A stretch of DNA of 64,000 nucleotides from the IMG/VR virus record IMGVR_UViG_3300017971_000190, positions 1-64,000 of that record; one strand, written 5' to 3'. A program made the position numbers and the translations under genes. The notes under the pieces were generated by a model. The model made no database searches, had not been told where the DNA came from, and saw only the letters and a list, made by a program, of their open reading frames with translations. Positions 1 to 64,000 of this stretch are shown here, piece after piece. Numbering within the stretch: the first letter of the stretch is position 1; the number at the start of each line of letters is the position of its first letter. This DNA comes from a virus.

Positions 1-213
1 ACAACTGAAATGTAATTGATGTTTGCCTTTGATATGGCTGAGGCCTACGTTGAGTAGGAGAGTTCTACCGGTGGGGTCGGGTACCGGGTAGACAACTGAA
101 ATGTAATTGATGTTTGCCTTTGATATGGCTGAGGCCTACGTTGAGTAGGAGAGTTCTACCGGTGGGGTCGGGTACCGGGTAGACAACTGAAATGTAATCG
201 ATGTTTGCCTTTC
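1..213. repeat. 91-bp tandem repeat, 2.3 copies
   Basis: Units start at 1, 92 and 183; the first two are identical over 91 bp and the third diverges after about 31 bp, where the 120-nt RNA at 214 begins. Each full unit holds two hairpins: CCTAC/GTAGG (44-58) and a longer one, 65-72 with 83-91, of 8 bp with one bulged G. The array may extend left of the window. The unit is too long and lacks spacers, so it is not a CRISPR. It could be duplicated RNA modules like the rest of this region. Confidence 0.9.
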
Positions 214-333
214 GTGGGTTTACACAGACTGTGGCTCGCAGAATCTGGGGAAGTAATTGGCGGTGAAGGAAGAAAATGAGCTTGGGGCATCTGGTGAAAC
301 ATCCAGACCGACTTTAACTGCCCGCCAACCCAC
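214..333 (+). ncRNA. Structured 120-nt RNA, copy A
   Basis: The element is closed by GTGGGTT (214-220) with AACCCAC (327-333). Inside are a hairpin at 225-247 (CAGA/TCTG stacked on CTGTG/CGCAG), a second stem GGCGG (259-263) with CCGCC (322-326), and a third CTGG/CCAG hairpin. Copy B at 1307 has the same length and conserved loops but a different inner stem that still pairs (GGTAAG/CTTACC), which is true covariation. I do not recognise the family. It lies directly before a tRNA-like element. Confidence 0.75.
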
Positions 334-341
334 ATAATTTT

Positions 342-427
342 TGAGGGGCTGATGACGGTCAGAGATTGCGACTTTAAACCACAAGTCGCTAGAATTAATA
401 ACTGTGGGTTCGAGTCCCACCCCCTCG
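342..427 (+). tRNA. tRNA-like element, anticodon unclear
   Basis: Acceptor TGAGGGG (342-348) pairs with CCCCTCG (421-427), and a perfect T-arm GTGGG-TTCGAGT-CCCAC directly precedes the 3' strand. The D-like hairpin CTGA-TGACGG-TCAG follows the acceptor with no U8-A9 linker. The anticodon-like arm is GCGACTT/AAGTCGC with an 8-nt loop, so it is too long and no anticodon can be read safely. It could be a decayed tRNA or a tRNA mimic. Confidence 0.5.
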
Positions 428-909
428 TTCCAGCAAGTTCCTAGAACATCTAAGAAGCTGTGATTGTATTGGGTCAGTGGCCTGTGCAGTACACAGTGGA
501 GACGGTTCGTTTAAGGAACGAGCTGCCTTTAGTCGAGATCCCGCGTTGGCGACTAGAGGGTTGGCAGTACCAATGCAGGGGTGCGAGGTGGGTAAGTCGG
601 TCTGGTAGATTTTACCTGTTTGTAATCCAGCGACACCACTTCAATAAATGGGACTAACAGGTCTCAACCATCTTTCGTTGTCACAAGTCGGTTGAGTATT
701 CACAAGATGACAACTAGGAGTGAGGACACTAGCTTGAGTGCTTCAACGGTTTCGGCTCAAGTCCATAGCCCTTCTCCGAAAAATTGATTGAAAACCGTTT
801 ACGCCTACACGGAGTTGGGGGTTCTACAGTTGTAGGAAGAGCTTAAAAACCCAAAGTAACAGGTGGGGCTACCGGGATGTATCTTTCCCTTTCAGTGTAA
901 GCCTGTTGC
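428..909 (+). other. Gene-free, hairpin-rich segment
   Basis: No convincing protein gene is visible. Perfect hairpins occur at 482-496 (CTGTG/CACAG), 561-573 (TTGG/CCAA), 663-696 (CTCAACC/GGTTGAG) and 733-761 (CTTGAG/CTCAAG). Around 595-640 there is a stretch resembling a tRNA D-arm followed by a TGT anticodon loop, but no matching T-arm or acceptor follows. The segment probably carries further structured RNAs of the same kind as its neighbours. Confidence 0.4.
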
Positions 910-967
910 GGTAGGGAGAGTGGTGGACACGCTTGCCCCAACCCTCTACCCGAATTTTTCGTTTTTG
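910..967 (+). terminator. Probable intrinsic terminator
   Basis: GGTAGGG (910-916) pairs with CCTCTACC (944-950) around a 27-nt loop, followed by T-runs at 955-959 and 962-966. The loop contains a GGTGGACACGC stretch typical of leucine/serine tRNA D-arms, so it may be a terminator built on tRNA debris. Confidence 0.5.
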
Positions 968-1039
968 GTAAATGGAAGGTTGGCCTAAAAGCAGCCATCC
1001 TTTAAAGAGTGAGGCGAAGACCTGTTGCTCGGATTTTTG

Positions 1040-1292
1040 CTGTGAGAGGCTTGGGTACGGTTAATCTCACAGGTTCCACGCGAGTCAAAAACGTAAAGTC
1101 GCTTTTTACGTAAATAGATTTGGGAGTGGCTCTCCCTAGCGTGCTGAAACAGGAGTACTTTCGGTTAAGTGAGGAGGCACCCCGGAGACGGTAAGGCCGA
1201 ATCCCTCTTTGGCGTAGCAGCACACCATTTACCTTTTTCAGCCCCGTACCAAGTGTCCTATGGAGTTCGGGTTTAAATACTCCTCTTGGTAC
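1040..1292 (+). ncRNA. Cluster of strong hairpins (structured RNA)
   Basis: There are consecutive perfect hairpins: CTGTGAGA/TCTCACAG (1040-1072), ACGTAAA/TTTACGT (1091-1111), GGGAG/CTCCC (1122-1136), and a two-level hairpin GTACCAAG/CTTGGTAC (1246-1292) enclosing GGAGT/ACTCC. No ORF with a ribosome binding site is seen. The boundaries of the individual RNAs are not defined; this is either one large RNA or several small ones. Confidence 0.45.
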
Positions 1293-1306
1293 GCATTTTC
1301 AACCTT

Positions 1307-1426
1307 GTGGGTGTACTCAGACTGTGGCTCGCAGAATCTGAGGCAGTAATTGGTAAGAGATGAAGCTAATGAGCTTGACACCTGTAAAATAAGTTGCAGG
1401 GTGACTAAAACTGCTTACCAGCCCAC
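1307..1426 (+). ncRNA. Structured 120-nt RNA, copy B
   Basis: This is the second copy of the RNA at 214-333, of identical length. The outer stem is GTGGGT (1307-1312) with GCCCAC (1421-1426), the inner stem GGTAAG (1352-1357) with CTTACC (1414-1419), and the conserved hairpin lies at 1318-1340. Shared single-stranded blocks are AGTAATTGG, AATGAGCTTG and GACTnnAACTGC. Stems differ from copy A but keep pairing. It is followed by a T6 run and a further RNA ending in a terminator. Confidence 0.75.
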
Positions 1427-1431
1427 ATTTT

Positions 1432-1514
1432 TTGAGTTGCCCCCTAAGCACTGGTCTAACGATCCTGCTTAGGTGATCGGGGAGTGGATGGTACCTGAAG
1501 CTCCCCACTTTTTT
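1432..1514 (+). terminator. Two-hairpin RNA ending in terminator
   Basis: CCTAAGC (1443-1449) pairs with GCTTAGG (1467-1473). It is followed by GGGGAG (1479-1484) with CTCCCC (1501-1506) and a T6 tract at 1509-1514, a standard Rho-independent terminator. It ends whatever transcript contains copy B of the 120-nt RNA. Confidence 0.6.
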
Positions 1515-1601
1515 GGAAGATGAACGGGAAGGCCGGGCATTAGTGCACAGTGTCGTACCGGTTCGACTCCGGTTTGGAAATCCAAGTTCTTGGCATCTTC
1601 C
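1515..1601 (+). ncRNA. tRNA-like RNA with displaced T-arm
   Basis: An 8-bp terminal stem GGAAGATG (1515-1522) / CATCTTCC (1594-1601) encloses a perfect T-arm ACCGG-TTCGACT-CCGGT (1557-1573). Unlike a tRNA, an extra hairpin TTGG-AAAT-CCAA (1574-1585) sits between the T-arm and the 3' acceptor strand. No anticodon arm is evident, so it is not a usable tRNA by the normal rules. Confidence 0.45.
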
Positions 1602-1983
1602 TTGAAAAACCGCCAGAGGAATTACACGTTATAATCTGGCCTCTACAGAGAGTAAAAAATGTGAGGTTGTGAGTGCTTTTCCAAAAACTCTCACCCGACA
1701 TAAGTTGGATTTAGTGTCTTGTGCAGTCATAGATGGGAGGCGTTGAACTCTGGTCACCAGGTTGGAGGGAGCCAACAGTGAAATACCATCCATTGGCATT
1801 AAATTGTATAAATACAACAATTTGTGTTGGGTAATTTTCAGTTGCAACCCCTGGGTTCTGAGGTATTTGCCGGTAGCCTGCAGAACAGGGAAGTCCCGTA
1901 GCCGGATGGGTTTGGTAGTAGAACCTCTGACCCTTTTAATTGAGTCAGTAGCTGTACACTAAGAAAAAACTACCACTTTTTCG
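1602..1983 (+). other. Gene-free, hairpin-rich segment
   Basis: No supported ORF. Hairpins: CCAGA/TCTGG (1613-1639), GTGAG/CTCAC (1669-1694, first copy of a dispersed GTTGTGAGTG element), CTGG-TCA-CCAG (1750-1760), GTTGG/CCAAC (1761-1776), TTGTAT/ATACAA (1804-1817), GTTCTG/CAGAAC (1855-1886) and CTGAC/GTCAG (1927-1948). Confidence 0.4.
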
Positions 1984-2049
1984 GAGCCTGTAATTTAAAT
2001 GGAAAAAGAAGCGTTAGCCTATTTCTAGGCTCGAATCCTAGCAGGTTCC
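1984..2049 (+). pseudogene. Shortened tRNA-like element
   Basis: Acceptor GAGCCTG (1984-1990) pairs with CAGGTTC (2042-2048), directly after T-arm CTAGG-CTCGAAT-CCTAG (2025-2041; C replaces the usual first T of the loop). U8-A9 is present. Only 34 nt remain for the D and anticodon arms, about 7 too few, and no 5-bp anticodon stem forms. It is probably a decayed tRNA or an armless mimic. Confidence 0.45.
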
Positions 2050-2304
2050 TTAAAGGGTGTAGTCTCCCTCCTGGGGAAACATTTCCTGGGTTATTTGGCC
2101 ATAAAAGACTACAACGCAAATCGAAAGTGCTTGTTGAATTGATTTGTGTAATCCGAACAAGCAGTTGTGAGTGCTTCTATAAACTCTCATTTGTGAGGTT
2201 CCTGGTTGTCCAAGGATGTAAACAGGTGAGTGCTTGGGTGTGTATTCTCGCTCAAGACTGGGCAGGCGAATTGACGCTAGCGAAGCTTGGCCTCACATTT
2301 TTAA
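2050..2304 (+). other. Gene-free segment with hairpins
   Basis: A long hairpin TGTAGTC (2058-2064) / GACTACA (2107-2113) is followed by the second copy of the GTTGTGAGTG element (2164-2190). A weak promoter-like pair, TTGACG (2271) and CACATT (2294), would start transcription at about 2305, the 5' end of the next tRNA-like element. An overlapping reading frame of about 100 codons (from 2127) has no ribosome binding site and crosses the RNA structures, so I do not call it. Confidence 0.35.
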
Positions 2305-2414
2305 TCCCTATGATAGAGGATCTACTGATCATTCTAGAACGGTCGGTTGGCAGAAAAAGCTTGTTGGACCCAACTTGTTTTTCTGTTGTCCTGGTTCGAT
2401 CCCAGGATGGGGAA
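2305..2414 (+). tRNA. tRNA-like element with giant variable arm
   Basis: Acceptor TCCCTAT (2305-2311) pairs with ATGGGGA (2407-2413), next to a perfect T-arm CCTGG-TTCGATC-CCAGG (2390-2406). Between the anticodon region and T-arm lies a very long hairpin (CAGAAAAA/TTTTTCTG with inner GTTGG/CCAAC), far larger than a Ser/Leu variable arm. The putative anticodon loop ATTCTAGAAC is 10 nt, so TCT (Arg) or even CTA (amber) could be read, neither safely. Confidence 0.45.
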
Positions 2415-2529
2415 CTAAAGCACTTGGTTGTGAGTGATTCCTAAAACTCTCGGTTGTTGGTATACCAGGGTACTAACAATCTTAACACCTGGAAAAGCGT
2501 TTTGGTAGTTATCGTCAATAAATTGCTCT
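2415..2529 (+). other. Third GTTGTGAGTG copy and hairpin
   Basis: The third copy of the dispersed GTTGTGAGTG...ACTCTC element lies at 2427-2452, followed by a CCAGG/CCTGG hairpin (2465-2492). No ORF is supported here. Confidence 0.4.
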
Positions 2530-2580
2530 ACTTGAGTGACGCCGGGCTCTCCTCAAGTGGTAAAACCCGGCAACCTTTTT
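2530..2580 (+). terminator. Intrinsic terminator with overlapping stem
   Basis: GCCGGG (2541-2546) pairs with CCCGGC (2566-2571), followed by T5 (2576-2580). The terminator loop contains CTCAAGT, which is complementary to ACTTGAG just upstream (2530-2536), giving either a pseudoknot or an alternative hairpin that would hide half of the terminator. It closes the 1-2.5 kb RNA region. Confidence 0.75.
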
Positions 2581-2587
2581 ATTTTTC

Positions 2588-2616
2588 TTGACTTCCTTCT
2601 TTTAGCACAGCATAAT
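2588..2616 (+). promoter_or_regulatory. sigma70-type promoter
   Basis: TTGACT (2588-2593), 17-bp spacer, CATAAT (2611-2616). It sits between the strong terminator and the gene at 2649, with a good ribosome binding site following. It matches the promoter pattern seen elsewhere in the window. Confidence 0.75.
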
Positions 2617-2648
2617 AATTGGTGTTAAACAGCTAAAAGGAGTCACAA

Positions 2649-3140
2649 ATGGTGCAGCAACACAAAATCCGAGAAGGCGTCCCCTACACCGATGGTAAAT
2701 CCATCAGAGTTATTGTTGATACTGAAGCTGGGAGTTTTGAGAACGGCACACCCGTGTATTATAGAACCACCCGAGACCTTTTCAAGGAAGTACACGAATG
2801 CTCTTTGGGAGCGTTTGCTCGGTGGGCAACACTGCAACACGAAGAGCTGTCAGATCAAATCGTACTGGCTATTCGCCCAAATAACGGAGCAGATGTTCTC
2901 CCAGACAATCTAGAAACCAGGGTGACAAGGATTTTGAAGACCGAGATTCTGAAAATTGAAGCCGGTTTGGGAACCGTTTCTTTTAATAAAAACGTAATTC
3001 CAGCCAAACTGCTGAGACAGTTGATTCAGGATTACGAAACACTCTACGGCTCAGAAACGCTTAATATCGAAGTAGTTTTCAGTCTTTTCCTTGACGGTGC
3101 GGTGGACCGCACGGAATTCCGGTTTAAGTCTGAACAATAA
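2649..3140 (+). CDS. Hypothetical protein (163 aa)
   Basis: I do not recognise this protein. It is soluble, with no signal peptide, membrane segment or cysteine cluster, and has a mixed alpha/beta composition. The ATG follows AAAAGGAG with ideal spacing. It is the first gene after a clear promoter (2588) and terminator, so it is expressed as its own unit, possibly with the tRNA-Glu region downstream. Its position at the head of an accessory/tRNA block suggests an early protein, but that is inference. Confidence 0.8.
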   Translation: MVQQHKIREGVPYTDGKSIRVIVDTEAGSFENGTPVYYRTTRDLFKEVHECSLGAFARWATLQHEELSDQIVLAIRPNNGADVLPDNLETRVTRILKTEILKIEAGLGTVSFNKNVIPAKLLRQLIQDYETLYGSETLNIEVVFSLFLDGAVDRTEFRFKSEQ

Positions 3141-3230
3141 AGGGAGTTCGAGCTAGCGCTTCTTCCTGAGGGGCTTTGGTCCTGAAAATTCTAGCACACA
3201 CACGCTTTTATCAAGAAAGGAGATAGGATT

Positions 3231-3266
3231 ATGAAGCGCATTCCTGTTAACCTAATCAACCTCTAA
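3231..3266 (+). CDS. 11-codon minigene / leader peptide
   Basis: A perfect AGAAAGGAG ribosome binding site precedes an ATG that opens only 11 codons (MKRIPVNLINL) before TAA. It is immediately followed by a folded RNA (3298-3368) and tRNA-Glu. The strong start signal on such a short frame suggests a leader peptide or attenuator-like role rather than a functional protein; the codons show no run of one amino acid. Confidence 0.4.
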   Translation: MKRIPVNLINL

Positions 3267-3297
3267 CCCTCCCACTTAAAGCTGAGTTAGCACTCAG

Positions 3298-3368
3298 GTC
3301 CGGTTGGTGGACGTACCAGAGGAAGTATTCTGTGTTCGTTGGTACCGACACAGGGTATTAAACCGGAC
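3298..3368 (+). ncRNA. tRNA-like folded RNA before tRNA-Glu
   Basis: An 8-bp terminal stem GTCCGGTT (3298-3305) / AACCGGAC (3361-3368) is followed by a D-arm-like GGT-GGACGT-ACC hairpin and a CTGTG...CACAG arm whose loop starts TTCG, like an enlarged T-arm. No anticodon arm can be drawn. It ends 5 nt before tRNA-Glu, so the two would be processed from one transcript. Confidence 0.4.
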
Positions 3369-3372
3369 ATCT

Positions 3373-3444
3373 GGCCCCATCGTTCAATGGTTAGGACACA
3401 GGATTTTCATTCCTGAGATCGGGTTTCGACTACCCGTGGGGTCA
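3373..3444 (+). tRNA. tRNA-Glu (TTC)
   Basis: This is a full cloverleaf: acceptor GGCCCCA/TGGGGTC, D-arm with GG, anticodon loop TTTTCAT with anticodon TTC, and T-arm CGGGT-TTCGACT-ACCCG, discriminator A, 72 nt. CCA is not encoded, so host nucleotidyl transferase must add it. Confidence 0.95.
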
Positions 3445-3474
3445 ATAAACTATTAAAAGAAAGGTCATACTACA

Positions 3475-3663
3475 ATGGTGGAAAAGGAAAACAGTTTCTA
3501 CAAAGAACAATTTTCTATTTTGCAAAGGCGTCTTCGTGGTTCCATAGAAGAAGCAAAGAAGGAAGGAGACACGAAGAGAGAGATTGCTCTTCTGAGGGTA
3601 GGTTGTGACGTTGCGAACATTTTGAAGGGTGTGAACATAAATTACAACCCTCCTGGTTACTAA
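3475..3663 (+). CDS. Hypothetical small charged protein (62 aa)
   Basis: Not recognised. It is a Lys/Glu-rich, probably alpha-helical small protein with one cysteine and a hydrophobic C-terminal end (NYNPPGY). The start is chosen at the ATG after AAAGAAAGG. It lies between tRNA-Glu and tRNA-Met and ends 7 bp before the latter, so mRNA and tRNA precursors share a transcript. Confidence 0.7.
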   Translation: MVEKENSFYKEQFSILQRRLRGSIEEAKKEGDTKREIALLRVGCDVANILKGVNINYNPPGY

Positions 3664-3670
3664 AAGTTTA

Positions 3671-3743
3671 GGGCTCGTCGTCTAATTGGTAAGGCTCCAA
3701 GCTCATAACTTGGTCATTCGGGTTTCGATCACCCGCGAGCCCA
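3671..3743 (+). tRNA. tRNA-Met (CAT)
   Basis: Acceptor GGGCTCG/CGAGCCC is perfect; the anticodon arm is CCAAG-CTCATAA-CTTGG (anticodon CAT) and the T-arm CGGGT-TTCGATC-ACCCG. The paired G1-C72 end suggests an elongator Met, or an Ile tRNA whose C34 is lysidine-modified; sequence alone does not settle which. Confidence 0.93.
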
Positions 3744-3746
3744 CTA

Positions 3747-3826
3747 TGTTACTGACTACCTGAGACCGCAGCTCAAAGGTTAGTAGCAGAACACCTCAAT
3801 TAAGTGACGGTAGAACACTGAGGTGT
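3747..3826 (+). ncRNA. Hairpins upstream of the 162-nt RNA
   Basis: TGAG/CTCA around 3760-3775 is followed by a perfect 8-bp hairpin ACACCTCA (3791-3798) / TGAGGTGT (3819-3826). The latter abuts the terminal stem of the next RNA and may stack on it coaxially. Confidence 0.45.
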
Positions 3827-3999
3827 GTGCAAGCAGGTACTACCGGGAAACTATTTTCTACCCTGTAACCACGTAGTTCCGAGGAGCACAAAAGAATGAT
3901 CCACCTTTTGTCCCTACCTGGAACTTAGCGTAGTTTCCCGCGTCTTTGGCGAAAGCCGTACTGCGTTGAGGATCAAACCTGCTTGCACTTTTTCTTTTT
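3827..3999 (+). ncRNA. Highly structured 162-nt RNA
   Basis: A perfect 12-bp terminal stem joins 3827-3838 to 3977-3988. Nested inside are GGGAAACTA/TAGTTTCCC (3845-3853 with 3931-3939), AGTTCC/GGAACT (3875-3880 with 3920-3925) and ACAAAAG/CTTTTGT (3888-3911), plus a GNRA-capped hairpin GGC-GAAA-GCC (3948-3957). A T-rich tract (3989-4000) follows, so the closing stem may act as terminator. I recognise no family: it is not RNase P, tmRNA or 6S by any motif I can see. tRNA-Leu begins at 4001. Confidence 0.7.
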
Positions 4000-4000
4000 T

Positions 4001-4082
4001 GCCCACATGGTGGAACAGGTAGACACGCGAATTTTAGGTGTTCGTGGCTAACGCCGTGGGAGTTCGAGTCTCTCTGTGGGCA
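4001..4082 (+). tRNA. tRNA-Leu (TAG)
   Basis: Acceptor GCCCACA/TGTGGGC, D-arm TGGTGGAACAGGTAGACACGC typical of Leu split by its loop, anticodon arm CGAAT-TTTAGGT-GTTCG (anticodon TAG), a class II variable arm, and a T-arm with TTCGAGT. 82 nt, no encoded CCA. Confidence 0.93.
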
Positions 4083-4084
4083 CT

Positions 4085-4174
4085 AGGTCATTCTAATTTT
4101 AAGTCCTGGTAATGGTGCTAGGCAAACGTGACAAGCTTTCCATCCTTCACGTTCGAGAAAAGTTAGAATGACCT
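4085..4174 (+). ncRNA. 90-nt RNA closed by 12-bp stem
   Basis: AGGTCATTCTAA (4085-4096) pairs perfectly with TTAGAATGACCT (4163-4174). Inside is AACGTG/CACGTT (4125-4153), with a possible CCTGG/CTAGG arm, giving a three-way junction. It starts 3 nt after tRNA-Leu and ends 43 nt before the next gene, so it could be a processed small RNA or a leader of that gene. Confidence 0.6.
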
Positions 4175-4217
4175 TAAATTTGTTGGGAGTTTGAGCTAAA
4201 CAAAAGAGGTACTTAAA

Positions 4218-4550
4218 ATGATTTTCACCTATGAGATAAAACGTCACAGTGTGGATTTCCTTTTCGAGGACGGCAGCTTTCATTCAATAGTGGTGGGACA
4301 AGGGCCTGGTTACTGGTACCGAATCATTTCAAAATTGAGAGAGTTGGGAAAAGAGATAAATCCGGAAGACTTTGACCAGGGTATAGAACGTCTATACTAC
4401 GATTACGCCACCGAGGAACTGAGAGGAAAAACAGAAAAGCAGAAAGAATTGGGATACTTTACCTGTCCCCAGTGCAACGTGATTTATCCTTGTCGTTCTT
4501 TCAAATATCAAAATCCTTGCGACAACTGTCGTTATGTAAAAATTACCTAG
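4218..4550 (+). CDS. Zinc-ribbon hypothetical protein (110 aa)
   Basis: The N-terminal 80 residues are unrecognised. The C-terminus carries a zinc ribbon with C83-x2-C86 and C101-x2-C104 (plus C92), which probably binds one zinc ion. Such small phage zinc ribbons often contact nucleic acid or protein partners, but no function can be assigned. The ATG follows AAAAGAGG. The stop is immediately followed by a conserved folded RNA motif (4551). Confidence 0.75.
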   Translation: MIFTYEIKRHSVDFLFEDGSFHSIVVGQGPGYWYRIISKLRELGKEINPEDFDQGIERLYYDYATEELRGKTEKQKELGYFTCPQCNVIYPCRSFKYQNPCDNCRYVKIT

Positions 4551-4612
4551 TCACTTCGTGGTTAGGAGTGGGGCAATGGAATTGAGAAACCCCCTAGAGG
4601 TTATTGGGCAAA
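4551..4612 (+). ncRNA. Conserved 62-nt RNA motif, copy 1
   Basis: It begins with the CAC-TTC-GTG mini-hairpin followed by GGAGTGGGGCAnTGGnATT and ends with GGTTATTGGGCAAA. The same order of blocks recurs at 4888-4950 with different connecting sequence, which suggests a folded RNA under selection. Both copies precede a tRNA or tRNA-like element. Confidence 0.5.
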
Positions 4613-4639
4613 AAAGAAAGCAGGAAAGATAGATTAATA

Positions 4640-4700
4640 GTTCACATGGTAGTTTAGGTACCAGCGGGAAACCGTGTAGGTTCGAGTCCTACTGTGGGCA
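4640..4700 (+). ncRNA. Cloverleaf tRNA mimic without anticodon arm
   Basis: All parts pair: acceptor GTTCACA (4640-4646) / TGTGGGC (4693-4699), a D-like hairpin TGGTA-GTTTAGG-TACCA, a minimal hairpin CGG-GAAA-CCG with a GNRA tetraloop where the anticodon arm should be, and a perfect T-arm GTAGG-TTCGAGT-CCTAC. Discriminator A at 4700. Its 3' end resembles tRNA-Leu at 4001. At 61 nt it cannot decode; it may be a tRNA mimic or decoy, or a tRNA-Leu remnant. Confidence 0.55.
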
Positions 4701-4703
4701 CTA

Positions 4704-4874
4704 GTTGGTAGTTCTGGGAGACCTTGGTGAAACACTCCATGGGAACCCACGGTAAAAACGAGACGTGGTAGGTTGTGTAGGTAACTACAGAGCCCTTCTA
4801 TCTAGTTACTCCTTGAGGGTAACGGGGGTAGTCGGATCTTGTTTTTAGAAACAAGGCCCACCTGAACTACCAAC
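4704..4874 (+). ncRNA. Highly structured 171-nt RNA
   Basis: An 11-bp perfect terminal stem joins GTTGGTAGTTC (4704-4714) to GAACTACCAAC (4864-4874). Internal hairpins are CCACG/CGTGG (4747-4768), TGTAG-GTAA-CTACA with a GNRA loop (4776-4789), GTTAC/GTAAC (4805-4823) and CTTGTTT/AAACAAG (4838-4855). It resembles the RNA at 3827 in size and plan (long closing stem, GNRA hairpin) but not in sequence. Family unknown. Confidence 0.7.
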
Positions 4875-4887
4875 AACTTCTTCCTAA

Positions 4888-5056
4888 GCACTTCGTGTTT
4901 GGGAGTGGGGCACTGGCATTTTAAAGTCCAACTCCATGTGGTTAGGGCAAACCAGTTCAAGACTTGGGCCTTTTGGCTAGCCCAGATGTATTTCTGATTG
5001 CCGACAAGTTACAGGCTGGTTGATACCAATTACCACGAAAGAAAGAGCTAGCCACT
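4888..5056 (+). ncRNA. Conserved RNA motif, copy 2, and hairpins
   Basis: Positions 4888-4950 repeat the CACTTCGTG...GGAGTGGGGCA...GGTTAGGGCAAA motif of 4551. Downstream, TGGGC/GCCCA (about 4964-4985) and AACCAG/CTGGTT form further stems. The segment ends just before tRNA-Ser and contains no ORF. Confidence 0.5.
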
Positions 5057-5059
5057 ATG

Positions 5060-5144
5060 GGAAGGATGACCGAGCGGCTGAAGGTACACGCCTGCTAAGC
5101 GTGCGTAGGGAAACCTACCGAGGGTTCGAATCCCTCTCCTTCCG
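5060..5144 (+). tRNA. tRNA-Ser (GCT)
   Basis: Acceptor GGAAGGA/TCCTTCC, anticodon arm CACGC-CTGCTAA-GCGTG (GCT), long variable arm CGTAGG-GAAA-CCTACCG as expected for class II, T-arm GAGGG-TTCGAAT-CCCTC. Discriminator G, as in bacterial serine tRNAs. Confidence 0.95.
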
Positions 5145-5150
5145 ACGCAG

Positions 5151-5246
5151 TTGGCCCCGCTGCACATCCTATCGAGAATAATTACCACAGATGTGTGTAC
5201 ACAAAGATGCTAGGATCTTTATTTGTGGTGGTTATTCTAGGGGCAA
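5151..5246 (+). ncRNA. Long-hairpin RNA (96 nt)
   Basis: TTGGCCCC (5151-5158) pairs with GGGGCAA (5240-5246) with one bulge. An inner helix of AGAATAA+ACCACA (5175-5189) with TGTGGT+TTATTCT (5224-5238) is broken only by a TT/GG internal loop. It lies between tRNA-Ser and the tRNA-like element at 5249. Confidence 0.55.
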
Positions 5247-5248
5247 TT

Positions 5249-5378
5249 GGCAGAGTGGCGAAACGAAAAGAGGCCCATACTAGTTAACCTCTTTCTTTGG
5301 TAAACGCGCGGTAACTCCGTGATTGGTCAATCAGTTAACTGGTTCACTATCTTCCAGGTTCAAATCCTGGCTCTGTCA
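5249..5378 (+). tRNA. tRNA-like element with ~60-nt insertion
   Basis: Acceptor GGCAGAG (5249-5255) pairs with CTCTGTC (5371-5377), and the perfect T-arm CCAGG-TTCAAAT-CCTGG (5354-5370) is in its correct place, discriminator A. The intervening stretch is about 98 nt rather than 41 and contains hairpins AAAGAGG/CCTCTTT, CGG/CCG and GATT-GGTC-AATC. It is far too short for a group I intron. No anticodon can be assigned. Confidence 0.5.
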
Positions 5379-5461
5379 AGATGCTATCGCATACACTGCC
5401 TTCAAAAAGTGTATTGACAAATTAAAAAATGTTGTCACAAGACTACTAGGAGGTATTAATC

Positions 5462-5632
5462 ATGGAAAGACTTATTTATCGCTTTATTCCTAACGTTGAG
5501 ACCTTAATTGAGCAATACGAGTTGGAAGGTTTCGAGGTGCGGGGATACAGTGAGTACAGTTCTGACGGGATTCCTAGGGTGGCTGAGATGGTCAAGTGGG
5601 TTTCTGATAAACCGTCTCAAGAAAAGGAATGA
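5462..5632 (+). CDS. Hypothetical small protein (56 aa)
   Basis: Not recognised. This short soluble protein starts at an ATG preceded by the very strong ribosome binding site AGGAGGT. It lies between a tRNA-like element and tRNA-Pro. A TTGACA box is present at 5414 but no good -10 follows, so it is probably read with the RNA cluster. Confidence 0.75.
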   Translation: MERLIYRFIPNVETLIEQYELEGFEVRGYSEYSSDGIPRVAEMVKWVSDKPSQEKE

Positions 5633-5657
5633 TTTTTGATTTTCTTCTCTTTCTTTT

Positions 5658-5732
5658 CGGGGAATAACTCAGTCTGGTAGAGTGCCTGCTTTGGGAGCAG
5701 GAAGTTCGCAGGTTCGAATCCTGTTTCCCCGA
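5658..5732 (+). tRNA. tRNA-Pro (TGG)
   Basis: Acceptor CGGGGAA/TTCCCCG, D-arm with CTCAGTCTGGTAGAG, anticodon arm CCTGC-TTTGGGA-GCAGG (TGG), T-arm GCAGG-TTCGAAT-CCTGT. C1-G72 is the usual proline identity pair. No encoded CCA. Confidence 0.95.
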
Positions 5733-5735
5733 TTA

Positions 5736-5768
5736 AGTTTATTTTTCAAAGTACACGAAAAATAAACT
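5736..5768. terminator. Perfect 11-bp A/T hairpin
   Basis: AGTTTATTTTT (5736-5746) pairs with AAAAATAAACT (5758-5768). With A-runs on one arm and T-runs on the other it could terminate in either direction, though GC content is very low; it might instead separate tRNA-Pro from the next tRNA-like unit for processing. Confidence 0.45.
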
Positions 5769-5798
5769 ACCTCACTGGTACAGAGGTTAAAGTACTGT

Positions 5799-5959
5799 GG
5801 ACAAGTGTTGTGCAGAGGGTAGCACAGAGAGTAAGCTAACGAAAAGCGAAACCTGCCGTGCGAGAAGAGCAGGTCCACGGTGTAATCGGAATGCCTCTAG
5901 TGTGGTGCACCACAGCTAGTTTTAATGCCAATGAGAGGTTCGATTCCTCTCCTTGTCCA
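5799..5959 (+). tRNA. tRNA-like element with ~85-nt insertion
   Basis: Acceptor GGACAAG (5799-5805) pairs with CTTGTCC (5952-5958). The D-arm GTGC-AGAGGGTA-GCAC is normal and the T-arm GAGAGG-TTCGATT-CCTCTC is correctly placed (6 bp). Between them lie about 105 nt with hairpins ACCTGC/GCAGGT and GTGGTGCACCAC instead of a 17-nt anticodon arm. It may be a tRNA interrupted in the anticodon region or a larger tRNA-like RNA. Confidence 0.5.
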
Positions 5960-5961
5960 AA

Positions 5962-6205
5962 TGTTGGGTTGGTACTTTACCAACGACAACAGCTTTCTTC
6001 GGGAGCCCGGAAGAAAGGCTTAACCAGCGCCAGTGAGCTTCAATGGGTCGTGCACACACCGCGTTGAAGATGACTCTGGGGTAGTAGGAAGGTGCACAGA
6101 ACGGCAAACTAGGCTTTTCCTAGGTTGGCTTCTAGGCACCGATCCCTCCTTCAGTGGTGTGTGGGGCTTGGTTGTTCGTTCACACAGGGCTCAATTTTAA
6201 AAATT
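5962..6205 (+). ncRNA. Structured RNA between tRNA-like unit and gene
   Basis: Hairpins in series: TTGGT/ACCAA (5969-5983), a long GCTTTCTTC/GAAGAAAGGC arm (5992-6019), CTTCAA/TTGAAG (6038-6069), then GGTGC/GCACC (6091-6140) enclosing AACTAGG/CCTAGGTT (6107-6126). The overlapping reading frames here follow the hairpins and lack ribosome binding sites. Unknown function. Confidence 0.5.
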
Positions 6206-6219
6206 ATTAAAGGTGAAAA

Positions 6220-6417
6220 ATGAAGCTAACTAAAAAACAAGAAAAATTGGTAAAAGAGGTTATTGGAGACGGCACCGATTTTCCAAAATTTACAAACGAC
6301 CCTTATGTTAATCACAGAGTAGACATGCTTGTTTGTGACTGTCCACCTTGGGAGGAGTTGAGTAAGGAAGAGCAAGATTTGTATTTTGAGGAAGTAGAAG
6401 CTTCTAAAATGGAATAA
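6220..6417 (+). CDS. Hypothetical acidic protein (65 aa)
   Basis: Not recognised. The first 20 residues are Lys-rich, then the protein becomes acidic with a C-x-C pair in the middle and an EE-rich helical end. The ATG follows AAAGGTGA. It sits between folded RNA and tRNA-Gln (6439). Confidence 0.7.
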   Translation: MKLTKKQEKLVKEVIGDGTDFPKFTNDPYVNHRVDMLVCDCPPWEELSKEEQDLYFEEVEASKME

Positions 6418-6438
6418 TTATTAATAGTATTGTTTCTT

Positions 6439-6510
6439 TGAGGCGTAGGCAAACGGTAAGCCACGAATTTTTGGTGTTCGGCATTGGAGGTTCGAATCCT
6501 CCCGCCTCAA
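6439..6510 (+). tRNA. tRNA-Gln (TTG)
   Basis: Acceptor TGAGGCG/CGCCTCA, D-arm with AAACGG loop, anticodon arm CGAAT-TTTTGGT-GTTCG (TTG), T-arm GGAGG-TTCGAAT-CCTCC. U1-A72 at the end of the acceptor is typical of glutamine tRNAs. Confidence 0.94.
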
Positions 6511-6512
6511 AA

Positions 6513-6662
6513 ATGAAAAAAGAAAAACCTTTGAAGGATTTACTGCCGAATCCATGTTGTTGCAGTTTTCCCATGGAACCATTGAAAGTAACAAAACCAC
6601 TTAGAGAAAAATTGTGGAAGTGTCTCAAGTGTGGTAAGTTGATCTATAAATACAAAAACTAG
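6513..6662 (+). CDS. Small zinc-ribbon protein (49 aa)
   Basis: A CCC triplet at residues 15-17 and a C-x2-CG pair near residue 38 suggest a small zinc-binding protein. The chosen ATG lies 2 nt after the tRNA-Gln discriminator base, with no ribosome binding site; tRNA 3'-end processing would leave an essentially leaderless mRNA. Reading the frame further upstream would run through the tRNA, so this start is preferred. Confidence 0.5.
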   Translation: MKKEKPLKDLLPNPCCCSFPMEPLKVTKPLREKLWKCLKCGKLIYKYKN

Positions 6663-6665
6663 TGC

Positions 6666-6755
6666 GGAGTGTATAGTGTTTAAATGGCAACACGGCTAGT
6701 GGCTAACGGGTCATACCTGCCAGGCAAAAGTGGGTTCAAATCCTGCAACACTCCA
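6666..6755 (+). tRNA. tRNA-like element, 90 nt, anticodon unclear
   Basis: Acceptor GGAGTGT (6666-6672) pairs with ACACTCC (6748-6754). The D-arm GTGTT-TAAATGGC-AACAC and T-arm GTGGG-TTCAAAT-CCTGC are present, but one extra A separates T-stem and acceptor. The middle contains TCATACC and CTGCCAG (possible CAT or GCC anticodons) without a proper 5-bp stem. Confidence 0.45.
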
Positions 6756-6824
6756 TATAATGTTTAGCGAGAGACAAGCAGTTGGGCTCTCGTGGCGACT
6801 TTGTAGAGGGTGTACAATTTTTCT

Positions 6825-6897
6825 GGGCGATTAACTCAGTTGGCAGAGTGCAATCTTTACGCGGTTGAAGTCACAGGTTCAAACCCTGTATCGCCCA
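6825..6897 (+). tRNA. tRNA-Val (TAC)
   Basis: Acceptor GGGCGAT/ATCGCCC, D-arm CTCAGTTGGCAGAG, anticodon arm CAATC-TTTACGC-GGTTG (TAC), T-arm ACAGG-TTCAAAC-CCTGT, discriminator A. A CGAGAG/CTCTCG hairpin lies just upstream (6770-6792). Confidence 0.95.
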
Positions 6898-6905
6898 AAA
6901 AGAAG

Positions 6906-6934
6906 TTGACTTTACCACTACTCTGTGTTAGCCT
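6906..6934 (+). promoter_or_regulatory. sigma70-type promoter for small RNA
   Basis: TTGACT (6906-6911), 17-bp spacer, TAGCCT (6929-6934) preceded by TGT, an extended -10. Transcription would start at about 6941, immediately before a folded, terminator-ended RNA with no ORF. Confidence 0.6.
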
Positions 6935-6940
6935 TTTCTT

Positions 6941-7053
6941 AATCCGTGAGAGATCAGGCTCAACTGCTCTCACGGGGTTGTCAACGGGGTGGGCCAATCC
7001 CCTGACGGCGGGAGCTGCGTTTCCTTTTGGAAGCAGTCTCCCGTTTTAATTTT
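6941..7053 (+). ncRNA. Stand-alone small RNA (~110 nt)
   Basis: Between its own promoter (6906) and terminator (7009-7053) lie a hairpin CCGTGAGAG/CTCTCACGG and a GGGG/CCCC arm. No start codon with a ribosome binding site is inside. This is the best-delimited small RNA of the region. It lies upstream of the gene at 7073 and could instead be an attenuated leader of that gene. Confidence 0.6.
7009..7053 (+). terminator. Intrinsic terminator
   Basis: CGGGAGCTGC (7009-7018) pairs with GCAG-t-CTCCCG (7033-7043), followed by TTTTAATTTT. It closes the small RNA and separates the RNA region from the following gene block. Confidence 0.8.
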
Positions 7054-7072
7054 AGAAAGGAAACAAAGCACC

Positions 7073-7273
7073 ATGGTAGAAGAAAAAGAAACCTACGAAG
7101 CTATCAATTTTGGTTGGGACGGTGATGATTTTGTAACCGAAGATGTTACAGGCAAAATTCGTCGCTATCACGGTGCCAAAATTACCGACGTTAAGCGAGA
7201 GTGTTCTGTGGAAGTTCAAGACGGTAAAGTGATTGGACACTTTTCGTTTCAATTACCGAAAAAGAAAGGCTAA
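7073..7273 (+). CDS. Hypothetical protein (66 aa)
   Basis: Not recognised. It is a small acidic protein rich in beta-forming residues, ending in a basic KKKG tail. The ATG follows GAAAGGAAACA; longer upstream frames cross the terminator and are rejected. It ends 4 bp before the next gene, suggesting one operon. Confidence 0.7.
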   Translation: MVEEKETYEAINFGWDGDDFVTEDVTGKIRRYHGAKITDVKRECSVEVQDGKVIGHFSFQLPKKKG

Positions 7274-7277
7274 GAGA

Positions 7278-7565
7278 ATGACTATGGTAAAAGAACACGA
7301 ACTTAAGTATGGGGTAGATGGTTGCCTCTTAACCTGGCAAAACCCTTTTCCTGAAGAAGTAACCTGTGCTTGTTGTGGAAAAGAAGGTGCACGTTTAGCT
7401 TTTGTTCTACAAGAATCAGGCAAAAAGGAGCACGCTTGTAATTTATATCAAAACGATCCGGATGGAGAGGGATTTTGGGTGCACGATTCAGCTGCTTTTG
7501 CAGTTTATTTGTGCAGAGATATTAATTGCCCTGAAAAAGCTACCGCTAAGTGGAATCAAGCTTAA
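7278..7565 (+). CDS. Cys-rich zinc-binding hypothetical protein (95 aa)
   Basis: It contains a C30-x-C32-C33 cluster and C79/C84 near the end, spaced as a split zinc site. No known domain. The start at 7278 is chosen because the longer frame overlaps the preceding gene; a second ATG follows 2 codons later. It ends 9 bp before tRNA-Lys. Confidence 0.7.
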   Translation: MTMVKEHELKYGVDGCLLTWQNPFPEEVTCACCGKEGARLAFVLQESGKKEHACNLYQNDPDGEGFWVHDSAAFAVYLCRDINCPEKATAKWNQA

Positions 7566-7574
7566 AATATTTTT

Positions 7575-7647
7575 GGGTCCTTAGCTCAGCTGGTAGAGCA
7601 CCGGACTTTTAATCCGTAGGTCTTCGGTTCAAACCCGAAAGGACTCA
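7575..7647 (+). tRNA. tRNA-Lys (TTT)
   Basis: Acceptor GGGTCCT/AGGACTC with one wobble, D-arm GCTC/GAGC, anticodon arm CGGAC-TTTTAAT-CCG.. (TTT), T-arm TCGGG-like TTCGG-TTCAAAC-CCGAA. Canonical 73 nt. It directly precedes the RNA ligase gene, which may repair cleaved tRNAs. Confidence 0.95.
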
Positions 7648-7762
7648 TTAGTTCACCCATCAGAATAGTAAGTTTTAAGGAGAAAGATCATGAAGAAGAT
7701 TGTGCCTTCAAATTGTTGTAAACAGAATCAAGTATTTAAACTTAAACGAAAGAAGAACTGTT

Positions 7763-8377
7763 TTGAAAACATACCCAAGTATGGTTTATCCTCCCTTTGG
7801 AGGATTGAAGGAGTACCTTCACACCTTTGCTAAGTTGGACGGCAGCAATCTCAGATTTGAATGGAGCAAGAAAAAAGGTTGGTACAAAGTTGGAACCCGG
7901 CATCGTCTTGTAGACGAAAGTGATTCTATTTTTGGAAAAGCTCCCCTTATTTTTCAAGAAACTTTGGCTGACCAGTGCGAGAAAATTTGTAGAGATAATC
8001 GTTGGCAGAGAGCTGTGATTTTCTGCGAGTACTATGGACCACAAAGCTTTGCTGGCCTGCATGAAATTGGAGGTACGATGACGCTAACGGTTATAGACGT
8101 AGCTCCTTACAAAAAAGGCATTTTACCACCTACTGATTTTCTAAAACTGTTTGGAGAATTAGGGCCGCATTACCTGGGATACTTGAAGTGGAATTTTAAT
8201 TTCATAAATCGAGTTCATCAGGGTTTAGAGCCTGAAGCTAGTTTTGAAGGAGTAGTTGGTAAAGCTAAAGGGAAAGGAAATACACTACTTCTCTACAAAA
8301 CCAAAACTCAAGCCTGGAAAGATGAAGTTAAAAAACGATACAGTAAGAAGGAAGCAGAAAAAATAATTCATAGCTAA
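7763..8377 (+). CDS. RNA ligase (nucleotidyltransferase superfamily)
   Basis: The N-terminus has a YPSM motif and then KLDGSN, the motif I nucleophile (K24), followed by a CEYYG element, EGVVGK (motif IV) and a KTK motif V, as in T4 Rnl2-type ATP-dependent RNA ligases. Such enzymes reseal broken RNA, classically tRNAs cut by host anticodon nucleases, and this gene follows tRNA-Lys. I prefer the TTG at 7763; a GTG at 7700 would add 21 unlike residues. A better ribosome binding site serves an ATG at 7690 in another frame (47 codons), so an initiation oddity or frameshift is possible. Confidence 0.85.
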   Translation: MKTYPSMVYPPFGGLKEYLHTFAKLDGSNLRFEWSKKKGWYKVGTRHRLVDESDSIFGKAPLIFQETLADQCEKICRDNRWQRAVIFCEYYGPQSFAGLHEIGGTMTLTVIDVAPYKKGILPPTDFLKLFGELGPHYLGYLKWNFNFINRVHQGLEPEASFEGVVGKAKGKGNTLLLYKTKTQAWKDEVKKRYSKKEAEKIIHS

Positions 8378-8414
8378 GGTAAACATCGATTAACTTTTCA
8401 GAAAGGAAAGCCCT

Positions 8415-8651
8415 ATGTCTATTGTGCGCAAAGCCACTGTTAAGGGTGAAGTGGAAACACCCGCGTGTGAAAAGTGTGGAGAACCCCTAAAGCTGGGTAC
8501 ACGAAAACCCGTTTTTAACCCTTTTCACGAGGGAGCCAAAAAACTAGGCAACGGGTTAATTTGTGAGACCCCCGTTGCTCATGATTATTGGTTTTCCCCT
8601 TGTTCGCATTGCACACCTCCTCATGTAGTAATTAGAAAATTGGTATGCTGA
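8415..8651 (+). CDS. Zinc-ribbon hypothetical protein (78 aa)
   Basis: C18-x2-C21 and C63-x2-C66 form a long-loop zinc ribbon, with an H-rich stretch around the second pair. Family not recognised. The ATG follows AGAAAGGAAAG. Next gene starts 1 bp after the stop. Confidence 0.75.
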   Translation: MSIVRKATVKGEVETPACEKCGEPLKLGTRKPVFNPFHEGAKKLGNGLICETPVAHDYWFSPCSHCTPPHVVIRKLVC

Positions 8652-8652
8652 T

Positions 8653-8946
8653 TTGTCTTCCCGCCGCACCACCAAAAAAGAAAAACATCAGGCCATTTTT
8701 CTTGGTCTCTACACCAATGAAACTGGTTCTGATGTTGTCTACGTTTGGGAAGTTTGTAACGATCTCAAACCTGTTAAAGATTTTGCTGTTTGCTACACCC
8801 CTATTGTTAAAAATGGTAAGATGCTTCGTGGTACTTTTGAACGCATAGCTGATTGGAAAGGGTTTCCTTATTACGGCGGTCAGGAAGAATTTCTAAAACA
8901 TTTTCCTCATAGAGTGGAAAAAATTAAAATAGAGTTTGAGGAGTAG
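8653..8946 (+). CDS. GLYT-domain hypothetical protein (97 aa)
   Basis: A TTG start with no strong ribosome binding site, coupled to the preceding stop. The protein consists of one copy of a module beginning GLYTNE and ending FPHRVEKIKIEFEE. The same module occurs twice in the protein at 10125. Its function is unknown; the conserved pattern suggests a compact beta domain. Confidence 0.7.
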   Translation: MSSRRTTKKEKHQAIFLGLYTNETGSDVVYVWEVCNDLKPVKDFAVCYTPIVKNGKMLRGTFERIADWKGFPYYGGQEEFLKHFPHRVEKIKIEFEE

Positions 8947-8951
8947 TTGTT

Positions 8952-9395
8952 TTGGCTCATCAATTAAATTGGCCTAGTATCAAGTATTTTCTTAAAGATT
9001 ACCTACTAGCTTTGGTCTACGAAGACTACAAACGGTGGCCTTATTGTTGTCAGGGTTTTCTTAAAAAAGAAAGCTACAGTGACTTTTTTTCTGGATTCAA
9101 GACTATTCTAACTAAAGGCTACGTGCCTTATGAAATTAGTGATCTTTGTGATCATCTTGCTCCTTTAATTCTTCCACGTCTCCAACGATTCAGAAAAGTT
9201 GTCTACAGTCATCCGGCTGATATGACTTTCGAAGAGTGGGAAGAAAAATTGGACAAAATGCTCTTTTCTTTTCAATTTGTTGTAGATAGAAGAGGCGATG
9301 ATGTTGGAGCTGACGACGAGAGTACGGCTACGCACAGTCAAGTAGAAGAAGGTTTTCAACTTTTTGGTGCTTATTTTCGCCACCTTTGGCTTTGA
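8952..9395 (+). CDS. Hypothetical protein (147 aa)
   Basis: TTG start 5 bp after the previous stop. It is rich in aromatic residues and predicted alpha-helical, with a conserved-looking block MTFEEWEEKLDKML around residue 96 that I have seen in small uncharacterised phage proteins; no function is known. Its C-terminus overlaps no gene, and a promoter follows at 9404. Confidence 0.7.
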   Translation: MAHQLNWPSIKYFLKDYLLALVYEDYKRWPYCCQGFLKKESYSDFFSGFKTILTKGYVPYEISDLCDHLAPLILPRLQRFRKVVYSHPADMTFEEWEEKLDKMLFSFQFVVDRRGDDVGADDESTATHSQVEEGFQLFGAYFRHLWL

Positions 9396-9403
9396 AAAAG
9401 TTG

Positions 9404-9432
9404 TTGACAACTTGTTAGCACTGTGTAATACT
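9404..9432 (+). promoter_or_regulatory. sigma70-type promoter
   Basis: TTGACA (9404-9409) with TAATAC at 9426-9431 (16-bp spacer) preceded by TGTG. It lies in the 47-bp gap upstream of the gene at 9443; transcription would begin very near that ATG, giving a short or absent leader. Confidence 0.65.
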
Positions 9433-9442
9433 ACTTTTTGTC

Positions 9443-9652
9443 ATGCCATTTTTGTACAAAGTCTCCTACCGTGGTGAGAGAAAGCTGGTAGAAGCCAATT
9501 TTCCTCACCAAGCTTTGAAAAAAGCCTTTCCTGGTTTTAAATTTGAAGCAGGTCTTAGGACCAATGCAGCTCCTCTTACCTTCGTTTATAGTGGACGCAC
9601 TGAAGAAGAGGGCCATGCTGTAGTAGAAGAGCAAGAGGAGTGGTTAACGTGA
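9443..9652 (+). CDS. Hypothetical protein (69 aa)
   Basis: Not recognised. Small, basic at the N-terminus and acidic at the C-terminus. The ATG is about 10 nt beyond the -10 box of the 9404 promoter, so the mRNA may be nearly leaderless. Its end overlaps the start of the following gene by 4 bp. Confidence 0.7.
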   Translation: MPFLYKVSYRGERKLVEANFPHQALKKAFPGFKFEAGLRTNAAPLTFVYSGRTEEEGHAVVEEQEEWLT

Positions 9653-9903
9653 GTAGGGTAGAAGTCAAAGGAAATGGTCGGTACAGTATGGCCTTTGGTG
9701 TTGACCTCTTTCCCTCCATTGGGGCCTTTGTTCAGGTGTGGGACCATACAAAGTACGACATGCCTGACGGCGACAACCTTGTTGAAGAACACGACCGGAG
9801 CACTACGGGTGGATTTAATCTCACTGAAGAGTTTGTAATTCAACTGGCTCGCCGGTACGATATTGATCTAGACCCCAGAGAAGTGTGGGAAGTTTTTGAC
9901 TAA
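9649..9903 (+). CDS. Hypothetical protein (84 aa)
   Basis: The GTG at 9649 is chosen because AGAGGAG lies about 9 nt upstream; a GTG at 9640 would sit on top of that site. Acidic soluble protein with no recognised motif. Overlap with both neighbours suggests translational coupling. Confidence 0.65.
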   Translation: MSRVEVKGNGRYSMAFGVDLFPSIGAFVQVWDHTKYDMPDGDNLVEEHDRSTTGGFNLTEEFVIQLARRYDIDLDPREVWEVFD

Positions 9904-10099
9904 ACGAGAAAAAATCATAAGGGGCCTTATTAGAGATAGTACCGATTGGGCTGTCCATCATATTTTGGAGCTGGAAAAAGAAAATGCAGCTCTTCGTGAG
10001 GAAATTGAAGAGTTGGAAGATAGATGTGATTGGACTGATACACACGGTCAAAAGTGTGACTGTATAGAATGCAAAGTACCAGGAGCTGACGAGCTTTAA
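9896..10099 (+). CDS. Coiled-coil protein with Cys cluster (67 aa)
   Basis: TTG start overlapping the previous gene. Residues 22-45 are a Glu/Leu-rich coiled coil; a later C-x-C-x2-C cluster could bind a metal. No family recognised; probably a small dimeric protein. Confidence 0.65.
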   Translation: MTKREKIIRGLIRDSTDWAVHHILELEKENAALREEIEELEDRCDWTDTHGQKCDCIECKVPGADEL

Positions 10100-10124
10100 C
10101 CAAATTTCAAGGAGAACAAACCTT

Positions 10125-10562
10125 ATGAGAAATTCAATTGCCAAAGGGCTTTATACCAACAACAGTGGGAGGCAAACTGTTTATCTTTTCGATTCTTGGC
10201 AAGACAACTGGTTAAACCCTCCTAAATTTACTGTGGATTACGAGGACGTTAAAACTGGAGACCAAGAAGAAATTCCTCTTGATCTATTTAAAATACGTTT
10301 TCCTCATAAAATTGACAAAATAGAAGTACAGTTCAAAGATGTGAATAAAAAATTCGACTGTGAAGCTAAGCCCTCTTTTGGTCTTTACACTGATCACAGG
10401 GGCAGAAGTGTGGTTTACGTTTATGATGTTTGGGGTACCAAGTACAGAAACGGTGTTGAGTACGCCAACGTCAAAAATAATGAGAGAATAGATTTATCGT
10501 GGGAAGAGTTCAACAAGAAGTACCCTCACAAGGTGGAAAAAGTTCTGATTGAGTTCAAGTAA
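10125..10562 (+). CDS. Two-copy GLYT-domain protein (145 aa)
   Basis: Residues 8-67 and 84-145 are two copies of the module seen once at 8653: GLYTNN/GLYTDH, then VYLFDSW/VYVYDVW, then FPHKIDKIEVQFK/YPHKVEKVLIEFK. This internal duplication of an undescribed domain is clear in the sequence. ATG follows AAGGAGAACA. No function can be inferred beyond a likely small beta domain. A structured RNA follows the stop. Confidence 0.8.
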   Translation: MRNSIAKGLYTNNSGRQTVYLFDSWQDNWLNPPKFTVDYEDVKTGDQEEIPLDLFKIRFPHKIDKIEVQFKDVNKKFDCEAKPSFGLYTDHRGRSVVYVYDVWGTKYRNGVEYANVKNNERIDLSWEEFNKKYPHKVEKVLIEFK

Positions 10563-10740
10563 CTCAGTCGGAGGGTCGTGCACGGCTGGCCCTTAGCGCA
10601 ATCTGAGTTAAGAAAATGGGCTGCCAGATGACATCGCTCATGAGACTGATCCTCTCGAAACCCCCGTTTTCTTGTAATAATTTTCTACGGCAGTGATCCC
10701 GGTTGTCTCAGACCCTGCAATCCGTGTGTTTTAAGATGCC
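10561..10740 (+). ncRNA. Structured RNA, ~180 nt
   Basis: AACTCAG (10561-10567) pairs with CTGAGTT (10603-10609), then AAGAAAA+GGG (10610-10620) with CCC+TTTTCTT (10661-10673), with a possible long-range GAGAC/GTCTC. There is no ORF between the genes at 10562 and 10746. It resembles the 160-170-nt RNAs of the tRNA region in size. It may be an independent RNA or the leader of the next gene. Confidence 0.5.
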
Positions 10741-10745
10741 CTCTC

Positions 10746-11033
10746 ATGCTGACTAAATTGCTATCTAAACTTGGAATTTCCTACAGTTTTAATTTTGAAA
10801 CTGAAGAAAGTAGACGAGAAGAACACGCTATTTTGCGAGCTTGGGAAAGATTTAGTATCAGACTAACTCCCTCTGACCTGGAAACAATCACTGCACAGCT
10901 TAAAAAAGAGAACCCTAAACCCATCAAAAATAAAAGCAGAAACAGAAGTGTATACGAGATTACTTATTTTGGTGTGCCGATGAAGGTACTCTGCAACAAC
11001 ACTTCTAAATTGATTTACACTTTTTTAAGGTGA
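10746..11033 (+). CDS. Hypothetical protein (95 aa)
   Basis: Not recognised. Basic, with a region rich in Lys/Asn/Arg in the second half. The ATG lacks a clear ribosome binding site and directly follows folded RNA, so its translation may be controlled by that structure (inference). Confidence 0.6.
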   Translation: MLTKLLSKLGISYSFNFETEESRREEHAILRAWERFSIRLTPSDLETITAQLKKENPKPIKNKSRNRSVYEITYFGVPMKVLCNNTSKLIYTFLR

Positions 11034-11037
11034 AGAG

Positions 11038-11238
11038 ATGGATGCAGATAAAACCAGCATATGTCATATCGAGTACGATGACGAAACCAACTCTTGGGTT
11101 TGTATTCATTGTAAAGATAAGTTTACAGAAGTTAGAAAGCCTCCCAAAACTACAGCGTTAGATATAGCTGTTCCTCTACTTGGAGCTGCTGCTGCTTTTT
11201 TCTTGATAATTGTAGTCCCAATTATCAGATTTAGATAA
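11038..11238 (+). CDS. Tail-anchored zinc/membrane protein (66 aa)
   Basis: The N-terminal half has C9 and a C22-x2-C25 pair (CIHCK); the C-terminal end is one strongly hydrophobic segment (about residues 44-63, LGAAAAFFLIIVV) followed by RFR. This predicts a protein with its Cys domain inside the cytoplasm and a C-terminal membrane anchor. ATG after GGTGAAGAG. Confidence 0.7.
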   Translation: MDADKTSICHIEYDDETNSWVCIHCKDKFTEVRKPPKTTALDIAVPLLGAAAAFFLIIVVPIIRFR

Positions 11239-11247
11239 TTTTTAAAG

Positions 11248-11276
11248 TTGACAACGCAAAGAAAATCTGCTAAATT
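11248..11276 (+). promoter_or_regulatory. sigma70-type promoter
   Basis: TTGACA (11248-11253), 17-bp spacer, TAAATT (11271-11276) preceded by TGC (extended -10). It drives the pair at 11304/11575, including the ADP-ribosyltransferase. Confidence 0.75.
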
Positions 11277-11303
11277 TTAGAAATCGAAAGGAAAGTGTGA
11301 CCC

Positions 11304-11627
11304 GTGTGTTATTTTCAGGACATTGCTGTAAAAAAAGTTGTAGTAGAAGTCATTTCCGAGCTGGTGGGAAAGCGTAAGCGCTTCACCGGTTGGGAAGTGA
11401 ATCAAAAATTACAAAACCGCAAAGGCTTTGCTCACCTTCCCCCACCCTGGCAGATCAGCTCCTATGTACGGGAACTGTTTAATGGGCATAACAGTGCTTT
11501 TTCAGGTTATGCCTGTTATCCAGTTGATGGAGGCCCCTTGCTCTATTTCCCAATTCCGTACTATGTGAGAAATCATGTCGAAAAAATCCAAAAAGAAATC
11601 CAAACGGAAGGCCAAACCGAAAAGTAA
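11304..11627 (+). CDS. Hypothetical protein (107 aa)
   Basis: GTG start after AAAGGAAAG. Residues 20-70 resemble a small winged-helix-like fold (GWEVNQKLQ, then SSYVRELF), and it ends in a charged coiled tail. The last 53 bp overlap the PARP-like gene in another frame, so the two are translationally coupled and perhaps partners, for example antidote or regulator of the transferase. That pairing is inference. Confidence 0.65.
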   Translation: MCYFQDIAVKKVVVEVISELVGKRKRFTGWEVNQKLQNRKGFAHLPPPWQISSYVRELFNGHNSAFSGYACYPVDGGPLLYFPIPYYVRNHVEKIQKEIQTEGQTEK

Positions 11628-12426
11628 CCCTTCTGTTTCGATGCCCAGTGTTCAGGAACTTTTTGGTTCCAGTTGTCGTTATCGCCTTAGCAGTTCTTTT
11701 CGTGGACCTCAATTAGAAGGTTACGAATTCTTATGTGCTTTCGAAAACAAAGTACACTCTTACCACACCCCCACAATGCAGAAGCTTGGCAATATTAAAC
11801 AAGCTTGGCATGGTACCAATAAGGCTGCACTTAAAAGCATTGCTGTGGATGGATTACTCACGCCTTTTCAGCGTCGAAAGCGAGATCGCTGGACTAGCAT
11901 ACACGGTATGTTTGGACCAGGAATTTATTTAGCTCCTAACATTGAAAAAGCGGCTATGTTCGCATGGCAGCATAAGCATTTGAAGTTTGTTCTTCAATGC
12001 TATGTTGCTTTGGGAAAACCTCATTTTGCTACTCAAACAGGAAACTATTACGAAACAGCTGAAATGGAAGACAAGCATAGTGTCATAGGTGGAAGAGGAT
12101 CACTGACTGGAGCTTGGGGTGGTAGACTCTTAAACGAAGAGTGGGTAATTTTCGATAATCAACAAGCTACTGTAGACATGGTACTCGTGTACAGATGCGT
12201 GGAAACTCCTAAGGCTACCCCATTTCGAGGCTCGATTGGACGACGATTTTATAACAGTAGTAGAGAACCACAAGGTGTTGTTCGTTACCACCCTTGCAAA
12301 CGAAATGGCAAGCTTTGTCGCAATGCTTTTGGCTCTGGTGGCTGTGTGGAAAAAGGTATAACTACTGGAGCGAGTGCCTTTTCAGATTACTGCAGAGATT
12401 ATCAAGTATCCTTGATTCACAAATAA
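11575..12426 (+). CDS. PARP-type ADP-ribosyltransferase (283 aa)
   Basis: The core (residues 75-207) matches the PARP catalytic fold: WHGT (H79), FGPGIYLA (Y118), an ALGK strand and NEEWVIFDNQQ, where E189 aligns with the PARP1 catalytic glutamate. The H-Y-E triad is thus intact, predicting transfer of ADP-ribose from NAD+. The first 18 residues are a Lys/Arg tail that may bind nucleic acid; the C-terminal 75 residues include several cysteines. Phages use ADP-ribosylation to remodel host transcription or counter defence (T4 Alt/Mod are other families). The target is unknown. Confidence 0.8.
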   Translation: MSKKSKKKSKRKAKPKSNPSVSMPSVQELFGSSCRYRLSSSFRGPQLEGYEFLCAFENKVHSYHTPTMQKLGNIKQAWHGTNKAALKSIAVDGLLTPFQRRKRDRWTSIHGMFGPGIYLAPNIEKAAMFAWQHKHLKFVLQCYVALGKPHFATQTGNYYETAEMEDKHSVIGGRGSLTGAWGGRLLNEEWVIFDNQQATVDMVLVYRCVETPKATPFRGSIGRRFYNSSREPQGVVRYHPCKRNGKLCRNAFGSGGCVEKGITTGASAFSDYCRDYQVSLIHK

Positions 12427-12441
12427 AATAAGGGGTTTTAA

Positions 12442-12627
12442 ATGAGATATCGGGACAGGCCAGAAAACCGCCTTTGTACTGGACACAGAGCTTCTCGTCC
12501 AGAAAAATATGTGTGCTCGGTTTGTAAAAAAGAGAGGCATCGAATTGAGATGAGCCGAACAAGGGACATTTGTTTAGAGTGTATTTTTAAAGAAGAGGAA
12601 AATATCAATGAGCACAGCTTTGAGTAA
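12442..12627 (+). CDS. Zinc-finger hypothetical protein (61 aa)
   Basis: C25-x2-C28 and C44-x2-C47 form a treble-clef/zinc-ribbon-like site within a basic small protein. ATG follows a weak AAGGGG site. Overlaps the next gene by 20 bp. Function unknown. Confidence 0.7.
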   Translation: MRYRDRPENRLCTGHRASRPEKYVCSVCKKERHRIEMSRTRDICLECIFKEEENINEHSFE

Positions 12628-13171
12628 AGACGATTTCAAAATTGTTTACTTTCATCTTCCCTCTCAAAATGAAGAGGAAGAACCTCCTAAAGGGGTTGTA
12701 GTAGTTCACTTATCTACAGGTCTTTCTGGAATCGGAGAAGACCCTAAATTAAATACCAGAGACAACATCCTAGTTGCTCTTAAAAAGATGGCACATCTAG
12801 CAAAAATTCCTCCAGGTGAAGTTGAGAGTTTTTTCTCTTGTCCGACCTGTCACCTGGAAAGACTACCTTATTTTGAAAATTGGAAAAGTGACCATAGTTA
12901 TGAATATGGTAGAATCTTTACTGCTAATGATCATCCCGCTAAAGCTAAGGATGTTAAATTTAAGCCTACTCCTATTTGTGCTGCCATAGTTTTCAAAAAT
13001 GAAAAGGATACATATTGGTTTTGGGATGTAGTCCCAACAGGAGAAGAGGATCATGAAGATCCTCTAGGTTTTTCTCACTTTGTTGAAGATGCTATTAAAG
13101 AAGCAGAAAAGGCAGCTCTTGAGATTGTGAATAAGTCTCTTAAAGCTGATGAACTCGGACCTCGGAATTAA
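12608..13171 (+). CDS. Hypothetical protein (187 aa)
   Basis: Not recognised. Soluble, acidic, with one CPTC pair at about residue 78 and an Ala/Glu helix at the C-terminus. The ATG follows AAGAGGAAAATATCA inside the previous gene. Followed within 1 bp by a gene of almost equal length. Confidence 0.7.
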   Translation: MSTALSKDDFKIVYFHLPSQNEEEEPPKGVVVVHLSTGLSGIGEDPKLNTRDNILVALKKMAHLAKIPPGEVESFFSCPTCHLERLPYFENWKSDHSYEYGRIFTANDHPAKAKDVKFKPTPICAAIVFKNEKDTYWFWDVVPTGEEDHEDPLGFSHFVEDAIKEAEKAALEIVNKSLKADELGPRN

Positions 13172-13172
13172 A

Positions 13173-13715
13173 ATGCCAGCAAAACCCACTGTTAAGAGTA
13201 CCATTAAAAAACATGTGCTTGAAAGTTTGTTAGAGGGTGGTAATGTAATCTTGCACATAAACCCCAAAGTTAAAGAAAAAGTTGTACTTCCACCTGATTT
13301 GGATGAAGCTTTTAATGTCGTTCTCTGTATTGGCCTGAATACTCCCTATCCAATTCCAGATTTAACCCTTTCTGATATAGGAGTCGAAGCTACACTGACT
13401 ATTAATCGAGAAGAGTATTTTTGTTCTTTACCTTGGAAATCGATTTATTATATGGGATTAGTAGGAGATATTGGGAGAGGTTGGCCAGAAGATGCTCCTA
13501 TGGCATTGCTTCATCATTGGCATCTACGATTGGCCCAACCCTTTGAAGAGCTTAGAAATGAATTAGAAAATGAGGGTGTCTCTACAGTTTATGAAGAATC
13601 AGAACCAGCTAAAAAGAAATACCCTTTTACAATTATTTCTGGAGACGGAGAGGCATCTTCCTCTCACCCCGTAGATTCACATTTCCTAACTTTACTTACT
13701 CCTTCCTCTGATTAA
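13173..13715 (+). CDS. Hypothetical protein (180 aa)
   Basis: Not recognised. No cysteine cluster or membrane segment; a Ser/Pro-rich C-terminal tail. The ATG at 13173 is preferred over 13149, which lies inside the previous gene. Last gene before the promoter at 13730. Confidence 0.65.
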   Translation: MPAKPTVKSTIKKHVLESLLEGGNVILHINPKVKEKVVLPPDLDEAFNVVLCIGLNTPYPIPDLTLSDIGVEATLTINREEYFCSLPWKSIYYMGLVGDIGRGWPEDAPMALLHHWHLRLAQPFEELRNELENEGVSTVYEESEPAKKKYPFTIISGDGEASSSHPVDSHFLTLLTPSSD

Positions 13716-13729
13716 TTGTCTTTTCTTCC

Positions 13730-13758
13730 TTGACAAAACTAGTTTTTCAGTCATAAAA
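13730..13758 (+). promoter_or_regulatory. sigma70-type promoter
   Basis: TTGACA (13730-13735) with CATAAA at 13752-13757 (16-bp spacer). A good AGAAGGAGA ribosome binding site and the lipoprotein start follow. Confidence 0.7.
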
Positions 13759-13801
13759 ATAGGAGGGAAATGTAATTTATCCTTTAGAAGGAGAAAGAAC
13801 C

Positions 13802-15319
13802 ATGTTGATTTTCAGAAGTTTTTTGCTCACCTTTTTCGTTTTCTTTTTGACTGCTTGTGGGGCTGGAAGTGGGGTCAGTAACGATATCCCTGACTCAGCG
13901 GTTGGAAATGATGCTGTTTCCAACAACAATAACAACAACGGAAACGAAAATACCAACAGCAACTCCAATTCAAATCCTGTTTGTGGTAATGGGAATATTG
14001 AGGAGGGGGAAATTTGTGATGATGGAGCTGCCAACAGCGATACGGAACCTAACGCCTGCCGAACTACTTGCACTCTACCTTCTTGCGGTGATGGTGTTGT
14101 TGATGACGACGAAGCCTGTGACGATTCGAACCTGGGTGGTTCTACTTGCGCCAGTGAGGGCTTCACAGCCGGTCTGCTAAGTTGCGCTTCGAGTTGCGAG
14201 TTGGATTTTACAAACTGTACAACTTGCGGTAACGGAGTAGCTGAAGGCTCTGACCCAGCGTGGCCGGGTTACGAGGTTTGTGACGGTACGGACCTTAGGA
14301 GTCTGAGCTGCACCGATTTTGGTCTCCCAGCTGGGGTATTGGCTTGTTCTGCGTGCACTTGGAACACCTCTGGTTGCGTCGGAGCGGCAACTTGTGGAAA
14401 CGGAACAGTGGAAGCGTGGGAAGGTTGTGACGACGGTAACACCACCCCTTGCGATGGTTGCAGCTCGACGTGTCAGGTAGAAGAGTGCGGTAACGGGGTG
14501 GTGGAGTGCTCGGAAACCTGTGACGATGCCAACAGTTCCAACGAAGATGCCTGTCTCAATATCTGCGTTCTCAATACTTGTGGAGATGGGTACATCAACG
14601 TTGGTGTTGAAACCTGTGATGACGGAAATAACAACGTCAACGACGCTTGTCCAGATGGACCAGCGGGTACTTGTCAAATTACCACTTGCGGTGATGGTTT
14701 CACTAATTTAAATACAGAGACTTGCGACGACGGCAACGGCAACAACGAAGATGCCTGTCCTGATGGTGTTGGCGGAACGTGCCTTGCCGCTTCTTGTGGA
14801 GATGGTTTTGTTCAGACGGGGGTTGAGAACTGCGATCCTGGTTTGGACCCTATCTGCAATGGTGATTGTACTGGTTCCTGTGGTGATGGAGTTTGGAACA
14901 GTACTTACGAGATTTGTGATCCGTCAGTATCTGGACATGAAATGTGTAATCCTGACTGTGCGGGTTATTGTGGAGATGGGATTTTGCGATCTCAGTGGGA
15001 AGACTGTGATCCTGGAATTTCTGGTGGTCCGCCATGTTTCTATCCTGAATGCACCTTGTCTGTTTGTGGTGATGGGATTTGTGATTGGAATAATGAGTCT
15101 CATAGTAGTTGTCCAGGAGATTGCCCTTGTAGTAATCCTACCGATACTTATTGTGGTGGACAGTGCTGGCCCCCAGCCAATGGCGAATACCCAACCTGTT
15201 GTTCTGATGGAATTGCAATGTACAACGATTTTCCGGGCGGTTATTATATTGTACATTGTGGTGACTGCTCGATCACCTGTAGTAGCACACAAGATTGTGT
15301 TTCTGGTCAGTGCGTTTAA
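13802..15319 (+). CDS. Cys-rich repeat lipoprotein (505 aa)
   Basis: The signal peptide (residues 1-18) ends in the lipobox LTAC with lipidated C19, followed by an Asn/Ser linker (about 35-60). Then come roughly eleven repeats of the form CGnGxxE...CDDGN, the DUF4215/Myxococcus cysteine-rich repeat. It should be exported and anchored as a surface lipoprotein with disulfide-bonded repeats. Such proteins are abundant in Myxococcota and relatives, so the gene was probably taken from the host; in a phage it might mask the cell surface against superinfection (inference). It has its own promoter. Confidence 0.8.
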
Positions 15320-15509
15320 AAATTATTTCTCTCCTTTCTTTTTAATTTTCAACAATTAAATAAATGAGGGAAGAAAAATAAAAATAAAAGTCAAAAAAGT
15401 CTTGACGAAAATACTTTCTTCAGTCACAAAATATATTGTGAGAGACAGAAAAACAAAAAACTCAACTGGAGAAATTAAAACTCCTACAAACCCAGAAAGG
15501 ACTGAAACC

Positions 15510-16031
15510 ATGAAGACCAAGACCAACAAGACGAGCATCATCGAGACCATCACCACCGCGCTGACGGACCTGCGTGCACAGCGAGACGATCTGAACAAGC
15601 AGATCTCCGAGCTGGAGGGAATGCTTTCCCATTACGAGTCGGAGCTGCACCGTGTCATCGCCTCCCTGAAGGGAACCAAGAAGGCCAAGCGCACCGTCAA
15701 GCGTGGTCCCGGTCGTCCCAAGGGCAGCAAGAACAAGGCGAAGACGAGCACTCGTCGCGGCCCCGGTCGCCCGAAGGGTTCGAAGAACAAGGCGAAGACG
15801 GCGAAGACCGAGAAGACGGTCGAGAAGAAGTCAGCCGCTCCGCTGAAGGCGGTCATCGTCTCCATGCTCCGCGAGTACGGCGAGCCCGTGCACGTCAACG
15901 AGCTGCAGCATCGGCTGGAGACCGAGGGTGTGACCGACAACGCCAAGACGGTCGCCGTCACCCTGTCCGCCCTGAAGAAGAAGGGTGAGGTCAAGAAGGG
16001 TGACGAGGTGGGCTTCTGGGCCGTCGCGTAA
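15510..16031 (+). CDS. GC-rich AT-hook / winged-helix protein (173 aa)
   Basis: Residues 10-55 form a coiled coil; two identical AT-hook segments (RGPGRPKGSKNKAKT) lie at about 65-78 and 83-96; residues 110-173 look like a winged helix. It should bind AT-rich DNA, as a nucleoid-type or regulatory protein. The base composition changes abruptly to GC-rich exactly over the coding region with codons unlike all neighbours, and a strong terminator follows, so recent transfer from a GC-rich host is likely. The ATG follows AGAAAGGA; an upstream TTGACG (15402) has only a weak -10. Confidence 0.8.
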   Translation: MKTKTNKTSIIETITTALTDLRAQRDDLNKQISELEGMLSHYESELHRVIASLKGTKKAKRTVKRGPGRPKGSKNKAKTSTRRGPGRPKGSKNKAKTAKTEKTVEKKSAAPLKAVIVSMLREYGEPVHVNELQHRLETEGVTDNAKTVAVTLSALKKKGEVKKGDEVGFWAVA

Positions 16032-16053
16032 TTCCTGCCACTTTCCTTCCCCC

Positions 16054-16092
16054 TGAAGGCCCTGGGAATTTTCCTGGGGCCTTCACCTTTTT
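16054..16092 (+). terminator. Strong intrinsic terminator
   Basis: TGAAGGCCC (16054-16062) pairs perfectly with GGGCCTTCA (16077-16085), followed by a T-rich tract to 16092. It ends the GC-rich gene and seems to have travelled with it. Confidence 0.85.
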
Positions 16093-16117
16093 GGCCCTCT
16101 CTTTGTAAAATACCCCC

Positions 16118-16510
16118 ATGAAAATTTTAGTGTGTGGTTCTAGGAATTGGGATAGACGAAAACCAATTTGGGAAGCTCTTGGAGCTGTTAAGAAAAAGAA
16201 AAATGTGACCGTTATACATGGAACTGCTAAAGGAGCTGATACACTGGCTGGGGAAATTGGGTGGGAGTTAGGATTTAATATAGAAAAATACCCAGCTAAT
16301 TGGGAAAAGTATGGTAAAGCTGCTGGTCCTCTTCGTAATCAAAAAATGATTGATAAAAATCCTGATGTGGTGTTGGCTTTTACAGAAGACTTAGATTCTT
16401 CACGTGGGACAGCTGATACAGTACGACGTGCAAAAAAAGCAGGTATTCCCGTTTTTGTTTATCCAAAAACTAAAAATTGGTACAAACGCTGGAAGAAAAT
16501 AAAAAGTTGA
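16118..16510 (+). CDS. DUF2493 / SLOG-family protein (130 aa)
   Basis: The N-terminus MKILVCGSRNW and the later GTAKGADTLAGEIG and AGPLRNQKMID blocks match the YspA/DUF2493 branch of the SLOG (cpYpsA-related) superfamily, which binds nucleotide or nucleotide-derived ligands. Members occur in phages and defence islands, where they are thought to sense or process such ligands. A TAAAAT box about 8 nt before the ATG and no ribosome binding site hint at a leaderless mRNA. Confidence 0.85.
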   Translation: MKILVCGSRNWDRRKPIWEALGAVKKKKNVTVIHGTAKGADTLAGEIGWELGFNIEKYPANWEKYGKAAGPLRNQKMIDKNPDVVLAFTEDLDSSRGTADTVRRAKKAGIPVFVYPKTKNWYKRWKKIKS

Positions 16511-16535
16511 CACTCTTGTTACCTTGTGCTAGCGT
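16507..16535 (+). promoter_or_regulatory. sigma70-type promoter
   Basis: TTGACA (16507-16512), 17-bp spacer, TAGCGT (16530-16535) with TGC before it. It overlaps the end of the preceding gene and lies about 20 bp before the next start; it would drive the long run of small genes beginning at 16556. Confidence 0.65.
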
Positions 16536-16555
16536 AGTCTAATTGGAGGTGGTAG

Positions 16556-16783
16556 GTGAGTATTCGAGCTAGAAGTGACGGTCGGGCCGATATGTACCTT
16601 TGTGATGCTGAAGGTTGTCACACCCGACGAGCTAGTTCTGTAGGAACTCCTAGAGGTTGGGTTCAAGGTGAGCATGGTTACTACCACCTCTGTACTTTCT
16701 GTAAACATCTTAAACCTCGCTACGACCAAATTGTTAGAGTTCACGGTGTAAAAGCTTTGACCGGCAGAAAAGGACCAGGTTGA
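16556..16783 (+). CDS. Zinc-binding hypothetical protein (75 aa)
   Basis: C16, C21, C46 and C49 form a likely zinc site (CDAEGC...CTFC) in a basic small protein. GTG start after TTGGAGG. First gene of a dense 9-kb accessory run in which many products are Cys-rich. Confidence 0.7.
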   Translation: MSIRARSDGRADMYLCDAEGCHTRRASSVGTPRGWVQGEHGYYHLCTFCKHLKPRYDQIVRVHGVKALTGRKGPG

Positions 16784-16784
16784 A

Positions 16785-17273
16785 ATGGATAGACTTACTG
16801 AAACAGTTCCATATCAAATTCTTCCAACTACTTTTAAACGCTGTCAGCTTTGTGGTTACACAAGTGATGATATTTGCGAATTCAGGTTGTGGTGTGAATG
16901 TGATGAAAATGACAAACCTGAGCCCTATAATATTTTGATTGCTTGTAAAAGTGATGATTGCTTTCAAATAATTAAAGAGCACGAGCGTCTTTATTTTGAA
17001 CTCTCTTGGAGTACTGGTGAACCAGGTCATTTTATCTTGCTTTGTGGAGATTGTCCTCATAGAGATGGAACACACTGTACTCATCCAGATTTAAAGATTA
17101 ATGGTGGGAATGGTTTACTTCTTCATAGAGCTGGAGATCCAATTTTCCGCGCTAATATTTGCTACCATGACGATAATGCAGAATACGGATTAAAGTGCGG
17201 AAAATTGAAAGCTCCTTTTGTAGGGTGTGCTGGTTTGCCATCAGATCACGATAATCACATTAAAGATATGTAA
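16785..17273 (+). CDS. Cys-rich hypothetical protein (162 aa)
   Basis: Thirteen cysteines include a CxxC near residue 20 (CQLCG), C-x-C, CGDC and others, enough for two or three metal sites. No domain recognised. Starts 1 bp after the previous stop and ends where the next gene begins. Confidence 0.7.
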   Translation: MDRLTETVPYQILPTTFKRCQLCGYTSDDICEFRLWCECDENDKPEPYNILIACKSDDCFQIIKEHERLYFELSWSTGEPGHFILLCGDCPHRDGTHCTHPDLKINGGNGLLLHRAGDPIFRANICYHDDNAEYGLKCGKLKAPFVGCAGLPSDHDNHIKDM

Positions 17274-17546
17274 ATGCAGACTAAATCCAAAGACGACGTT
17301 GTTTGGGAAGGTGGAATTAACGATGCTCACCATTGGTTACCTAATGGTTTGCATGTACGAATTACAGCAATCACTCTTCCTAGTGGTCCAAGTATCTTTA
17401 TTTGGGATGTGAGTGACCCCTTAATCCGGGCTCCAGTGGCAGCTAGTATTTACGAGTTTCAATTGGAGAACCACCCTAAAACTTTTGAGGTGGCTGCAAG
17501 TCAAGCTCTACACGCCGCTTCTAAAATCAAACCTTACGGGAGTTGA
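17274..17546 (+). CDS. Hypothetical protein (90 aa)
   Basis: Not recognised. Soluble, beta-rich N-terminal half and an Ala-rich helix at the C-terminus. ATG abuts the previous stop; its own stop overlaps the next start (TTGA). Confidence 0.65.
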   Translation: MQTKSKDDVVWEGGINDAHHWLPNGLHVRITAITLPSGPSIFIWDVSDPLIRAPVAASIYEFQLENHPKTFEVAASQALHAASKIKPYGS

Positions 17547-17761
17547 TCTTGCCTTATCAAAAACATCAACATAAGTGGACTTTTTTGAATGCCGCAGGAG
17601 CTAAAAAATTCTCCTGGTGCAAAGGATGTGGTTCATTGAGAGTAGAAACTTTGTTTGGAAAAGTTTCTTATCGTCTGAGCAATTCTTATAAAGCTTCACT
17701 GCCCAAAGTAGCTGATGGATTACCAACACAAGAGGAGAAAGAAACTGGTGCAGAAGATTAA
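17543..17761 (+). CDS. Zinc-ribbon-like hypothetical protein (72 aa)
   Basis: TTG start coupled to the previous stop. It has an H-x-H-K motif near the N-terminus and WCKGCG, which together could hold one zinc ion, then a basic Tyr/Ser region. Function unknown. Confidence 0.6.
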   Translation: MILPYQKHQHKWTFLNAAGAKKFSWCKGCGSLRVETLFGKVSYRLSNSYKASLPKVADGLPTQEEKETGAED

Positions 17762-17924
17762 AAAGAAAAGCGTGTGGTCTAAAAAAGGAGAGACTACTCC
17801 GTCTGTGCGTGTAAGTAGAATAAGAAAAGAAGAGATTTGTTTTTATCCCTACTTTGGTGGTGGGGCTGAACAAAAGCTAAACCGAGATCAATTTCTCCAT
17901 TTTTATGAGCTTTGTGAGGGTTAA
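17715..17924 (+). CDS. Hypothetical basic protein (69 aa)
   Basis: Very Lys/Arg-rich in the first half, so possibly nucleic-acid binding. The start is uncertain: ATG 17715 overlaps the previous gene by 47 bp, whereas GTG 17748 has AGGAG upstream and gives 58 residues. Overlaps the next gene at its end. Confidence 0.55.
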   Translation: MDYQHKRRKKLVQKIKKKSVWSKKGETTPSVRVSRIRKEEICFYPYFGGGAEQKLNRDQFLHFYELCEG

Positions 17925-18135
17925 CGTGGCTACTACTAAATTTACACACGAGGGAGATCTTCTCAACACAGTTTCTAGCCATGATTTGGTAATTGATACT
18001 GTTCGTTTACGAAAAGTTGGAGCCTGTTGGGTGGACGAAAAAGGTAGAAAGTTTGATTTAAAAACAGGCTATGATACTAAGCGTGCTTGGGGGTTGGTGA
18101 AGTTAGATTTGGCTTCGGTCAAAAAAATGAAATAA
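17905..18135 (+). CDS. Hypothetical protein (76 aa)
   Basis: Not recognised. Contains a GACWVDEKGRKFDLKTG block resembling a short beta-hairpin domain. The start may be ATG 17905 or GTG 17926, which follows GTGAGGGTT. The stop overlaps the next ATG (ATGA). Confidence 0.6.
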   Translation: MSFVRVNVATTKFTHEGDLLNTVSSHDLVIDTVRLRKVGACWVDEKGRKFDLKTGYDTKRAWGLVKLDLASVKKMK

Positions 18136-18557
18136 TGAGTAAACTACCCGTTCAACCTACATTGCCTGGTACAAGAATTAACCCTAACGCAGTATTGTGT
18201 CCATACTGTGGCAAAAGAGCTGTACTCACCACCAGTAAAGAGATTTACGGTAAAGATTATGGACCAGTCTACCTGTGTAAATGCAAGAAGGAGTGGGCTT
18301 ACGTTGGATGTCATCCTGGTACCACCAAACCTTTGGGAAGATTAGCTGATGCTCAATTGCGAGCTGCTAAAAAAGGGGCTCACAGGGTTTTTGATAAACT
18401 TTGGAAACGCAAAGGTGGGAATAGAAAAAAAGCTTACGCTTGGTTGGCTAAGCAATTAGATATACCTGGAAAAGAGTGTCATATTGGGGAAATGGATGTA
18501 GATCTGTGTATGAGAGTAATTGAGGTTTGTAAAAAGAAACTTCACGGAGAGTCGTAA
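18135..18557 (+). CDS. DUF3268-type zinc-finger protein (140 aa)
   Basis: C22-x2-C25 and C48/C50, then YVGCHPGT, PLGRLADAQLR, AHRVFDKLW, AYAWLA and CHIGEMD, the order of conserved blocks of the zinc-finger-containing DUF3268 family found widely in phages. The family has no proven function; the zinc site and basic helices suggest nucleic-acid binding. The ATG overlaps the previous stop, and longer upstream frames are out of phase with the family. Confidence 0.8.
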   Translation: MSKLPVQPTLPGTRINPNAVLCPYCGKRAVLTTSKEIYGKDYGPVYLCKCKKEWAYVGCHPGTTKPLGRLADAQLRAAKKGAHRVFDKLWKRKGGNRKKAYAWLAKQLDIPGKECHIGEMDVDLCMRVIEVCKKKLHGES

Positions 18558-18561
18558 ATAA

Positions 18562-19065
18562 ATGATGACACCAATTTGCTTAAATGATTGGTTTGAGGCT
18601 AATAAACCAAAGGTAGGATTGTTCTGGGAAAAAGCTGCGTATAAACAAATTGAATTTTTTAGACATTTAGTTTTGGCGGTTTGTTTAAACGAACATCAGT
18701 CCAGTCTAGAAGAATTAGATTCAGCACGTCCTGTAGTAATTGGAGAACATACCTCTAAATCTATAAAATTGCCGGTAGTTGAATTTCGTAGTAAGAATGG
18801 TATAATTTTTACCATTCGAGATAATTTTTTAAACTATAAAATTTCTGTATCTTCCCCATTTCCTGTGGAAGTTGATTTCTTTGATTTATTCAATCCAAAA
18901 CCAAACGAATGTTTGCATCCTGTTTATTTTGAAGGTTTTCCACCCCATAAAATTTTTGGATCTTTTAGCGAAAATAATAAACAATTCTCAGCACATCTTC
19001 TTTTAAAAGAGGAAGTGTACCTTTTAATTTGGATAATAGTCCGAACTTTGGCAGACAAAGAATAA
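18562..19065 (+). CDS. Hypothetical protein (167 aa)
   Basis: Not recognised. Soluble, aromatic-rich, with a hydrophobic last 20 residues (LLIWIIVRTL) that could pack in a core or touch a membrane. It precedes a gene for an integral membrane protein. Confidence 0.65.
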   Translation: MMTPICLNDWFEANKPKVGLFWEKAAYKQIEFFRHLVLAVCLNEHQSSLEELDSARPVVIGEHTSKSIKLPVVEFRSKNGIIFTIRDNFLNYKISVSSPFPVEVDFFDLFNPKPNECLHPVYFEGFPPHKIFGSFSENNKQFSAHLLLKEEVYLLIWIIVRTLADKE

Positions 19066-19080
19066 TTAAGGAGTAGTACC

Positions 19081-19431
19081 ATGCCAATTTGGATGTATTT
19101 TATACTGATATTTTGCTTCCTTTTTGGTCTAGGTTTTCGTTATCTATCTATTAAATGTCGTCTTCGTTTTTATGTTTTTCTTTGGCCTGTTTTAGGTTTT
19201 CTCCTTCCACTTCCTGCATCAGCTACAAAATTTATGTGGAGACCTGTTGCTTTTTGCTTAGCCTATGTAGCTGGTGTTATCGTAGGGTCTTTCCTTTTTA
19301 GAAAAGTTAAACCACTACCAGATCCAATTAAAGAATTGATTAAAGATATTAAAGCAAATGGAAAAATAATAGTTGTAGGTGAAGCTACAGGTGAAATTGT
19401 AGAAACTAAAGATTTTAGTAGAGAGGACTAA
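19081..19431 (+). CDS. Membrane protein, 2-3 TM segments (116 aa)
   Basis: Hydrophobic segments cover about residues 3-20, 30-45 and 56-78; a cytoplasmic tail of about 40 charged residues follows. The ATG follows AAGGAGTAG. No homolog recognised; it might alter the host envelope or block superinfection, but nothing shows this directly. Confidence 0.7.
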   Translation: MPIWMYFILIFCFLFGLGFRYLSIKCRLRFYVFLWPVLGFLLPLPASATKFMWRPVAFCLAYVAGVIVGSFLFRKVKPLPDPIKELIKDIKANGKIIVVGEATGEIVETKDFSRED

Positions 19432-19433
19432 AA

Positions 19434-19700
19434 ATGTATATTCCAGTCCGGTGTGCTCTTTGTGGTGAAGAAGCAGATCAAGATGACTATACTCGTTCAA
19501 TTCTAACACGCAGTGTTTGTGACTCTTGCTACAATGTATTTATGGAACTGAAGCGAACAGTTGAAAATAAAGAAGGAAATTCTGAAGAAACTAATTATGC
19601 GGCAAAATTGTACAATCTTGCTTGGAATAAAATTACAGCAGGAAAAGTAAGTGGATTCGATTGGCTCTTTACCTACGCCGAAGAGAAATGGGGAGAATAG
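19434..19700 (+). CDS. Zinc-ribbon hypothetical protein (88 aa)
   Basis: C7-x2-C10 and a later C-x2-C (CDSC) make a zinc ribbon at the N-terminus; the rest is helical. Starts 2 bp after the membrane protein gene. Function unknown. Confidence 0.65.
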   Translation: MYIPVRCALCGEEADQDDYTRSILTRSVCDSCYNVFMELKRTVENKEGNSEETNYAAKLYNLAWNKITAGKVSGFDWLFTYAEEKWGE

Positions 19701-19705
19701 ATACC

Positions 19706-20035
19706 ATGCTGACAGACGGTGAAAAGATGGTTTGGGCAGCTGCATTTGTAAGTGTTTATATGGAGGGAGGCAGAAGTATTGGACGCTGTATAACAGCAGC
19801 TACAAAAGCAGTTACAAAATTAAAAGAGGGTTCTTCTCATTTTTGCCAAACCTCGGGAAATCCTGAGGCTAATTCTATGCTGCAAGAAATGTTAGGGAAG
19901 ACAGGAGAATCTACAAGCTTTACTTGTTATTCTTGCGAAACGATTGTAATATGTTCGCCTGAAGAAGCACACCTTACAGGTCCTAAACTTTGTGGAGACT
20001 GTCTTCAGAAGGAGTACGATAAACATGACACCTAA
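19706..20035 (+). CDS. Helical / zinc-ribbon protein (109 aa)
   Basis: An Ala-rich helical N-terminal half is followed by a zinc ribbon (CYSC...CGDC) at about residues 77-102. ATG 19706 is chosen for the GGGAG site upstream; earlier in-frame starts overlap the previous gene. Ends 11 bp into the next gene. Confidence 0.6.
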   Translation: MLTDGEKMVWAAAFVSVYMEGGRSIGRCITAATKAVTKLKEGSSHFCQTSGNPEANSMLQEMLGKTGESTSFTCYSCETIVICSPEEAHLTGPKLCGDCLQKEYDKHDT

Positions 20036-20264
20036 ACCTGTTTTTGAAGTGCAAACTAGAGATGTTAGTGGAGAATTGAGGTGGTGGTCTACTCTCAAAG
20101 AAGCTCTAGCCTACGCTAAAGAAAATGAGACAGTTTGGAAAATCAGTTTTCCTGTGGGACCCCCCGAAAATGGTGAGCGTTGTCGTTTTGTGCGCAGTGA
20201 AGAGGGCTGTTGGTTTTACGAAGATATTGTAGCTGCTGTGCAAGCCGAGCTGGAGAAAAAATGA
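20025..20264 (+). CDS. Hypothetical protein (79 aa)
   Basis: Not recognised. Short mixed alpha/beta protein; residues 20-45 (RWWSTLKEALAYAKE) resemble an amphipathic helix. ATG after AAGGAG, overlapping the previous stop; TGA overlaps the following ATG. Confidence 0.6.
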   Translation: MTPKPVFEVQTRDVSGELRWWSTLKEALAYAKENETVWKISFPVGPPENGERCRFVRSEEGCWFYEDIVAAVQAELEKK

Positions 20265-20491
20265 ATCGTTCAGACCAGCTTTTGACAATTACTTGTCCAA
20301 TTTGTGGTACTGGTATTGCTACAGCTTGTCATCTCGTGTTCGAAGATGATGACCCCATAGAATATACAAGTGCTATAGCTTGCTGTGAAGAAAATTGCGG
20401 TCATAGGGTGAGTACTTCCTCAAACAAAAGTATGGATGATGCAATGTTTAAAGCTTGGGAACATTATGTTTCCGATGGGAGTAAAAAATGA
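20261..20491 (+). CDS. Zinc-ribbon hypothetical protein (76 aa)
   Basis: CPICG near residue 12 and CCEENCG near residue 42 form a zinc ribbon resembling the Lar/restriction-alleviation type small phage proteins, which also end with a helix containing a W (AWEHYV). That resemblance is loose. ATGA overlap with both neighbours. Confidence 0.65.
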   Translation: MNRSDQLLTITCPICGTGIATACHLVFEDDDPIEYTSAIACCEENCGHRVSTSSNKSMDDAMFKAWEHYVSDGSKK

Positions 20492-20667
20492 CATATTTAT
20501 CTCCGATTCTGAAACCACTTAGCAAGACGGCCATTAGGTTTCGTTTTAAAGTAAGTGAGAAAGAATTAGAATAATTAATTACTAGTGGACAATTTCCTCC
20601 TCCAGATGGAGTATATGGTGAAAAACTATTCCAAGTTCCTGTATGGAAACAAAGATACACTGAATAA
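20488..20667 (+). pseudogene. ORF interrupted by in-frame TAA
   Basis: An ATG coupled to the previous stop opens 28 codons to TAA (20572-20574); the same frame then continues 30 codons to a second TAA (20665-20667), with a coding-like sequence (SGQFPPPDGVYGEKLFQ). There is no frameshift. This is either a nonsense-mutated gene, a stop read-through site, or a sequencing error. TAA serves as an ordinary stop elsewhere, so recoding is unlikely. Confidence 0.5.
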
Positions 20668-20699
20668 TTTTTTTGCGATCTACAGAAAGAAAAATTGAA

Positions 20700-21050
20700 A
20701 TGGGAGCAGTAAACATACCACCCGAAGAAATCAAAATAGTTCCTGTGGATTGTGGGTCTATTAGAAAACCTAGTTGTCCTCATGAAGAGTGTGATTATCG
20801 CTTAGACACAGCAATTGTTGGCTGTAACCTGACTGGTAAAACAAATGTTCGTTTTGGTTTTTGGTGTAATCACTGTAAAACCTTTTTTAGGTATACAGCC
20901 GATGTTTTTGATGCCAGTGGTCACTACTGGCTTCTTTGCCGTGCTATTGAAGACACCCATTTGGTTACATTTACAGGCGATGAAAACTCTTTAAAAGAAG
21001 AGTACTACGACCAAACCTTCAACAAAAAAGAGGAGAAACAAAATGGATAG
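20700..21050 (+). CDS. Zinc-binding hypothetical protein (116 aa)
   Basis: CPHEEC (about residue 26) and CNHC (about 58) form a wide zinc site. The rest is beta-rich. ATG 20700 is chosen; a TTG at 20673 would add 9 residues. It overlaps the next gene by 8 bp. Confidence 0.65.
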   Translation: MGAVNIPPEEIKIVPVDCGSIRKPSCPHEECDYRLDTAIVGCNLTGKTNVRFGFWCNHCKTFFRYTADVFDASGHYWLLCRAIEDTHLVTFTGDENSLKEEYYDQTFNKKEEKQNG

Positions 21051-21342
21051 TGTACAGTATGTTGGCGCTGGCAAAGAAGAAACCAAAAAAGCTATTGTAG
21101 CTGCTAAAGCAAAATTGAACTTGGGACAACATTGGACTCTCAAAGCAGATCATGAGGATATGCTTCCTATTTATCCTACCGATATTTTAATTCTAAGCAC
21201 CTCAGATTTTTCTTTTGGAGGAGTTGTGAGTCTTTGTCTAGCCCCATCCAAATTAGAAGGTAGACATTTTCCAGCAAGAGCTGATATCATTCTAGACTAC
21301 TATAAGCTAGTTTATGACCCTTATGAAAAAGAGGCAGTTTAA
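21043..21342 (+). CDS. Hypothetical protein (99 aa)
   Basis: Not recognised. Alpha/beta, soluble, no cysteine cluster. ATG after GAGGAGAAACAAA inside the previous gene; its stop overlaps the next ATG (TAATG). Confidence 0.65.
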   Translation: MDSVQYVGAGKEETKKAIVAAKAKLNLGQHWTLKADHEDMLPIYPTDILILSTSDFSFGGVVSLCLAPSKLEGRHFPARADIILDYYKLVYDPYEKEAV

Positions 21343-21956
21343 TGTCTCACCCGCCAAATTGTCCTGGAGACATTGGTGTTTGTTCTTTTTGTGGCAACAC
21401 AGATGCTGACGGACGACGCCTTATTCAGGGTCCTCTGGTAGTCATTTGTGAAGAGTGTGTAGGCACTTGTCAAATTCAATTGAGACAATGGCCTTTTACT
21501 CACGGCGTAAGAAACGTCTACATAAGCTCCAGCTGGAAAAATAGAGAGAATGTCAGAGAGCTAGCCACTCAATTAACTGAGGCTGGTTACGACGTTTACG
21601 ACTTCACCAACCCAGCTTGCAGAAAAAGCCCAGAGATTCCACCCGAGAAATTTCCTGAACAATTCGATCCCGCGAAACACCGATACAAGGATTACATAAG
21701 CTCTGTTCCAGCTTGGCGCGAAGCTGTAGAAGGTAATCGAGAAGCGCTTGACAATTGCGATGCAGTTGTGTTACTACTACCCTGTGGGTTAGATGCCCAT
21801 GCGGACGCTTTCTATGCTTTAGGAAAAGACAAGTACCTAATCGTTTGCGGACAACCCCGAGCTGGAGATAGAACCCCAACTCACCTTTGGGCAGACAAAA
21901 TTGTCTCTGATTTTGCTTCTGTACTCTCTATTTTGAAGGAACTTAAAAATGGTTGA
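21342..21956 (+). CDS. ClpX-type zinc finger fused to nucleoside deoxyribosyltransferase-like domain
   Basis: Residues 12-42 match the ClpX N-terminal C4 zinc finger (C14, C17, C36, C39 with LIQGPLVVICEECV). Residues 57-200 resemble nucleoside 2-deoxyribosyltransferase/SLOG-like enzymes: VYISSSWKN, GYDVYDFTNP, a CDAVVLLLPCG strand and the AHADAFYALG active-site-like helix. In ClpX the finger binds substrates and adaptors. The fusion suggests an enzyme acting on a nucleotide ligand that docks on a partner, perhaps in anti-defence or salvage (inference). Confidence 0.75.
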   Translation: MSHPPNCPGDIGVCSFCGNTDADGRRLIQGPLVVICEECVGTCQIQLRQWPFTHGVRNVYISSSWKNRENVRELATQLTEAGYDVYDFTNPACRKSPEIPPEKFPEQFDPAKHRYKDYISSVPAWREAVEGNREALDNCDAVVLLLPCGLDAHADAFYALGKDKYLIVCGQPRAGDRTPTHLWADKIVSDFASVLSILKELKNG

Positions 21957-22254
21957 TGACTTGCTCAGTGCTCAAGAAATTGCTCATATTGTAAATAAGA
22001 CCACAGCTCTTCGTTATAACATGTCAGAAGTTATTGGAGATTCTCTTAAAAAGAGTCCTATCTTTGCCCATTTTGTAGAAGGGGAAGTTAACAAGTACTT
22101 TGAACAATTTTTGGATTGTCCCTCTTGTCAAAGTGTAGACGAGGAACTCTTTCAACGATGTCTTAGTCGTCGTAATGCTGTAGTGAAAAGGTTGATTAAA
22201 AAATTTGCCGAGGTAACAGCTTTTAAAATGAAACATATTGCTGCAAAGGGCTGA
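21949..22254 (+). CDS. Hypothetical helical protein (101 aa)
   Basis: Not recognised. Almost fully alpha-helical with one CPSC pair. ATGGTTGATGA start overlaps the previous gene by 8 bp. Confidence 0.65.
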   Translation: MVDDLLSAQEIAHIVNKTTALRYNMSEVIGDSLKKSPIFAHFVEGEVNKYFEQFLDCPSCQSVDEELFQRCLSRRNAVVKRLIKKFAEVTAFKMKHIAAKG

Positions 22255-22257
22255 TAA

Positions 22258-22479
22258 ATGTCAACTACAACAAACTACAATTGTGACTATGGACTCTGTA
22301 CCATTTTCGCAGAAGACAATAAAATCTTTCGCTTTTCAGGGGATTCTAAATACCTTCGATTTGGGCCTGAAAATGGACTTATTAGACTTTGGTGTGCTCA
22401 GTGTGGTGACACCATTTGCCTTCTAAGCTCCTCTACTAAAAAGGCTTCTTTGTCTGTATACTGTTTGGAAGGAATCTAA
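22258..22479 (+). CDS. Zinc-binding protein, paralog of next gene (73 aa)
   Basis: The pattern NCDYG...SGDSKYLRFGPEN...LWCAQCGDTI is shared with the first 55 residues of the next gene. Two Cys pairs probably hold one zinc ion. Tandem duplication of this domain is evident. Function unknown. Confidence 0.65.
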   Translation: MSTTTNYNCDYGLCTIFAEDNKIFRFSGDSKYLRFGPENGLIRLWCAQCGDTICLLSSSTKKASLSVYCLEGI

Positions 22480-22483
22480 GAGA

Positions 22484-23155
22484 ATGACTCTTTATACTTG
22501 TGAGTGTGGGGCTGTTGTCATCAAAACTGGTAACACTGATTTTAAATTTGAGGATAGATATGACAAATTACGTTGTACGGTAGAAAATGAACAACTCAAA
22601 TTTTGGTGTATTAATTGTAAGGGTGTGATTAACTTTCCCTTTCCAATTTTGGCTAGAGAAGGGCTCATTAAAGTTGGTACTTTTATGTCCGAGTACGAAG
22701 AAGATCCAGGGAGGTATGCTCCTCAAGCTGTGGTAGATGTTGTTCGTCAAATTATAGAATATTTTACACCACCAAGTAAAGGTGCTAAATCCAAAAAGTT
22801 TAAAGAATTACCTTCTTCAAAATATGAAGTACTGCAAGAGGGATCAAATTTTGAATACGATGTGCTTGCAGAACCTGGGGAAGAAGAATCCATTAATTAT
22901 CATTCTGTTTGGGTGGGGTTTTCTAGTGGAGTAAATAATGTAACACGTTTGATAGTTTCTAAAACAAAACCAGAAACTGATCACTGTGAATTTTTTAAAG
23001 GTCCCTTCAATGTTCAGATTCTAACTAAACCAGACGAAAAACCTGTTAATCCAACTGGTAAAACCTACAAATACAAGAAGAAAGAAAAATCAAATCACTC
23101 TTTGCAAGAGCTTAAAGATACTCACGTGGGAGCTGCTTGGGAGTGTACACGATAG
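22484..23155 (+). CDS. Zinc-binding protein with extended C-terminus (223 aa)
   Basis: The N-terminal domain (C5-x-C7-G ... FWCINC) is a paralog of the preceding protein. Residues 75-223 are unrecognised, with a proline/lysine-rich linker around 92-105 and a basic C-terminal part. ATG 4 bp after the previous stop. Confidence 0.65.
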   Translation: MTLYTCECGAVVIKTGNTDFKFEDRYDKLRCTVENEQLKFWCINCKGVINFPFPILAREGLIKVGTFMSEYEEDPGRYAPQAVVDVVRQIIEYFTPPSKGAKSKKFKELPSSKYEVLQEGSNFEYDVLAEPGEEESINYHSVWVGFSSGVNNVTRLIVSKTKPETDHCEFFKGPFNVQILTKPDEKPVNPTGKTYKYKKKEKSNHSLQELKDTHVGAAWECTR

Positions 23156-23156
23156 G

Positions 23157-23291
23157 ATAAACGAAGACGGTTCTCCTTCTTGGAATCAGGATGAGTCCCA
23201 ATTCCGCTGGCACTTGTTAAATGCTGTAGGTGCTCTTTACGATTATTTTATTGACAAACAAAAAGAGGAGAGTAAAGGCCATGAAGATTGA
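23157..23291 (+). CDS. Possible 44-aa ORF with ATA start
   Basis: An open frame covers the otherwise empty 125 bp between genes and ends 11 bp inside the next gene, the usual overlap here. Its composition looks coding (SQFRWHLLNAVGALYDYF). There is no ATG/GTG/TTG in frame; ATA at 23157 lies 10 nt after GGGAG. It could be a gene with a rare start or the end of a frameshifted neighbour. Confidence 0.35.
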   Translation: MNEDGSPSWNQDESQFRWHLLNAVGALYDYFIDKQKEESKGHED

Positions 23292-23496
23292 CGAAATTTG
23301 GGTGGTAACCAGTGTTGCTACCGATTATTCGGTAAGAACTGAAGTGTATGGCGATGAAGAAACATCTCTGGCAGATGCCAAGTATAATAAAGAAAGAGAA
23401 GATTGGAAAGCTGTGTGGGTAGATCATGTAGTTTTATCTGATTGGGTGGATCAAGATGGTGCTATGAGGGAGGATAAATATGCTTATGACGGTTGA
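23281..23496 (+). CDS. Hypothetical protein (71 aa)
   Basis: Acidic, Trp-rich small protein (EIWVVTS, DWKAVWVDH) typical of phage proteins reporting no known domain. ATG after GAGGAGAGTAAA. Overlaps the next gene by 17 bp. Confidence 0.65.
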   Translation: MKIDEIWVVTSVATDYSVRTEVYGDEETSLADAKYNKEREDWKAVWVDHVVLSDWVDQDGAMREDKYAYDG

Positions 23497-24292
23497 AAAT
23501 AATCTAGCCCAACAAACGCTTAAAAAGATGACTTCAGTTTGGGATGATCCTGGTTTTCACCTCGTTCTAATTTCCAAAGGTGTATCTCTCCCATCTTTTT
23601 TTGGAGTAGATCGTTGGTTTGTTTACTCCTACGATACTTTCAAAAAGTTAGAGAAAGAACACAAGCTGCGAACAATTATCAGAGACCGTCCACCAAATCT
23701 AGGATATGTAATTACTAATGTTCCCTCTTTTAGAAACAAAGCGGAAAAAATAGTCATAAGAGATTTAGATCATCTACTTCCCCAACATGTTATCAGTAGA
23801 GCTACAACTATTAGTGAACTTTTTTACAATGATCTCCTTTACGTAGCAAAAGCTAGATATGAAATCGAGCCTGGTACTATTTTTCCATGTAGAAATAGCG
23901 ATTGGATAATCGTCAATTCTGGGACTAAGCAAACAAACTATTCCTCTACTAGACCTTTTGTTTTTGATAACCTTTACTATTTAATTCACCATGGCGCCTC
24001 TATTTTAAACAATATTCAGGACAGGTGTACAGGACCACAAATTAAAATACTAAAAAACTTGCTTCAATCTTGTCAAATGGGAAATAGTTTTGGAACTTGG
24101 ATCAAGACTTGTAAACGTTATCCAACCAACAGTCTTAAATCTCTTGAAAAGTTAGGACTTGTAGAGGTTAAAGAAAGTTGGAAAACGGTGAATCACAAAG
24201 ATGGTTCTTTTCACACTGAACCAGACAATAAATTTAAACTCACGCCCCTAGGACAAGTTTTTCTAGATTGTGCAGTAGTTGTCGAAAGATAA
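23480..24292 (+). CDS. Hypothetical protein with winged-helix-like end (270 aa)
   Basis: Not recognised overall. Residues 190-265 look like a winged helix: helix around KILKNLLQSC, second helix NSLKSLEKLGLV, beta wing ending FKLTPLGQVFL. The next protein shares this layout. The N-terminal 180 residues are alpha/beta of unknown fold. It could be a DNA-binding regulator. Confidence 0.6.
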   Translation: MLMTVENNLAQQTLKKMTSVWDDPGFHLVLISKGVSLPSFFGVDRWFVYSYDTFKKLEKEHKLRTIIRDRPPNLGYVITNVPSFRNKAEKIVIRDLDHLLPQHVISRATTISELFYNDLLYVAKARYEIEPGTIFPCRNSDWIIVNSGTKQTNYSSTRPFVFDNLYYLIHHGASILNNIQDRCTGPQIKILKNLLQSCQMGNSFGTWIKTCKRYPTNSLKSLEKLGLVEVKESWKTVNHKDGSFHTEPDNKFKLTPLGQVFLDCAVVVER

Positions 24293-24373
24293 AGATTTGT
24301 GGGTTAGCATGTTTAAAGGATGTGTTGACGCCTCTACTGGATTATCTTGAAGAAAAGCAGGAGAAAAAAGAAA

Positions 24374-24775
24374 ATGACTAAAAAGGAAAAGAAGATTAAG
24401 CAACCTGTGAATTCAGAAGTTAGGAAGGCAATTCAAAAAAGATACTACAATTCTCTAACTGAAGAAGTGGCACCTATTTCAGCTGCTCAATTTAAAGTAT
24501 TAAGAACCCTTAGTGCACAAACTTGGGGCACTCGAAATTGGAGAAGCGTAAAAAGCTTTTGCCAAACTTATGATTACCAAGAGAAGACAATCGAAGCTCT
24601 TGTTTCTAAAAAATTAGCTAAGTTCAAATACCCAAATCTGTACAAAAATTCAGATTTTTCTAGACAGTGGAAAAACAAAGAAGTGATGATTACCAATTTA
24701 GGCCAACAAATTACAGAGTACATGGCTGCTGTAGAAAAGATTAGAATTGGTATTTCTATTCGGAAGCTTAAGTGA
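24374..24775 (+). CDS. Winged-helix-like hypothetical protein (133 aa)
   Basis: A Lys-rich N-terminus, then FKVLRTLSAQTW, TIEALVSKKLAKF and VMITNLGQQITEYM, laid out as the winged helix of the preceding protein. ATG 24374 follows GCAGGAG; an upstream TTG (24347) is less likely. Possibly a small DNA-binding partner of the upstream gene product. Confidence 0.6.
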   Translation: MTKKEKKIKQPVNSEVRKAIQKRYYNSLTEEVAPISAAQFKVLRTLSAQTWGTRNWRSVKSFCQTYDYQEKTIEALVSKKLAKFKYPNLYKNSDFSRQWKNKEVMITNLGQQITEYMAAVEKIRIGISIRKLK

Positions 24776-24777
24776 CT

Positions 24778-24942
24778 ATGCAACAAACTTGGGTCATTAT
24801 TTTTATTTGTGCTCTCGTAAGTTGGAGTTGTATTAGCCCGGTAATTATTTTTGCGGCTTGGGATCGCGGAAAAGCTCACGGACGTGTAGAGGGCAGGAAG
24901 GAAATACTAGATCGTGTTAAGTCTGAAAGCAATCAAAAATAA
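24778..24942 (+). CDS. Small single-pass membrane protein (54 aa)
   Basis: ATG 2 bp after the preceding stop. Residues 5-27 form one hydrophobic segment (VIIFICALVSW, then PVIIFAAW), followed by a charged cytoplasmic tail. Overlaps the next gene by 29 bp. Similar short TM proteins in phages are often uncharacterised. Confidence 0.65.
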   Translation: MQQTWVIIFICALVSWSCISPVIIFAAWDRGKAHGRVEGRKEILDRVKSESNQK

Positions 24943-25288
24943 AATAGTTGACACCTACTACTTTTTCAATCTGGTCTACCAGGTTTTTAAAAAGTGGAGA
25001 AAAGAAAGACGTTGCCCAACTTGCGGAGCTAAGACGTGGGCCGGAAAAATACCAGTAGCCACAGTTACTTTAACAAGTGGAAAAGAGGTACCAATTGAAT
25101 TGGTAGTTAGAGGCTGTGAAAACAACTGTCCTTACCACATGGACCAGACCACCATAGATCTAGAAGGAGAGCAGTTAACCATTGACGAATTTTTGTACGT
25201 AGCAGAAAGGCTTGACAAAAAGAAAGCCTTGTGGTACTTTCGAGACTTGTTCAAGCAGACACAGGCTCAACATAAAAGAGCCAACTAA
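24914..25288 (+). CDS. Zinc-binding hypothetical protein (124 aa)
   Basis: CPTCG (about residue 35) and CENNC (about 72) form a zinc ribbon between a helical N-terminus and a helical C-terminal half. The GTG start overlaps the preceding gene; an internal start cannot be excluded. Confidence 0.6.
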   Translation: MLSLKAIKNKIVDTYYFFNLVYQVFKKWRKERRCPTCGAKTWAGKIPVATVTLTSGKEVPIELVVRGCENNCPYHMDQTTIDLEGEQLTIDEFLYVAERLDKKKALWYFRDLFKQTQAQHKRAN

Positions 25289-25303
25289 CTAGACGATGAA
25301 AGG

Positions 25304-25579
25304 ATGACGAAAAAGATGACTAGTAAAGCTGAATTTGGTAATGAAACTGTACGTTTTGCTTTTGATGCCAATGACGAAATTGGTCAAATTTCTAACCTAC
25401 TAGATGTTTTCACTCTTTCCGGCTCTCCTGAAATGAGAGAGCTGCTGGAGTGGGATGCTAAAAATGATGATAAACTGAAGAACAAGGTACGCAGTTTCCA
25501 GCTCAACACCATTGAAACTCTCATTGAAATGACGCAGCAAATTAAAAGTAAAAAGCTTGGTATGAGATCCGGCCGCTAG
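25304..25579 (+). CDS. Hypothetical protein (91 aa)
   Basis: Not recognised. Soluble, helical C-terminal half, basic last 15 residues. ATG after GAAAGG. Last short gene before the virion block except the ACG-start frame at 25691. Confidence 0.65.
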   Translation: MTKKMTSKAEFGNETVRFAFDANDEIGQISNLLDVFTLSGSPEMRELLEWDAKNDDKLKNKVRSFQLNTIETLIEMTQQIKSKKLGMRSGR

Positions 25580-25690
25580 AACCCTTCCTCCTCTCCCTCC
25601 GTCCCTTCCTTTTTAAAATTTTGTGCTGTGGGGTTTGTAAACAAGTAGGTGTGGTGAGGTCGATCAACAACATAGAAAAGGAGATTCACC

Positions 25691-25900
25691 ACGAGCAAAA
25701 TTTCTAAATATGAAGAAACCTACAGTGCTCTCAATAGATGCCTTCAACATCTTGTTGAGATGCAAATTATGACCGGTCTTGAAAACGCTGCGTTATTCAC
25801 AAGTGAATTTAGAGAACAGTTAACTGGTCTTCTAAAGGATACAGCTGAGTTAATGAAAATAACCGGATCTAATTTAAAACTAGAACTTGAGGCCCTGTAA
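25691..25900 (+). CDS. Possible 69-aa protein with ACG start
   Basis: A 69-codon frame with coding-like, helical sequence (a leucine/glutamate-rich protein ending LKLELEAL) lies exactly 8 nt after AAAGGAG, but its first codon is ACG; the only in-frame ATGs are 23 or more codons later. ACG is a rare but known start. A point mutation or sequencing error in an ATG is the alternative. Confidence 0.5.
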   Translation, partial: TSKISKYEETYSALNRCLQHLVEMQIMTGLENAALFTSEFREQLTGLLKDTAELMKITGSNLKLELEAL

Positions 25901-25976
25901 GTATGTAAGACTCTTTTTTGCCTTCCTTCTTTCCCTCCCTTTTCCTTCCAAACAAAGTTAGTTTCTACTAGACCGG

Positions 25977-26033
25977 TAGAAAAGCCGTAATAGATGTGTA
26001 AGAGTGTATTCTCCTACACTAACTACTTTTCTA
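25977..26033 (+). promoter_or_regulatory. Structured leader before virion genes
   Basis: TAGAAAAG (25977-25984) pairs with CTTTTCTA (26026-26033) around an inner GTGTA/TACAC hairpin, in the 170-bp gap before the first structural gene. No TTGACA promoter is visible here, so this leader may carry a late-promoter or translational control element. Confidence 0.4.
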
Positions 26034-26073
26034 TCGTTCACAACACATTTGTAGTTGCAGGGGCAAACAACTC

Positions 26074-27606
26074 ATGAGTAGTGCAATTCTATACGACCAA
26101 TTTAAAGCTTTTTTAAAACAACTGGTCAATGATCCAGATGTTATGCGAAAACACAGCGCTCTTTCTGATGACAGCTACCGTCAAGATATTCTAGACCGCA
26201 TTGACGCTCAAAATCCAGAAACTAGTATTGTGCAAGACGTTACTAACGCTCTCACACCCACTTACGGAATGATGAGTAAGGACCCTAGCCACAGAACTAT
26301 TGTTTTTGATTCCATTGGTTTCATCACCAAACTAAGTGCTTTTCGAGAAGGTACAGTTAGTAACCCTTCTAAGTTTTTCCGTCGCCCCTCTACAGATGCT
26401 TATGGTGTTCGTTATATTTTAGCTGACCGTGGAACTGGTCTCATACTGCTCAATCCTGAGCTGGAAGTTTTAAGCCGCTTTCCTACATTTGGTCCAATTG
26501 TAGTTGAAGAGTATAATGATCCCTCTGCTGTCTGTGTCTTTAACGTAGGTGGTACAGATTACCTGGCTGTTACGAGTTATAGTCACCATATTTGCCAAAT
26601 CTATCTCTATGACCCTCCCTACACCTATCAAGCTACAATTGGTTCTTTGGATACTCCTGGAGCTACACCGGCTCTTCTCTACAATCCTGTTGGAGTAGCA
26701 GTAGACGAAACAAATAGTCTACTCTACATTTTGAACGAAAACGGAACTCCAGCTGGGGCTACCCTTGACAGAGGTTTTGTAACTGTTTTTGACGTCAGCA
26801 ATCCTGCTGCTCCGGTCAACACCGGAATTCCCATGTATTATGGAAATACTGGTAGTCTTTTAGATAGCGAAGTAGATAGCGCTGCTGATATTTTCTTTGA
26901 CAACAATTCTAATTTACTTTGGTTGACAAATGGACCTGCTAAAAATGAAGCCGCTGCTTTTACCACAAGTAGCGGTATTTTGCTCTCTTCATACATTGAA
27001 TCAAGTGGCGCTGGATATACTCTAAGAACCCCCAAACAGATTTATATTCAAACGCAACTGGGGGGCTATAAACGGATTTTTATTGCCAATGGAGCTACAG
27101 GTACAATTGAGGTATTTGACCAGGTTAGCTTACAACATTTAGGAAGTTACGGTTACCGAGCCAGTGAAGATGAACTGAGTGGCTATGACCGCCTAAGTGA
27201 AGATATTTATGGCGCAATTGGATTTCCTCAAGCTGTAGTTGCAGATACAGTTACTTTGGATGGGAAAGAAGCCGATGTTTTCGTTGTTGGTGATTCTATT
27301 AATCGACGCCTTCACCGATTTAATACTAATGCTTACACCGAAAACAATTGGGTCAATTTTGAGCTTTTGGAATTGGATGTTCCAGTCAGTCTTTACGGGT
27401 GGAGTTTTTCTGGAACCATTCCTCCAGACATGATGACAGTTTACTACCGTTTTGATGAAACGGAAGAGTTTAGAGAACTGCCTCAAGAAACCAATACTCC
27501 ACCTAGTAGCACCTTCCAATTCAGAGTAGCTGTACACCTAGACACCCGTCGTTTTGTGCGCCCGTGGAAACTAGATAAACTTCGCATTCACGCTACGCAG
27601 GTTTAA
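26074..27606 (+). CDS. Virion protein with beta-propeller-like repeats (510 aa)
   Basis: From about residue 110 the sequence shows NHL/propeller-like blades: GVAVDETNSLLYILN, DIFFDNNSNLLWLTNG, and KRIFIANGATGTIEVFD. The first 100 residues are helical and may attach to the particle. The C-terminus (from about 430) forms a separate beta domain. First gene of the structural block, so probably a tail fibre or baseplate protein; that role is inferred from context. Confidence 0.65.
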   Translation: MSSAILYDQFKAFLKQLVNDPDVMRKHSALSDDSYRQDILDRIDAQNPETSIVQDVTNALTPTYGMMSKDPSHRTIVFDSIGFITKLSAFREGTVSNPSKFFRRPSTDAYGVRYILADRGTGLILLNPELEVLSRFPTFGPIVVEEYNDPSAVCVFNVGGTDYLAVTSYSHHICQIYLYDPPYTYQATIGSLDTPGATPALLYNPVGVAVDETNSLLYILNENGTPAGATLDRGFVTVFDVSNPAAPVNTGIPMYYGNTGSLLDSEVDSAADIFFDNNSNLLWLTNGPAKNEAAAFTTSSGILLSSYIESSGAGYTLRTPKQIYIQTQLGGYKRIFIANGATGTIEVFDQVSLQHLGSYGYRASEDELSGYDRLSEDIYGAIGFPQAVVADTVTLDGKEADVFVVGDSINRRLHRFNTNAYTENNWVNFELLELDVPVSLYGWSFSGTIPPDMMTVYYRFDETEEFRELPQETNTPPSSTFQFRVAVHLDTRRFVRPWKLDKLRIHATQV

Positions 27607-27610
27607 AACA

Positions 27611-28147
27611 ATGACACTTAGAAGACGACGCAGAAGAATTAGGACCATAGTAGCTGATAAAGAGAAGCAACAACTGACTCTTCTTAACGGATACGCTCGT
27701 CTTTTGGCTCAATGTCAAAAAATAAAAGGTAGTGAAGAAGCTTGTCAGCAACAAGCCAAAAAACTGGATGATCTCATAGCTACCGTTCCAGACAGTATTA
27801 ACGATGAAACTATTAACTCCATTTTAGAAAATAATGGTTTAGATGGTTGGAAATTGAAGGCTGCTAGTTTTAGAAGAAGAACTTCTACTGCATCTCCTAA
27901 AAGTGTTCAGCTCCAACTTAAAAAGTTGGCAGTTAATTTGAAAGTCATTTCCGGATTATCTACTGAATTATTAGATCGTGTTAATGCCGAAAGACAATTA
28001 CGAAAATGGGGTGATCCGTCTTACGAAACATTTTACGGAGCGGAGTGGGACGAGTTTTTAAATCGCACAAAAGAGTTACTAAACGAGGCTCATGGTTATT
28101 TATCCGAAAGTGAAGCCACTTTTGATTATTATGAAATTGGGGAGTAA
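27611..28147 (+). CDS. Coiled-coil hypothetical protein (178 aa)
   Basis: The N-terminus is strongly basic (RRRRRRIR), then long helices with QQ/KK-rich stretches. No family recognised. Position between fibre genes suggests a virion-associated or fibre assembly protein. ATG 4 bp after previous stop. Confidence 0.6.
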   Translation: MTLRRRRRRIRTIVADKEKQQLTLLNGYARLLAQCQKIKGSEEACQQQAKKLDDLIATVPDSINDETINSILENNGLDGWKLKAASFRRRTSTASPKSVQLQLKKLAVNLKVISGLSTELLDRVNAERQLRKWGDPSYETFYGAEWDEFLNRTKELLNEAHGYLSESEATFDYYEIGE

Positions 28148-28153
28148 GTAAAC

Positions 28154-28444
28154 GTGACACAATTAAATTACCAAGTACTACCCACTCCTTCTGTTGAGGT
28201 TGCTATTGTAACCGCTAAAACAGATGGTGTCATAACTCAAATTAAGGTGTGGTTGCAAACTCTCACATCACTAAGTGACCCAATCGCTTTTATTACTGTT
28301 AATAATCTGAAACCAAATATTTTAGCTTTAGCTGGTGTTACCGACGATACCGATGATTATTTCAACCTACTAACCGAAGTGGATGACTACACAGAAGGTG
28401 ACTACTACATTTATGAAGTACGCCTAAGTCACACAGAAAACTAG
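28154..28444 (+). CDS. Hypothetical structural protein (96 aa)
   Basis: GTG start after GGGGAG. Beta-rich; its sequence pattern (ITQIKVWLQTLT, then a YYIYEVRLSHTEN end) resembles the N-terminal portion of the next protein (YYYKLSMTFDRTH), suggesting paralogous attachment domains. Confidence 0.6.
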   Translation: MTQLNYQVLPTPSVEVAIVTAKTDGVITQIKVWLQTLTSLSDPIAFITVNNLKPNILALAGVTDDTDDYFNLLTEVDDYTEGDYYIYEVRLSHTEN

Positions 28445-28453
28445 AACGTTCCA

Positions 28454-29572
28454 ATGGCAATATCTATTTTAAGCCAAGTTGAATCTTCAACTAAAGTTTA
28501 CGTCATAACCGTAAATCTTACTAGTTTTGACCCTATTGTAGACCCTGTTAGCTATGTCTCCCAACCAACTGTTTGGATGGATGTTCTAGCAATTGCGGGT
28601 TTACCTGAATTACTTTTCATTGGGGCAGAGCTTATAGACCAAGGTTATATAGGGAGAGAATACTATTACAAGCTAAGCATGACTTTTGACCGCACTCACG
28701 TTGTAGCTACAGGTCACAGTCACGATAGTTCAACTATTTTCCACCCTCTCAATAATGCCTACTTAGACGGCCCTTGGATTGAAGTTGTAGATAATTTAGG
28801 CCCTGTAGATATTAGAAGAGACGCTACCGGTACAACTGATTACTTAAGAGTTAGAGAAGAAAATGGAGATGATTATTTTAAAGTAGATAAAGATGGTTAT
28901 CTTCAATTTGGAAATCATGTTCGATTTTTAAGAGATTGTGAATTCGATATTGGTTCCGTAGATGATGGAGCTACTCTTCGTAGACCACGAGATATTTATG
29001 TTTGCAGAAATGTGGACATGGGTGGAAATTTGACTGTGGGAGGAAATGGAACATTTCAGGATTTTCTCCAGGCTACACACTACGAATTTACTTCACAAGC
29101 TGCCAATCCAGATTCAGACCCAGCTAGCAGGCATATTTACTGGAACAGCGTTGATAATACTCTTAGAGGTTGGGATGGGAGCGTTGAATTTATTTTAGGA
29201 GGGGGTAGCACACCTCTTGGCTTAACAGGAATTTATACGTGCCCCTCCTCTGTTGCAGTTGGAAATGTGGTTTCTATAATTGGCGGAACAACTGTTGATA
29301 AAGCAGATGCTACCATTTTAGGTCTACGCCCAGTAATTGGTGTTGTTGTTTCTAAAATAGATCCAACTACAGCCGTTGTCCAACTTTACGGAGAGGCTGG
29401 AGTTTTTGCTGGTTCTCTTGTACCTGGGGAGCTTTATTTCTTAGGAAAAGTTCCTGGTACACTTACCAATAGTTTAGCTGGTTACGTATCTGGAGATACT
29501 GTCCAATTGGTGGGAGTGGCAAAAGATGCGAACACTCTTACTTTGAGATTTGAGTCACGAGTACATCTCTAA
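28454..29572 (+). CDS. Tail fibre / receptor-binding-like protein (372 aa)
   Basis: An N-terminal beta domain, a shaft-like middle (VDIRRDATG, LQFGNHVRFL, DIGSVDDGATLRRPRDIYV, GNLTVGGNG, patterns typical of trimeric phage fibres), then a C-terminal domain from about 270 that parallels the end of the 831-residue fibre. Its exact partner is unknown. Ends 23 bp beyond an upstream in-frame start of the following gene, but not overlapping the start chosen there. Confidence 0.7.
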   Translation: MAISILSQVESSTKVYVITVNLTSFDPIVDPVSYVSQPTVWMDVLAIAGLPELLFIGAELIDQGYIGREYYYKLSMTFDRTHVVATGHSHDSSTIFHPLNNAYLDGPWIEVVDNLGPVDIRRDATGTTDYLRVREENGDDYFKVDKDGYLQFGNHVRFLRDCEFDIGSVDDGATLRRPRDIYVCRNVDMGGNLTVGGNGTFQDFLQATHYEFTSQAANPDSDPASRHIYWNSVDNTLRGWDGSVEFILGGGSTPLGLTGIYTCPSSVAVGNVVSIIGGTTVDKADATILGLRPVIGVVVSKIDPTTAVVQLYGEAGVFAGSLVPGELYFLGKVPGTLTNSLAGYVSGDTVQLVGVAKDANTLTLRFESRVHL

Positions 29573-29612
29573 AAAAATAGAGAAAAAGGAAAACAGGAGG
29601 TACCTGGAAATC

Positions 29613-30074
29613 ATGGCGAAGTTTAAACTACGACCGGAGTTAATTACTCCACTAACCAACGCAGGCTTTATTGATGATGTTACCGGTCTTATGAAGTACA
29701 GAATCCCTTACAAACAAAATCGTATTACCGGTTTGACTATGTATGAGCTTATGTTTGATCCTGCTAAAGTGATCCATGTGAATAATGACTATGCCGCTTC
29801 TGTTTTACGTCTTCGGAAATCTCCTAAAATTAAAAGTGGAGGAGATTGGTTGGTAGACGACGGAACAGTTCCGTGGTTTATTGAACTTTCTGAAGATGAT
29901 GTTACGGCTACTCATGTAGTACACGAAGAAGGAACAGAAGTTCTTCCTAGAAAAGACAGAAGACTAATTAAAAAGTATAAAAAGGCAAGTGGAGAAATAA
30001 TTCCTGACCAAATTGACGTAGCTACGATGGCTACTCACGTCGCAGCTGCGAAAACATTTTTTGCGAATCAATAG
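29613..30074 (+). CDS. Hypothetical structural protein (153 aa)
   Basis: ATG 29613 is chosen for the upstream CAGGAGG; an earlier start at 29550 would overlap the previous gene. Not recognised; charged, with an Ala-rich C-terminal helix. Located just before the large fibre, it may be a connector or assembly protein (inference). Confidence 0.6.
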   Translation: MAKFKLRPELITPLTNAGFIDDVTGLMKYRIPYKQNRITGLTMYELMFDPAKVIHVNNDYAASVLRLRKSPKIKSGGDWLVDDGTVPWFIELSEDDVTATHVVHEEGTEVLPRKDRRLIKKYKKASGEIIPDQIDVATMATHVAAAKTFFANQ

Positions 30075-30108
30075 GTTTCAAACAACATAAAGAAAGGGAC
30101 AAGAAACC

Positions 30109-32604
30109 ATGGCAGACGCACGACCACTTTATCTTAACGGCGGAACTGTAACACGGTATGGTTCAGCAGATGCTATCCAAATCGAAACCATTAAAAGCAT
30201 CGATGGACCTGGAACTAACACTGTGGCCCTTTTCACAGATTTGGGCAGTGGTGATACTATTCAAATTGGGGGTGCTAGTTCTTTAGCTCAAATTCAGGGT
30301 GATCTTCAGGTAGATGGTGATGAAACTGTTGTAGGTGATACAGTTCTTTCGGGTGATACTCAGATTGGTGATGCCGCTTCGGATACACTAGATGTTCAAG
30401 CAGATATTATTAGTGATCTTAATTTCGACGGAACAGACCAAGCGGTTACCAATGACAGTACTGGTACTTTAGGACTTCTTAAATCTGGTACTAGTGGAGA
30501 TGTTACCGTTGGTAACTCTGCTACTGCTGGTAACGTTGTTTTAACCAGTACTAATGGTGTCGTCCAGGTTGCTAGTGGTGCACTGGATATCAATACTAGC
30601 ATTGACGCTGATGTAACCACAGCTGATGTACTTGCTAGTGGGGCCATTAGTTTAGATGCTGGTGCAGCTTCCAACTTCACTACAACTGTTGGCGCTCTTA
30701 CTCTCGATGGTGCTGGCGGTGTCAACATTGCTGGTAATGCAGCTGAAATTGATCTCACTACAACCGGCGCAATCGATATTAATGGTAATGGTGTTACTAT
30801 TGATGGTAGTACTGACGTAAATATCGGTTCTAATGCCATTTGGACAGATGGGTCTCAGGTTGCCATTAACAACAATACCGGTACTGGTGACTGGGTAATG
30901 TCTGTTGATGGTATTGATGGAACCAATGATACTGAAACTATTTTACTATCTGGATTTAATGGTGAAACCGCTGGTATTCATGTTTACAACGGTGATCCGA
31001 CCAATAACGTTACTCCTCAGGGTATTGGTGATATTTGTTTAAATACATCAGGTGGTACGGTATATTTTGCAAATAATACTACTTCTGCTGACTGGGTTGC
31101 TGTTGGTAGTGCTACCGGTAATAGTCTCCAGCAAGCTTACGATGTTGGTACATCTATTCAGCTGAGCGATGCTAAAGGTGACATGACTATCGATACCGAT
31201 GACACCGTTACGGTAGCGAATTTCATCGTGCAAAATGAAGCTCAAACTGCACAGTATCTTGCCACTGATGCTACCAATGCTCAGCTCGAATTAGGTCATG
31301 CTAATATTACTGTTGGCATGATTGGTAAAATTGATACCGACGTTACTTTCGAAACCAGTGGTGGGGCGAAAACAATTACCGGTGATGGTACCAATGGTCT
31401 CACGGTAACAGCAGGTGCTTCTACAGCACTTACTCTTACTTCTCCTGTTGCAGCTACTTGGTCTACAACTGCTGGTATTCTCACTCTTGACGGTGCGGGT
31501 GGGGTTGCTGTTCAGGGTAACGCTGGGGAAATTGATCTCACCACTACCGGTGTTGTAGATATTAACGGTACAGGTGGTGTTACGATTGATTCTGTTTCTA
31601 CCGATATCGCTCTTACGACCACAACTGCTGGCGATCTGGACTTCAACAGTGCTAATGATATTTTAGCTGATGCTACAGCTGGTATTTCTCTCGACGCTGG
31701 TGCAGCGTCTAATTTCACTACCAGTGGTGGCGCTCTTACTCTCGACGGAGCAACTGGAGTAAATATTGCTGGTAACGCGAGTGAAATTGATCTCACTACA
31801 ACTGGTGTCGTAGACATTAACGGTACAGGTGGTGTCACGATTGATTCCACAAGTACTGATATTGCTCTTACAACTACAACTGCTGGTGACTTAGACTTTA
31901 ATAGTGCCAATGATGTTTTGGTAGACGCCGCAGCTGGTATTTCTCTTGACGCTGGCGCAACTTCTAATTTCTCCACCAGTGCTGGTGATATTGACATTAG
32001 TGCTGCTGCTGCTCTTGACTTGGACGCTGTTGCTGGTAATGTTACTGTTGATGCTGCTGCAACGTACGACATTGCGCTTACAGTTGCAGACAATGCTGCT
32101 AGTGATATTACTTTTGATGCTCACGGTGCAGCGGCTCCAATTCCGATTAACTCGGCTACAGATCCAGATTTAGACACTACAGCTCAGAACATTGTTGGCG
32201 CTATTAATGAGCTGTACGCTGCCAGTTCTGATGTAGCCATTTCGGTTACTACTGGTGAAGCGTATAGTGTGGGTGATGCTATTTATCTGAGTACTGCTGA
32301 TGGCAAGGCGTATAAAACGGACGCCGACGCTGCTGCGTCTTCCGTGTTTGTTGGTATTGCCCAAGATGCTTCTACTGGTATAGATGAAACTCACACTGTT
32401 ATTGTTAATGGTGAAGTTACGTCTAGCACGGATTTTGCTGCTATGGCAAATGGTGATGTTCTTTATTTAGACACCACTACTGCTGGTGGGCTTACCACCA
32501 CTCCTCCTAGTGCTGAAGGTGATACCGTTCTTAAGGTTGGTATCGTTTCTGACCAGGCTAACGACAAATTCGTTATTCAGGTTGGCGTACCGTTCCTTCT
32601 GTAG
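30109..32604 (+). CDS. Repeat-rich tail fibre (831 aa)
   Basis: The shaft is built from parallel-beta repeats such as LTLDGAGGVNIAGNA, EIDLTTTGVVDINGTGG and ISLDAGAASNFTT, with an 85-residue unit nearly duplicated at 31531-31785 and 31786-32040. The C-terminal 110 residues form a distinct domain (GDAIYLSTADGKAY, GDVLYLDTTTAGG). This fits a trimeric fibre for host attachment. Ala, Thr, Asp and Gly dominate; almost no cysteine. Repeats should allow recombinational length change. Confidence 0.8.
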   Translation: MADARPLYLNGGTVTRYGSADAIQIETIKSIDGPGTNTVALFTDLGSGDTIQIGGASSLAQIQGDLQVDGDETVVGDTVLSGDTQIGDAASDTLDVQADIISDLNFDGTDQAVTNDSTGTLGLLKSGTSGDVTVGNSATAGNVVLTSTNGVVQVASGALDINTSIDADVTTADVLASGAISLDAGAASNFTTTVGALTLDGAGGVNIAGNAAEIDLTTTGAIDINGNGVTIDGSTDVNIGSNAIWTDGSQVAINNNTGTGDWVMSVDGIDGTNDTETILLSGFNGETAGIHVYNGDPTNNVTPQGIGDICLNTSGGTVYFANNTTSADWVAVGSATGNSLQQAYDVGTSIQLSDAKGDMTIDTDDTVTVANFIVQNEAQTAQYLATDATNAQLELGHANITVGMIGKIDTDVTFETSGGAKTITGDGTNGLTVTAGASTALTLTSPVAATWSTTAGILTLDGAGGVAVQGNAGEIDLTTTGVVDINGTGGVTIDSVSTDIALTTTTAGDLDFNSANDILADATAGISLDAGAASNFTTSGGALTLDGATGVNIAGNASEIDLTTTGVVDINGTGGVTIDSTSTDIALTTTTAGDLDFNSANDVLVDAAAGISLDAGATSNFSTSAGDIDISAAAALDLDAVAGNVTVDAAATYDIALTVADNAASDITFDAHGAAAPIPINSATDPDLDTTAQNIVGAINELYAASSDVAISVTTGEAYSVGDAIYLSTADGKAYKTDADAAASSVFVGIAQDASTGIDETHTVIVNGEVTSSTDFAAMANGDVLYLDTTTAGGLTTTPPSAEGDTVLKVGIVSDQANDKFVIQVGVPFLL

Positions 32605-32623
32605 TTTTTTGTAACCTTAATCG

Positions 32624-32664
32624 CGAGGGGGCAAGCTTTTGGGTTTGCCTCCTCGTTTAAGTTT
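32624..32664 (+). terminator. Probable intrinsic terminator
   Basis: An 11-bp stem (32624-32634 with 32645-32655, one G-T pair) is followed by TTTAAGTTT, between two large fibre genes. The weak T tract suggests partial termination. Confidence 0.6.
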
Positions 32665-32688
32665 GCAAAAAGGGAAGGTTAAAGTCGC

Positions 32689-35600
32689 ATGAGTGGACAG
32701 CAAAAGCCCCTTCGTTTTAACCCTAGTACAGGTAGTTTTACCAATTTTCAAGGGGATGACGTTCTTTGGCTGAATTATACGGAAAATACCGGCTACATAA
32801 CTCAGCTCCAAAAAAGTACTAACGACGTTTTTTCTATTAATAATAAAGGTGAGGTGGTAATTGATATTCAAGCCTCCTCTACAGAACCAGCTCTTAAAGT
32901 TGCAGGTCGTCCTACTGAAGCCAATATTTTAAATCTTTACGACAATACTGCTGGTGATGACTTACTTAGCCTTACCAAAACTGTAAACGGAAGTTCTTTT
33001 GCTGCGGATTTAATTACTAATAGCACCAACCACGCTGACTCCGAAGGTCTCCGGGTCACACATGATGTAAATAATGATACTCCTCTTGGGAAGGTGTTGG
33101 CTCTTGGTTATAGTAATACTGCTGGTAGCTGGGTAGAACAATTTAATTTTACTCCTGAAGGGGCCTTTACCCTTAACGATAATGGTGGAGCAGATATTCT
33201 CTGGACCAATGACGGTGGTGGGGACATTGGAGCTAGTGGCGCTACTCGTCCTGGAAATGTTTTTGCTGAGATTTCTGTTGTGGCTGGGGTTGCTACGACG
33301 CTTAAAGATAATTATTTTAATATTGGTCCTAATACTAGTGATGGAAATCGACAAATAAATGCCCTTCAAAACGGAACGGGTGATAGTGATAGTCCAGCCA
33401 TTAAATATGATCAATCTACACAAAAATGGCAGGTAAAGCAAACTGGTGGTGGTTCCTTTGTAGATATTAATACCGGAGCTGGTAACGATCTTGATCAAGC
33501 GTATGACGCTTTTGGTGGTGCTGGACAAGTAGATGTTGATGCAGGTACACTGACTTGGCAGTGCACCAGTCCTTATGATTTTTATATTAGGTCAAGCGCT
33601 TCTCGTTGGTTCTGGGCCGATAGTAGTGCAGACACTATCTATATGGAAACTACGTCAAATACTAATGGCTGGGGGAACATTGATATAAGAGCTAAAGGTA
33701 ATTATGGTAATGTTACTTTAGCAGCTGAAGGAGCCCTTAGCGGAGACGTTATATTTGACGCTCAAATTGGTATTCAAGGAACAGCTGGAAGTGGTATAAG
33801 TTTTAGTGCTGGTAGTGCATCTTCATTTTCTACTACAAGTGGAGCTATGACGGTTAGTACTGATACTGGTTTATTAACTGCGGAAGGTGCCAACGTTGAT
33901 ATTACCGCCGATGGCAGTACTGGAACTATTTCATTAGAGTGTAGTACAGTACACGACAGTGCAAATATCCTCTTTGCAGCTCATGGTAGTGGAGATATCC
34001 CGTTTAATTCATCTGTTCCTGGGCAAACTACTTTAGCTACATCTGCGCAAAATATTATCGGTGCTATTAATGAAGTAAACAGTGGTGGAGCAATTACATG
34101 GGATGATATTTATGCTAATTCTAATTCTTTAAATATAGATAGTTCAACATTAGTTTTTTCTCAAACAAGTACATCTGGGATAGGATTTAAGGTGGATCGC
34201 GCTTTAGGAAGCGCTAGCACAGATTCACCTATTATGCAGATATATAATATTCCTAATGTAAGTACCGATGACCAGCCTGGTTTCCAATCTTATTATAGAG
34301 ATGACTTGGGAATGGCTGGGGATACAGTCAAAACTATTGAAGCTGCTTTTGAATCTGCTTCTGGTGTAACTGGAGGTTCTGTAAAACTATTTAATACTAA
34401 ATTAACTCTCAATGCAGGGGATAGTGGCGGTACTTTTTATGGTTATTTTGCTGACGGTTCTACAACTGGTAGTTGGACAGCATATGGATTTTACGCTGAC
34501 TCAGATTGGGATTATGGTCTATATTCAGTATCGGATATTTTAGTCACTAAAACTGTATCAGGGGCACAATCTGAACAAGATTTTATAGGTTCTTCTGTTG
34601 TTAGTAGTGGAAGAAGTGACGCGGAACGAATTTCACTATTTCGTGGTGACGTTACAGATAATGCAGGAGACAGTGGTACAGAAGAATATGCTGGTATATA
34701 TCTTACTACAACTAACAACGGTTCCGGTTCCAAAATAGGTGTTTTGTTAGGTTCAGACTGGGATTATGGAATTTATAGCACTTCTGATGTTCGGGTACAT
34801 AAATCTTTAACTGGCAACCAACCAGAGCAAAACTTTATTCTATCTTCTATTACTAGTACTGGATCCGGAAGATCAGACGCCGAAAATATTAGTTTATTTA
34901 AAGCAGACATTACAGACAATGCAAGTGATAGTGCTTCAGCAGAGTATACTGCTGTTTATTTAGACACAACTGACCTTGGTAGTGCTGCAAAATGGGGATT
35001 GAGGGTTAACAGTGGATTTGACTTAGGCGTAACCTCTGCGTCCCCTGGACGATTTAGTTTAAGTCAGCTTACTGCTTCTGTTGATGCTTTCACAGTAAGT
35101 CTTTCTTCTGGTGGAATGTCTAGCACTCTAGTCAAAGGTGTTAAATCTATTTATTCTGGTGATGCAGGAGATGCTGGTACAGCAGTTATTTACGGTTTCT
35201 CTGCTGAAGCCGATACAGTTGGAAGTGCTTCTAAGTATGCTTTTTATAGCGATGCTAATTGGGCGTACAGTTTTTACGGATTGTCTCCTTCTTTAATTTC
35301 TGTAACCCCTACTGCAGCTGCTGGAGGAGCGTACATTGTTTCTTCCAGTAGTTACAGTGCTGCTTCTGCTGCATTAGGCGCTAGCGATATTGTCAGTGTA
35401 AGTAAATCAACTATTACACCAAATGCCGGTGATAATGGTGCAGCTAAATATTATGGATTCCATGCTGCTGGGTCCGGTACTGGTAATGCTACTAAATACG
35501 GGTTTTATGCTGATGCAAATTGGGATTATGGTCTATATTTTGAATCTCCAACAAACGTAACAACAACTCCTAGTTCTGCTCCAGGGGGGACATATATTAC

Positions 35601-37305
35601 CAGCAATAGTACATATAATGCAAATTCTGCTGCACTTGGATTAGGAGATATTGTTAAAGTAATTAATACATCAATTGCAGCAAATGCTGGTGATAATGCT
35701 TCCTCAATTTACTATGGACTTTACGCAGAAGGTAGTACAACAGGAAGTGCGTATAAAGCAGGAGTATTTGTCGATTCTAATTGGAATGCTGGTATTTATG
35801 CAACCAGTCCAGTAATTGTTAGTACAGAAGCAGCAAGTGGAGTTGGATCCACTGGACATTGGTCAACATATAGTAGAATAGCTCCAGCTACTACCTTAGC
35901 TAGTAATGATGAAGTTTCAGCCTTCACTGCTGATATAAACGATGACTCTGGTGATGCTGGAGCATTCTATTATGGCCTTTATGTTAAATGTAGTGGAGAT
36001 GCTGGAGCAGCTTCAAAAAGAGGAATTTATTTTGATACTAATTGGCCGAGTGATCATCATGCTACTTGGATTAACTCTGGTTTGCATTATTGGGCAGAAG
36101 ATTTTGGAACCGTCACATCAAATACAGATCATTTAGACGTAAATCTCAGCGGTCTTTTAAATTCTTCAATTGATGGTCGTTGTATTAATTTAGATATTAC
36201 TCCTGATTCAGGGCAATCTGATGGTAGTAGTTGGTATGGTGTTAGAGCCAATATGGTAAATGCCAATGCTAACGATGCTGTTGGGTCTTTTGCTTTTCAT
36301 GCTAATGATAATTGGCATTATGGTCTTTATGTAGGAAATGATCTTAGTAAACAACAAGCTCCTAATGAGGGGACGGTCCACGTTGAATCCACGTCTAGTT
36401 CGCTGATAGCTAGTGGGGATTACTATGGGTATAGTTATTACCACACCAGACATGTTTCTGATACAGGAGGAAATCTTAGTTGTTTCTATGCTCAAGCTAA
36501 TACTGCTGTAGCAATTGGGAGCACACTAACACTTACTGGAATAGAAGTTGGGGATAATCTGAACTATGGTATAACTACTGGAGCCGAAACTAATATTTTT
36601 GCAAGAGGAGCGTCTGATTGGACTAGTTCCATATTACCTGTTGTAGCTATCGGTAGTTCTAATTCAAGTAACACTGCTGCTAGTCTTTATGTTGGTAATG
36701 CGTCTACTAGTGCAGCTGGCAAATGTCTCGAAATTGATCATAGTTATGACGGAGGTAATACTCAAGATACTAAACGAGCTGTTATTCTTTCTAATACAAG
36801 TCGTAATAGGAGATCTGTTGATATAGATTTATGGCAGTCACTAATAGCTGACGGAACTAGTTATTCTGACTACTATATGAATAGTAGCAGCACTGGAGGA
36901 ACAGCACATAGATGGAGAACCAATGCTGGAGATCCTTTTAATAAAGTACTCCATATTCCGCTTTTACTTCCACATGCTAGTACACTACAAAATGTAATAT
37001 TTTTGTTCGATGAATATAATGGGAACTCAGCTACTGAGAGTGAACGTCCTTTCCTGCAAATATTTAAGCAAGCAGTAAATAGCCCTAGTGCTACTCAATT
37101 AGGATCTACCACCTATGTAGCGTATAGTACTGGTACTGAAAGCTTGACTATTACTATTAGCAGTCTCAATGAAACAGTGGATAACACTTCTTACACATAT
37201 TTTGCCAGATTTACGAGTGGAGACAATACGCATGGAGCCATATTTGGAAATGGGTGTCAATATGATTATGACATCACAGATTTAGGGGCAGCACCTGGAC
37301 TGTAG
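32689..37305 (+). CDS. Giant fibre/adhesin with ~8 repeats (1538 aa)
   Basis: The N-terminal 400 residues contain fibre motifs as in the 831-residue protein (including TSAQNIIGAINE, also present there). From about residue 570 to 1230 come some eight imperfect repeats with the signature YYGxYAxGSxTGSAxKxGFYADxNWDYGLY, alternating with serine-rich linkers. The C-terminal 150 residues are a different domain, perhaps the receptor-binding tip. A long tail fibre is the likely role; no chaperone motif is seen. The DNA repeats are too diverged for easy recombination. Confidence 0.75.
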   Translation: MSGQQKPLRFNPSTGSFTNFQGDDVLWLNYTENTGYITQLQKSTNDVFSINNKGEVVIDIQASSTEPALKVAGRPTEANILNLYDNTAGDDLLSLTKTVNGSSFAADLITNSTNHADSEGLRVTHDVNNDTPLGKVLALGYSNTAGSWVEQFNFTPEGAFTLNDNGGADILWTNDGGGDIGASGATRPGNVFAEISVVAGVATTLKDNYFNIGPNTSDGNRQINALQNGTGDSDSPAIKYDQSTQKWQVKQTGGGSFVDINTGAGNDLDQAYDAFGGAGQVDVDAGTLTWQCTSPYDFYIRSSASRWFWADSSADTIYMETTSNTNGWGNIDIRAKGNYGNVTLAAEGALSGDVIFDAQIGIQGTAGSGISFSAGSASSFSTTSGAMTVSTDTGLLTAEGANVDITADGSTGTISLECSTVHDSANILFAAHGSGDIPFNSSVPGQTTLATSAQNIIGAINEVNSGGAITWDDIYANSNSLNIDSSTLVFSQTSTSGIGFKVDRALGSASTDSPIMQIYNIPNVSTDDQPGFQSYYRDDLGMAGDTVKTIEAAFESASGVTGGSVKLFNTKLTLNAGDSGGTFYGYFADGSTTGSWTAYGFYADSDWDYGLYSVSDILVTKTVSGAQSEQDFIGSSVVSSGRSDAERISLFRGDVTDNAGDSGTEEYAGIYLTTTNNGSGSKIGVLLGSDWDYGIYSTSDVRVHKSLTGNQPEQNFILSSITSTGSGRSDAENISLFKADITDNASDSASAEYTAVYLDTTDLGSAAKWGLRVNSGFDLGVTSASPGRFSLSQLTASVDAFTVSLSSGGMSSTLVKGVKSIYSGDAGDAGTAVIYGFSAEADTVGSASKYAFYSDANWAYSFYGLSPSLISVTPTAAAGGAYIVSSSSYSAASAALGASDIVSVSKSTITPNAGDNGAAKYYGFHAAGSGTGNATKYGFYADANWDYGLYFESPTNVTTTPSSAPGGTYITSNSTYNANSAALGLGDIVKVINTSIAANAGDNASSIYYGLYAEGSTTGSAYKAGVFVDSNWNAGIYATSPVIVSTEAASGVGSTGHWSTYSRIAPATTLASNDEVSAFTADINDDSGDAGAFYYGLYVKCSGDAGAASKRGIYFDTNWPSDHHATWINSGLHYWAEDFGTVTSNTDHLDVNLSGLLNSSIDGRCINLDITPDSGQSDGSSWYGVRANMVNANANDAVGSFAFHANDNWHYGLYVGNDLSKQQAPNEGTVHVESTSSSLIASGDYYGYSYYHTRHVSDTGGNLSCFYAQANTAVAIGSTLTLTGIEVGDNLNYGITTGAETNIFARGASDWTSSILPVVAIGSSNSSNTAASLYVGNASTSAAGKCLEIDHSYDGGNTQDTKRAVILSNTSRNRRSVDIDLWQSLIADGTSYSDYYMNSSSTGGTAHRWRTNAGDPFNKVLHIPLLLPHASTLQNVIFLFDEYNGNSATESERPFLQIFKQAVNSPSATQLGSTTYVAYSTGTESLTITISSLNETVDNTSYTYFARFTSGDNTHGAIFGNGCQYDYDITDLGAAPGL

Positions 37306-37315
37306 GAGTAATTCA

Positions 37316-37810
37316 ATGCTAATAGACAGAACAACAGCAAATACACTTATAAAACAAAGTCTCGTAGTTCTAGATTTAAAAGGTAAAGTATGTAAAGACG
37401 TAAAGACTTTTGACACTAGTAATATGGAAATTGTATTTGGAGATTTAAGTACTGATACCGGAAGCGAGTTCTATTTTGTGGTAGCTAATGATGCTGATAA
37501 AAATGATTTAGAAGGTCAAATAGATACATCTATACATTTTTCTATAATTGTAAATGAAAATGGTCCTCCTAAAAGGTCTTTAGATGAAACTGATACAGCA
37601 GAATTTTTAAGTGTTATATCAAAAATAGAAAGTACCATATGTCAGTGTTCAAACTGTGATACTAATTTTTTGGTGCACGTGGACTCACAACGAAATGTGT
37701 GGGTGATGGATAAACCAAATGCATCTGATACATTTTTTACTATGACAAAAGTTACTGGTTCGTTAAACTGTGATAACTGTGGTTCGGCTATCACAGTTTT
37801 ATTTCCTTAG
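37316..37810 (+). CDS. Hypothetical zinc-ribbon protein (164 aa)
   Basis: C-x2-C pairs near residues 108 and 150 (CSNC, CDNC) form a C-terminal zinc ribbon; the N-terminus is alpha/beta. Located directly after the giant fibre with a 10-bp gap; it may assist assembly. Function unknown. Confidence 0.6.
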   Translation: MLIDRTTANTLIKQSLVVLDLKGKVCKDVKTFDTSNMEIVFGDLSTDTGSEFYFVVANDADKNDLEGQIDTSIHFSIIVNENGPPKRSLDETDTAEFLSVISKIESTICQCSNCDTNFLVHVDSQRNVWVMDKPNASDTFFTMTKVTGSLNCDNCGSAITVLFP

Positions 37811-37857
37811 TTTGTAAATACCTTATAGTTGAAGACAAACAAAACAGGAGAAAAACC

Positions 37858-38637
37858 ATGAAAAAACTTAGTATATGTCTTCTAGTATCCATCTTTATTT
37901 TAATGTTTGGTGTCGTTGCAGTTAATGCTCAATCAGTTATGACACCACCTAAAACTACGGGTATGAAAGCGGTTCCAGTAATGAAATCAGCTCCTCGTCC
38001 TGTTGTGATGAGAGCAATTTCAAAACCAAAGCCGAAGGTTATGAAGCCTGTTCCAAAACCGGTTGCTCCGGTGGCTGTCGCTGCGATGCCAGTCCCGTCA
38101 ATGGTTGCTGTTCCGGCCACTCAACCAGCAGCCAGGCTATCGGATACAAAACCCGATGCCAAGCCTACCGTAAAAGCTGCGCCTGTTGAAAAACAAGACA
38201 ACTGGTGGCAAACTTTACTTGGTGGATTGATTAATATTGCACTTCTTTTTGTTCTTGGTATTTTGACAGTACTAGGTAAATTCTTTATTCAATGGTTAGC
38301 TACTAAAGTTAAAATATCAGATCATGAAAAAGTTGCTGCTATGCAAGGGCTTTATACTTCAGCAATTGAAATGGGGGTTAATTTTGCTACCCAAAAAGCT
38401 AATCAACTAAATAATAATCCTGATGCAAAAAGCCAGCGTATTAAATGGGCTACAGATAAAGCTACGGAAATGATTAAAGCCTTTAACCTTCCAGAAAAAA
38501 CAGCTGGTTGGATAGAAGATGCTATTGAAGCCAAGCTTGGAGAAAAAAATGGTACAAAAACTGTAGAATCTGAAGATGCTGAAAAACCCGCAAAAGAAAA
38601 GTCTGAAGAAAAAGCAAAAGATAACGACAACAGCTAA
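37858..38637 (+). CDS. Holin-LLH-like membrane protein (259 aa)
   Basis: Residues 1-25 are a signal peptide or first TM (ending VNAQ); 30-100 are a Pro/Lys/Val-rich linker; 115-145 a strong TM (GLINIALLFVLGILTVLG); 160-235 a helical domain with an AIEMGVNFATQKA and WIEDAIEAKLGE layout like the cytoplasmic part of phage holin LLH family proteins. The charged tail is KE-rich. A lysis role is plausible; the long exported linker is unusual for a holin and could instead indicate an envelope-spanning protein. Confidence 0.55.
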   Translation: MKKLSICLLVSIFILMFGVVAVNAQSVMTPPKTTGMKAVPVMKSAPRPVVMRAISKPKPKVMKPVPKPVAPVAVAAMPVPSMVAVPATQPAARLSDTKPDAKPTVKAAPVEKQDNWWQTLLGGLINIALLFVLGILTVLGKFFIQWLATKVKISDHEKVAAMQGLYTSAIEMGVNFATQKANQLNNNPDAKSQRIKWATDKATEMIKAFNLPEKTAGWIEDAIEAKLGEKNGTKTVESEDAEKPAKEKSEEKAKDNDNS

Positions 38638-38670
38638 ACATTTTTGCTAATTATTAATTAGGAGTCAGTC

Positions 38671-39084
38671 ATGCCAGATGTAATCCCACCTCTTCCTGAA
38701 AAACAAAAAGAAGTAAAAAATACCGTATCTTCTGGGGAAGATAAAAAGACGGTAGAAATACCTAAAGAGTTAAAAGAGGATCTGAAGAAAGAAACAGGAT
38801 CTCTTTGGAAAAAAGCACTGTGGTGGGTCTTAGGTATTTTAGGAGTAGTTGGTTCTATTATTGGTATTGTTTGTTTGCTTAAGGAAAAAGGACCACTTAG
38901 TGCTGCTGAAGATGTAATTAAAATTAGTAAAAGAGAAATTGCAAAAAGTGATATTGAAGCTAAAATAAAATTAGCAGAAGCAAAAAAAGCTGAGACAGAA
39001 GTCATAGTGAAGCTTAAAAAAATCAAGGAAGAAAAAGATGAAGTCAAAGCTCTTGAAGAACTCAACAAGTTGTTGGGGCCGTGA
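38671..39084 (+). CDS. Membrane/coiled-coil protein, i-spanin-like (137 aa)
   Basis: One TM segment (residues 47-70, WWVLGILGVVGSIIGIVCLL) follows a charged N-terminus; the rest is a Lys/Glu coiled coil. This topology is that of an inner-membrane spanin, and the next gene starts inside its 3' end as in many Rz/Rz1 pairs. There is no sequence similarity that I recognise, so this is a hypothesis. Confidence 0.5.
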   Translation: MPDVIPPLPEKQKEVKNTVSSGEDKKTVEIPKELKEDLKKETGSLWKKALWWVLGILGVVGSIIGIVCLLKEKGPLSAAEDVIKISKREIAKSDIEAKIKLAEAKKAETEVIVKLKKIKEEKDEVKALEELNKLLGP

Positions 39085-39637
39085 GTTAAAAAAGCTCAAT
39101 ACTAATCTAACTCCGTTTGTTTTAATTATAATTGGGCTGTTTATAACAGGGATAAGTTTACTTTTTAGTGGGTGCCTTAAAATTCCGTCGATTAAAACAT
39201 ATGAACAAGCTAAAAAAGAAGTAGAAGCTAAAGGTTCCCAAGTTACACCCCCCATTGAAATCAGAGAAAGTTATAAACCAGGGCAGTCTAAAGTAATCCC
39301 TAAAGATTCTACAGCCCCTTATAATGGTATTTTGATTGATAAAGATAGAGCTACTTATTTGGCTGCTATTAAAGCAGAAAGAGATCGGCGTAGATCTGAG
39401 TTGGAAACAACTTTGAAAAAAGCTGCTATTGACAAATTAATTTACGATAGCACCCTCGAAAACATTAAAGCACGTGCGAATTATATGAAATGGTGGCACG
39501 ATAACAAAGGTTGGATTGGTTTCGTTTTAGGAGGAACTTTAATTGGTGGACTCGTGGTAGGTATAGTTTATGCTTTAACAAATGGTAAGGGAGTGAATGC
39601 ATCTACCAACACAATGGTTCTACAATCTATCAAGTAG
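39038..39637 (+). CDS. Possible lipoprotein / o-spanin-like protein (199 aa)
   Basis: A hydrophobic segment (residues 26-45) ends in LFSGC, a weak lipobox with C46; a charged helical region follows and a second TM lies at about 163-185. It starts 47 bp inside the preceding gene. Overlap plus lipobox suggest an outer-membrane spanin partner, but the second TM is atypical for one. It could alternatively be a two-TM membrane protein. Confidence 0.45.
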   Translation: MKSKLLKNSTSCWGRELKKLNTNLTPFVLIIIGLFITGISLLFSGCLKIPSIKTYEQAKKEVEAKGSQVTPPIEIRESYKPGQSKVIPKDSTAPYNGILIDKDRATYLAAIKAERDRRRSELETTLKKAAIDKLIYDSTLENIKARANYMKWWHDNKGWIGFVLGGTLIGGLVVGIVYALTNGKGVNASTNTMVLQSIK

Positions 39638-39719
39638 AAAGAGTTTAATTATAGAACTTTGTGTGTGGTTTATAGCAACTATACTTTTAGGGATAGCTGT
39701 TTACTTTTTGGAGCGGTAA
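39597..39719 (+). CDS. Micro membrane protein (40 aa)
   Basis: ATG after AAGGGAG inside the end of the preceding gene, 40 codons. Residues 17-37 form one TM helix (IIELCVWFIATILLGIAVYF) followed by LER. Its size, topology and place in a membrane-protein cluster fit a small holin or antiholin, or a regulator of one. Seen only by reading the third frame. Confidence 0.6.
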   Translation: MHLPTQWFYNLSSRKSLIIELCVWFIATILLGIAVYFLER

Positions 39720-39720
39720 A

Positions 39721-39921
39721 ATGGACTCTGTAGATCTTAATTGGAAAATGTGTTGTAGGGGTAGCGGTAATTGTCCCGAAGTAAGTGTGACCAGTATTAA
39801 AGAAATTATTACTGTTTTTATTAAAGACGATGCTGGGGACTCTGTAAGACTAACTTTAGACCAATTAGACTCAATAAATATCCAAGTTGCATCTATCATT
39901 CCTCACTATTTCTCTAAATAA
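39721..39921 (+). CDS. Hypothetical protein (66 aa)
   Basis: Not recognised. Contains CC and a later C near the N-terminus, then a beta-rich half. ATG 1 bp after the micro membrane protein stop. Confidence 0.6.
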   Translation: MDSVDLNWKMCCRGSGNCPEVSVTSIKEIITVFIKDDAGDSVRLTLDQLDSINIQVASIIPHYFSK

Positions 39922-39922
39922 G

Positions 39923-40342
39923 ATGATTAATCCGTTAACCCAATTGCTAACCTTTCTTTGGTTTTCTTTTTTCTGCTTCGGTTTTGCAGTTTTATTGGCT
40001 GATGCCCATATTCTCGGTTGTAATGTTTACGACTATGAAGAAAAAGGCTCTCGTATAGCACGACATATTGGAATTATTCCGGTAAGATGTTACTTATTTC
40101 ACTTTAAGTTTTTTAGAGAGCTTTTTCGTTGTTATTTTTGTACTGGAGTTTGGTGTGGAGTTTTAACTCATGTACTATTTCGTGATTTTTATGGGGAAGT
40201 GTATTGGCTCTGGCACGAATCCACTCCATTAAAATGGTTTGAAGGTATTTTAATTGCCGCAATTAGTGGGGCTTTTATTTGTTATGGAATAGACCTCATT
40301 TTTAAATGTTTAGAACGTTACAGTACCAGTTTGGAAGATTAA
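39923..40342 (+). CDS. DUF1360-like membrane protein (139 aa)
   Basis: Three hydrophobic segments surround a CYFCTGVWCG motif, the hallmark of DUF1360-type small membrane proteins found in phages and bacteria. Function unknown. ATG 39923 is chosen; an upstream start would overlap the previous gene. Part of the membrane-protein group following the fibres. Confidence 0.7.
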   Translation: MINPLTQLLTFLWFSFFCFGFAVLLADAHILGCNVYDYEEKGSRIARHIGIIPVRCYLFHFKFFRELFRCYFCTGVWCGVLTHVLFRDFYGEVYWLWHESTPLKWFEGILIAAISGAFICYGIDLIFKCLERYSTSLED

Positions 40343-40345
40343 AAA

Positions 40346-42460
40346 TTGCCTAGTTTTCTCCGTACAGTTGAAGATGTCATAACGCGCCAGATGTACACTG
40401 GTGCGCAAATGCACATTGTGCCTCGTGGACTTGTGTATCCACTTGATATTGGGGGTTTAGGAAAAGTTAGATTTGGTAAAAAAGTGGGAAATTTACTCCC
40501 ACTTTTAACACCAGACAACAGTTATGAACTAGTAGAAGATGCAATTTATTTGACTGATAGTTTAGTAGTGGAACGTAATCCTATGTGGATAGATGTTGGG
40601 GGTTATGTTTACGTAGCAGAAAGGGAATTACACAAAGTTGATGACGTTGTAGACGACACAATCTATATTGAAGGAAAATTACTGGCAGATCATGTTACAG
40701 GACAGAGAGTTTATCATTATAGCAATCCAATTAAAATAGAGGGAAGCTATGATGTTGGTCAAGATGTTATTGTTGTAGATAGTTCTTATTTTATGGTCAG
40801 AGGTGATGTTATTTCCATTCCTAAAGCTACTGTAGGAGTGGACGTTACAATTACCACCTTTGTTGATTATAAAGTAATTGATCTTTTAGGGGTAAGTGTA
40901 GTTAACGGAATTTATCAATACCAATTAACTTTAGACAGAAGATTGGTACATGCTTTAGCTGATGAAACAATTGTGCAATTAAAAGCCAATTTAGCATACC
41001 AATCTAAAATACTGAATGTTCCTTCTACAAGCGGCTTTCAACGAAGAGTTAGTGGTCCTTTTGTTGTAGATTGGGTTAGTGCTCCTCTTCGTAATAAATT
41101 AGAGCTGGACGAGACTCAAACACTTTATCTTTACACTACTGCAAGATCTCAGCTTGAAGATCCTCGCGTTGTTGAAAAAAATAGCGTTATTTTGAGAGAA
41201 CCTATTAGAGCAGATCAATTTCTTTTTTGGGATAAAGTTGATGGAGGGATTAACTATGATAATGGTCTAAAAAGATTTGTTATGTTACCAAATAAAAATG
41301 GTGAATGGAGAATTAAACATAAGTGTGTACCATTGTTAGATCCTCCTTCAAAAACTGCTACTGGTGTTATTGCAACAGTAGATCCAGGATTGTTAAATAA
41401 CAATGAAGGTTTTATTTTAGATGATAGCGAAGATACAGTTATTTTTGAATATGAAGTAAATGGTGCATATGTTCCTACACCTAGTTCAGCGGCTTCTGGT
41501 TCTATTAGTGTTGGAGGTATGCCTACAAATAATCAATGGATACAATTGGACGATGGATTTGGGACCATACTGCAATTTGAGTTTAAAGTCAACTCATCTT
41601 TTTCTCATACTATAGGATTTTATACGCTTGACGTTTCTAGTGCTGTTGTGCCTACAGATGTAGCAATTTTAATTCAAGAATTTATTAACAATTTGAGTGG
41701 TTTTCAGATAACAGCTATAGCGGCTGGAATTCTTATTAATTTAAATCATGAACATGTAAGTACACGAGGAAATAAACTTGTTGTTCTTGACGGGACTTTA
41801 GTTGGTTGGCTTGCTACCGGAATGAGTGGTGGTACAGATGATGTTAAAACAATAGACATAACAGCTGCTACTACAGATATGGAAGTTGCTCAACTTACTA
41901 GTGCAGCAATTAATTCTCAACAAATGTATATTAAAGCAGATTGGCCTGTGTTAGTTCCTAGTATGCTTCTAACAACGTCTATTGAAGGTATAGCTGCAAA
42001 TAAACCTATTGTTAAAAATGTAGCTGCACCTGGTTTTTCTGTGTCAGGAATGAGTGGTGGTTATGGTGGAATGCAATGGAATGTCTCTATTAAGCCTATT
42101 ACAGATGCCCTTTTCAGAATCCGGTTTTATCCGAACGATTGGACAAGTTATAATCTAACAGGTGGAGTTGATAATAATATTTCTGTATTTATTGATGCGA
42201 ATGATGACCCTGTTGAAATGATTGATATGTTAATTTCTACAGATCCACACAGTGAAGTTCTAATGAAAGAATGGGCTTTAACTGGGCCTAGAGTAGGCGC
42301 ACTTAAATATGAGTATGTAGCTCGTCATTTTGGTGCCTACGATTTTGTTAGTACAACTCTTTTATTGAAACAAATGTTTCAAAGCATTGATGACGTTGCC
42401 TCTATACATGATGCAGGATTTGCTCTTGATAGCGGTTTCGTTAAAGCAGGTAATCCTTAA
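40346..42460 (+). CDS. Large virion structural protein (704 aa)
   Basis: TTG start after GGAAGA. Beta-rich, Val/Asp/Thr-rich protein without cysteines apart from a few; internal GMSGG motifs recur (about residues 495 and 570). No family recognised. It heads three consecutive large structural genes and is probably a baseplate, tail or adhesin component. Confidence 0.65.
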   Translation: MPSFLRTVEDVITRQMYTGAQMHIVPRGLVYPLDIGGLGKVRFGKKVGNLLPLLTPDNSYELVEDAIYLTDSLVVERNPMWIDVGGYVYVAERELHKVDDVVDDTIYIEGKLLADHVTGQRVYHYSNPIKIEGSYDVGQDVIVVDSSYFMVRGDVISIPKATVGVDVTITTFVDYKVIDLLGVSVVNGIYQYQLTLDRRLVHALADETIVQLKANLAYQSKILNVPSTSGFQRRVSGPFVVDWVSAPLRNKLELDETQTLYLYTTARSQLEDPRVVEKNSVILREPIRADQFLFWDKVDGGINYDNGLKRFVMLPNKNGEWRIKHKCVPLLDPPSKTATGVIATVDPGLLNNNEGFILDDSEDTVIFEYEVNGAYVPTPSSAASGSISVGGMPTNNQWIQLDDGFGTILQFEFKVNSSFSHTIGFYTLDVSSAVVPTDVAILIQEFINNLSGFQITAIAAGILINLNHEHVSTRGNKLVVLDGTLVGWLATGMSGGTDDVKTIDITAATTDMEVAQLTSAAINSQQMYIKADWPVLVPSMLLTTSIEGIAANKPIVKNVAAPGFSVSGMSGGYGGMQWNVSIKPITDALFRIRFYPNDWTSYNLTGGVDNNISVFIDANDDPVEMIDMLISTDPHSEVLMKEWALTGPRVGALKYEYVARHFGAYDFVSTTLLLKQMFQSIDDVASIHDAGFALDSGFVKAGNP

Positions 42461-42470
42461 GGTGATTTAG

Positions 42471-44741
42471 ATGGCAACTGGAATTCCTCATCTCACTTTT
42501 GCTATTCGCCAAGCTTTAGATAGATTGGCATGGCAGCATGGTATTTATGATCAAGAATTTCTTGAAAGGATGAAATTCTGTTTTGGGCATCCTTCTTATT
42601 TTACTAACTCTTATTATGGAATTGTAGCCCAAGAAGATCCAGCTAGCAATATATCTGGGGGACCTGAGCCTTTAGTAGTTTCCACCAACGCTAGTAATCA
42701 AGACACTACTACTATTGATGTAAATCCTGGGGCCATTATTACTAAAAGTGGAAATTGGGCTGTTCTTTCTGTGCATGCTCGGCAAATAAGTCTAGCCAAT
42801 ACAAGTCCTGGAATTCCAAATGTCGTTTATATGGTCTATACACTGCAACCGGCAGATGTAACAAGAAATGACTACGAAAAACAAATAACCCCTCTTTATG
42901 CTCGTTTAGGGGATTTAGCAGCTTCAGAATTAGACAATGTTGTACTGGGGGGTTTAGAAGAATCTCAGATTTATGTAGACGATGTAGATACTTATTTAGG
43001 CTATGCTGAAGAAGCAAGCGTAGAGTATGTTCCACTTGCTATTGTTACTGTACAAGAAACTGTGGACCAGACAACCGGCTTAACTGTTACATCTTTAGTA
43101 ATCGATCACACTAGAGACAATTATACTTGGAATAGACCGTGGTTTTCAGCACAAGATGTTGAGCATAGAAGTAAACTAGGTTCTGGAACACAAACAGATA
43201 ATAATACACACGCACTTGGAATTGGAGATATTGATGACAACGGTTATACTCTCTACAAACTTTTACTTAATCATGGCATGATTAAAGCTGATGACAAAAG
43301 CGTTGCAAAAGTTCCCGGATATCGTTGTGAAGCTGCTGTTTTAACTGATCAACTTTTAACTGATGATACACAAGGAACGGTTACAGGATTTCCCTCTAAA
43401 AAATATGCAGAACTTCCTTATTTTCCTGTTAGACTTGGAAAATGTTGGATACAAAGTTCGGGTGAAGAACGAGCTGCACTTATTGTAACAGGAACAAACA
43501 AAATTGTTTTTGTAGGAGAAGATCCTCCTAGTGGAGAGACACTAAACATATATTTTACTCGGGTAGAAGCCTGTGAACCTCCCTCTGGTTCTGACGAAAT
43601 TGTTTTCTCTACTTCTAATCCAACTGATGGTGAAATGATTATTGCTGGGGGTCAAGGTAAAAATCAGTTAGCAAATACACAAGAAAGTTTTTCAGACTCT
43701 CAAAAGTTCCCTATGAGGTATCTTCTTTATGTAGACGGGGAAGCGGCTATTCGTAGAACACCTCAAGTAATTTATTGCTACAAAACTTTGGCTTCTATCG
43801 GTACACAAGATGCTCCTACTATTGACCAGTATGCTCCTGGTCATATTATGGTAGGGCTTACAAAAGCAGCTACCGTTGCTACGATGGTAATTAAAATTCA
43901 TATTTATGGTACTGATGAAAACGGAGCTTCTATTGATGAGGTAGTAGAATTCATTGGTACAAATTGGTCTGATTTTACTATTCCCTCAACAACCGTTCCT
44001 CTCAGCTCGGTTCAAGTAACTGATGCTATTTTTGCTTCTGTAACGAATATTGTAGTTGATGAAGCTACTGATGAGGGTCCAAACGCAGCTATTATGCTGT
44101 GGGTAATTAATACTCCCTATGATTCTTATGATAAAGTTAGTGATGGTTGTTTAATTTCTGACGTCATGTGGGACGGTTTGAGAATGGCAACCGTTTATGA
44201 CAAAAGAATAATTGAGACAACAGTTCGAGATTTTCAAAGTGGCGATATTGGAAAAGACGGTTTTTACTATTGGATCAATCTTCTAGCAGGAAATAAAACT
44301 ACTCTTTACGTAGAGGATTTCAAACGCCCACTTTATCACTGTTTGCAACAGACTAAAGAGTATTTAACATCAGGATTTAATGTAAACAAAAATAAATATA
44401 TGCCTTATAATAATTTCAACAAATTGCAGGTACATTTAGAAGGAATATATAGAACTAGAGCTTTACCTGTTTTTGATGGGTCATCTTCAATTTGGACAGC
44501 TTCATTTTTACCTCAGCAGAAAACAACAGGTACAAATCCTTTTGCTGCCACTCCTCCTCGTTTCCGATACAGGTTAGCCAATGGTACGTGGGGAAGTACA
44601 TGGCACTATATGAATCCTGTAGCTGGCATACCAAATACTTTTAGTTGGGAAACAATTGAGAGTGGATCTCCTGTAATACCTGTGGAAATTCAACTAGAAT
44701 TAAATCCTTTTCCTTATGTCGCCATGGTTGTATTTGGATAA
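42471..44741 (+). CDS. Large virion structural protein (756 aa)
   Basis: A mixed beta-rich protein, no recognised domain. The N-terminal 50 residues are helical and may attach to the particle. Context between two structural genes supports a baseplate or adhesin role. ATG after AGGTGATTT. Confidence 0.65.
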   Translation: MATGIPHLTFAIRQALDRLAWQHGIYDQEFLERMKFCFGHPSYFTNSYYGIVAQEDPASNISGGPEPLVVSTNASNQDTTTIDVNPGAIITKSGNWAVLSVHARQISLANTSPGIPNVVYMVYTLQPADVTRNDYEKQITPLYARLGDLAASELDNVVLGGLEESQIYVDDVDTYLGYAEEASVEYVPLAIVTVQETVDQTTGLTVTSLVIDHTRDNYTWNRPWFSAQDVEHRSKLGSGTQTDNNTHALGIGDIDDNGYTLYKLLLNHGMIKADDKSVAKVPGYRCEAAVLTDQLLTDDTQGTVTGFPSKKYAELPYFPVRLGKCWIQSSGEERAALIVTGTNKIVFVGEDPPSGETLNIYFTRVEACEPPSGSDEIVFSTSNPTDGEMIIAGGQGKNQLANTQESFSDSQKFPMRYLLYVDGEAAIRRTPQVIYCYKTLASIGTQDAPTIDQYAPGHIMVGLTKAATVATMVIKIHIYGTDENGASIDEVVEFIGTNWSDFTIPSTTVPLSSVQVTDAIFASVTNIVVDEATDEGPNAAIMLWVINTPYDSYDKVSDGCLISDVMWDGLRMATVYDKRIIETTVRDFQSGDIGKDGFYYWINLLAGNKTTLYVEDFKRPLYHCLQQTKEYLTSGFNVNKNKYMPYNNFNKLQVHLEGIYRTRALPVFDGSSSIWTASFLPQQKTTGTNPFAATPPRFRYRLANGTWGSTWHYMNPVAGIPNTFSWETIESGSPVIPVEIQLELNPFPYVAMVVFG

Positions 44742-44758
44742 ACGGAGAAACTTTTAAG

Positions 44759-45682
44759 ATGCCACAAATTCGTTATTGGGATTATTTATCTCCTGTCCCT
44801 TCTGCATGGGACAATATTGTCAATCGTGTACTTAATAATGCAGGTGTGTATGAAGGTTTAGATTTAGACGTCAACAGCTCGAATCAGTTGATTGCTACCG
44901 TGGGTTTTGGTCTCCAACCTGATGGTGTAATTTGGGAAGAAACCACTGATGTAGAGATTGATTTTTCTCCTACTGTCGCTCAAGATTATACTATTGTCGC
45001 TATTCATGAAAATGAAGAAAGACCTGGAGGGGCTCCTGTTACGTATGAAGCCTTAGCAGGCATTTTTACGACTTACAACGATGCAGTTATTCTTGGTTGG
45101 GTTTACTATCCTGGAGGTGGTGTTCCTGTAACCATAGATTATATTCTTAAGGCTCCTAAAGCTCTTCCAAATGAAAGAATTATCGAAAAACAAGATTTAG
45201 CACCCATTGTTCTCATTCCTGAATTTCCTCGTAGTTACTATGATATTGGTGCTAGTGGTGTTAATACTACGTTTACTCCATTAGAGTGGACAACTGTTGG
45301 TACTTTCCTTATGTATCAAAAATGCGCTAACAGTGCAGCAGCTCCAGGCGCACAACAAATTGTTCAACATTTCCAGTTTTATAGAGACACTGCTCCGCGT
45401 CCGATCAGTTTTGATTTTTGGGTTAATATTCCAGCTGCTCCTTTGACAAATCTGACAGTTCAGATTTATGGATCTGATCAAGTACTTGTGCCCATTATTA
45501 GTGGTAGTCCTATTACTGGTACTGGAAGCTGGGAAAAGAAAACAGTGGTGGTGCATCGTTACAATGGTGTTTTTGATCAAGATGAACCCTATACTATGCG
45601 CCTTATCTTTAATCTCGGCATTGGACAGGAAATAAAATTGGGTAGGATCAAAGCAAATTTCTGGCCTTATCCAATTTTGTAG
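44759..45682 (+). CDS. Structural/adhesin-like protein (307 aa)
   Basis: N-terminal PQIRYWDYLSPVPS and a VNSSNQLIATVGFGLQPDGVIWEE block resemble attachment domains of phage baseplate fibres; the C-terminal 130 residues look like a jelly-roll (carbohydrate-binding-like) beta domain (FDFWVNIP, KKTVVVHRYNG). Probably a receptor-contact protein; inference. Confidence 0.6.
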   Translation: MPQIRYWDYLSPVPSAWDNIVNRVLNNAGVYEGLDLDVNSSNQLIATVGFGLQPDGVIWEETTDVEIDFSPTVAQDYTIVAIHENEERPGGAPVTYEALAGIFTTYNDAVILGWVYYPGGGVPVTIDYILKAPKALPNERIIEKQDLAPIVLIPEFPRSYYDIGASGVNTTFTPLEWTTVGTFLMYQKCANSAAAPGAQQIVQHFQFYRDTAPRPISFDFWVNIPAAPLTNLTVQIYGSDQVLVPIISGSPITGTGSWEKKTVVVHRYNGVFDQDEPYTMRLIFNLGIGQEIKLGRIKANFWPYPIL

Positions 45683-45708
45683 CTAATTAGAAAGGTTTGT
45701 TGTTCCTC

Positions 45709-46266
45709 ATGATCACTCTCGTTAAATTTATTCGCAACAAGCAAAAAGAAGACAAAAATAAATTTGTTACTCGCACTTTGGGAAAAGTGGGAGTAATCCA
45801 TAGTACTATTTATCATGCTATGGAAGAAAAACCCAAGAATGATGAATTTTGGTATGTAGAAATTTTAGATGAAGTTGGAAAAGGGCTAGCTACAGGCTGT
45901 TTTATTCTTCGTCCTATTAAACGTGTCTCTACTGTTGACAGGTTTGGACGAAAAGTGCCAGATATTGTAAGATTAATTCCTGGAACATATGATACTGAAC
46001 GGAGAGGAAATACTATTTATGTCTATCCTAGACAAGTTTTAAATAAAGAATTAACTGGACCACACTGGATTTTAGATGTAAGCACTAAAACTCACCTCGC
46101 AAGCCTGCATAAAGAAAGAGAAGCTGATTCTACCAAGTATAATATTAATAGCATGGTAGTAGTTTTTGATGAACCTTACCTTCCTATTGTTGCTAAAAAA
46201 GATGAGCCAATTTTAGATATTGAAGACGTAGACGAGGAAGAAAATATTGATTTTGGAGAACCGTGA
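45709..46266 (+). CDS. Hypothetical protein (185 aa)
   Basis: Not recognised. Basic N-terminus, acidic C-terminal tail (IEDVDEEENIDFGE), the composition of some DNA-binding or assembly proteins. ATG 45709 is preferred to TTG 45697, which is too near the AGAAAGG site. Stop overlaps the next start (GTGA). Confidence 0.6.
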   Translation: MITLVKFIRNKQKEDKNKFVTRTLGKVGVIHSTIYHAMEEKPKNDEFWYVEILDEVGKGLATGCFILRPIKRVSTVDRFGRKVPDIVRLIPGTYDTERRGNTIYVYPRQVLNKELTGPHWILDVSTKTHLASLHKEREADSTKYNINSMVVVFDEPYLPIVAKKDEPILDIEDVDEEENIDFGEP

Positions 46267-46682
46267 CAATCATGCGTCATATTAAAGGAGTTCACCTCAT
46301 TATTGACGGTTATGTTGGCTGTGAAGACGTTTTTTCACAGCCTTTTATTTTTGATTTAATTTATAGACTAGTAGATAATTTAGAAATGAAAATATTGACT
46401 GAGCCACTTTGTAAAGAGGTTCCAGTTGATTGGGACAAATTAAATAGTGAAAATGATGAGGGTGGTACATCCTATTTTTGCATGATTACTACATCTCACA
46501 TTTCTCTCCATATTTGGCCCCTTCGAAAAGCATTTATGATGGATATTTTTTCTTGTGTTCCTTTCGAGGTTGAGTTAGCAAAAAATTTGGTAATTGACTC
46601 TTTAGGAGTAACCGAGTATACTAAAAATGTTCTGTTCAGAACTGATCCTCGCATGGAAGAAAAATTAATCAGCCAAAGGTAA
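46263..46682 (+). CDS. speD: S-adenosylmethionine decarboxylase (SpeD-like)
   Basis: The segment TTSHISLHIWPL and MMDIFSC match the bacterial AdoMetDC core: S78 is the self-cleavage/pyruvoyl serine, H83 and C98 the processing and proton-donor residues. The residue before the serine is Thr instead of the usual Glu. The enzyme makes decarboxylated SAM for spermidine synthesis; no spermidine synthase lies in this window, so it would feed host enzymes. Length (139) is typical. Polyamines help package and neutralise DNA. Start GTG 46263 or ATG 46272. Confidence 0.85.
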   Translation: MTIMRHIKGVHLIIDGYVGCEDVFSQPFIFDLIYRLVDNLEMKILTEPLCKEVPVDWDKLNSENDEGGTSYFCMITTSHISLHIWPLRKAFMMDIFSCVPFEVELAKNLVIDSLGVTEYTKNVLFRTDPRMEEKLISQR

Positions 46683-46689
46683 AAGTAGT

Positions 46690-47073
46690 ATGAGCCGCTG
46701 TTGTTGTGGACGAGGGAGACCTTCCCGTGTGGCAGGTGGCCCCCCAGTTTGTAAAGCTCTAGAAGAGAGTGGAAGTTCCTTTTTGGTGTGGCCTATACGT
46801 ACTGGTTCAGGCTTACACTTGGCTGTGAAATTACCCGTTGGAAAACAAATCAAACAGGTGGATCTTTTTTCATTTTTGACCAGTGTAAATTGCAATGGTC
46901 CTACAGCAACTTGGTTGAAAAGAGAAATTTCTTTTATTCAAAATGCTGTGCAGAAAAAAGAAGAATTGTTTTATGGGTACACGTCATCAGGAATATCCGT
47001 CAATAAATTAGTGCAAATCTCTAGGAGAGCTACACGTGACCAAGAAAAATTACCAACTAACTCCTCTCGGTAA
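46690..47073 (+). CDS. Hypothetical protein (127 aa)
   Basis: Not recognised. An N-terminal RCCCGRGRP cluster is Cys/Arg-rich; the remainder is alpha/beta. Overlaps the polymerase gene by 38 bp. ATG without a clear ribosome binding site, 7 bp after the previous stop. Confidence 0.55.
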   Translation: MSRCCCGRGRPSRVAGGPPVCKALEESGSSFLVWPIRTGSGLHLAVKLPVGKQIKQVDLFSFLTSVNCNGPTATWLKREISFIQNAVQKKEELFYGYTSSGISVNKLVQISRRATRDQEKLPTNSSR

Positions 47074-50071
47074 GCGCTGCAAAGGGTGCCCTCTTCAACC
47101 CAAAAACCTCACACAGGTTGCTACTGAAACACATGGGGGTAAAACCCGCATTCTTTTAATTGCGGAAGCTCCTGGTAGAACTGAAGACCAAACGGGTAGG
47201 CCAGTAACAGGTGTAACAGGTCAAATAGAACGACGAGTAATTAAACAATTAAATGGGGGAACAGAAAAAGGAATTGCTTACGCAAATATTGTTCGTTGTC
47301 GTCCTACCAAACGAGAAAAAAATAAAAAAACAGGAAAAAGTTTTCTTAAAGACAGACCGCCTATTGATGAAGAAATACGCTGCTGCAAAAAATATTTATT
47401 AAAAGATATTGAACGTATTAATCCTCAGTATATAGTTCTAGTGGGTTCTATAGCAGCTCATATTTTAGCCTGCAAACCTGAATCTAAAGATGTTGTGGGG
47501 AGTGATTTATCAATATCACAATTGCGTGGTCTAGATTATGTAGTTCATACTCCTTCCGGAAAAACTTATCCGGCAACAGTTACTTTTCATTTTTCAAATG
47601 TTAGCCGCAATCCTCAAAGAGGAGGAGTATTTAAAGAAGATATTCAAAAAGCTTTTATTAGAACAGATCCGAAAGCCAAGGATTACAGTAAGCGTGGTAA
47701 AGAGACAATTATCCTAGATACGGTTCCGAAAGTCAAGAAACTTTTACACAAGCTTCAGCACAAACTGACAAAAAAACATATTGTAGCACTAGACTATGAA
47801 ACTGCAGGCTTAGAACGGATAGATCCTACTCTTCTTACTATTGGATTTGCTTACAGTCCCAATAAATCTTATGTAATCCCTTATGAACACAAGGATACGC
47901 CATTTACCGGAAAAGAAATTAGACAAGTTAGAAAATTACTTCAGAAATTATTCAAAGGTCCGGTTAGTTTTGGAGCCTTGGTTGCTCACAATTTGAAATT
48001 CGAGGCAGCAATTACTAAGGAAGTATTTGGAGTTAGTTTACTCAATGTTCCGACTGAGTGTACACTGCTTAGAAGTCATAGTATTAATGAAAATAGAACT
48101 GTGCTTGGCAAAGAGCCTTTTTCTCTGAAAACTCTTGATAAAGAATGGTTAAGTTTTTATCATTATGAAGATCCAGATATTGCCCCCATTGTAGACCTAC
48201 GTAATTTGGGGCGATTATCAGAAGCTCCTCTTTATGAATTGTGTCAGTACAATGGAATGGATTGTTATGTAGAATGGAGACTTTACCGCTACCAAAATTA
48301 CCGAGCCAGAAAAGAAAATTACGTTAAAACACTTCGTAGACTTCACCGAACTCTTAAAGGACCGGCTTCTGTTTTTGCTGCCCAACTTGAGCGAAATGGT
48401 ATTAGAGTAAATAAACCTCAGATTAGATTTTTAAGAGGAGAGGAATCTCCAATTTTAACACGCATTGCTGAAATCGAAGAGGAACTTTATGGGTTTGAAA
48501 GTTGTATAAAAGCCAATGAGTTACTTCTAGAAGAGGAGAGTAGGGTCCGTGGTATGCGCCCTATTTTCAAAGCTCCATGGGTTTTTAAGCTTAGTAAACC
48601 CAGGGCTAAGGAAATACTTTATCTAGATGTTCTCAAATTAAAACCTGTTTCTCACACAACTAAAGGTAGACCTCAAATAAATAAGCCCTTTTATGAAGAA
48701 TATGTGGGAGTACCTGAAATAGATTTACTTGCAGAATGGTCTGGTTTAGAACAAATTAGAGGAACCTATGTAGAAGGTCTTTATAAACGACTACAAAACG
48801 ATCCAGACATGAGGGATGGAAGAGTACGGGGAAATTTGGTTTTAGGAACTGCTAAAACAGGCAGAACCAGTTTTCAAAATCCAAACATGCAAAATATTCC
48901 TAAAGGGAAGACAGAGCATGCCAAAGGAATTAAACGTCTTTATGTAGCAGCTCCTGGTAGACTGCTAATGTGTATGGACTATAGTCAAGCTGAAGTACGT
49001 TGGATGGCTCAAATTGCTAACGATAGTGGACTCATTAGGGCATTTGGCCAAGTTCAAGAGGTTGTAGACGATTTTCTTAAAAATCCTACAAAAGAAAATG
49101 CAATCAGGCTAGCTACAGAAGGGGATTTTCATAAAAGAACTGCAAGTCAGGCATTTGAAATTCCACTCCTAGAGGTGGGTAAAAATGAACGTAATGCTGC
49201 GAAAAGCATTATGTTTGGTAATATTTATGGACGTGGAGATCAAGCTTTAGCAACTGCACTGGGAAAAACAATTCAGGAAGCCAGAGACTTTAAAAAGAGA
49301 TTCTTTAATCAATTTCCAGAAGCTTCTCAGTGGTTAAAAGATATTGAGTTACAAGGTTATAAAGACGGTTATGTAGAAAGTCCTATTGGACAACGAAGAC
49401 ACCTTATTACTAGTTTTCTGTTAGATGAAAAATTTGAAGACCGTGTAGAAACATACGAAAAAGAAAAAAGAAAAGTAGAAAAATTAAGGTCTAAAGGCCG
49501 TAGAATTTACGCTAAAAGGATACTAAAAGAGGGTGATAGAGACTGGCTGGGTTTTCGAGGATACGAACGTAGAATCAGTAGAAATAGCCCCATTCAAAGT
49601 GTAGCAAGTGATACAAATCTTTTAGCTTGTGTCGAAATTAGTCGCTATATTGAGAAAAATAAAAAAGAATGGTGGCTTTGTAATGTAGTTCATGATAGTA
49701 TTATTGCCGACGTTCCGTTTGAAGATGCTGAAGAATATACAGAAGTAGCTCAAAGTATTATGGAAAGTGGATATTTGTTTAAACCTTTTGGTTTCACTCC
49801 AGATGTAAAATTCGTTTCAGATGTGAGTGTGGGTGTTAATTGGGGTGATCAATACGACGTCAGCCCCGTCAAAACATGGGATTTAGAGTGTCCACGTTGC
49901 AAACGACGAGCGGAGAAAAAAGATAAAAAGTACAAAACTAAAGAAGTTTATATCAAACGGCCTAAAAAATGTCCAGATTGTGGTAGTAAAAAGCACAAGT
50001 GTACCTTCACAGCTGGACCTTTACCTTTTATTCTCAAACGGTTAGATAGAGAACACGGATTTACCAGTTGA
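47036..50071 (+). CDS. polA: UDG-exonuclease-DNA polymerase I fusion (1011 aa)
   Basis: Residues 1-210 are a family 4 uracil-DNA glycosylase-like domain: iron-sulfur cysteines C15, C18, C88 and C116, the AEAPGRTED active-site loop, and a TFHFSN block in place of the HPS motif. Residues 245-420 are a DEDDy 3'-5' exonuclease (LDYET with D253/E255, HNLKFE, YNGMD). The polymerase follows: motif A MDYSQAE (about 648), motif B RNAAKSIMFGNIYG (718-731), motif C VHDS (about 885, with S where Pol I has E). A zinc ribbon (CPRC...CPDC) ends it. Replicative polymerase; starts inside the preceding gene. Confidence 0.9.
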   Translation: MTKKNYQLTPLGKRCKGCPLQPKNLTQVATETHGGKTRILLIAEAPGRTEDQTGRPVTGVTGQIERRVIKQLNGGTEKGIAYANIVRCRPTKREKNKKTGKSFLKDRPPIDEEIRCCKKYLLKDIERINPQYIVLVGSIAAHILACKPESKDVVGSDLSISQLRGLDYVVHTPSGKTYPATVTFHFSNVSRNPQRGGVFKEDIQKAFIRTDPKAKDYSKRGKETIILDTVPKVKKLLHKLQHKLTKKHIVALDYETAGLERIDPTLLTIGFAYSPNKSYVIPYEHKDTPFTGKEIRQVRKLLQKLFKGPVSFGALVAHNLKFEAAITKEVFGVSLLNVPTECTLLRSHSINENRTVLGKEPFSLKTLDKEWLSFYHYEDPDIAPIVDLRNLGRLSEAPLYELCQYNGMDCYVEWRLYRYQNYRARKENYVKTLRRLHRTLKGPASVFAAQLERNGIRVNKPQIRFLRGEESPILTRIAEIEEELYGFESCIKANELLLEEESRVRGMRPIFKAPWVFKLSKPRAKEILYLDVLKLKPVSHTTKGRPQINKPFYEEYVGVPEIDLLAEWSGLEQIRGTYVEGLYKRLQNDPDMRDGRVRGNLVLGTAKTGRTSFQNPNMQNIPKGKTEHAKGIKRLYVAAPGRLLMCMDYSQAEVRWMAQIANDSGLIRAFGQVQEVVDDFLKNPTKENAIRLATEGDFHKRTASQAFEIPLLEVGKNERNAAKSIMFGNIYGRGDQALATALGKTIQEARDFKKRFFNQFPEASQWLKDIELQGYKDGYVESPIGQRRHLITSFLLDEKFEDRVETYEKEKRKVEKLRSKGRRIYAKRILKEGDRDWLGFRGYERRISRNSPIQSVASDTNLLACVEISRYIEKNKKEWWLCNVVHDSIIADVPFEDAEEYTEVAQSIMESGYLFKPFGFTPDVKFVSDVSVGVNWGDQYDVSPVKTWDLECPRCKRRAEKKDKKYKTKEVYIKRPKKCPDCGSKKHKCTFTAGPLPFILKRLDREHGFTS

Positions 50072-50096
50072 CAAAAGTAGCACCTTGTGATAAAGT
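50068..50096 (+). promoter_or_regulatory. sigma70-type promoter
   Basis: TTGACA (50068-50073), 17-bp spacer, TAAAGT (50091-50096) preceded by TGA (extended -10). It overlaps the polymerase stop codon and drives the 50.1-52.6 kb genes and perhaps the topoisomerase. Confidence 0.75.
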
Positions 50097-50107
50097 GAGG
50101 TGTTCAA

Positions 50108-50182
50108 ATGGATAAATGCGAAGAAAAACAAGTAGTTAAGGAAAAACAAGAATGCCTAAGTTTTGCAAAAGACCTACAATAA
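50108..50182 (+). CDS. 24-codon minigene
   Basis: ATG after GTGAGGTG opens 24 charged codons ([13 protein letters not shown]...) and overlaps the next gene by 31 bp. It directly follows a promoter, so it may be a translated leader that couples translation to the next gene rather than a functional peptide. Confidence 0.4.
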
Positions 50183-50370
50183 TTGAGGCAGTTCGTTTAA
50201 CTGAAAGAGTCACCATAAAAACTCTTGAAGGGACTATGATAGGGGAGGTTGGAGATTGGCTTATCACTGGAGTAAGAGGTGAGCAATATCCTTGTAAAGA
50301 TGACATCTTTCGTGAAACTTACGAACCGGTTGATGCTGAAGCAGAAAGGTTATGGTATAAGAAATGTTAA
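50152..50370 (+). CDS. PGDYG-type phage protein (72 aa)
   Basis: The block [27 protein letters not shown] is (split) [14 protein letters not shown] then [13 protein letters not shown], the conserved core of the small PGDYG-domain proteins found across phages. Function is unknown. The upstream EAVRLTE is also conserved in that family. Stop overlaps the next ATG. Confidence 0.8.
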
Positions 50371-50594
50371 GTAAGGGTAAATGTAATTTATGGCTACAAC
50401 CTTCCAATATCCCTAAAAAGAAAACCATTTATTTTCTCGAAGATTTTTCTAAACATTGGGGCAACCATCTTCCCTTTAAACCACAGAAAAATACTGTAGA
50501 AAGTACATTGGAGTTTAGAAGAAGCTGGATTTGGCCTCCTCACTACAAGCATGTCAGACCAATCCCGATTAGTCTGAGAAAGGTAATTTACTAA
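50364..50594 (+). CDS. Hypothetical protein (76 aa)
   Basis: Not recognised. Basic, Trp/Pro-rich, ending [11 protein letters not shown]. Overlaps the previous gene by 7 bp (ATGTTAA). Confidence 0.55.
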
Positions 50595-50596
50595 CC

Positions 50597-51394
50597 ATGA
50601 AAACTGTAATGAGCCATCCAATTCCTCATAATCTTGAAGAGTGTTTCGCTCAGCTCGAAACAATGTTCGAGGACGAAGAACAAAAAGAGCGATTTAAAGA
50701 GCCGGACAGAAAAGGTAAATGCTCAGCTTACAAGTATCATCATGGTGTTGGTAGATGGATTAGAAATAACTGGGGATTTTGGAAAAAAGAAGGACCACTT
50801 TACGATTGGATGGTAAGCATTGGTCTTCATCATGCAGATGACATGAGTGGTTTGATTCTAGACGCTTTTTGGTACCATCTTAACGGTTGTGCTTTTTCAG
50901 TAGAGGAAAAGGTTAATCATTATCGTGAGTACTGGAAAAATATGGAGGAGCTTGACGTACCAGGTGGAACTGCTCTAAACTACACACCTGAAGCAACAGT
51001 TAGAACTTCAAAAGTTACATTCTCCACCAAGAAAAATTTTCGTGTTAAAGAAACACATGGTACTAGAGTTATAGCTAAAGAACGTATTAGACAAATTTAC
51101 GATGAAGGTTTTACTACCGAACACGACATTCAAAATCACCCCAACGAAGAGCTACTGAAAGCTGCTATTTGCTATGCTGTTGCTGGTTTGAAAACCCCCT
51201 TTGATTTACCTGATGATCTTTGGCCTTTTGACAAAAGTTGGGATAAGCGAGACAAAAATCCTTCCATCCGAAATTTAGAATTGGCTGGCGCTCTCATTGC
51301 TGCTGAAATTGATAGACGCCACACTACTTATATTGACGAAAGTTGTAGCGAAGAACAGGAGATTAGTTGTGAGGAAGAGTCTAAAATTAAGTAA
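50597..51394 (+). CDS. Two-domain phage protein, DUF6794-like + diphosphohydrolase-like (265 aa)
   Basis: Residues 5-95 carry GVGRWIRNNWGFW and HHADDMSGLILDAFW, as in small phage proteins of the DUF6794 type. Residues 155-250 show KERIRQIYDEGFTTEHD, LLKAAICYAVAG, WPFDKSW and LELAGALIAAEIDRR, the order seen in MazG-like dATP/dGTP diphosphohydrolase-related phage proteins. The second half may therefore trim nucleotide pools. Family assignment is by motif memory only. Confidence 0.65.
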   Translation: MKTVMSHPIPHNLEECFAQLETMFEDEEQKERFKEPDRKGKCSAYKYHHGVGRWIRNNWGFWKKEGPLYDWMVSIGLHHADDMSGLILDAFWYHLNGCAFSVEEKVNHYREYWKNMEELDVPGGTALNYTPEATVRTSKVTFSTKKNFRVKETHGTRVIAKERIRQIYDEGFTTEHDIQNHPNEELLKAAICYAVAGLKTPFDLPDDLWPFDKSWDKRDKNPSIRNLELAGALIAAEIDRRHTTYIDESCSEEQEISCEEESKIK

Positions 51395-51770
51395 ACAACA
51401 AAAAGAAAACATTACTAACCTTTATGGGCAATTTAAAACACTAGAAGATGAGTACGTAAAAAGCAAGAACGTGCTAGAACGAGAGTTTGATAAACTTGTT
51501 GCTTCCATACTTGAAAATCATTTACCTCTTCGAACTAAATTTAAAAGTACACGATATGATGATGATCCAACTGCTACTTATGTGGTTCTGCGTCATTTTA
51601 TTCCTATTTATCTTAAAAATAAGAACTGGTTTTCTAATTTACCTAAGAGGTATTTAGAAGCAAACGCCGCTTTTAAATACAAAAAGCTGGACAAACGAGG
51701 TCATCCTAATGGCCTCACGAAACAAATGGAGTTGCGAGATTTTAAAAAGCTTTGCAAGATTGTGGAGTAG
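51369..51770 (+). CDS. Paralog 1 of a three-gene family (133 aa)
   Basis: GTG 51369 follows ACAGGAG; longer frames overlap the upstream gene. Layout: N-terminal coiled coil (residues 5-50), a LPLRTKF strand, and a C-terminal LDKRGHPNG...FKKLCKIVE signature. The next two genes share all three blocks. Function unknown. Confidence 0.65.
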   Translation: MRKSLKLSKQQKENITNLYGQFKTLEDEYVKSKNVLEREFDKLVASILENHLPLRTKFKSTRYDDDPTATYVVLRHFIPIYLKNKNWFSNLPKRYLEANAAFKYKKLDKRGHPNGLTKQMELRDFKKLCKIVE

Positions 51771-51775
51771 CCACC

Positions 51776-52168
51776 ATGCAAATTAAGAATGTAAAATTTA
51801 GCCATTTACTTGGTTTGCGAGATAAACTCAGACAGTTAAGAATTGATTTTAGAAAAGAAGAACGTAAATTAGATGATGAGTTTCAAAGAACAGCTAAAAA
51901 GATTGTTCAAGAAAAAGTGCCAGTAGGGACTAAATTTAAATTCAAAGAACGTTCTTATAATTCTTTCGAAGTTACAGAAATTCTACGGGTAGAAGGAGAT
52001 CTGTTTCATGATACGCTTACTGTTGAAGAATTTTTAACTAGACATGTTATTCTTACTTATCGTATGCTTGACTCAGAAGGTAATCATGTTCAAGGGACTA
52101 ATCTAATCAATCTACAACAATTTTTTGGCAAATGTGAGATTGTGGGAAGCGGAACAACTTCAAATTAA
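51776..52168 (+). CDS. Paralog 2 of a three-gene family (130 aa)
   Basis: A coiled coil at 5-45, VPVGTKFKF, then LDSEGNHVQG and FFGKCEIV, in the same order as its neighbours. Starts 5 bp after paralog 1. The conserved VPVGTKF and CEIV elements suggest a small beta-barrel-like fold; unknown role. Confidence 0.65.
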   Translation: MQIKNVKFSHLLGLRDKLRQLRIDFRKEERKLDDEFQRTAKKIVQEKVPVGTKFKFKERSYNSFEVTEILRVEGDLFHDTLTVEEFLTRHVILTYRMLDSEGNHVQGTNLINLQQFFGKCEIVGSGTTSN

Positions 52169-52196
52169 GACACCCACCAGATTGTGAGGTAAAAAC

Positions 52197-52625
52197 ATGA
52201 AAAAGATTAGATATCGGAAACTGACTAAGAAACAAAAAGAAGAACTCAGATCCAAAATAGAAGTGTTAGAAAACTTTGAGAAGGAATACAGAGCAAAACG
52301 ACATCAACTCGCTAAAAACTGTGGTCACATTTTAAATCAGATAGTTGGTGCAGGTACAGTTCCTGTAGGTACGCATTTTAGAAAGGACTTTAAATTCTCT
52401 AAAAAAGAGTCAAACAAAATACGTATTGTAACTAGTTTAAATATAAGTCTTAGTAGTAGTAGTAATTACATTGCAACAGTAAAGCATATAATTGAAACCG
52501 GTAAGTATAATCCTGAAAATGTTTACGTTATTTTTAAAACCTTGGATAGGTTGGGTCGCCCCAATGGTTCTGAAAAGTCAGTTCGTTGGCATCTTTTTAA
52601 AAGATGGTGTGAAATTGTAAAGTAG
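52197..52625 (+). CDS. Paralog 3 of a three-gene family (142 aa)
   Basis: A coiled coil at 8-48, VPVGTHF, then LDRLGRPNG and FKRWCEIVK. With the two genes before it, this is a clear tandem triplication with strong divergence. ATG after GTGAGGTA. Confidence 0.65.
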   Translation: MKKIRYRKLTKKQKEELRSKIEVLENFEKEYRAKRHQLAKNCGHILNQIVGAGTVPVGTHFRKDFKFSKKESNKIRIVTSLNISLSSSSNYIATVKHIIETGKYNPENVYVIFKTLDRLGRPNGSEKSVRWHLFKRWCEIVK

Positions 52626-52663
52626 CTCCCACCACTTCTTGTAGGAAAGGCAAAATTCTCCCC

Positions 52664-54559
52664 ATGGCTCCGAGAAAAAAGAAAAAAGGGTACAGTGCTG
52701 ACGATATCGATGTACTTCTCGATCTTGACGGAATTAAAAAACGCCCTGGAATGTACATTTCGGATACCAATACTACTGGGTATCATCAAATTCTAAAAGA
52801 AGTAATTGATAACGGAATTGACGAATATACAGACGGACACGCAGACAAGATTTCAATTCGCATCAATACTCAAAAACAAATTGCAGAGGTGAGGGACAAT
52901 GGCCGTGGCATCCCTATTTCTAAACACAAGGTTGCAAAAATCCCTACCCTTACAGCCATATTCACCAAGCTCCACAGCGGTGGCAAATTCGGAGGAGCAT
53001 ATACTAGTGCTACAAGTGGTCTTCACGGAATTGGTGTCAAGGCTACTAACGCGCTATCAACACAGCTCGACGTGTGGACCTGTTGGAACGGCACTGTTTA
53101 CCATCAGCGGTTTAAGCACGGGGAAATAGCCAGCGAGCTGAAGAAAGACCCCAAAAAGAAATTAAAATCTGGTACCATTATTAAATTTCAACCAGACCCC
53201 ACTATTTTTGGGAAGACCAAGTTTAATCCCAAAAGAATCAAAGAGCAGCTTAGAGATATTCCCTTCCTTTGCCCTGGCTTAACCATCACCCTCAAAGTAG
53301 ATAAAGAGGAGCCTAAAGTATTTAGTAGCGATCAAGGTCTAGTAGACATGCTTACCACTGCTACTGAAGCTGCTGGTATTGAGCTGCTCCATAAACCACT
53401 CTTTGCTTCTTCCCCTATCTGTGATTTTGTTTTAGCCTGGTCAGGGGATGCTGATGGAGAAGCTTGGAAAAGCTTCGTCAATGTCTCCCCTACCCCTCAA
53501 CACGGAACCCATGTGGCTGGGCTGAAAAAAGCCATTCAAAAAGTACTCCTGGTTACCAAAGAAGCTAAGAAAGAAAAACTGCGTGGAGATGATCTTCGGG
53601 ATGGTCTAATTGCCATTATTCATGCCAAGGTAATTGAACCCCAATTTCAGGGCCAGACTAAAGTCAAGCTCAACAATAAAGAAACAGAAGATGAAGTTTA
53701 CACGCTAGCTATTACGCATCTCAAAAAATTCGCCGCCAACAATCCAGATGTAATTAAGTATATTGTCAACAAAGCTGTTAAACTACGGTCAGCAAGAAAT
53801 CAGTTCAAAGCACAAAAAGCAGCCATAAGATCTGTTAAGGTTACCCGTGGTGCTAAGGGATTGCTTCCTGGAAAATTGTGTGAAGCTCCTGATTGCCCAC
53901 CTGCGTACCGAGAGCTGTTTATTGTTGAGGGGGATAGTGCTAGTGGCCCTGTTAAGCGGTCCAGAGTAAAGTGTGAAGTTGGAAAAAGTAAGAAAAAAGT
54001 TCATTTTCAAGAGGTTTTGCCTCTGCGAGGAAAAACTCTTAATACAGCTCGTGTAGGAGATCTTGAAAAAGTTATTAATAACAAAGAAATAAGTGCTATT
54101 ATTCAAGCTATTGGTACTGGTATAGGAGATGCATTTAATTTGAGTAAATGTCGATACAGGGGTATTTTCCTTTTAGCTGATGCTGATCCTGATGGTCGCC
54201 ATATTAGTAGTATTCTCCTTGCCTTCTTTGCCCGGTACATGCCTGAGCTTATTGAAGCCGGTATGATTTTCATTGTTAAAAATCCTCTCTTCATGGGTGT
54301 AAGTGCCAAAGACCGCGCTTTTGGGATGACTAAAGCTGAAGTAAAAAAGAAACTTGGGAATCCTAAGAACGTCAGACTAACTCGCTATAAAGGATTAGGG
54401 GAGGCTTCAACAGAAGCTATGCGAACTACCTGTATGGCTCCAGAAACCCGTCAGGTAATTAAAGTTCGTTGGGGTGGGGAAAAGGATCGTCAGCTTGTTC
54501 TCAAATATATGGGTAATGACAGCTCGATTAGAAAAAGGTTGTTGGGGGTCGTAGAATAA
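52664..54559 (+). CDS. parE: Type II topoisomerase subunit B (ParE/GyrB-like, 631 aa)
   Basis: The GHKL ATPase is complete: EVIDNGIDE (Mg-binding Asn), DNGRGIP and GLHGIGVKATNALS. The transducer domain spans about 225-390. The TOPRIM domain has FIVEGDSASG, LPLRGKTLN and DADPDGRHI. Length equals bacterial ParE (630). With the A subunit at 56284 it should form an active heterotetramer that relaxes or decatenates phage DNA. T4 encodes a related but split enzyme. ATG follows AGGAAAGGCAA. Confidence 0.95.
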   Translation: MAPRKKKKGYSADDIDVLLDLDGIKKRPGMYISDTNTTGYHQILKEVIDNGIDEYTDGHADKISIRINTQKQIAEVRDNGRGIPISKHKVAKIPTLTAIFTKLHSGGKFGGAYTSATSGLHGIGVKATNALSTQLDVWTCWNGTVYHQRFKHGEIASELKKDPKKKLKSGTIIKFQPDPTIFGKTKFNPKRIKEQLRDIPFLCPGLTITLKVDKEEPKVFSSDQGLVDMLTTATEAAGIELLHKPLFASSPICDFVLAWSGDADGEAWKSFVNVSPTPQHGTHVAGLKKAIQKVLLVTKEAKKEKLRGDDLRDGLIAIIHAKVIEPQFQGQTKVKLNNKETEDEVYTLAITHLKKFAANNPDVIKYIVNKAVKLRSARNQFKAQKAAIRSVKVTRGAKGLLPGKLCEAPDCPPAYRELFIVEGDSASGPVKRSRVKCEVGKSKKKVHFQEVLPLRGKTLNTARVGDLEKVINNKEISAIIQAIGTGIGDAFNLSKCRYRGIFLLADADPDGRHISSILLAFFARYMPELIEAGMIFIVKNPLFMGVSAKDRAFGMTKAEVKKKLGNPKNVRLTRYKGLGEASTEAMRTTCMAPETRQVIKVRWGGEKDRQLVLKYMGNDSSIRKRLLGVVE

Positions 54560-54560
54560 C

Positions 54561-55046
54561 GTGGCTACTTACTGTGAAACTTGTAAAACTTGCAACGGCC
54601 AAAAAAATTGGCCAAAGGGTTCTATTACAAATTGTCCTACTTGTAATGGTTTAGGTTTTATTCCAATTTCTTTACCGTGTCCAAAGTGCGGAGTAGTTCA
54701 CCACCATAAAAATGGTACCTATAATTGTGATTGCAGCTCTAAAATTTACCATAGTCTCAATCGATGGTTAAAGCATGTAGCCTCCTTAAATGCTAGAAAA
54801 ATAGAACCTCTTAGTACCACTATTACTGAAGATGATTTTTGGGCTCATGTTTCTGCTAAAGTGAGAGAGCTTCGTAAGTCTAAATCTTTAAGTCAAGCTC
54901 AGCTAGCCGATGATCTTGGATACACTAGTAGAACTAGTTTTGTCAATTTTGAAGCTGGCAGACAACGGGTACCTGCTTACGTTCTTTTTCATATTGCTTA
55001 TTTGTTAGATGTTAAATTGGAAGAGCTTTTACCATCAGTGGAGTAA
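54561..55046 (+). CDS. Zinc-finger + XRE helix-turn-helix protein (161 aa)
   Basis: Residues 5-60 hold DnaJ-like CxxCNG repeats (CKTCNG, CPTCNG, CPKCG, CDC). Residues 95-158 are a Cro/CI-type helix-turn-helix (VRELRKSKSLSQAQLADDLG, split here as VRELRKS, LSQAQLADDLG, then RTSFVNFEAGRQRVP). Probably a transcriptional regulator whose zinc module contacts a partner. GTG start 1 bp after the topoisomerase stop. Confidence 0.8.
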   Translation: MATYCETCKTCNGQKNWPKGSITNCPTCNGLGFIPISLPCPKCGVVHHHKNGTYNCDCSSKIYHSLNRWLKHVASLNARKIEPLSTTITEDDFWAHVSAKVRELRKSKSLSQAQLADDLGYTSRTSFVNFEAGRQRVPAYVLFHIAYLLDVKLEELLPSVE

Positions 55047-55051
55047 AACCA

Positions 55052-55439
55052 TTGTCTAAAAAAGAAGAAATTACCACTTATACCTACACTGATGGTAAGG
55101 TGTCTACTATTGATATAAGTGCAGCAAAAGAAGCTGGTTGGGGTAGTGCTACCGTACATTGCAGCGGAAATCCTCCTCCAGCTGTTACTAAAATCGAAAT
55201 GGAAGAAGTAGACCTTAGTACTCTTACCCTTCCGTTTTGCAATTTGTGTGGGGACAGAACAACACTTTTTAAACCGGTGGGATTTTGTTTCGACCCGATA
55301 CAACCAGATAAAATTCATTATTTTTTTACTCAAACCAGTTTGTGAACCATGCTCGCACATAATGTTTGACTGGGACGACGAAATTTTGTATACTGACGTG
55401 TTTGGTAAAACAGCCTATCGGTTTAAGAAGGAAAAATGA
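55052..55439 (+). pseudogene. Zinc-ribbon gene split by frameshift at T7
   Basis: The frame from TTG 55052 contains CNLC and stops at 55345. The next frame, entered just after the T7 run at 55321-55327, continues with CEPCSHIMFDWDDEILY to 55439, supplying the missing second half of the ribbon. Dropping one T joins them into a 128-residue protein. A sequencing slip, a true mutation or a programmed +1 shift are all possible. Confidence 0.6.
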
Positions 55440-55440
55440 C

Positions 55441-55623
55441 GTGCACACAGCAAAAGTAGAAATAACCCTGTTAGAAACTAGGTTGGAAGAAATACAGAGT
55501 AGTGGTGCGTCTGGTGTAATTATTGCTCCCTACTTACTGGATAAAATAGTGCGCGATTTAAAAGCTTTCTCTCGTCAAGAAGTTAGAAAAGGAAACAAAA
55601 GTGCAAACGTTCTTGCCATATGA
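55441..55623 (+). CDS. Hypothetical protein (60 aa)
   Basis: GTG 55441 after AGAAGGAAAA. A short helical protein, not recognised; its frame is open further upstream but overlaps the previous gene. Overlaps the next gene by 23 bp. Confidence 0.6.
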   Translation: MHTAKVEITLLETRLEEIQSSGASGVIIAPYLLDKIVRDLKAFSRQEVRKGNKSANVLAI

Positions 55624-56023
55624 GGATTTCTACAAATCTGCTCAGTGTCTTGACCGATTAAGATTAGGAAAACAGCGGGTAGAAGTGAAGCAGATTTTAA
55701 TTGCTCTCTTTGACTCTGATTATGGTTGGCAGAATCATCCTGCTGTTCTTATGTGGAAAGGCCACGAAAAATTCTTAGTCCAGTATGGTCTCGCAATCTG
55801 TACAACATGGATTGAAAGAGGTTACAAAGACAAGTGTAAACCACAAATAAAAACACTGGGAAAGTTGTTTAGGAAAAGTACGGAACCACCTTGGTTGGGA
55901 TTAAAAAAGTTCCATCTTTCCCATCGTTCCAATTTGGTACGTAAAAATCCAAAGCACTATGGTCCACTGTGGCCAACTATTAAACCAGATTTGCCTTACT
56001 ACTGGCCGACGAAGGAAAATTAA
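55601..56023 (+). CDS. Pyrimidine-dimer glycosylase-family protein (140 aa)
   Basis: MQTFLPYEDFYKSAQCLD, RLGKQRVEVKQIL, NHPAVLMWKGHE, ERGYKD and WLGLKKFHLSHRSNL match the conserved blocks of the MSMEG_6728/Pyr_excise family related to T4 endonuclease V (DenV). It may repair UV damage by cleaving the glycosidic bond of dimers; activity of this branch is not well shown. GTG start inside the previous gene. Confidence 0.8.
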   Translation: MQTFLPYEDFYKSAQCLDRLRLGKQRVEVKQILIALFDSDYGWQNHPAVLMWKGHEKFLVQYGLAICTTWIERGYKDKCKPQIKTLGKLFRKSTEPPWLGLKKFHLSHRSNLVRKNPKHYGPLWPTIKPDLPYYWPTKEN

Positions 56024-56268
56024 TGTCACAAGTTCATAAAGACTTTCTTTACTGTCCGTTTTGTTTAATGGAAGGAATACTAAAACCAATTGAAAACGGT
56101 ACGTGTTTGGACACTTTATTGGGAGGACATGGTACAAAAGTACAAGGTTTAGAATTAAGCTGGAATGAAGTGCAGTTTATAGCGCTTAATTACGTACTAA
56201 GTTCTGCCTCTAAAAAAGATTTAGAAATTGGAGTTAAATTAGCATTAAGCGGAAGAAACCCGAAGTGA
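56023..56268 (+). CDS. Hypothetical protein (81 aa)
   Basis: Contains a CPFC pair near residue 11 and a later C, so perhaps a partial zinc site; C-terminal half helical. ATG overlaps the previous stop (TAATG). Confidence 0.6.
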   Translation: MSQVHKDFLYCPFCLMEGILKPIENGTCLDTLLGGHGTKVQGLELSWNEVQFIALNYVLSSASKKDLEIGVKLALSGRNPK

Positions 56269-56283
56269 GTGAGGAGAAACACC

Positions 56284-58521
56284 TTGGCTAAGAAAGCTAC
56301 CACTACTGAAGTTGTTGACATTCAAGCTGCCTTGGATGAAGTGGACGTTGTCAAACGAGTACGTACTCACAAAATCGTAAAGAGAGACTTACGGTTATTC
56401 GGTCATTACACTATCGAAAATAGGGCTCTTCCTCGTGTATATGATGGACTTAAGCCAGTACAACGGAGAATTCTCTGGACTCTTTGGAATTTGAGACGCC
56501 ACAGTAAGTCTATTCCGGTTAAATGTGCCACAGTTACTGGAAAAGCAATGGGGGAGCTGCATCCTCACGGTGATGCAGCTATTTATGACGCTCTAGTTAA
56601 GATGGGGTGGTTTCGTTACCCCCTTGTTCAGAAGCATGGTAATTTCGGTGATTCCTATGGGTTGGAGGATGACCCTCCTGCTGCTATGCGTTACACTGAG
56701 ACGCAACTGGAGGCTTTTGGGGATCGCTTCTTTGACGACATTGATGTAATGCCTCTAGCGAAGAGCTTTACAGATGAGCACGAAGAACCCCTTCTGCTTC
56801 CAGCTAGAGTACCTATTACACTGATTAACGGTTGCTCCGGTATTGCTGTAGCTATTGCAACGGATATTCCTCCTCACAATCTAAGAGAGGTAATCGACGC
56901 CACTATTTATTTAGTAGAAAATCCGGATTGTGATCCAGTAGATTTGTTACCCTTTATTAAAGGTCCAGATTACGGTGAAGCAGCTTTAACATCTCCTCGT
57001 GAGGACGTGGAAGCACTTTATCTAACAGGAGAGGGAAAACTCTCTTACGAATGTATTTACTACATTGAAGAAGGGAAGAAAAGTAACAAGTTAATTATTA
57101 CTTCCAAAGCTCCTGGCTTGAGACTGGGGAAGCTGATAAAAGAGACGACAGACCTTCACGAGAAAAAGCTTCTGGTCAGCCCAATTAATGATGAAGGTAC
57201 GATGGAGAACCCGACGTGCCTTACTATTGAGTTCACAGATTTTTCAATTATTAGGGATCGTATTTTTCCACTTCTTAAAACCAACCAAAGCTATCGTTTT
57301 TACGCTCTCGATTCTGAAAATCATCCTCACCGTTACAACCTTCACGGAATTCTAGAAGAGTTTATCGAATTTCGTCGTCAGATTGAAGAGGCTGTTCTAA
57401 ACCGAGAAAAAGCTGCTGTTGAGAAAAAGTTAGGCACCGATGAAGCTAAACTAGTAGCTATTAACAACATTGATTTTGTTGTTGAGGTGATGAAGACTAG
57501 TACCACTATTGAGATAGCTCTTCAGAAACTGATGAAGAAGCTACACATTGAGGAGTGGCAAGCTGAAGTAATTGTCAACAGTCAAATCCGTTCTCTAATG
57601 AAATTGAACAGCAAGTCTGTTCAGAATCGTATTGAAGGGTTTAAAGAACGTCTGGACGAAATTACTGAAGATTTAGGACAGATTGATGTTGTAGTAATTC
57701 GTCGTCTCAAAGAAATGTTAATCTACGCAGATAAAAGAGGTACGCAAATTGGATCCTCTTCTCTAAATCTCAGTGAGACCGCTACAGAGACAAAAGGCTA
57801 CAATTATTTGGCTGTAGATGAAAAAGGAAAGCTTGACCGATTTGAAGAGCTTCCGCTTGACAGTAAAGCAGCTTGGAAGTACGTGGATTTTATAAAATCA
57901 GCTGATCCTCTTGTTATGATGACTGGGGATAATAGAGGCCAGACTGTTTCTATTTCCTACCTGGATAAATTCTCCAGCGGTCAATCTAAAGTAATTGGAA
58001 TGGTTCCAGCTGACGAATCTAAAGCAATTGTGGTGGTAGCTAAAGACGGCTCCTATGTAGCATTTGATCCTCAAAGTATTAAAAAAGACAGATTCAATCT
58101 ATTTAGAAAATTGGAAAGTTCTTTAGTGCGAGCTGTTCCACTCATGCACCCTAAAGATGAACTTATAGTATTGTATAACGATGACAGTGCTACTACACAT
58201 ACTATCACTGATTTGAAAATTACCAGACCTAATGTTGGTGCAAAAAGACTGCGACATAAAGCTAAAGGAAGAGAAGTTATAGACGTATTTGTAAAACGAC
58301 CTAGTGAGTTTCTACTAACAACTGCTGGAGATGAAGTTGGTAGTGGCGAGCTGGATGAGGTTGGAAGCTCCCTCTTTGTGGTGGGGAAGAAGAATCTGGT
58401 AGTTGTTAAAGGTGGTAAGAGGTACCAGTGTACAGAAGATGACGTTCTAGATTTGTTTGAAAGTGGTAAGAATATCACAACCATTATTCCAATTAAAAGA
58501 AAGATTAGAAAGCAAAAATAA
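56284..58521 (+). CDS. parC: Type II topoisomerase subunit A (ParC/GyrA-like, 745 aa)
   Basis: The breakage-reunion domain has RALPRVYDGLKPVQRRILW, GELHPHGDAAIYDALV (in short form HPHGD) and AAMRYTE with catalytic Y137. A coiled coil follows at about 370-470 and a beta-rich C-terminal domain from 510 without a clear QRRGGKG box, so it is ParC-like; its length matches ParC (752). Partner of the B subunit at 52664. TTG 56284 is chosen since GTGAGGAGAAAC is its ribosome binding site. Confidence 0.95.
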   Translation: MAKKATTTEVVDIQAALDEVDVVKRVRTHKIVKRDLRLFGHYTIENRALPRVYDGLKPVQRRILWTLWNLRRHSKSIPVKCATVTGKAMGELHPHGDAAIYDALVKMGWFRYPLVQKHGNFGDSYGLEDDPPAAMRYTETQLEAFGDRFFDDIDVMPLAKSFTDEHEEPLLLPARVPITLINGCSGIAVAIATDIPPHNLREVIDATIYLVENPDCDPVDLLPFIKGPDYGEAALTSPREDVEALYLTGEGKLSYECIYYIEEGKKSNKLIITSKAPGLRLGKLIKETTDLHEKKLLVSPINDEGTMENPTCLTIEFTDFSIIRDRIFPLLKTNQSYRFYALDSENHPHRYNLHGILEEFIEFRRQIEEAVLNREKAAVEKKLGTDEAKLVAINNIDFVVEVMKTSTTIEIALQKLMKKLHIEEWQAEVIVNSQIRSLMKLNSKSVQNRIEGFKERLDEITEDLGQIDVVVIRRLKEMLIYADKRGTQIGSSSLNLSETATETKGYNYLAVDEKGKLDRFEELPLDSKAAWKYVDFIKSADPLVMMTGDNRGQTVSISYLDKFSSGQSKVIGMVPADESKAIVVVAKDGSYVAFDPQSIKKDRFNLFRKLESSLVRAVPLMHPKDELIVLYNDDSATTHTITDLKITRPNVGAKRLRHKAKGREVIDVFVKRPSEFLLTTAGDEVGSGELDEVGSSLFVVGKKNLVVVKGGKRYQCTEDDVLDLFESGKNITTIIPIKRKIRKQK

Positions 58522-59145
58522 ATGACAGGAAAATTAATTGCATTTGAGGGGGCTGATGAAAGTGGGACCACCACACAAGTGAAAGCTGTGGCTGACTACT
58601 TCTCTGGAAAGTTAGAAAAACCAGTACATACTACTTTTGAGCCTTCCTCTTTTCCAATAGGAAAAGTTATTAAAAGTTGGTTGCGAAAAGAGCTACCTCG
58701 TCCTAGTGAGAGAGTGCTAGCCACTTCGTTTATGGTGGACAGATTGCACCATTGGGAAAGTCAAATTAAGCCAATACTGATGGATGGTAGACACGTATTT
58801 ACAGATCGTTTTAGTCTTTCTACTTTTGTGTACCAAAGTGTTAAGCAACCTTTAAAGTGGTTGCAAAAGCTGGATTATTTTCTAGGAGTTCCATTTCCAG
58901 ATTTGACTTTGATTTTAGATCTTCCTGTAGATGTAGCTTTTGAGCGCATATCTAAGCGTGGTGAAGAAAAAGAAATATATGAGGAAAAAGAGTTTCAAAA
59001 AATAGTTGCAAATGGTTATCGTACTCTTCCCTCGGAATTAGATATGCCTTATAAAATTGTTGATGTTTCTCAGTCCGAAAGGGAAGTGACAGAGGACATC
59101 ATAAGTATTCTCCAACCAATTTTGTCTTATGCCGGGATCGCATAG
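58522..59145 (+). CDS. tmk: Thymidylate kinase-like protein, Walker lysine missing
   Basis: The fold is clear: FEGADESGTTTQ P-loop, TFEPSS, the DRF motif, PDLTLILDLP and RISKRG. Canonical dTMP kinases have GxxxSGKTTQ; here the P-loop lysine (position 16) is threonine, coded ACC. Without it phosphoryl transfer should be much reduced unless another lysine substitutes, so it may bind dTMP or act differently. ATG abuts the topoisomerase stop. Its last 15 bp form the 5' acceptor end of tRNA-Thr. Confidence 0.8.
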   Translation: MTGKLIAFEGADESGTTTQVKAVADYFSGKLEKPVHTTFEPSSFPIGKVIKSWLRKELPRPSERVLATSFMVDRLHHWESQIKPILMDGRHVFTDRFSLSTFVYQSVKQPLKWLQKLDYFLGVPFPDLTLILDLPVDVAFERISKRGEEKEIYEEKEFQKIVANGYRTLPSELDMPYKIVDVSQSEREVTEDIISILQPILSYAGIA

Positions 59146-59211
59146 CGGTCGAGTGCACCACTCTTGTAAGGTGGAATTTAAACGTCGTAGGTTCGAATCC
59201 TACTCCCGGCT
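59131..59211 (+). tRNA. tRNA-Thr (TGT)
   Basis: Acceptor GCCGGGA/TCCCGGC, anticodon arm CCACT-CTTGTAA-GGTGG (TGT), T-arm GTAGG-TTCGAAT-CCTAC. The variable region is unusually long (about 12 nt) for Thr, giving 80 nt plus discriminator T. The first 15 nt overlap the end of the kinase gene, so processing of the tRNA removes the kinase stop codon from its mRNA. Confidence 0.93.
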
Positions 59212-59236
59212 AAAACAACCCTTAAAAGGAACAATC

Positions 59237-59629
59237 ATGAATAAAGAAAGACGCCTTCCTATTTTGTATCATATTCAGCACGTAGAAGAAGGAGTTCCTG
59301 TTTCCGAGCTTCCAGAGGGGCATGGTATTGCTGACAGTATTTTCATCGGTTCTGTTATTAACGACGAGGAAGATGAAAGTAAACGTAACTTTTCTTTTAT
59401 GGGAATTGATGGTCAAGCTGGTGATCAAATGTCGCCAGAGGAAGTTTTTGAAATTTGGACTATGATGGCTTTTATGATGAAGGAAAATAACTTCTTTGAA
59501 GAGGAAGACCCTCGTCACAGTATTATTCACAAAACCCTTGAAGAGAATGAGAAGTTCACTTCTTCCTATGTAGAAACAGAAGAGGAAAAAGAAGTAATGG
59601 AAAAAGAACCCAGTCGAATTATTCACTGA
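59237..59629 (+). CDS. Hypothetical acidic protein (130 aa)
   Basis: Not recognised. Very acidic with Met/Phe-rich helix (WTMMAFMMKENNFF) and an EEEKE-rich tail. ATG after AAAAGGAAC, 25 bp after tRNA-Thr; longer frames run through the tRNA. Confidence 0.7.
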   Translation: MNKERRLPILYHIQHVEEGVPVSELPEGHGIADSIFIGSVINDEEDESKRNFSFMGIDGQAGDQMSPEEVFEIWTMMAFMMKENNFFEEEDPRHSIIHKTLEENEKFTSSYVETEEEKEVMEKEPSRIIH

Positions 59630-59643
59630 GGAGATAAAACACA

Positions 59644-61131
59644 ATGTCCAAAGTAGAAAGAATCAGACTCAACAAATATGTTGAAGTACCACTAGAAACA
59701 AATAGTATTAGTAGTCGTGTTACCGTCAGACTTCAACCGGGAGCTGAGGGATTTCTTATTTATTCTACGATAGAGAGTGATCTTCCTACTGCAAAGTTTG
59801 ATGTGGATTTAGAAAAGTCTAGAATTAGTGTAAGTACAACTTCTCTTCCATCTTCTGCTTACACAGTTTTAGAAGAAGTAGCTCCAGCTGTTGAAGAACC
59901 AACAGCCACAGTGGAAGAACCAAAAATTGAAGGTCCACAACCAAAGGAAGATAAACATATGGAACCTTACAGGCTTAGTTTCTTCGCAATCAAAAAAGGA
60001 ATGCACAGACCCGCTACCAACATGTTCCAACTGGTAGCGTCTAAGCTAGCAGAAACAACAGGCGAGCCTTGGCAATTAAATACTGATGGAATATTTGGAC
60101 CAGGAACAGATGACGTAGCTGAAGCAATTCAAAAATATTATAAACTAACTCCAGTTGATCGCTGGATTGGCAAAGGTAGCTGGAGAGCAATGACTGCTAA
60201 TCTTCCAGAAGATTGGCGAGCACCTTTAAGACTAAGAATTGCAGAATGTCAATGCACTTTCGAAAGTGGTAAAAAAGGCTACGGTTACTATGGGGCTATT
60301 TTTAGAGAAGGTTGGTTTAATTTTGGGATTTGGAATTGCAATCGTGGTAGTGCTAAGAGGATGCTTAAATTAGGTGGAGCACCAAATCATTTAATTAAAG
60401 TTATTGATCAAGCTGATGCTGCTTATCGTGCTTATAAAGAAGCAGATAAAAGTGGTCAGGCTGAAGAAAAAGTGAAGCAGTTAAAAACTACAGCTTACAA
60501 TATTGCTTCTGAAGTAGGAGAATGGTACGGCTCTAAGGCAGGAAGAGAAGCTCAAGTTGGAGTTTATTTCCTTCGTGAAACTCTAAAGCCTAGTATTAAG
60601 AATTTGGTTAATGTGGGATTCGATATTAAGAACTTCGGTATCGACAATCTAGATGACCTAGACAGTGTAGACAAGATCCCGAATCAGTTAGATCCATTTT
60701 ACGAACGTCTGTTGACTCTTTCTTGTGACATCACGATCAACAGTGGTCCTGGAGGGTTTCAGCCAAAGAAGACCCCAAGAGCTTGGGGTGGTCATGGGGA
60801 TGAGGCTTGGCCAGAGGATCGTCTTCCTGACAAAGAATCTGTTAAACATATTTACAGTGAAGTATGGGGAAAAGAAATCCCTGATGATTACACGTTCTTC
60901 TATAGCAGCACCAGAGACACTTATAGACAGGCTTTAAAGCGTTGTTTATGGGAACTTTGTGAAACAGACGAACAACGTATTGAACTGATTGCTGAGCTTC
61001 AATCTCGCTGTATTGTGAGTACATGGAGAAGCATGGTAATTAAACGTCGTCGTTGTGTGGCTCGCAAAGAGGGAGGAAGCTTTCAATTAAGTTATTATTG
61101 CTTATCAGAGCACTTTGGTTTAGGTGTTTGA
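59644..61131 (+). CDS. Candidate endolysin with peptidoglycan-binding domain (495 aa)
   Basis: Residues 1-75 form an unknown beta domain, 80-105 a Pro/Glu linker, and 118-185 a PG_binding_1-like domain (NTDGIFGPGTDDVAEAI, WIGKGSWRAM). Residues 195-495 resemble a lysozyme/chitosanase-like hydrolase: ECQCTFESGKKGYG then FNFGIWNCN, where E208 could be catalytic. A role in cell-wall digestion, as endolysin or virion lysin, is likely. The first domain could attach it to the particle. It is far from the holin-like genes. Confidence 0.65.
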   Translation: MSKVERIRLNKYVEVPLETNSISSRVTVRLQPGAEGFLIYSTIESDLPTAKFDVDLEKSRISVSTTSLPSSAYTVLEEVAPAVEEPTATVEEPKIEGPQPKEDKHMEPYRLSFFAIKKGMHRPATNMFQLVASKLAETTGEPWQLNTDGIFGPGTDDVAEAIQKYYKLTPVDRWIGKGSWRAMTANLPEDWRAPLRLRIAECQCTFESGKKGYGYYGAIFREGWFNFGIWNCNRGSAKRMLKLGGAPNHLIKVIDQADAAYRAYKEADKSGQAEEKVKQLKTTAYNIASEVGEWYGSKAGREAQVGVYFLRETLKPSIKNLVNVGFDIKNFGIDNLDDLDSVDKIPNQLDPFYERLLTLSCDITINSGPGGFQPKKTPRAWGGHGDEAWPEDRLPDKESVKHIYSEVWGKEIPDDYTFFYSSTRDTYRQALKRCLWELCETDEQRIELIAELQSRCIVSTWRSMVIKRRRCVARKEGGSFQLSYYCLSEHFGLGV

Positions 61132-61132
61132 A

Positions 61133-61510
61133 ATGACAAAGCCAATATCTATTTTGGTCGTTGATGATGACCAGAGTATGGCAGAATTGGCTTGTGAGAT
61201 CTTAAATGCCTCCAATTTTAAAACCACTTACGCAAAAAATGGAGTTATTGCTCTCGCTCTTTTATCGATATCAACGTCGTTTGATCTTGTGCTTACTGAT
61301 TTAGATATGCCGTATATTAACGGTATTGAATTGATAAAACAAATCAAAACAAGTTTTCCTCGTGTGAAAACCATTCTCATGACAGGTGGAAGTCACAAAG
61401 GTGTGCAAATTCCTGAGGACATTGATTATTTGGAAAAACCTTTCGACTTAGAAGGTCTTTTAAGTCGAGTCAATTTGGAATTAGAAAAAACAACAGGAGA
61501 AAAACCATGA
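61133..61510 (+). CDS. Stand-alone receiver (REC) domain protein (125 aa)
   Basis: A complete response-regulator receiver: D11-D12, phosphoacceptor D56 in LTDLDMP, T84 (MTGG) and K102 (EKPF). No output domain follows, as in CheY/Spo0F-type proteins. It could be phosphorylated by a host histidine kinase and divert signalling, for example motility or development. ATG 61133 is chosen over GTG 61124 inside the previous gene. Its stop overlaps the lipoprotein start (ATGA). Confidence 0.9.
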   Translation: MTKPISILVVDDDQSMAELACEILNASNFKTTYAKNGVIALALLSISTSFDLVLTDLDMPYINGIELIKQIKTSFPRVKTILMTGGSHKGVQIPEDIDYLEKPFDLEGLLSRVNLELEKTTGEKP

Positions 61511-62166
61511 AGCGGATTGCATCTTTAATTTTGGTAAGTTTATTTGTTTTATCTTTAGTGGGTTGTCCTACTCCAGATCCAGCAAATCCAAAGGCTAAGT
61601 ACCAGGCAGCTTTTACTACTATTGCTGTTGCTAAAGCTACCGTTACAGCTGCCTACGGCGTATGGAAGGGAGTAGAAGCAAACAAATACCAAGAGTGTAC
61701 AAAAAGGGTTTGTGTTAAACTTCACCCTGTTAAAACCAGCACTGAATTTAAAAGTTGTATGGCTACTGACCAGAGTGGTGTAGACGAGTTCAAAACTTGC
61801 TATGGGGACATGGGTAAGGCAAAAGCTATTATTGATAAAGCTGTTCCGCTTACGCTTTCTTTATTAGATGATACAAAAGACGCCATTGAATTTGCAGTAG
61901 AGTATGAGGTTGCTAAAGAGGCTAAGGAAGCGCAAAAAGATCCTGCTAAGCTTAAAGAATTTTGTGACAAGGCTTTTCCGGCTAAAACTGGAGATCAGTA
62001 TCAGCTTTGCTTGGATGGGAAAGATGTTAAAAAAGCAGACTGGAAAGGTTTTCTAGTAGCCCGCTGTTGTACTGTAGACAAAGCATTTGCCTTCATGCCT
62101 GATGCGTGGGCTAAGTATGTGGAGCCAATTCGAGTTTGGTTTAGAGCTTACGGTAATTGCAAGTAA
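61507..62166 (+). CDS. Lipoprotein (219 aa)
   Basis: The signal peptide ends in LVGC (lipobox, C20). The mature part is helical with eight further cysteines, probably disulfide-bonded in the periplasm or on the surface. No family recognised. Translational coupling to the REC gene suggests linked function, such as envelope remodelling or superinfection exclusion (inference). Confidence 0.75.
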   Translation: MKRIASLILVSLFVLSLVGCPTPDPANPKAKYQAAFTTIAVAKATVTAAYGVWKGVEANKYQECTKRVCVKLHPVKTSTEFKSCMATDQSGVDEFKTCYGDMGKAKAIIDKAVPLTLSLLDDTKDAIEFAVEYEVAKEAKEAQKDPAKLKEFCDKAFPAKTGDQYQLCLDGKDVKKADWKGFLVARCCTVDKAFAFMPDAWAKYVEPIRVWFRAYGNCK

Positions 62167-62254
62167 CAAACACAGTTTAATTACCCTTTCTTTTTTCTTT
62201 AGCTCCCTTTTGTAAAACTAATTTGTTGGTCAATTAAAGTAGGAGAAGACCCAT

Positions 62255-62599
62255 ATGGAACAGCCTACATGTGTTTATTTGGTTTACTGTGATAATTTGT
62301 TTACAGGATTGACTGACTTACCGACACTAGAAAGAATATTTCTCAGTCAAGAAAAGGCGGAAGCTTACTTGGCTAAAAACCCTCGTCCTGGACAAATTGA
62401 AAAGTGGTTTCTAGAAGATTTTTTCGAGAAAAACTCTGAAAATAAGAGGGTAAGTACAATAAATACAAAAGATACTTACGATCACGAAGTCCTTGCAAAA
62501 GAAAATGAAGAAATTAAAGAGAGAACTAAACGCTTACGGGAAGCAGATCAAAAAAGGAAGAATCAGCGGATAAAACACCGTACCCCTAACTGGACGTGA
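62255..62599 (+). CDS. Hypothetical protein (114 aa)
   Basis: Starts as a small alpha/beta domain with VYLVYCDN and AEAYLAKNP, resembling short phage proteins that report no function; the C-terminal half is a charged helix ending basic. ATG after AGGAGAAGACC. The stop overlaps the next start (GTGA). Confidence 0.65.
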   Translation: MEQPTCVYLVYCDNLFTGLTDLPTLERIFLSQEKAEAYLAKNPRPGQIEKWFLEDFFEKNSENKRVSTINTKDTYDHEVLAKENEEIKERTKRLREADQKRKNQRIKHRTPNWT

Positions 62600-63414
62600 A
62601 CAAAATGTTTAAAGAAACAGCTTACCACCGCTACCTTTGGTACGTACTGCGACATAAATGGTACGTGGCGTTAGAATGTTGGAAGGAAGGTTTGTACTGG
62701 GCAGCTCTAGTGCACGACTGGAGCAAGTTTTTACCTGACGAATTTATCCCTTATGCTCGTCATTTTCATGGGCCACAAGCTAAAGAAAACTTGTCTGCTG
62801 AAAAAGGTAAAAGCGGTTACAAGAAACCAGTGAAGACGAATGATTCTTCTTTCGATCAAGCGTGGCTTCGGCACACTAGACGTAACCCTCACCATCCCGA
62901 ATACTGGGTTATGGGGAGAGTAGGAGAAGAAGCTACACCATTCCCTATGCCAGAAAAGTATGTACGTGAAATGGTCTGTGACTGGCGTGGGGCTGGGCGA
63001 GCACAAAATAATCCAGTACCTACTCACGAATGGTATCTATCTAATTTAGACCGACTACTTCTACATCCTCAAACTCAAGCTTTGATAGAAGATACTCTAG
63101 ATGTATTTAGAACGGTTATTGGGACCGCTGAAAATACTGCTAAAGGTGGAGAAACAGTTAGAGTTCTTACTGCTGCTAGTGGTTTTAACAGGGTAGAGGT
63201 TGATTTTCAAGTTGCTCCCAGTTTTACTGTAGAAAGTGGGGATTTAGTTTGTTTGCATAATAGTAATAAAGAGGTAAGACCTTTTATCCGTTATAAATAT
63301 GATAAACCGAAAATGATTACTAGATTAATGTCAAGCGCAATTCGAAAAGTTGGAATTTTTAATATCGATTACGCAGCACTGCTTATAGACCAAACCGAAA
63401 ATAAGGAAATTTAA
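62596..63414 (+). CDS. DUF5662-family protein with extra C-terminal domain (272 aa)
   Basis: Residues 8-165 match DUF5662: LVHDWSKFLPDEFIPYARHF and AWLRHTRRNPHHPEYW, with His/Asp residues arranged as in HD-type metal hydrolases. Phage members are common but uncharacterised. The last 100 residues are unrecognised. GTG start coupled to the previous stop; ATG 62605 is an alternative. Confidence 0.7.
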   Translation: MNKMFKETAYHRYLWYVLRHKWYVALECWKEGLYWAALVHDWSKFLPDEFIPYARHFHGPQAKENLSAEKGKSGYKKPVKTNDSSFDQAWLRHTRRNPHHPEYWVMGRVGEEATPFPMPEKYVREMVCDWRGAGRAQNNPVPTHEWYLSNLDRLLLHPQTQALIEDTLDVFRTVIGTAENTAKGGETVRVLTAASGFNRVEVDFQVAPSFTVESGDLVCLHNSNKEVRPFIRYKYDKPKMITRLMSSAIRKVGIFNIDYAALLIDQTENKEI

Positions 63415-64000
63415 ATGTCGTCACAGCGTTTCAGTCTTCTCAGCAAACCAGCAATTTTACACTACTTAGAAGCTGATGACATAATTATTGATCCTTTTGA
63501 TCCTGAAAATGTTGGAACAAACAGTTACGACGTTCGATTAGGTCGTCATATTTGGAGAGAACATCGGTTAGATGTTTCTCTTCCTTCTATTCACCAAAAA
63601 TATCTTTATAACCCTTATGATCAAGGACATGTAGAAACACTTTGGCACAAAGAGGAAGCTAGACCAGCCAAAGAAGTTTTAGAAATAAGCTTCATGCGTG
63701 GACATATTAAGGGTATTGATCCAGAGGATTTAATAGTTCTCATCAAACCAGGTGAGAGCATTTTAGCTCACACTCAAGAATTTATTGGTAGTCTTAGTCC
63801 CTTTATAACCACTAAAATGTTTGCTCGTAGCTCAACAGGTAGAAATTTCCTTCATGTATGTGCTGATGCTGGTGTTGGAGATGTAGGATTTGCAAATTTT
63901 TGGACCATGGAAATTTTTAATCGTAGTCGTTATCATACTATTCCTTTAGTGGTAGGTAGACGGTATGCTCAAATGACTTTCTTTGAAATTGAACCAATAG
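63415..64000 (+). CDS. dcd: dCTP deaminase / dUTPase family, 3' truncated
   Basis: VGTNSYDVRLG, then FARSSTGRNFLHVCADAGVGD and FANFWTMEIFN match the trimeric dCTP deaminase/dUTPase fold; E in TMEIFN corresponds to the catalytic glutamate. It would convert dCTP to dUTP (or dUTP to dUMP), feeding thymidylate synthesis and complementing the kinase at 58522. The usual TAGWIDPGF segment is altered (ADAGVGDVGF). The window ends in the gene after 195 codons. Confidence 0.85.
   Translation, partial: MSSQRFSLLSKPAILHYLEADDIIIDPFDPENVGTNSYDVRLGRHIWREHRLDVSLPSIHQKYLYNPYDQGHVETLWHKEEARPAKEVLEISFMRGHIKGIDPEDLIVLIKPGESILAHTQEFIGSLSPFITTKMFARSSTGRNFLHVCADAGVGDVGFANFWTMEIFNRSRYHTIPLVVGRRYAQMTFFEIEPI

Follow-up and report, generated by a model that had tools for sequence, protein, structure and literature searches.

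The first 7.6 kb of the window, a 64,000-nt stretch at the start of a 221,679-bp virus record, look like a cluster of RNA genes in a large phage, which in our tentative reading may encode stand-alone RNAs imitating parts of the host translation machinery besides tRNAs. Two elements carry this reading (Table 1): alignment with rRNA shows that positions 967-1233 retain the predicted fold of the 23S GTPase-associated centre (GAC), and that 1715-1802 correspond to the 23S L1 stalk. A first-pass annotation of 1-7060 had proposed an RNA-based system, not a plain tRNA array, and this proposal gains support from a covarying non-tRNA family that recurs in many unrelated phages, for the most part within tRNA arrays, and from tRNA-like elements far beyond chance. 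Its description was largely right and is confirmed in part, but missed the main content, two pieces of 23S rRNA that copy both of its mobile stalks; the interpretation as a whole is partly supported.

Table 1. Features of the RNA gene cluster
Feature	Positions	Strand	Basis or remark
Duplicated structured RNA, copy a, ~120 nt	214-333	+	Comparison with copy b
tRNA-like element; acceptor/T-arm normal, D-arm and anticodon arm abnormal	342-427	+	Acceptor/T-arm scan
Phage GAC RNA: copy of 23S GTPase-associated centre (H42-H44, uL11 site; E. coli ~1051-1108) with ~195-nt insertion	967-1233	+	
Closing helix of GAC RNA	967-975/1225-1233	+	Followed by TTTTT, 1234-1238
GAC core, 5' half (E. coli 1059-1091: H43, start of H44)	979-1011	+	39-sequence alignment
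GAC insertion (variable domain), opened by short covarying helix; subtype-A motif GGCACCCCGGAGACGGTAAGGC	1012-1206	+	
GAC core, 3' half, CTTTGGCGTAGCAGCACAC (E. coli ~1091-1104)	1207-1225	+	39-sequence alignment
Duplicated structured RNA, copy b; three compensatory pairs relative to copy a	1307-1426	+	
L1-stalk RNA: copy of 23S H76-H78 (E. coli ~2105-2188)	1708-1805	+	
11-bp closing stem of L1-stalk RNA	1708-1718/1795-1805	+	Folding
tRNA-like element, 67 nt, without normal anticodon arm	1983-2049	+	Acceptor/T-arm scan
tRNA-like element, long variable-arm-like hairpin	2305-2413	+	Acceptor/T-arm scan
Eight canonical tRNAs, small ORFs between	3372-7648	+	ARAGORN, Rfam
Canonical tRNA coordinates	3372-3445, 3671-3744, 4001-4083 (Leu), 5060-5144, 5657-5733, 6438-6511, 6824-6898, 7574-7648 (Lys)	+	
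tRNA-like element, short GAAA hairpin in place of anticodon arm	4640-4699	+	Looser rules
tRNA-like element, 129 nt	5249-5377	+	Acceptor/T-arm scan; ARAGORN only as intron-bearing tRNA-Thr
tRNA-like element, 160 nt, perfect acceptor	5799-5958	+	Acceptor/T-arm scan
tRNA-like element, perfect acceptor	6666-6755	+	ARAGORN only at lowered threshold

The GAC element of the window aligned with 23S positions 1054-1087 at 88% identity (blastn), and the predicted H43/H44 pairs and tertiary-core nucleotides of the 23S fold are present. Both halves of its core match the family consensus (5' core, GGxxGTxGGCTTAGAAGCAGCCATCxTTTAAAGAGTG; 3' core, CTTTGGCGTAxyAGCACAC; insertion between them), and the closing and insert-opening helices are kept by compensatory changes, the window pairs being GGTAAATGG/CCATTTACC and AGG/CCT. 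When positions 1-8000 were compared with 23S rRNA by Smith-Waterman alignment, the L1 element scored 37, the GAC element 26, and the sequence with both masked 16; shuffles had a mean of 15.4 and a maximum of 18. Outside the two elements, the likeness of 1-8000 to 23S therefore does not exceed that of shuffled sequence. Neither a full-length rRNA gene nor a fragment running into neighbouring rRNA helices was found in 1-8000, and the LSU model (RF02541) had no match there at the Rfam gathering score. The phage core is near-identical to the bacterial LSU GAC over E. coli 1054-1104 and shares both its conserved tertiary positions and its secondary structure, the 1058-1080 and 1092-1099 pairs among them. 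Unlike its rRNA counterpart, however, it is free-standing (~80 nt, outside an rRNA gene, with its own closing helix), sits in phage tRNA arrays, carries an insertion of 23-298 nt after 1091, and has A or G, not U, at 1101.

Relatives of this element, L116-L118 among them, amount to 39 distinct cores from cultured phages, uncultured phages and three contigs in bacterial assemblies; of eight matches to the 3' motif in bacterial assemblies, five came without a recognised 5' core and were excluded. The carriers have hosts and habitats of many kinds and include complete cultured phage genomes and jumbo phages studied for a long time (GAP32, CBB, XacN1 and pf16), where the element is unannotated, as it is in most cultured phage records. 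Across the 39 cores, both partners had changed in 15 of 20 pairs, the covariation score was 0.595 versus 0.149 for shuffled alignments (0/500; slid controls, 0.09-0.14), and 94.6% of pair cells were paired, versus 71.1% after shuffling. Positions 1057, 1059, 1060, 1077, 1079, 1081, 1083-1085, 1087 and 1088 of the tertiary fold are invariant, and 1082/1086 swap jointly (A/T replaces T/A in L128 and L129). The tips that face factors and tRNA, in contrast, vary (1067, A34/G5; 1095, A35/G3/C1; 1096, A29/G9/T1; 1097, T24/C11/A4). The insertion enters H44 at a constant site after 1091, behind a covarying helix, and is conserved within subtypes, with the motif GGCACCCC..GGTAAGG in nine cores. These alignments show that compensatory changes preserve the same predicted fold in GAC relatives from many phages, where H44 holds a variable insertion; conservation of stems in related phages, on which the first-pass claim had been staked, is thus found for this element. 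Rfam LSU models matched two members (L139, E=8e-6; L122, E=0.0017), both below the gathering score, no dedicated Rfam family matches the element, and a literature search, largely without subscription journals, found no published description. The family is widespread and apparently new to the literature.

A tRNA lies within 1 kb at 44 of 56 GAC loci and within 300 nt at 39, and essentially all tRNAs detected nearby are on the same strand; about 12 loci have none within 1 kb in the sequence examined. TTTT occurs at most 16 nt from the closing helix in 13 of the 39 members, against a background of 7.5%. The position near same-strand tRNAs fits possible processing from shared transcripts.

For the L1-stalk element, blastn gave 76% identity to E. 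coli 23S over 75 nt (E=7e-10), and a covariance model derived solely from the 23S of five bacterial species matched 1715-1802 at 56.1 bits (E=5.5e-13). It has the sequence and structure of H76-H78, retains most invariant L1-stalk positions, and shows a G-C pair changed jointly to A-U; it differs from the 23S stalk in being phage-encoded and excised at the base of H76, with its own closing stem. A scan of IMG/VR for further copies returned only one rRNA contig, which is plain 23S (L187), and one possible chimera (L186), which begins at the contig end inside the match. Since the window holds the only confident L1-stalk element, pairing with uL1 is no general rule. A permissive Rfam match to c-di-GMP-II at 1727-1796, overlapping this element, was judged chance or partial.

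Folding energy by itself is poor evidence for structured RNAs. Mean folding z-scores on the plus strand were -0.65 (1-2520) and -0.80 (3140-7000) compared with -0.24 for 12-64 kb, and the minus strand was nearly as low; because the scores separate neither region nor strands well, minimum free energy was rejected as proof of structure. Out of about ten unrelated folded RNAs claimed initially, comparison shows three to be real (GAC, L1-stalk and the duplicated ~120-nt element), and the remaining folds are unproven. Searches found no relatives for most claimed folds other than the GAC element, and the motif GACTGTGGCTCGCAGAATC of the duplicated element, searched as an exact string, had no viral match. 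Blastn and alignment comparison did not support two likenesses seen only by eye, one between 6044-6062 and 16S h44 and one between ~3311 and the sarcin-ricin loop.

ARAGORN identified seven tRNAs within 1-7060 (Glu, Met-CAT, Leu, Ser, Pro, Gln and Val), the eighth that had been counted there (Lys) lying just beyond; all eight had strong Rfam matches, and tRNAs were the only matches to reach the Rfam gathering score. When paired 7-bp acceptors next to a T-arm with a TTCRA-type loop were sought, the cluster yielded five elements uncalled by default ARAGORN, whereas there were none elsewhere in the 221-kb record on either strand and none in 200 shuffles of 1-7060; looser rules added 4640-4699 and 6666-6755. 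These five to seven elements, short of the nine or more tRNA-like elements first claimed, have the acceptor and T-arm, and a complete cloverleaf was called in none by default ARAGORN or at the Rfam gathering score; some were accepted by ARAGORN only with introns or lowered thresholds. The 3' half of 4640-4699 resembles the tRNA-Leu, with compensatory T-stem changes, and this anticodon-less element is a plausible candidate tRNA decoy. A weak permissive Rfam match of 343-426 to tRNA-Sec (E=0.85) was judged chance or partial.

About 2.6 kb of the first 7.6 kb are without a convincing gene, none of the ORFs inspected in 1-2640 being gene-like. The GC content of this segment is 0.44-0.49, higher than the 0.39 of the whole record, and it matches no described Rfam ncRNA family at the gathering score and none convincingly at E=1. 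As to the original statement that folded elements outnumber protein genes, about six small ORFs, for which no family matches were found, occupy 2649-7060. Up to ~7.6 kb, the cluster holds eight tRNAs and at least five acceptor/T-arm elements unlike normal tRNAs. Matches of 1-8000 to phages by blastn were mainly tRNAs, and IMG/VR searches with single proteins (a 163-aa ORF, DNA polymerase and terminase) found no relatives, for which a terminase alignment was required.

Known systems offer partial parallels. Ribosomal protein leaders, such as the L1-binding leader of the L11-L1 operon, mimic rRNA and, like the phage elements, imitate an rRNA protein-binding site; the phage RNAs, however, mostly stand alone among tRNAs, would act in trans if active, and are far closer to rRNA. 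No ribosomal protein gene was found directly downstream of GAC elements, whose neighbours are tRNAs and hypothetical genes. RNAs C and D of T4, stable RNAs with no assigned role in a phage tRNA cluster, are likewise structured non-tRNA RNAs made together with phage tRNAs; we know of no 23S similarity in them, and no T4 record is among the GAC matches listed. Phage tRNAs resistant to the host's anticodon nucleases (PMC10264068) are also phage RNA genes that sustain translation or evade host RNA-targeting defences, but they are true tRNAs, whereas the GAC and L1-stalk RNAs are not.

These results suggest that phages deploy rRNA-piece decoys against the host translation machinery. The best explanation, a possibility that we favour without calling it probable, is that within the tRNA cluster the GAC RNA is a decoy for uL11 and the L1 element a decoy for uL1, plausibly blunting RelA or remodelling translation. 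Both RNAs would be cotranscribed with the tRNAs and set free by tRNA processing, by termination downstream of the closing helix, or by both; the GAC RNA would bind the C-terminal domain of host uL11 and the L1 element uL1, and these exchangeable proteins would be kept off ribosomes. The insertion would be a lineage-specific module. We favour uL11 over factors as the target because the tertiary-fold positions are invariant while the factor- and tRNA-facing tips vary. As uL11 is indispensable for RelA and affects EF-G only moderately (PMC5365698), the likeliest benefit would be a block of the RelA stringent response, or other translation remodelling, during infection. Several observations count against this explanation: uL11 is abundant, and the decoy would therefore be needed in large amounts; the preserved tertiary nucleotides are also compatible with tRNA, thiopeptides or another protein as the ligand; no confident L1-stalk element was found outside the window; and about 12 of the 56 GAC loci lack a tRNA within 1 kb in the sequence examined.

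It is conceivable, if doubtful, that these are modular ncRNAs common among phages and built on excised 23S stalks, the conserved GAC core capturing uL11, the lineage-specific insertion acting elsewhere, and some phages, this one included, adding an L1-stalk copy. Given the length of the insertion and its conservation within subtypes (the nine-core motif), the core might even be a mere docking handle that, instead of titrating uL11, tethers the RNA and thereby its insertion to free uL11, stalk proteins or ribosomes, with the insertion as effector. This rather unlikely arrangement would accord with a nearly fixed core beside an insertion whose sequence and length (23-298 nt) vary, always at the same H44 spot behind a covarying helix, but not easily with L172, whose insertion is just 23 nt.

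On the ribosome, the L1 stalk grips the tRNA elbow via interdigitated T-loops (PMC4810234) and GAC A1067 stacks onto elbow nucleotide C56 (PMC5365698), so the RNAs might sense tRNAs or the RelA-tRNA complex by binding them directly. Their location among tRNAs and tRNA-like elements speaks for such binding, which we nevertheless consider improbable: five of the 39 members have G at the contact base 1067, and conservation of the H44 tip is relaxed. Isolated GAC is not known to bind tRNA by itself, which also argues against it. Thiostrepton binds between H43/H44 and uL11 (PMC5365698), and the preserved GAC fold could serve as a decoy for peptide antibiotics (thiopeptides) or GAC-attacking enzymes, shielding translation during infection; this is very unlikely, as strict conservation is seen neither at the thiostrepton-critical A1067 nor in the H44 tip, and the phages span many host kinds and habitats. 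Least probable of all is that the elements are functionless fragments of host 23S rRNA, left by recombination or produced by misassembly: viral collections do contain contaminating rRNA contigs such as L187, and L186 may be a chimera, but for the GAC family this is refuted by shared non-rRNA features (the insertion after 1091, CTTTGG, A/G at 1101), covariation throughout and occurrence in complete cultured genomes, and the conserved positions and joint pair change of the L1 element also speak against it.

No earlier phage RNA family seems to have been recognised as structurally copying an rRNA functional centre, and the GAC family gives a concrete, testable answer on the role of non-tRNA RNAs in phage tRNA clusters; the core is biochemically well understood, so binding and genetic tests are straightforward. 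The family also points to RNA mimicry aimed at the uL11/RelA axis and at the stalks of the ribosome. If the modular reading is true, both mobile stalks of the large subunit would be targeted, as a general RNA strategy against the stringent response or for re-specialising ribosomes.

Two RNA elements near the start of this virus record are almost certainly copies of 23S rRNA segments, one of the GTPase-associated center (GAC; H42-H44, the uL11 site) and the other of the L1 stalk (H76-H78). Local blastn of the window against the tRNA regions of distant relatives returned two colinear matches to a second phage (L106/L116), the first of which is the GAC, aligned by E. coli 23S positions 1054-1087. 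The L1-stalk element matched E. coli 23S 2110-2183 by blastn (76%, E=7e-10). Smith-Waterman comparison of positions 1-8000 with E. coli 23S scored 37 for the L1 stalk, 26 for the GAC with the L1 stalk masked, and 16 with both masked, against a mean of 15.4 and a maximum of 18 in 60 shuffles. A covariance model whose only source was five bacterial L1 stalks hit the same element with 56.1 bits (E=5.5e-13) and gave no other match above 16 bits in 636 kb.

Both ends of the record, which is linear (221,679 bp; window, bases 1-64000), look like assembly breaks, since the start falls within a 91-nt tandem repeat and the end is a GTC/ATC repeat. Its terminase shares ~30% identity with the terminases of jumbo myoviruses such as PaBG and NCTB; no close relative was found. 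Positions 1-2640 have a GC content of 44-49%, versus 39% in the record, and no gene-like ORF was found there. The first-pass annotation had described positions 1-7060 as an archipelago of structured RNAs around eight canonical tRNAs, seven of which lie inside these bounds and the eighth outside. Its count of at least nine tRNA-like elements falls to five by a strict rule (a 7-bp acceptor next to a T-arm, in elements that ARAGORN does not call at default settings), with two more added by looser rules; the strict rule found zero further matches elsewhere in the record on either strand and zero in 200 shuffles. One tRNA-like element carries a GAAA hairpin in place of the anticodon arm and has its 3' half in common with a tRNA-Leu, the T-stem differences being compensatory. 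Folding-energy scores of the region were only slightly shifted and scarcely favored the + strand; by-eye stem-loops are therefore not evidence in themselves. Comparative evidence supports the tRNA-like elements, a duplicated ~120-nt element, and the two 23S copies. In the duplicated element, three double compensatory changes in the 7-bp inner helix, drawn from two sequences only, are suggestive of a conserved structure. Short motifs that recur, GTTGTGAGTGCTT..AAACTCTC three times and CCTAGTCACTTCGTG..GGAGTGGGGCA twice, are perhaps further paralogous RNA elements.

Coordinates of the features (window positions unless preceded by the handle of another stretch; L012, L014, and L016 belong to the same record)
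Feature	Position	Remarks
91-nt tandem repeat	1-212	array may extend past contig end
~120-nt element, two copies	214-333; 1307-1426	
GAC element	967-1233 (+)	
Matches to second phage	972-1022; 1175-1228	
L1-stalk element	1708-1805 (+)	
L1-stalk blastn match	1720-1794	
L1-stalk model hit	1715-1802	
Recurring short motifs	1666-2457; 4546-4951	
tRNA-Leu	4001-4083	
tRNA-like element with GAAA hairpin	4640-4699	
Eighth canonical tRNA	7574-7648	
ORF with PARP catalytic domain	11575-12426	E=6e-13
Family A DNA polymerase	47036-50071	N-terminal domain is uracil-DNA-glycosylase
Second RNA-rich gap	L014:3290-4060 (record 127290-128060)	tRNA-Arg, tRNA-Tyr, terminator-like hairpins
Orphan 5' tRNA half	near L014:3893-3930	in second RNA-rich gap
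Terminase large-subunit-like ORFs, two	L012:6431-8002; L016:17133-19463 (phrog_17415)	one much weaker
L1-stalk match, IMGVR_UViG_3300000032_000059	L186:9-80 (-)	
L1-stalk-like match, related jumbo phage G024	L185:1501-1580	
23S-like element, Pseudomonas phage UNO-G1W1	L123:1303-1357	

With E. coli 23S and the L116 element as queries, unannotated GAC matches were found in the cultured phages GAP32, CBB, XacN1, XaC1, XbC2, Kaldavass, Serratia BF, several Erwinia phages, pf16, UNO-G1W1, Astolliot, Milchi, and Aeromonas 4_4572; a small predicted ORF overlies part of the element in Milchi and Kaldavass. Forty-three IMG/VR stretches match a GAC pattern built to exclude genuine 23S, and the RNA also occurs in three contigs of bacterial assemblies (L172, L177, and L178). 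In L172 and L178, which are filed as bacterial and may be prophage-bearing or phage contigs, it adjoins tRNA clusters, in L172 also with tmRNA. In all members, a 5' core (E. coli 1059-1091) is separated by an insertion of 23-298 nt (median, 166) from a 3' core, CTTTGGCGTAxyAGCACAC. The insertion site, CTTTGG, and A or G at 1101 are common to members and absent from rRNA; the members therefore form one family and do not reflect repeated capture of host rRNA. Rfam LSU models detected two members, both below the gathering score.

Pairing holds in 94.6% of pair cells across 39 distinct joined GAC cores, versus 71.1% after shuffling, and 15 of the 20 pairs show changes on both sides. The covariation score was 0.595, compared to 0.149 for shuffled cores (reached in 0/500 shuffles) and 0.09-0.14 for slid controls. 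The search pattern partly fixed core columns; the outer closing-helix columns and inner insert-helix pairs were ignored in selecting sequences, and their covariation was therefore not built in.

A tRNA lies within 1 kb of 44 of the 56 GAC loci and within 300 nt of 39, often at ≤10 nt, and nearly all of the tRNAs detected share the strand of the element. Closing helices usually span 8-17 bp; in 13 of the 39 members a T-run begins ≤16 nt past the helix, versus a 7.5% background; in the window, the helix is GGTAAATGG/CCATTTACC, followed by TTTTT. This proximity and shared strand, together with the closing helix and T-run, fit a discrete RNA that would be freed from tRNA transcripts or via its own terminator-like end.

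The L1-stalk element was seen confidently in the window phage alone, with two weak leads elsewhere. The L186 match (72 nt, 94% to 23S 2110-2181) has borders nearly those of the window element and sits at a contig end with a non-rRNA flank; it is either a second L1-stalk copy or a chimera. The L185 match is weak (22.3 bits, E=0.002) and apparently intergenic. The L123 element, also mostly intergenic, resembles a domain V segment on the H89 side of E. coli 23S (2418-2471; Smith-Waterman score of 24, against a maximum of 21 in 200 shuffles), has relatives at 310 places in 185 Pseudomonas phage records, and is possibly a third 23S-like phage RNA.

The GAC family matches no Rfam family at the gathering score, and no description was found in the open literature searched. 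RNA imitation of rRNA sites occurs in r-protein leaders, from which the phage GAC and L1-stalk RNAs differ in being stand-alone. Stand-alone phage copies of the GAC and, in a separate RNA, of the L1 stalk appear to be new.

The positions that the family keeps invariant are the ones that make up the GAC fold (among them 1057, 1059, 1060, 1077, 1079, 1081, 1083-1085, 1087, and 1088), and 1082/1086 change jointly in two members (L128 and L129), while constraint is relaxed at the tips that face translation factors, thiostrepton, and tRNA (A or G at 1067; 1095-1097 variable). The uL11 C-terminal domain recognizes the GAC fold, and judged by sequence conservation, recognition by this domain would account for the pattern more readily than would mimicry of the factor site. 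The main rival explanation is that the GAC core serves as a docking handle for the variable insertion. A uL11 decoy, here joined by a uL1 decoy, is tentatively favored, at rather less than an even chance, because of the fold-type conservation, the need of RelA for uL11, and the tRNA-elbow contacts: RelA cannot do without uL11, whereas EF-G is only moderately affected by its removal (PMC5365698); the tRNA elbow is touched by A1067 (PMC5365698) and gripped by the L1 stalk (PMC4810234). The GAC RNA would thus bind uL11 as a decoy and, in the window phage, the L1-stalk RNA would likewise bind uL1; such decoys may blunt RelA or remodel ribosomes.

What the first reader, a model, noticed from the sequence alone, without database searches (positions are those of the whole stretch)
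214..1426. Two 120-nt RNAs with compensatory stem changes
Copies at 214-333 and 1307-1426 have the same length, the same conserved loop blocks and two stems whose bases differ but still pair (GGCGG/CCGCC versus GGTAAG/CTTACC; GTGGGTT/AACCCAC versus GTGGGT/GCCCAC). This is covariation within one genome and strongly implies a functional RNA family I do not recognise.
Basis: seen in the sequence. Interest (0 to 1): 0.85.

Follow-up and report, generated by a model that had tools for sequence, protein, structure and literature searches.

The report
Orphan RNA pair beside rRNA mimics
A giant bacterial virus carries two related copies of an unknown folded RNA inside a cluster of RNA genes that also holds look-alikes of two working parts of the bacterial ribosome, which suggests that such viruses make RNA imitations of their host's protein factory.

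Summary
The two 120-nt copies (c1 214-333, c2 1307-1426) are real, ungapped and identical in 85 of 120 columns. With two sequences the covariation is suggestive, not strong. Rfam has no match. A covariance model of the pair finds only c1 and c2 in its own record and nothing credible in 56 other phage records, so the 'family' is an orphan pair. The copies lie in a noncoding, tRNA-rich array (about 1-7650) at the start of a 221,679-bp jumbo-phage record. The same array holds a free-standing copy of the 23S GTPase-associated centre (970-1230, uL11 site, with a domain inserted in H44), a copy of the uL1-site segment (1720-1794), and seven perfect T-arms outside called tRNAs. The GTPase-centre element is a covarying RNA family: 43 of 43 IMG/VR contigs found by pattern, and six isolate phages, carry it; Rfam does not hold it. 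Most likely c1/c2 is a further trans-acting RNA aimed at host translation, but it resembles no rRNA tested, so its target is unknown (confidence 0.35). The mimics beside it are the larger discovery.

The parts
214..333 (+). RNA copy c1 (120 nt). P1 214-219/328-333; P2 hairpin 225-233/237-247; P3 259-263/322-326; possible crossing helix 250-254/317-321
1307..1426 (+). RNA copy c2 (120 nt). P1 1307-1312/1421-1426; P2 hairpin 1318-1326/1330-1340; P3 1352-1356/1415-1419; possible crossing helix 1343-1347/1410-1414
1..212 (+). 91-bp tandem repeat, 2.3 copies; its first 30 bases (one mismatch) directly precede c1
342..427 (+). tRNA-like element right after c1 (perfect T-arm at 404, 7-bp acceptor partner at 342, abnormal anticodon arm); tRNA-Sec model below threshold
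970..1230 (+). GTPase-associated-centre (uL11 site) mimic of 23S rRNA with a domain inserted in H44
   Evidence: 97.2 bits with model R2, built without it
1720..1794 (+). Mimic of 23S 2107-2180, the uL1-site segment
2305..2413 (+). tRNA-like element: perfect T-arm at 2390, acceptor partner at 2305
   Evidence: anatomy read by eye
4640..4699 (+). Short tRNA-like element: acceptor, D-like arm, 4-bp arm in place of an anticodon arm, perfect T-arm
5249..5377 (+). Long tRNA-like element: perfect T-arm at 5354, acceptor partner at 5249
3372..7648 (+). Eight tRNA genes (Glu, Met, Leu, Ser, Pro, Gln, Val, Lys) interleaved with other noncoding DNA and small frames
7700..8377 (+). RNA ligase gene at the edge of the array
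   Evidence: PHROG 548, E 2.7e-7; no Pfam or PDB match

Best explanation
c1 and c2 are paralogous noncoding RNAs of a jumbo phage. SHOWN: two copies with a likely common fold (closing stem P1, invariant hairpin P2, covarying stem P3), without a long reading frame, inside a tRNA array that also encodes mimics of the GTPase-associated centre and of the L1-site segment of 23S rRNA. INFERRED: c1/c2 is transcribed, folds into a compact domain, perhaps with an H-type pseudoknot beside P3, and acts in trans by binding a host factor of translation or tRNA handling (a ribosomal protein, a translation factor or a tRNA/rRNA nuclease) and drawing it from its normal RNA partner, as I infer for the neighbouring mimics with uL11 and uL1. 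Which factor c1/c2 binds is not known.
For: Same-length paralogues with three double-compensated P3 pairs and alifold energy matched by 1 of 500 shuffles. No ATG-started frame above 59 aa in 1-2640. Same array as the GTPase-centre mimic and the L1-site mimic, and seven T-arms outside called tRNAs against 0.17 expected. The GTPase-centre element is a covarying RNA found in many phages, so translation-directed RNAs are a feature of such arrays.
Against: The role of c1/c2 is argued from neighbours only: best alignments to E. coli 16S, 23S and 5S are at the shuffled level and R1 scores no more than 8.6 bits on the E. coli rRNA locus. No homologue was found, so its fold rests on two sequences; three controls are weak (8%, 3%, 53 of 500), c1 is not unusually stable and the c2 minimum-energy fold lacks P3. 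The possible pseudoknot lacks one pair in c1 and has no covariation. GTPase-centre arrays in 46 other records lack c1/c2 at E up to 1. Promoter and terminator scans were at chance and no expression data were available.
Confidence: 0.35

Rival explanations
1. c1/c2 is a cis-acting processing element or a self-cleaving ribozyme that frees neighbouring RNAs from a long array transcript.
For: c1 ends nine bases before a tRNA-like element (343-426) and both copies lie among many RNA elements; compact multi-helix fold with a possible pseudoknot.
Against: No Rfam family, and so no curated ribozyme class, matches at E up to 5 in 1-2660. c2 has no perfect T-arm directly behind it, and other tRNA-like elements have no copy beside them.
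Confidence: 0.15
2. c1/c2 is a decoy or antitoxin RNA against a host defence nuclease or a toxin, unrelated to ribosome mimicry, comparable to type III antitoxin RNAs or tRNA decoys.
For: Compact RNA with a possible pseudoknot, present twice, next to a tandem repeat and tRNA-like elements; an RNA ligase gene stands at the edge of the array.
Against: No toxin or nuclease partner was identified or searched for here; no sequence match to a known antitoxin RNA in Rfam.
Confidence: 0.2
3. The copies are duplicated array debris or a decaying repeat without function.
For: Only two copies, in one genome; tandem repeats and odd tRNA-like elements nearby; c1 alone is not unusually stable.
Against: Length is kept exactly, changes are uneven (a 23-nt block is identical while other blocks diverge), and P3 stays paired through three double changes.
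Confidence: 0.2
4. The conserved block AATGAGCTTG is a start codon with a ribosome site before it, and c1/c2 is a leader with a very short reading frame.
For: Both copies have ATG AGC TTG at column 63, giving MSLGHLVKHPDRL and MSLTPVK before a stop; c1 has AAGGA upstream.
Against: The peptides share only three residues and differ in length (13 and 7 aa). No ATG-started frame above 59 aa lies in 1-2640, so there is no evident gene to lead.
Confidence: 0.1

Closest known systems
GTPase-associated centre of 23S rRNA (uL11 site)
   Same: The neighbour at 970-1230 keeps both halves, the closing stem and H43
   Different: Free-standing, with an insert in H44; c1/c2 itself shows no similarity to it
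L1-site segment of 23S rRNA
   Same: Window 1720-1794 aligns with E. coli 23S 2107-2180 and keeps 16 of 16 pairs
   Different: Free-standing in a phage array; c1/c2 shows no similarity to it
rRNA mimicry in ribosomal-protein mRNA leaders (recalled; a review on it was seen only as a reference title)
   Same: An RNA that copies a ribosomal-protein site of rRNA
   Different: Leaders act in cis on ribosomal-protein mRNA; the phage elements stand outside such genes. c1/c2 is not shown to copy anything
Phage tRNA arrays, with tRNA-like elements
   Same: Same place, same strand, between ordinary tRNAs
   Different: c1/c2 has no T-arm motif and no tRNA call

Membership tests
Any Rfam 15 family (for c1/c2) | Covariance-model match | tested here: not met
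   None at gathering scores, none over c1 or c2 at E up to 5
tRNA or tmRNA (for c1/c2) | T-arm and ARAGORN or Rfam call | tested here: not met
Ribosomal-protein leader RNAs (for c1/c2) | Match to a leader family curated in Rfam | tested here: not met
   for whatever leader families Rfam 15 holds; leaders not in Rfam were not tested
rRNA mimic (for c1/c2) | Sequence similarity to 16S, 23S or 5S rRNA above chance | tested here: not met
   Best scores 26 versus shuffled means 23.2 (16S), 25.7 (23S); E. coli rRNA only; R1 on the E. coli rRNA locus at most 8.6 bits
rRNA mimic (for c1/c2) | Binds the protein partner of an rRNA site | not testable with these tools
   needs pull-down
Multi-phage RNA family (for c1/c2) | Homologues in other phages that keep the stems | tested here: not met
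   0 of 46 records at E up to 1, 0 of 1 at E up to 5, 1 weak hit in 9 further records, inside a coding gene; near relatives of the window may be left out of the collections
GTPase-associated-centre mimic (window 970-1230) | Both 23S halves, closing stem and H43 pairing | tested here: met
GTPase-associated-centre mimic (window 970-1230) | Binds uL11 | not testable with these tools
   needs a binding assay
L1-site mimic (window 1720-1794) | Alignment with 23S 2107-2180 and kept pairing | tested here: met
   score 75 versus best shuffled 38; 48 of 48 cells paired, five pairs with double changes

The most novel reading that the evidence does not exclude
Phages of many lineages encode trans-acting RNA copies of ribosomal functional centres. 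This jumbo phage carries at least two (the uL11/GTPase centre and the uL1 site), and c1/c2 is a third, twofold member that imitates a translation-related RNA in three dimensions without keeping its sequence.
Probability: 0.25. Interest if true: 0.92.

Novelty: new variant of a known kind. Interest (0 to 1): 0.7.

Why it matters
rRNA mimicry is known to me in cis, in ribosomal-protein mRNAs. Free-standing phage RNAs that copy the GTPase-associated centre and the L1-site segment, mostly in or near tRNA arrays, would be a separate way for viruses to reach the host ribosome or its regulation. The GTPase-centre element occurs in isolate phages of Pseudomonas, Aeromonas and Xanthomonas, so the idea can be tested now. 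c1/c2 adds an unplaced RNA in the same array whose partner one pull-down could reveal.

Tried and rejected
Relatives of c1/c2. The exact 23-mer in IMG/VR gave 0. A gapped pattern gave 4 hits whose flanks, read by eye, show none of the other c1/c2 blocks; R1 was not run on these four loci. ATGAGCTTG...GACTNNAACTG gave 23 stretches; R1 on all 23 found at best 10.3 bits, E 4.9. A third looser pattern gave 0. Two genome contigs patterns gave 0. blastn at E up to 10: c1 with its tRNA-like neighbour against phages gave 179 records, of which I saw 20, all short matches, mostly to the tRNA-like part; c2 against phages gave 3 short matches; c1 against plasmids gave 4. R1's best foreign hit in fetched loci is 15.4 bits, E 0.67, on the strand opposite to the RNA genes of L061. 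In phage NCTB R1 gave 16.5 bits, E 0.144, inside an annotated coding gene. All were rejected as chance.

Relatives of the phage. DNA polymerase and terminase found no relative in IMG/VR. The nearest annotated phages are remote (terminase 25-30% in the 25 of 95 records shown). Of seven large-phage records so chosen, none has the GTPase-centre pattern at up to 3 mismatches.

Other readings. c1 as a 16S central-domain mimic: its best 16S alignment falls at 653-716 but at chance level. The sub-threshold c-di-GMP-II match at 1727-1796 overlaps the L1-site mimic. Paenibacillus phage Pd_22F matches both 23S segments about 1 kb apart, as ordinary 23S would, so it was left out. L092 is ordinary 23S over 2356 bases. 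L091 carries an L1-site segment but at the very start of its contig, so a chimera is not excluded. Promoter- and terminator-like sites were at the shuffled level (9 versus 8.8; 10 versus 8.1). R2 also gave six weak hits of at most 16.1 bits that I did not follow. The 38% of paper searches that returned long lists were judged from titles and abstract starts.

Full report
What was checked. The window is bases 1-64000 of an IMG/VR virus record of 221,679 bases. Terminase and portal are phage-like, with remote relatives among large phages such as PaBG, NCTB and Motura (terminase 25-30% identity in the 25 of 95 records shown). Both ends of the record run into repeats (end printed), so the array may continue beyond base 1. 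Region 1-2640 has no ATG-started frame above 59 aa; with GTG or TTG starts the longest is 105 aa, at 2127-2444. Eight tRNAs occupy 3372-7648.

The two copies. c1 (214-333) and c2 (1307-1426) align without gaps and are identical in 85 of 120 columns. They are the only copies in the record (also with filters off for 1-12000). P1, P2 and P3 appear in the c1 minimum-energy fold and in the c2 centroid; the c2 minimum-energy fold keeps P1 and P2 but pairs GCAGU with ACUGC in place of P3. P3 has three pairs changed on both sides, P1 one pair changed on one side, P2 none. The GCAGU/ACUGC helix (columns 37-41 with 104-108) could instead coexist with P3 as an H-type pseudoknot; it is complete in c2, lacks one of five pairs in c1 and shows no covariation. 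Statistics are mixed: alifold 1 of 500 shuffles, z -3.1; random-letter tests 8% and 3%; pair-dealing control 53 of 500; single-sequence z -0.6 for c1 and -3.5 for c2.

No known family, no relatives. Rfam gives nothing over the copies. A covariance model from the pair, R1, scores c1 and c2 at 144.5 and 136.7 bits and nothing else above 15.4 bits in 56 sources. It finds none at E up to 1 in 46 whole records that carry the GTPase-centre element (43 IMG/VR records and 3 isolate phages), none in the L1-segment contig, and in nine further whole records one weak hit inside a coding gene. Pattern scans of IMG/VR and of the species-genome collection gave nothing convincing. The tools warn that records very near the window may be left out, and a fragment can lack a gene, so a missing sister phage is not excluded.

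What lies beside them: the GTPase centre. blastn of 1-2640 against phages at E 1e-5 hits only within 972-1228, in five records of four Pseudomonas phages. Against E. coli genomes at E up to 10 there are five matches, all in 23S rRNA, from 973-1011. The element reads like the GTPase-associated centre: GGAAGGTTGGCCTAAAAGCAGCCATCCTTTAAAGAGTG, an insert, then TTTGGCGTAGCAGCACACC and a closing stem. A pattern from its first half finds 43 IMG/VR contigs. In all 43 fetched loci the longest alignment to the two 23S references is 30-55 nt, so none shows the surrounding 23S. Both halves are found in 41 of 43 by regular expression and in the other two, L052 and L053, by covariance model. Several are near-duplicates (L043 is an IMG/VR copy of pf16 by length): over IMG/VR, isolates and window there were 45 elements with 30 distinct end pairs, of which 29 were counted for the closing stem (L041 was dropped because its 5' end is cut). 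Five of six closing pairs vary with double changes; the sixth is always G-C; 25 to 29 of 29 rows pair at each position. On 14 sequences without the window, 96.4% of cells pair, with 37 double-changed cells against a shuffled mean of 10.2 and 0 of 500 shuffles as high; the count of pairs with any double change is not exceptional (6 versus 4.5, 89 of 500). Model R2 from these 14 finds the window element at 97.2 bits, UNO-G1W1 at 125.2, Milchi at 115.0, Aeromonas phage 4_4572 at 93.4, XacN1 at 67.7, and the right place in E. coli 23S (bases 1050-1099) at 44.8. With Astolliot and pf16, which are in the alignment, six isolate phages carry it. In one search they account for 8 of 28 records; the other 20 are annotated 23S, unannotated records or Pd_22F and were not tested one by one. 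In XacN1 the element lies between two genes and is followed by a hairpin and T run that look like a terminator (letters, by eye). A gathering scan of 14 loci that carry it lists only tRNA and tmRNA families, so Rfam 15 does not hold it.

The second mimic. Window 1720-1794 aligns with E. coli 23S 2107-2180, score 75 versus a best of 38 in 60 shuffled segments. With E. coli and contig L091 it keeps 48 of 48 cells paired over 16 pairs, five of them with double changes, in a structure I read off the E. coli letters. That 2107-2180 belongs to the uL1 site and 1051-1108 to the uL11 site is recalled ribosome anatomy. blastn of the window segment against phages gave no match, and of the E. coli segment gave 16 records that are annotated 23S, unannotated, or Pd_22F. 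One IMG/VR contig has such a segment at its very start.

tRNA-like elements. Perfect T-arm motifs occur 15 times on the + strand of 1-7700: eight in called tRNAs and seven elsewhere (404, 1557, 2390, 4676, 5354, 5934, 6730). Dinucleotide-shuffled non-tRNA sequence gives a mean of 0.17 and a maximum of 2; the minus strand gives none; 7701-64000 gives three, one inside the tRNA at 59131. Five of the seven have a matching 7-base acceptor strand in the range searched.

Reading. The array holds RNAs that imitate parts of the translation apparatus, so a translation-directed role in trans is the most likely job of c1/c2. This is inference from neighbours: c1/c2 itself shows no rRNA similarity, and the GTPase-centre phages lack it. 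uL11 and uL1, the recalled partners of the two mimics, are encoded in one operon in E. coli (recalled). A jumbo cyanophage encodes both proteins (PMC13157829, passages read), so phages do engage this part of the ribosome by another route.

Print. Eight searches for phage rRNA mimics, GTPase-centre or L11-binding phage RNAs, L1-stalk decoys, 23S fragments in phages and phage structured RNAs listed no paper that by title or abstract start describes these elements; the library is open-access and holds no preprints. Passages only were read in PMC12509530, PMC10931766 and PMC13157829. Subscription papers were not seen, so a prior report remains possible.

Verdict. The surroundings, above all a phage copy of the ribosomal GTPase-associated centre found in many phages, are the more important result.

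Noticed in passing
window 970-1230; IMG/VR loci L025-L067; phages Astolliot, pf16, UNO-G1W1, Milchi, 4_4572, XacN1: Free-standing copy of the 23S GTPase-associated centre with a variable domain (61-312 nt) inserted in H44; closing stem covaries; not in Rfam 15.
   Followed up: yes
window 1720-1794; L091 13-67: Free-standing copy of the 23S L1-site segment, with compensatory changes in its stems; a similar segment stands at the very start of contig L091.
   Followed up: partly
window 342-427, T-arm at 1557, 2305-2413, 4640-4699, 5249-5377, T-arms at 5934 and 6730: tRNA-like elements with perfect T-arms but no ARAGORN call; some have very short or very long cores.
   Followed up: partly
window 1-212: 91-bp tandem repeat at the contig start; its first 30 bases, with one mismatch, also precede c1.
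   Followed up: no
window about 4556-4600 and about 4883-4925: Two similar hairpin elements seen by eye (CACTTCGTG ... GGAGTGGGGC); not analysed.
   Followed up: no
window 11575-12426 and 7700-8377: A protein with a PARP catalytic-domain match (Pfam PF00644, E 6e-13) and an RNA ligase (PHROG 548) near the array.
   Followed up: no
L003, L004, L025, L059, L094 and window about 1166-1226: The 3' part of the insert in the GTPase-centre element (GGCACCCCG ... GGTAAGGC) is itself conserved among the Pseudomonas- and Aeromonas-phage elements, by eye.
   Followed up: no
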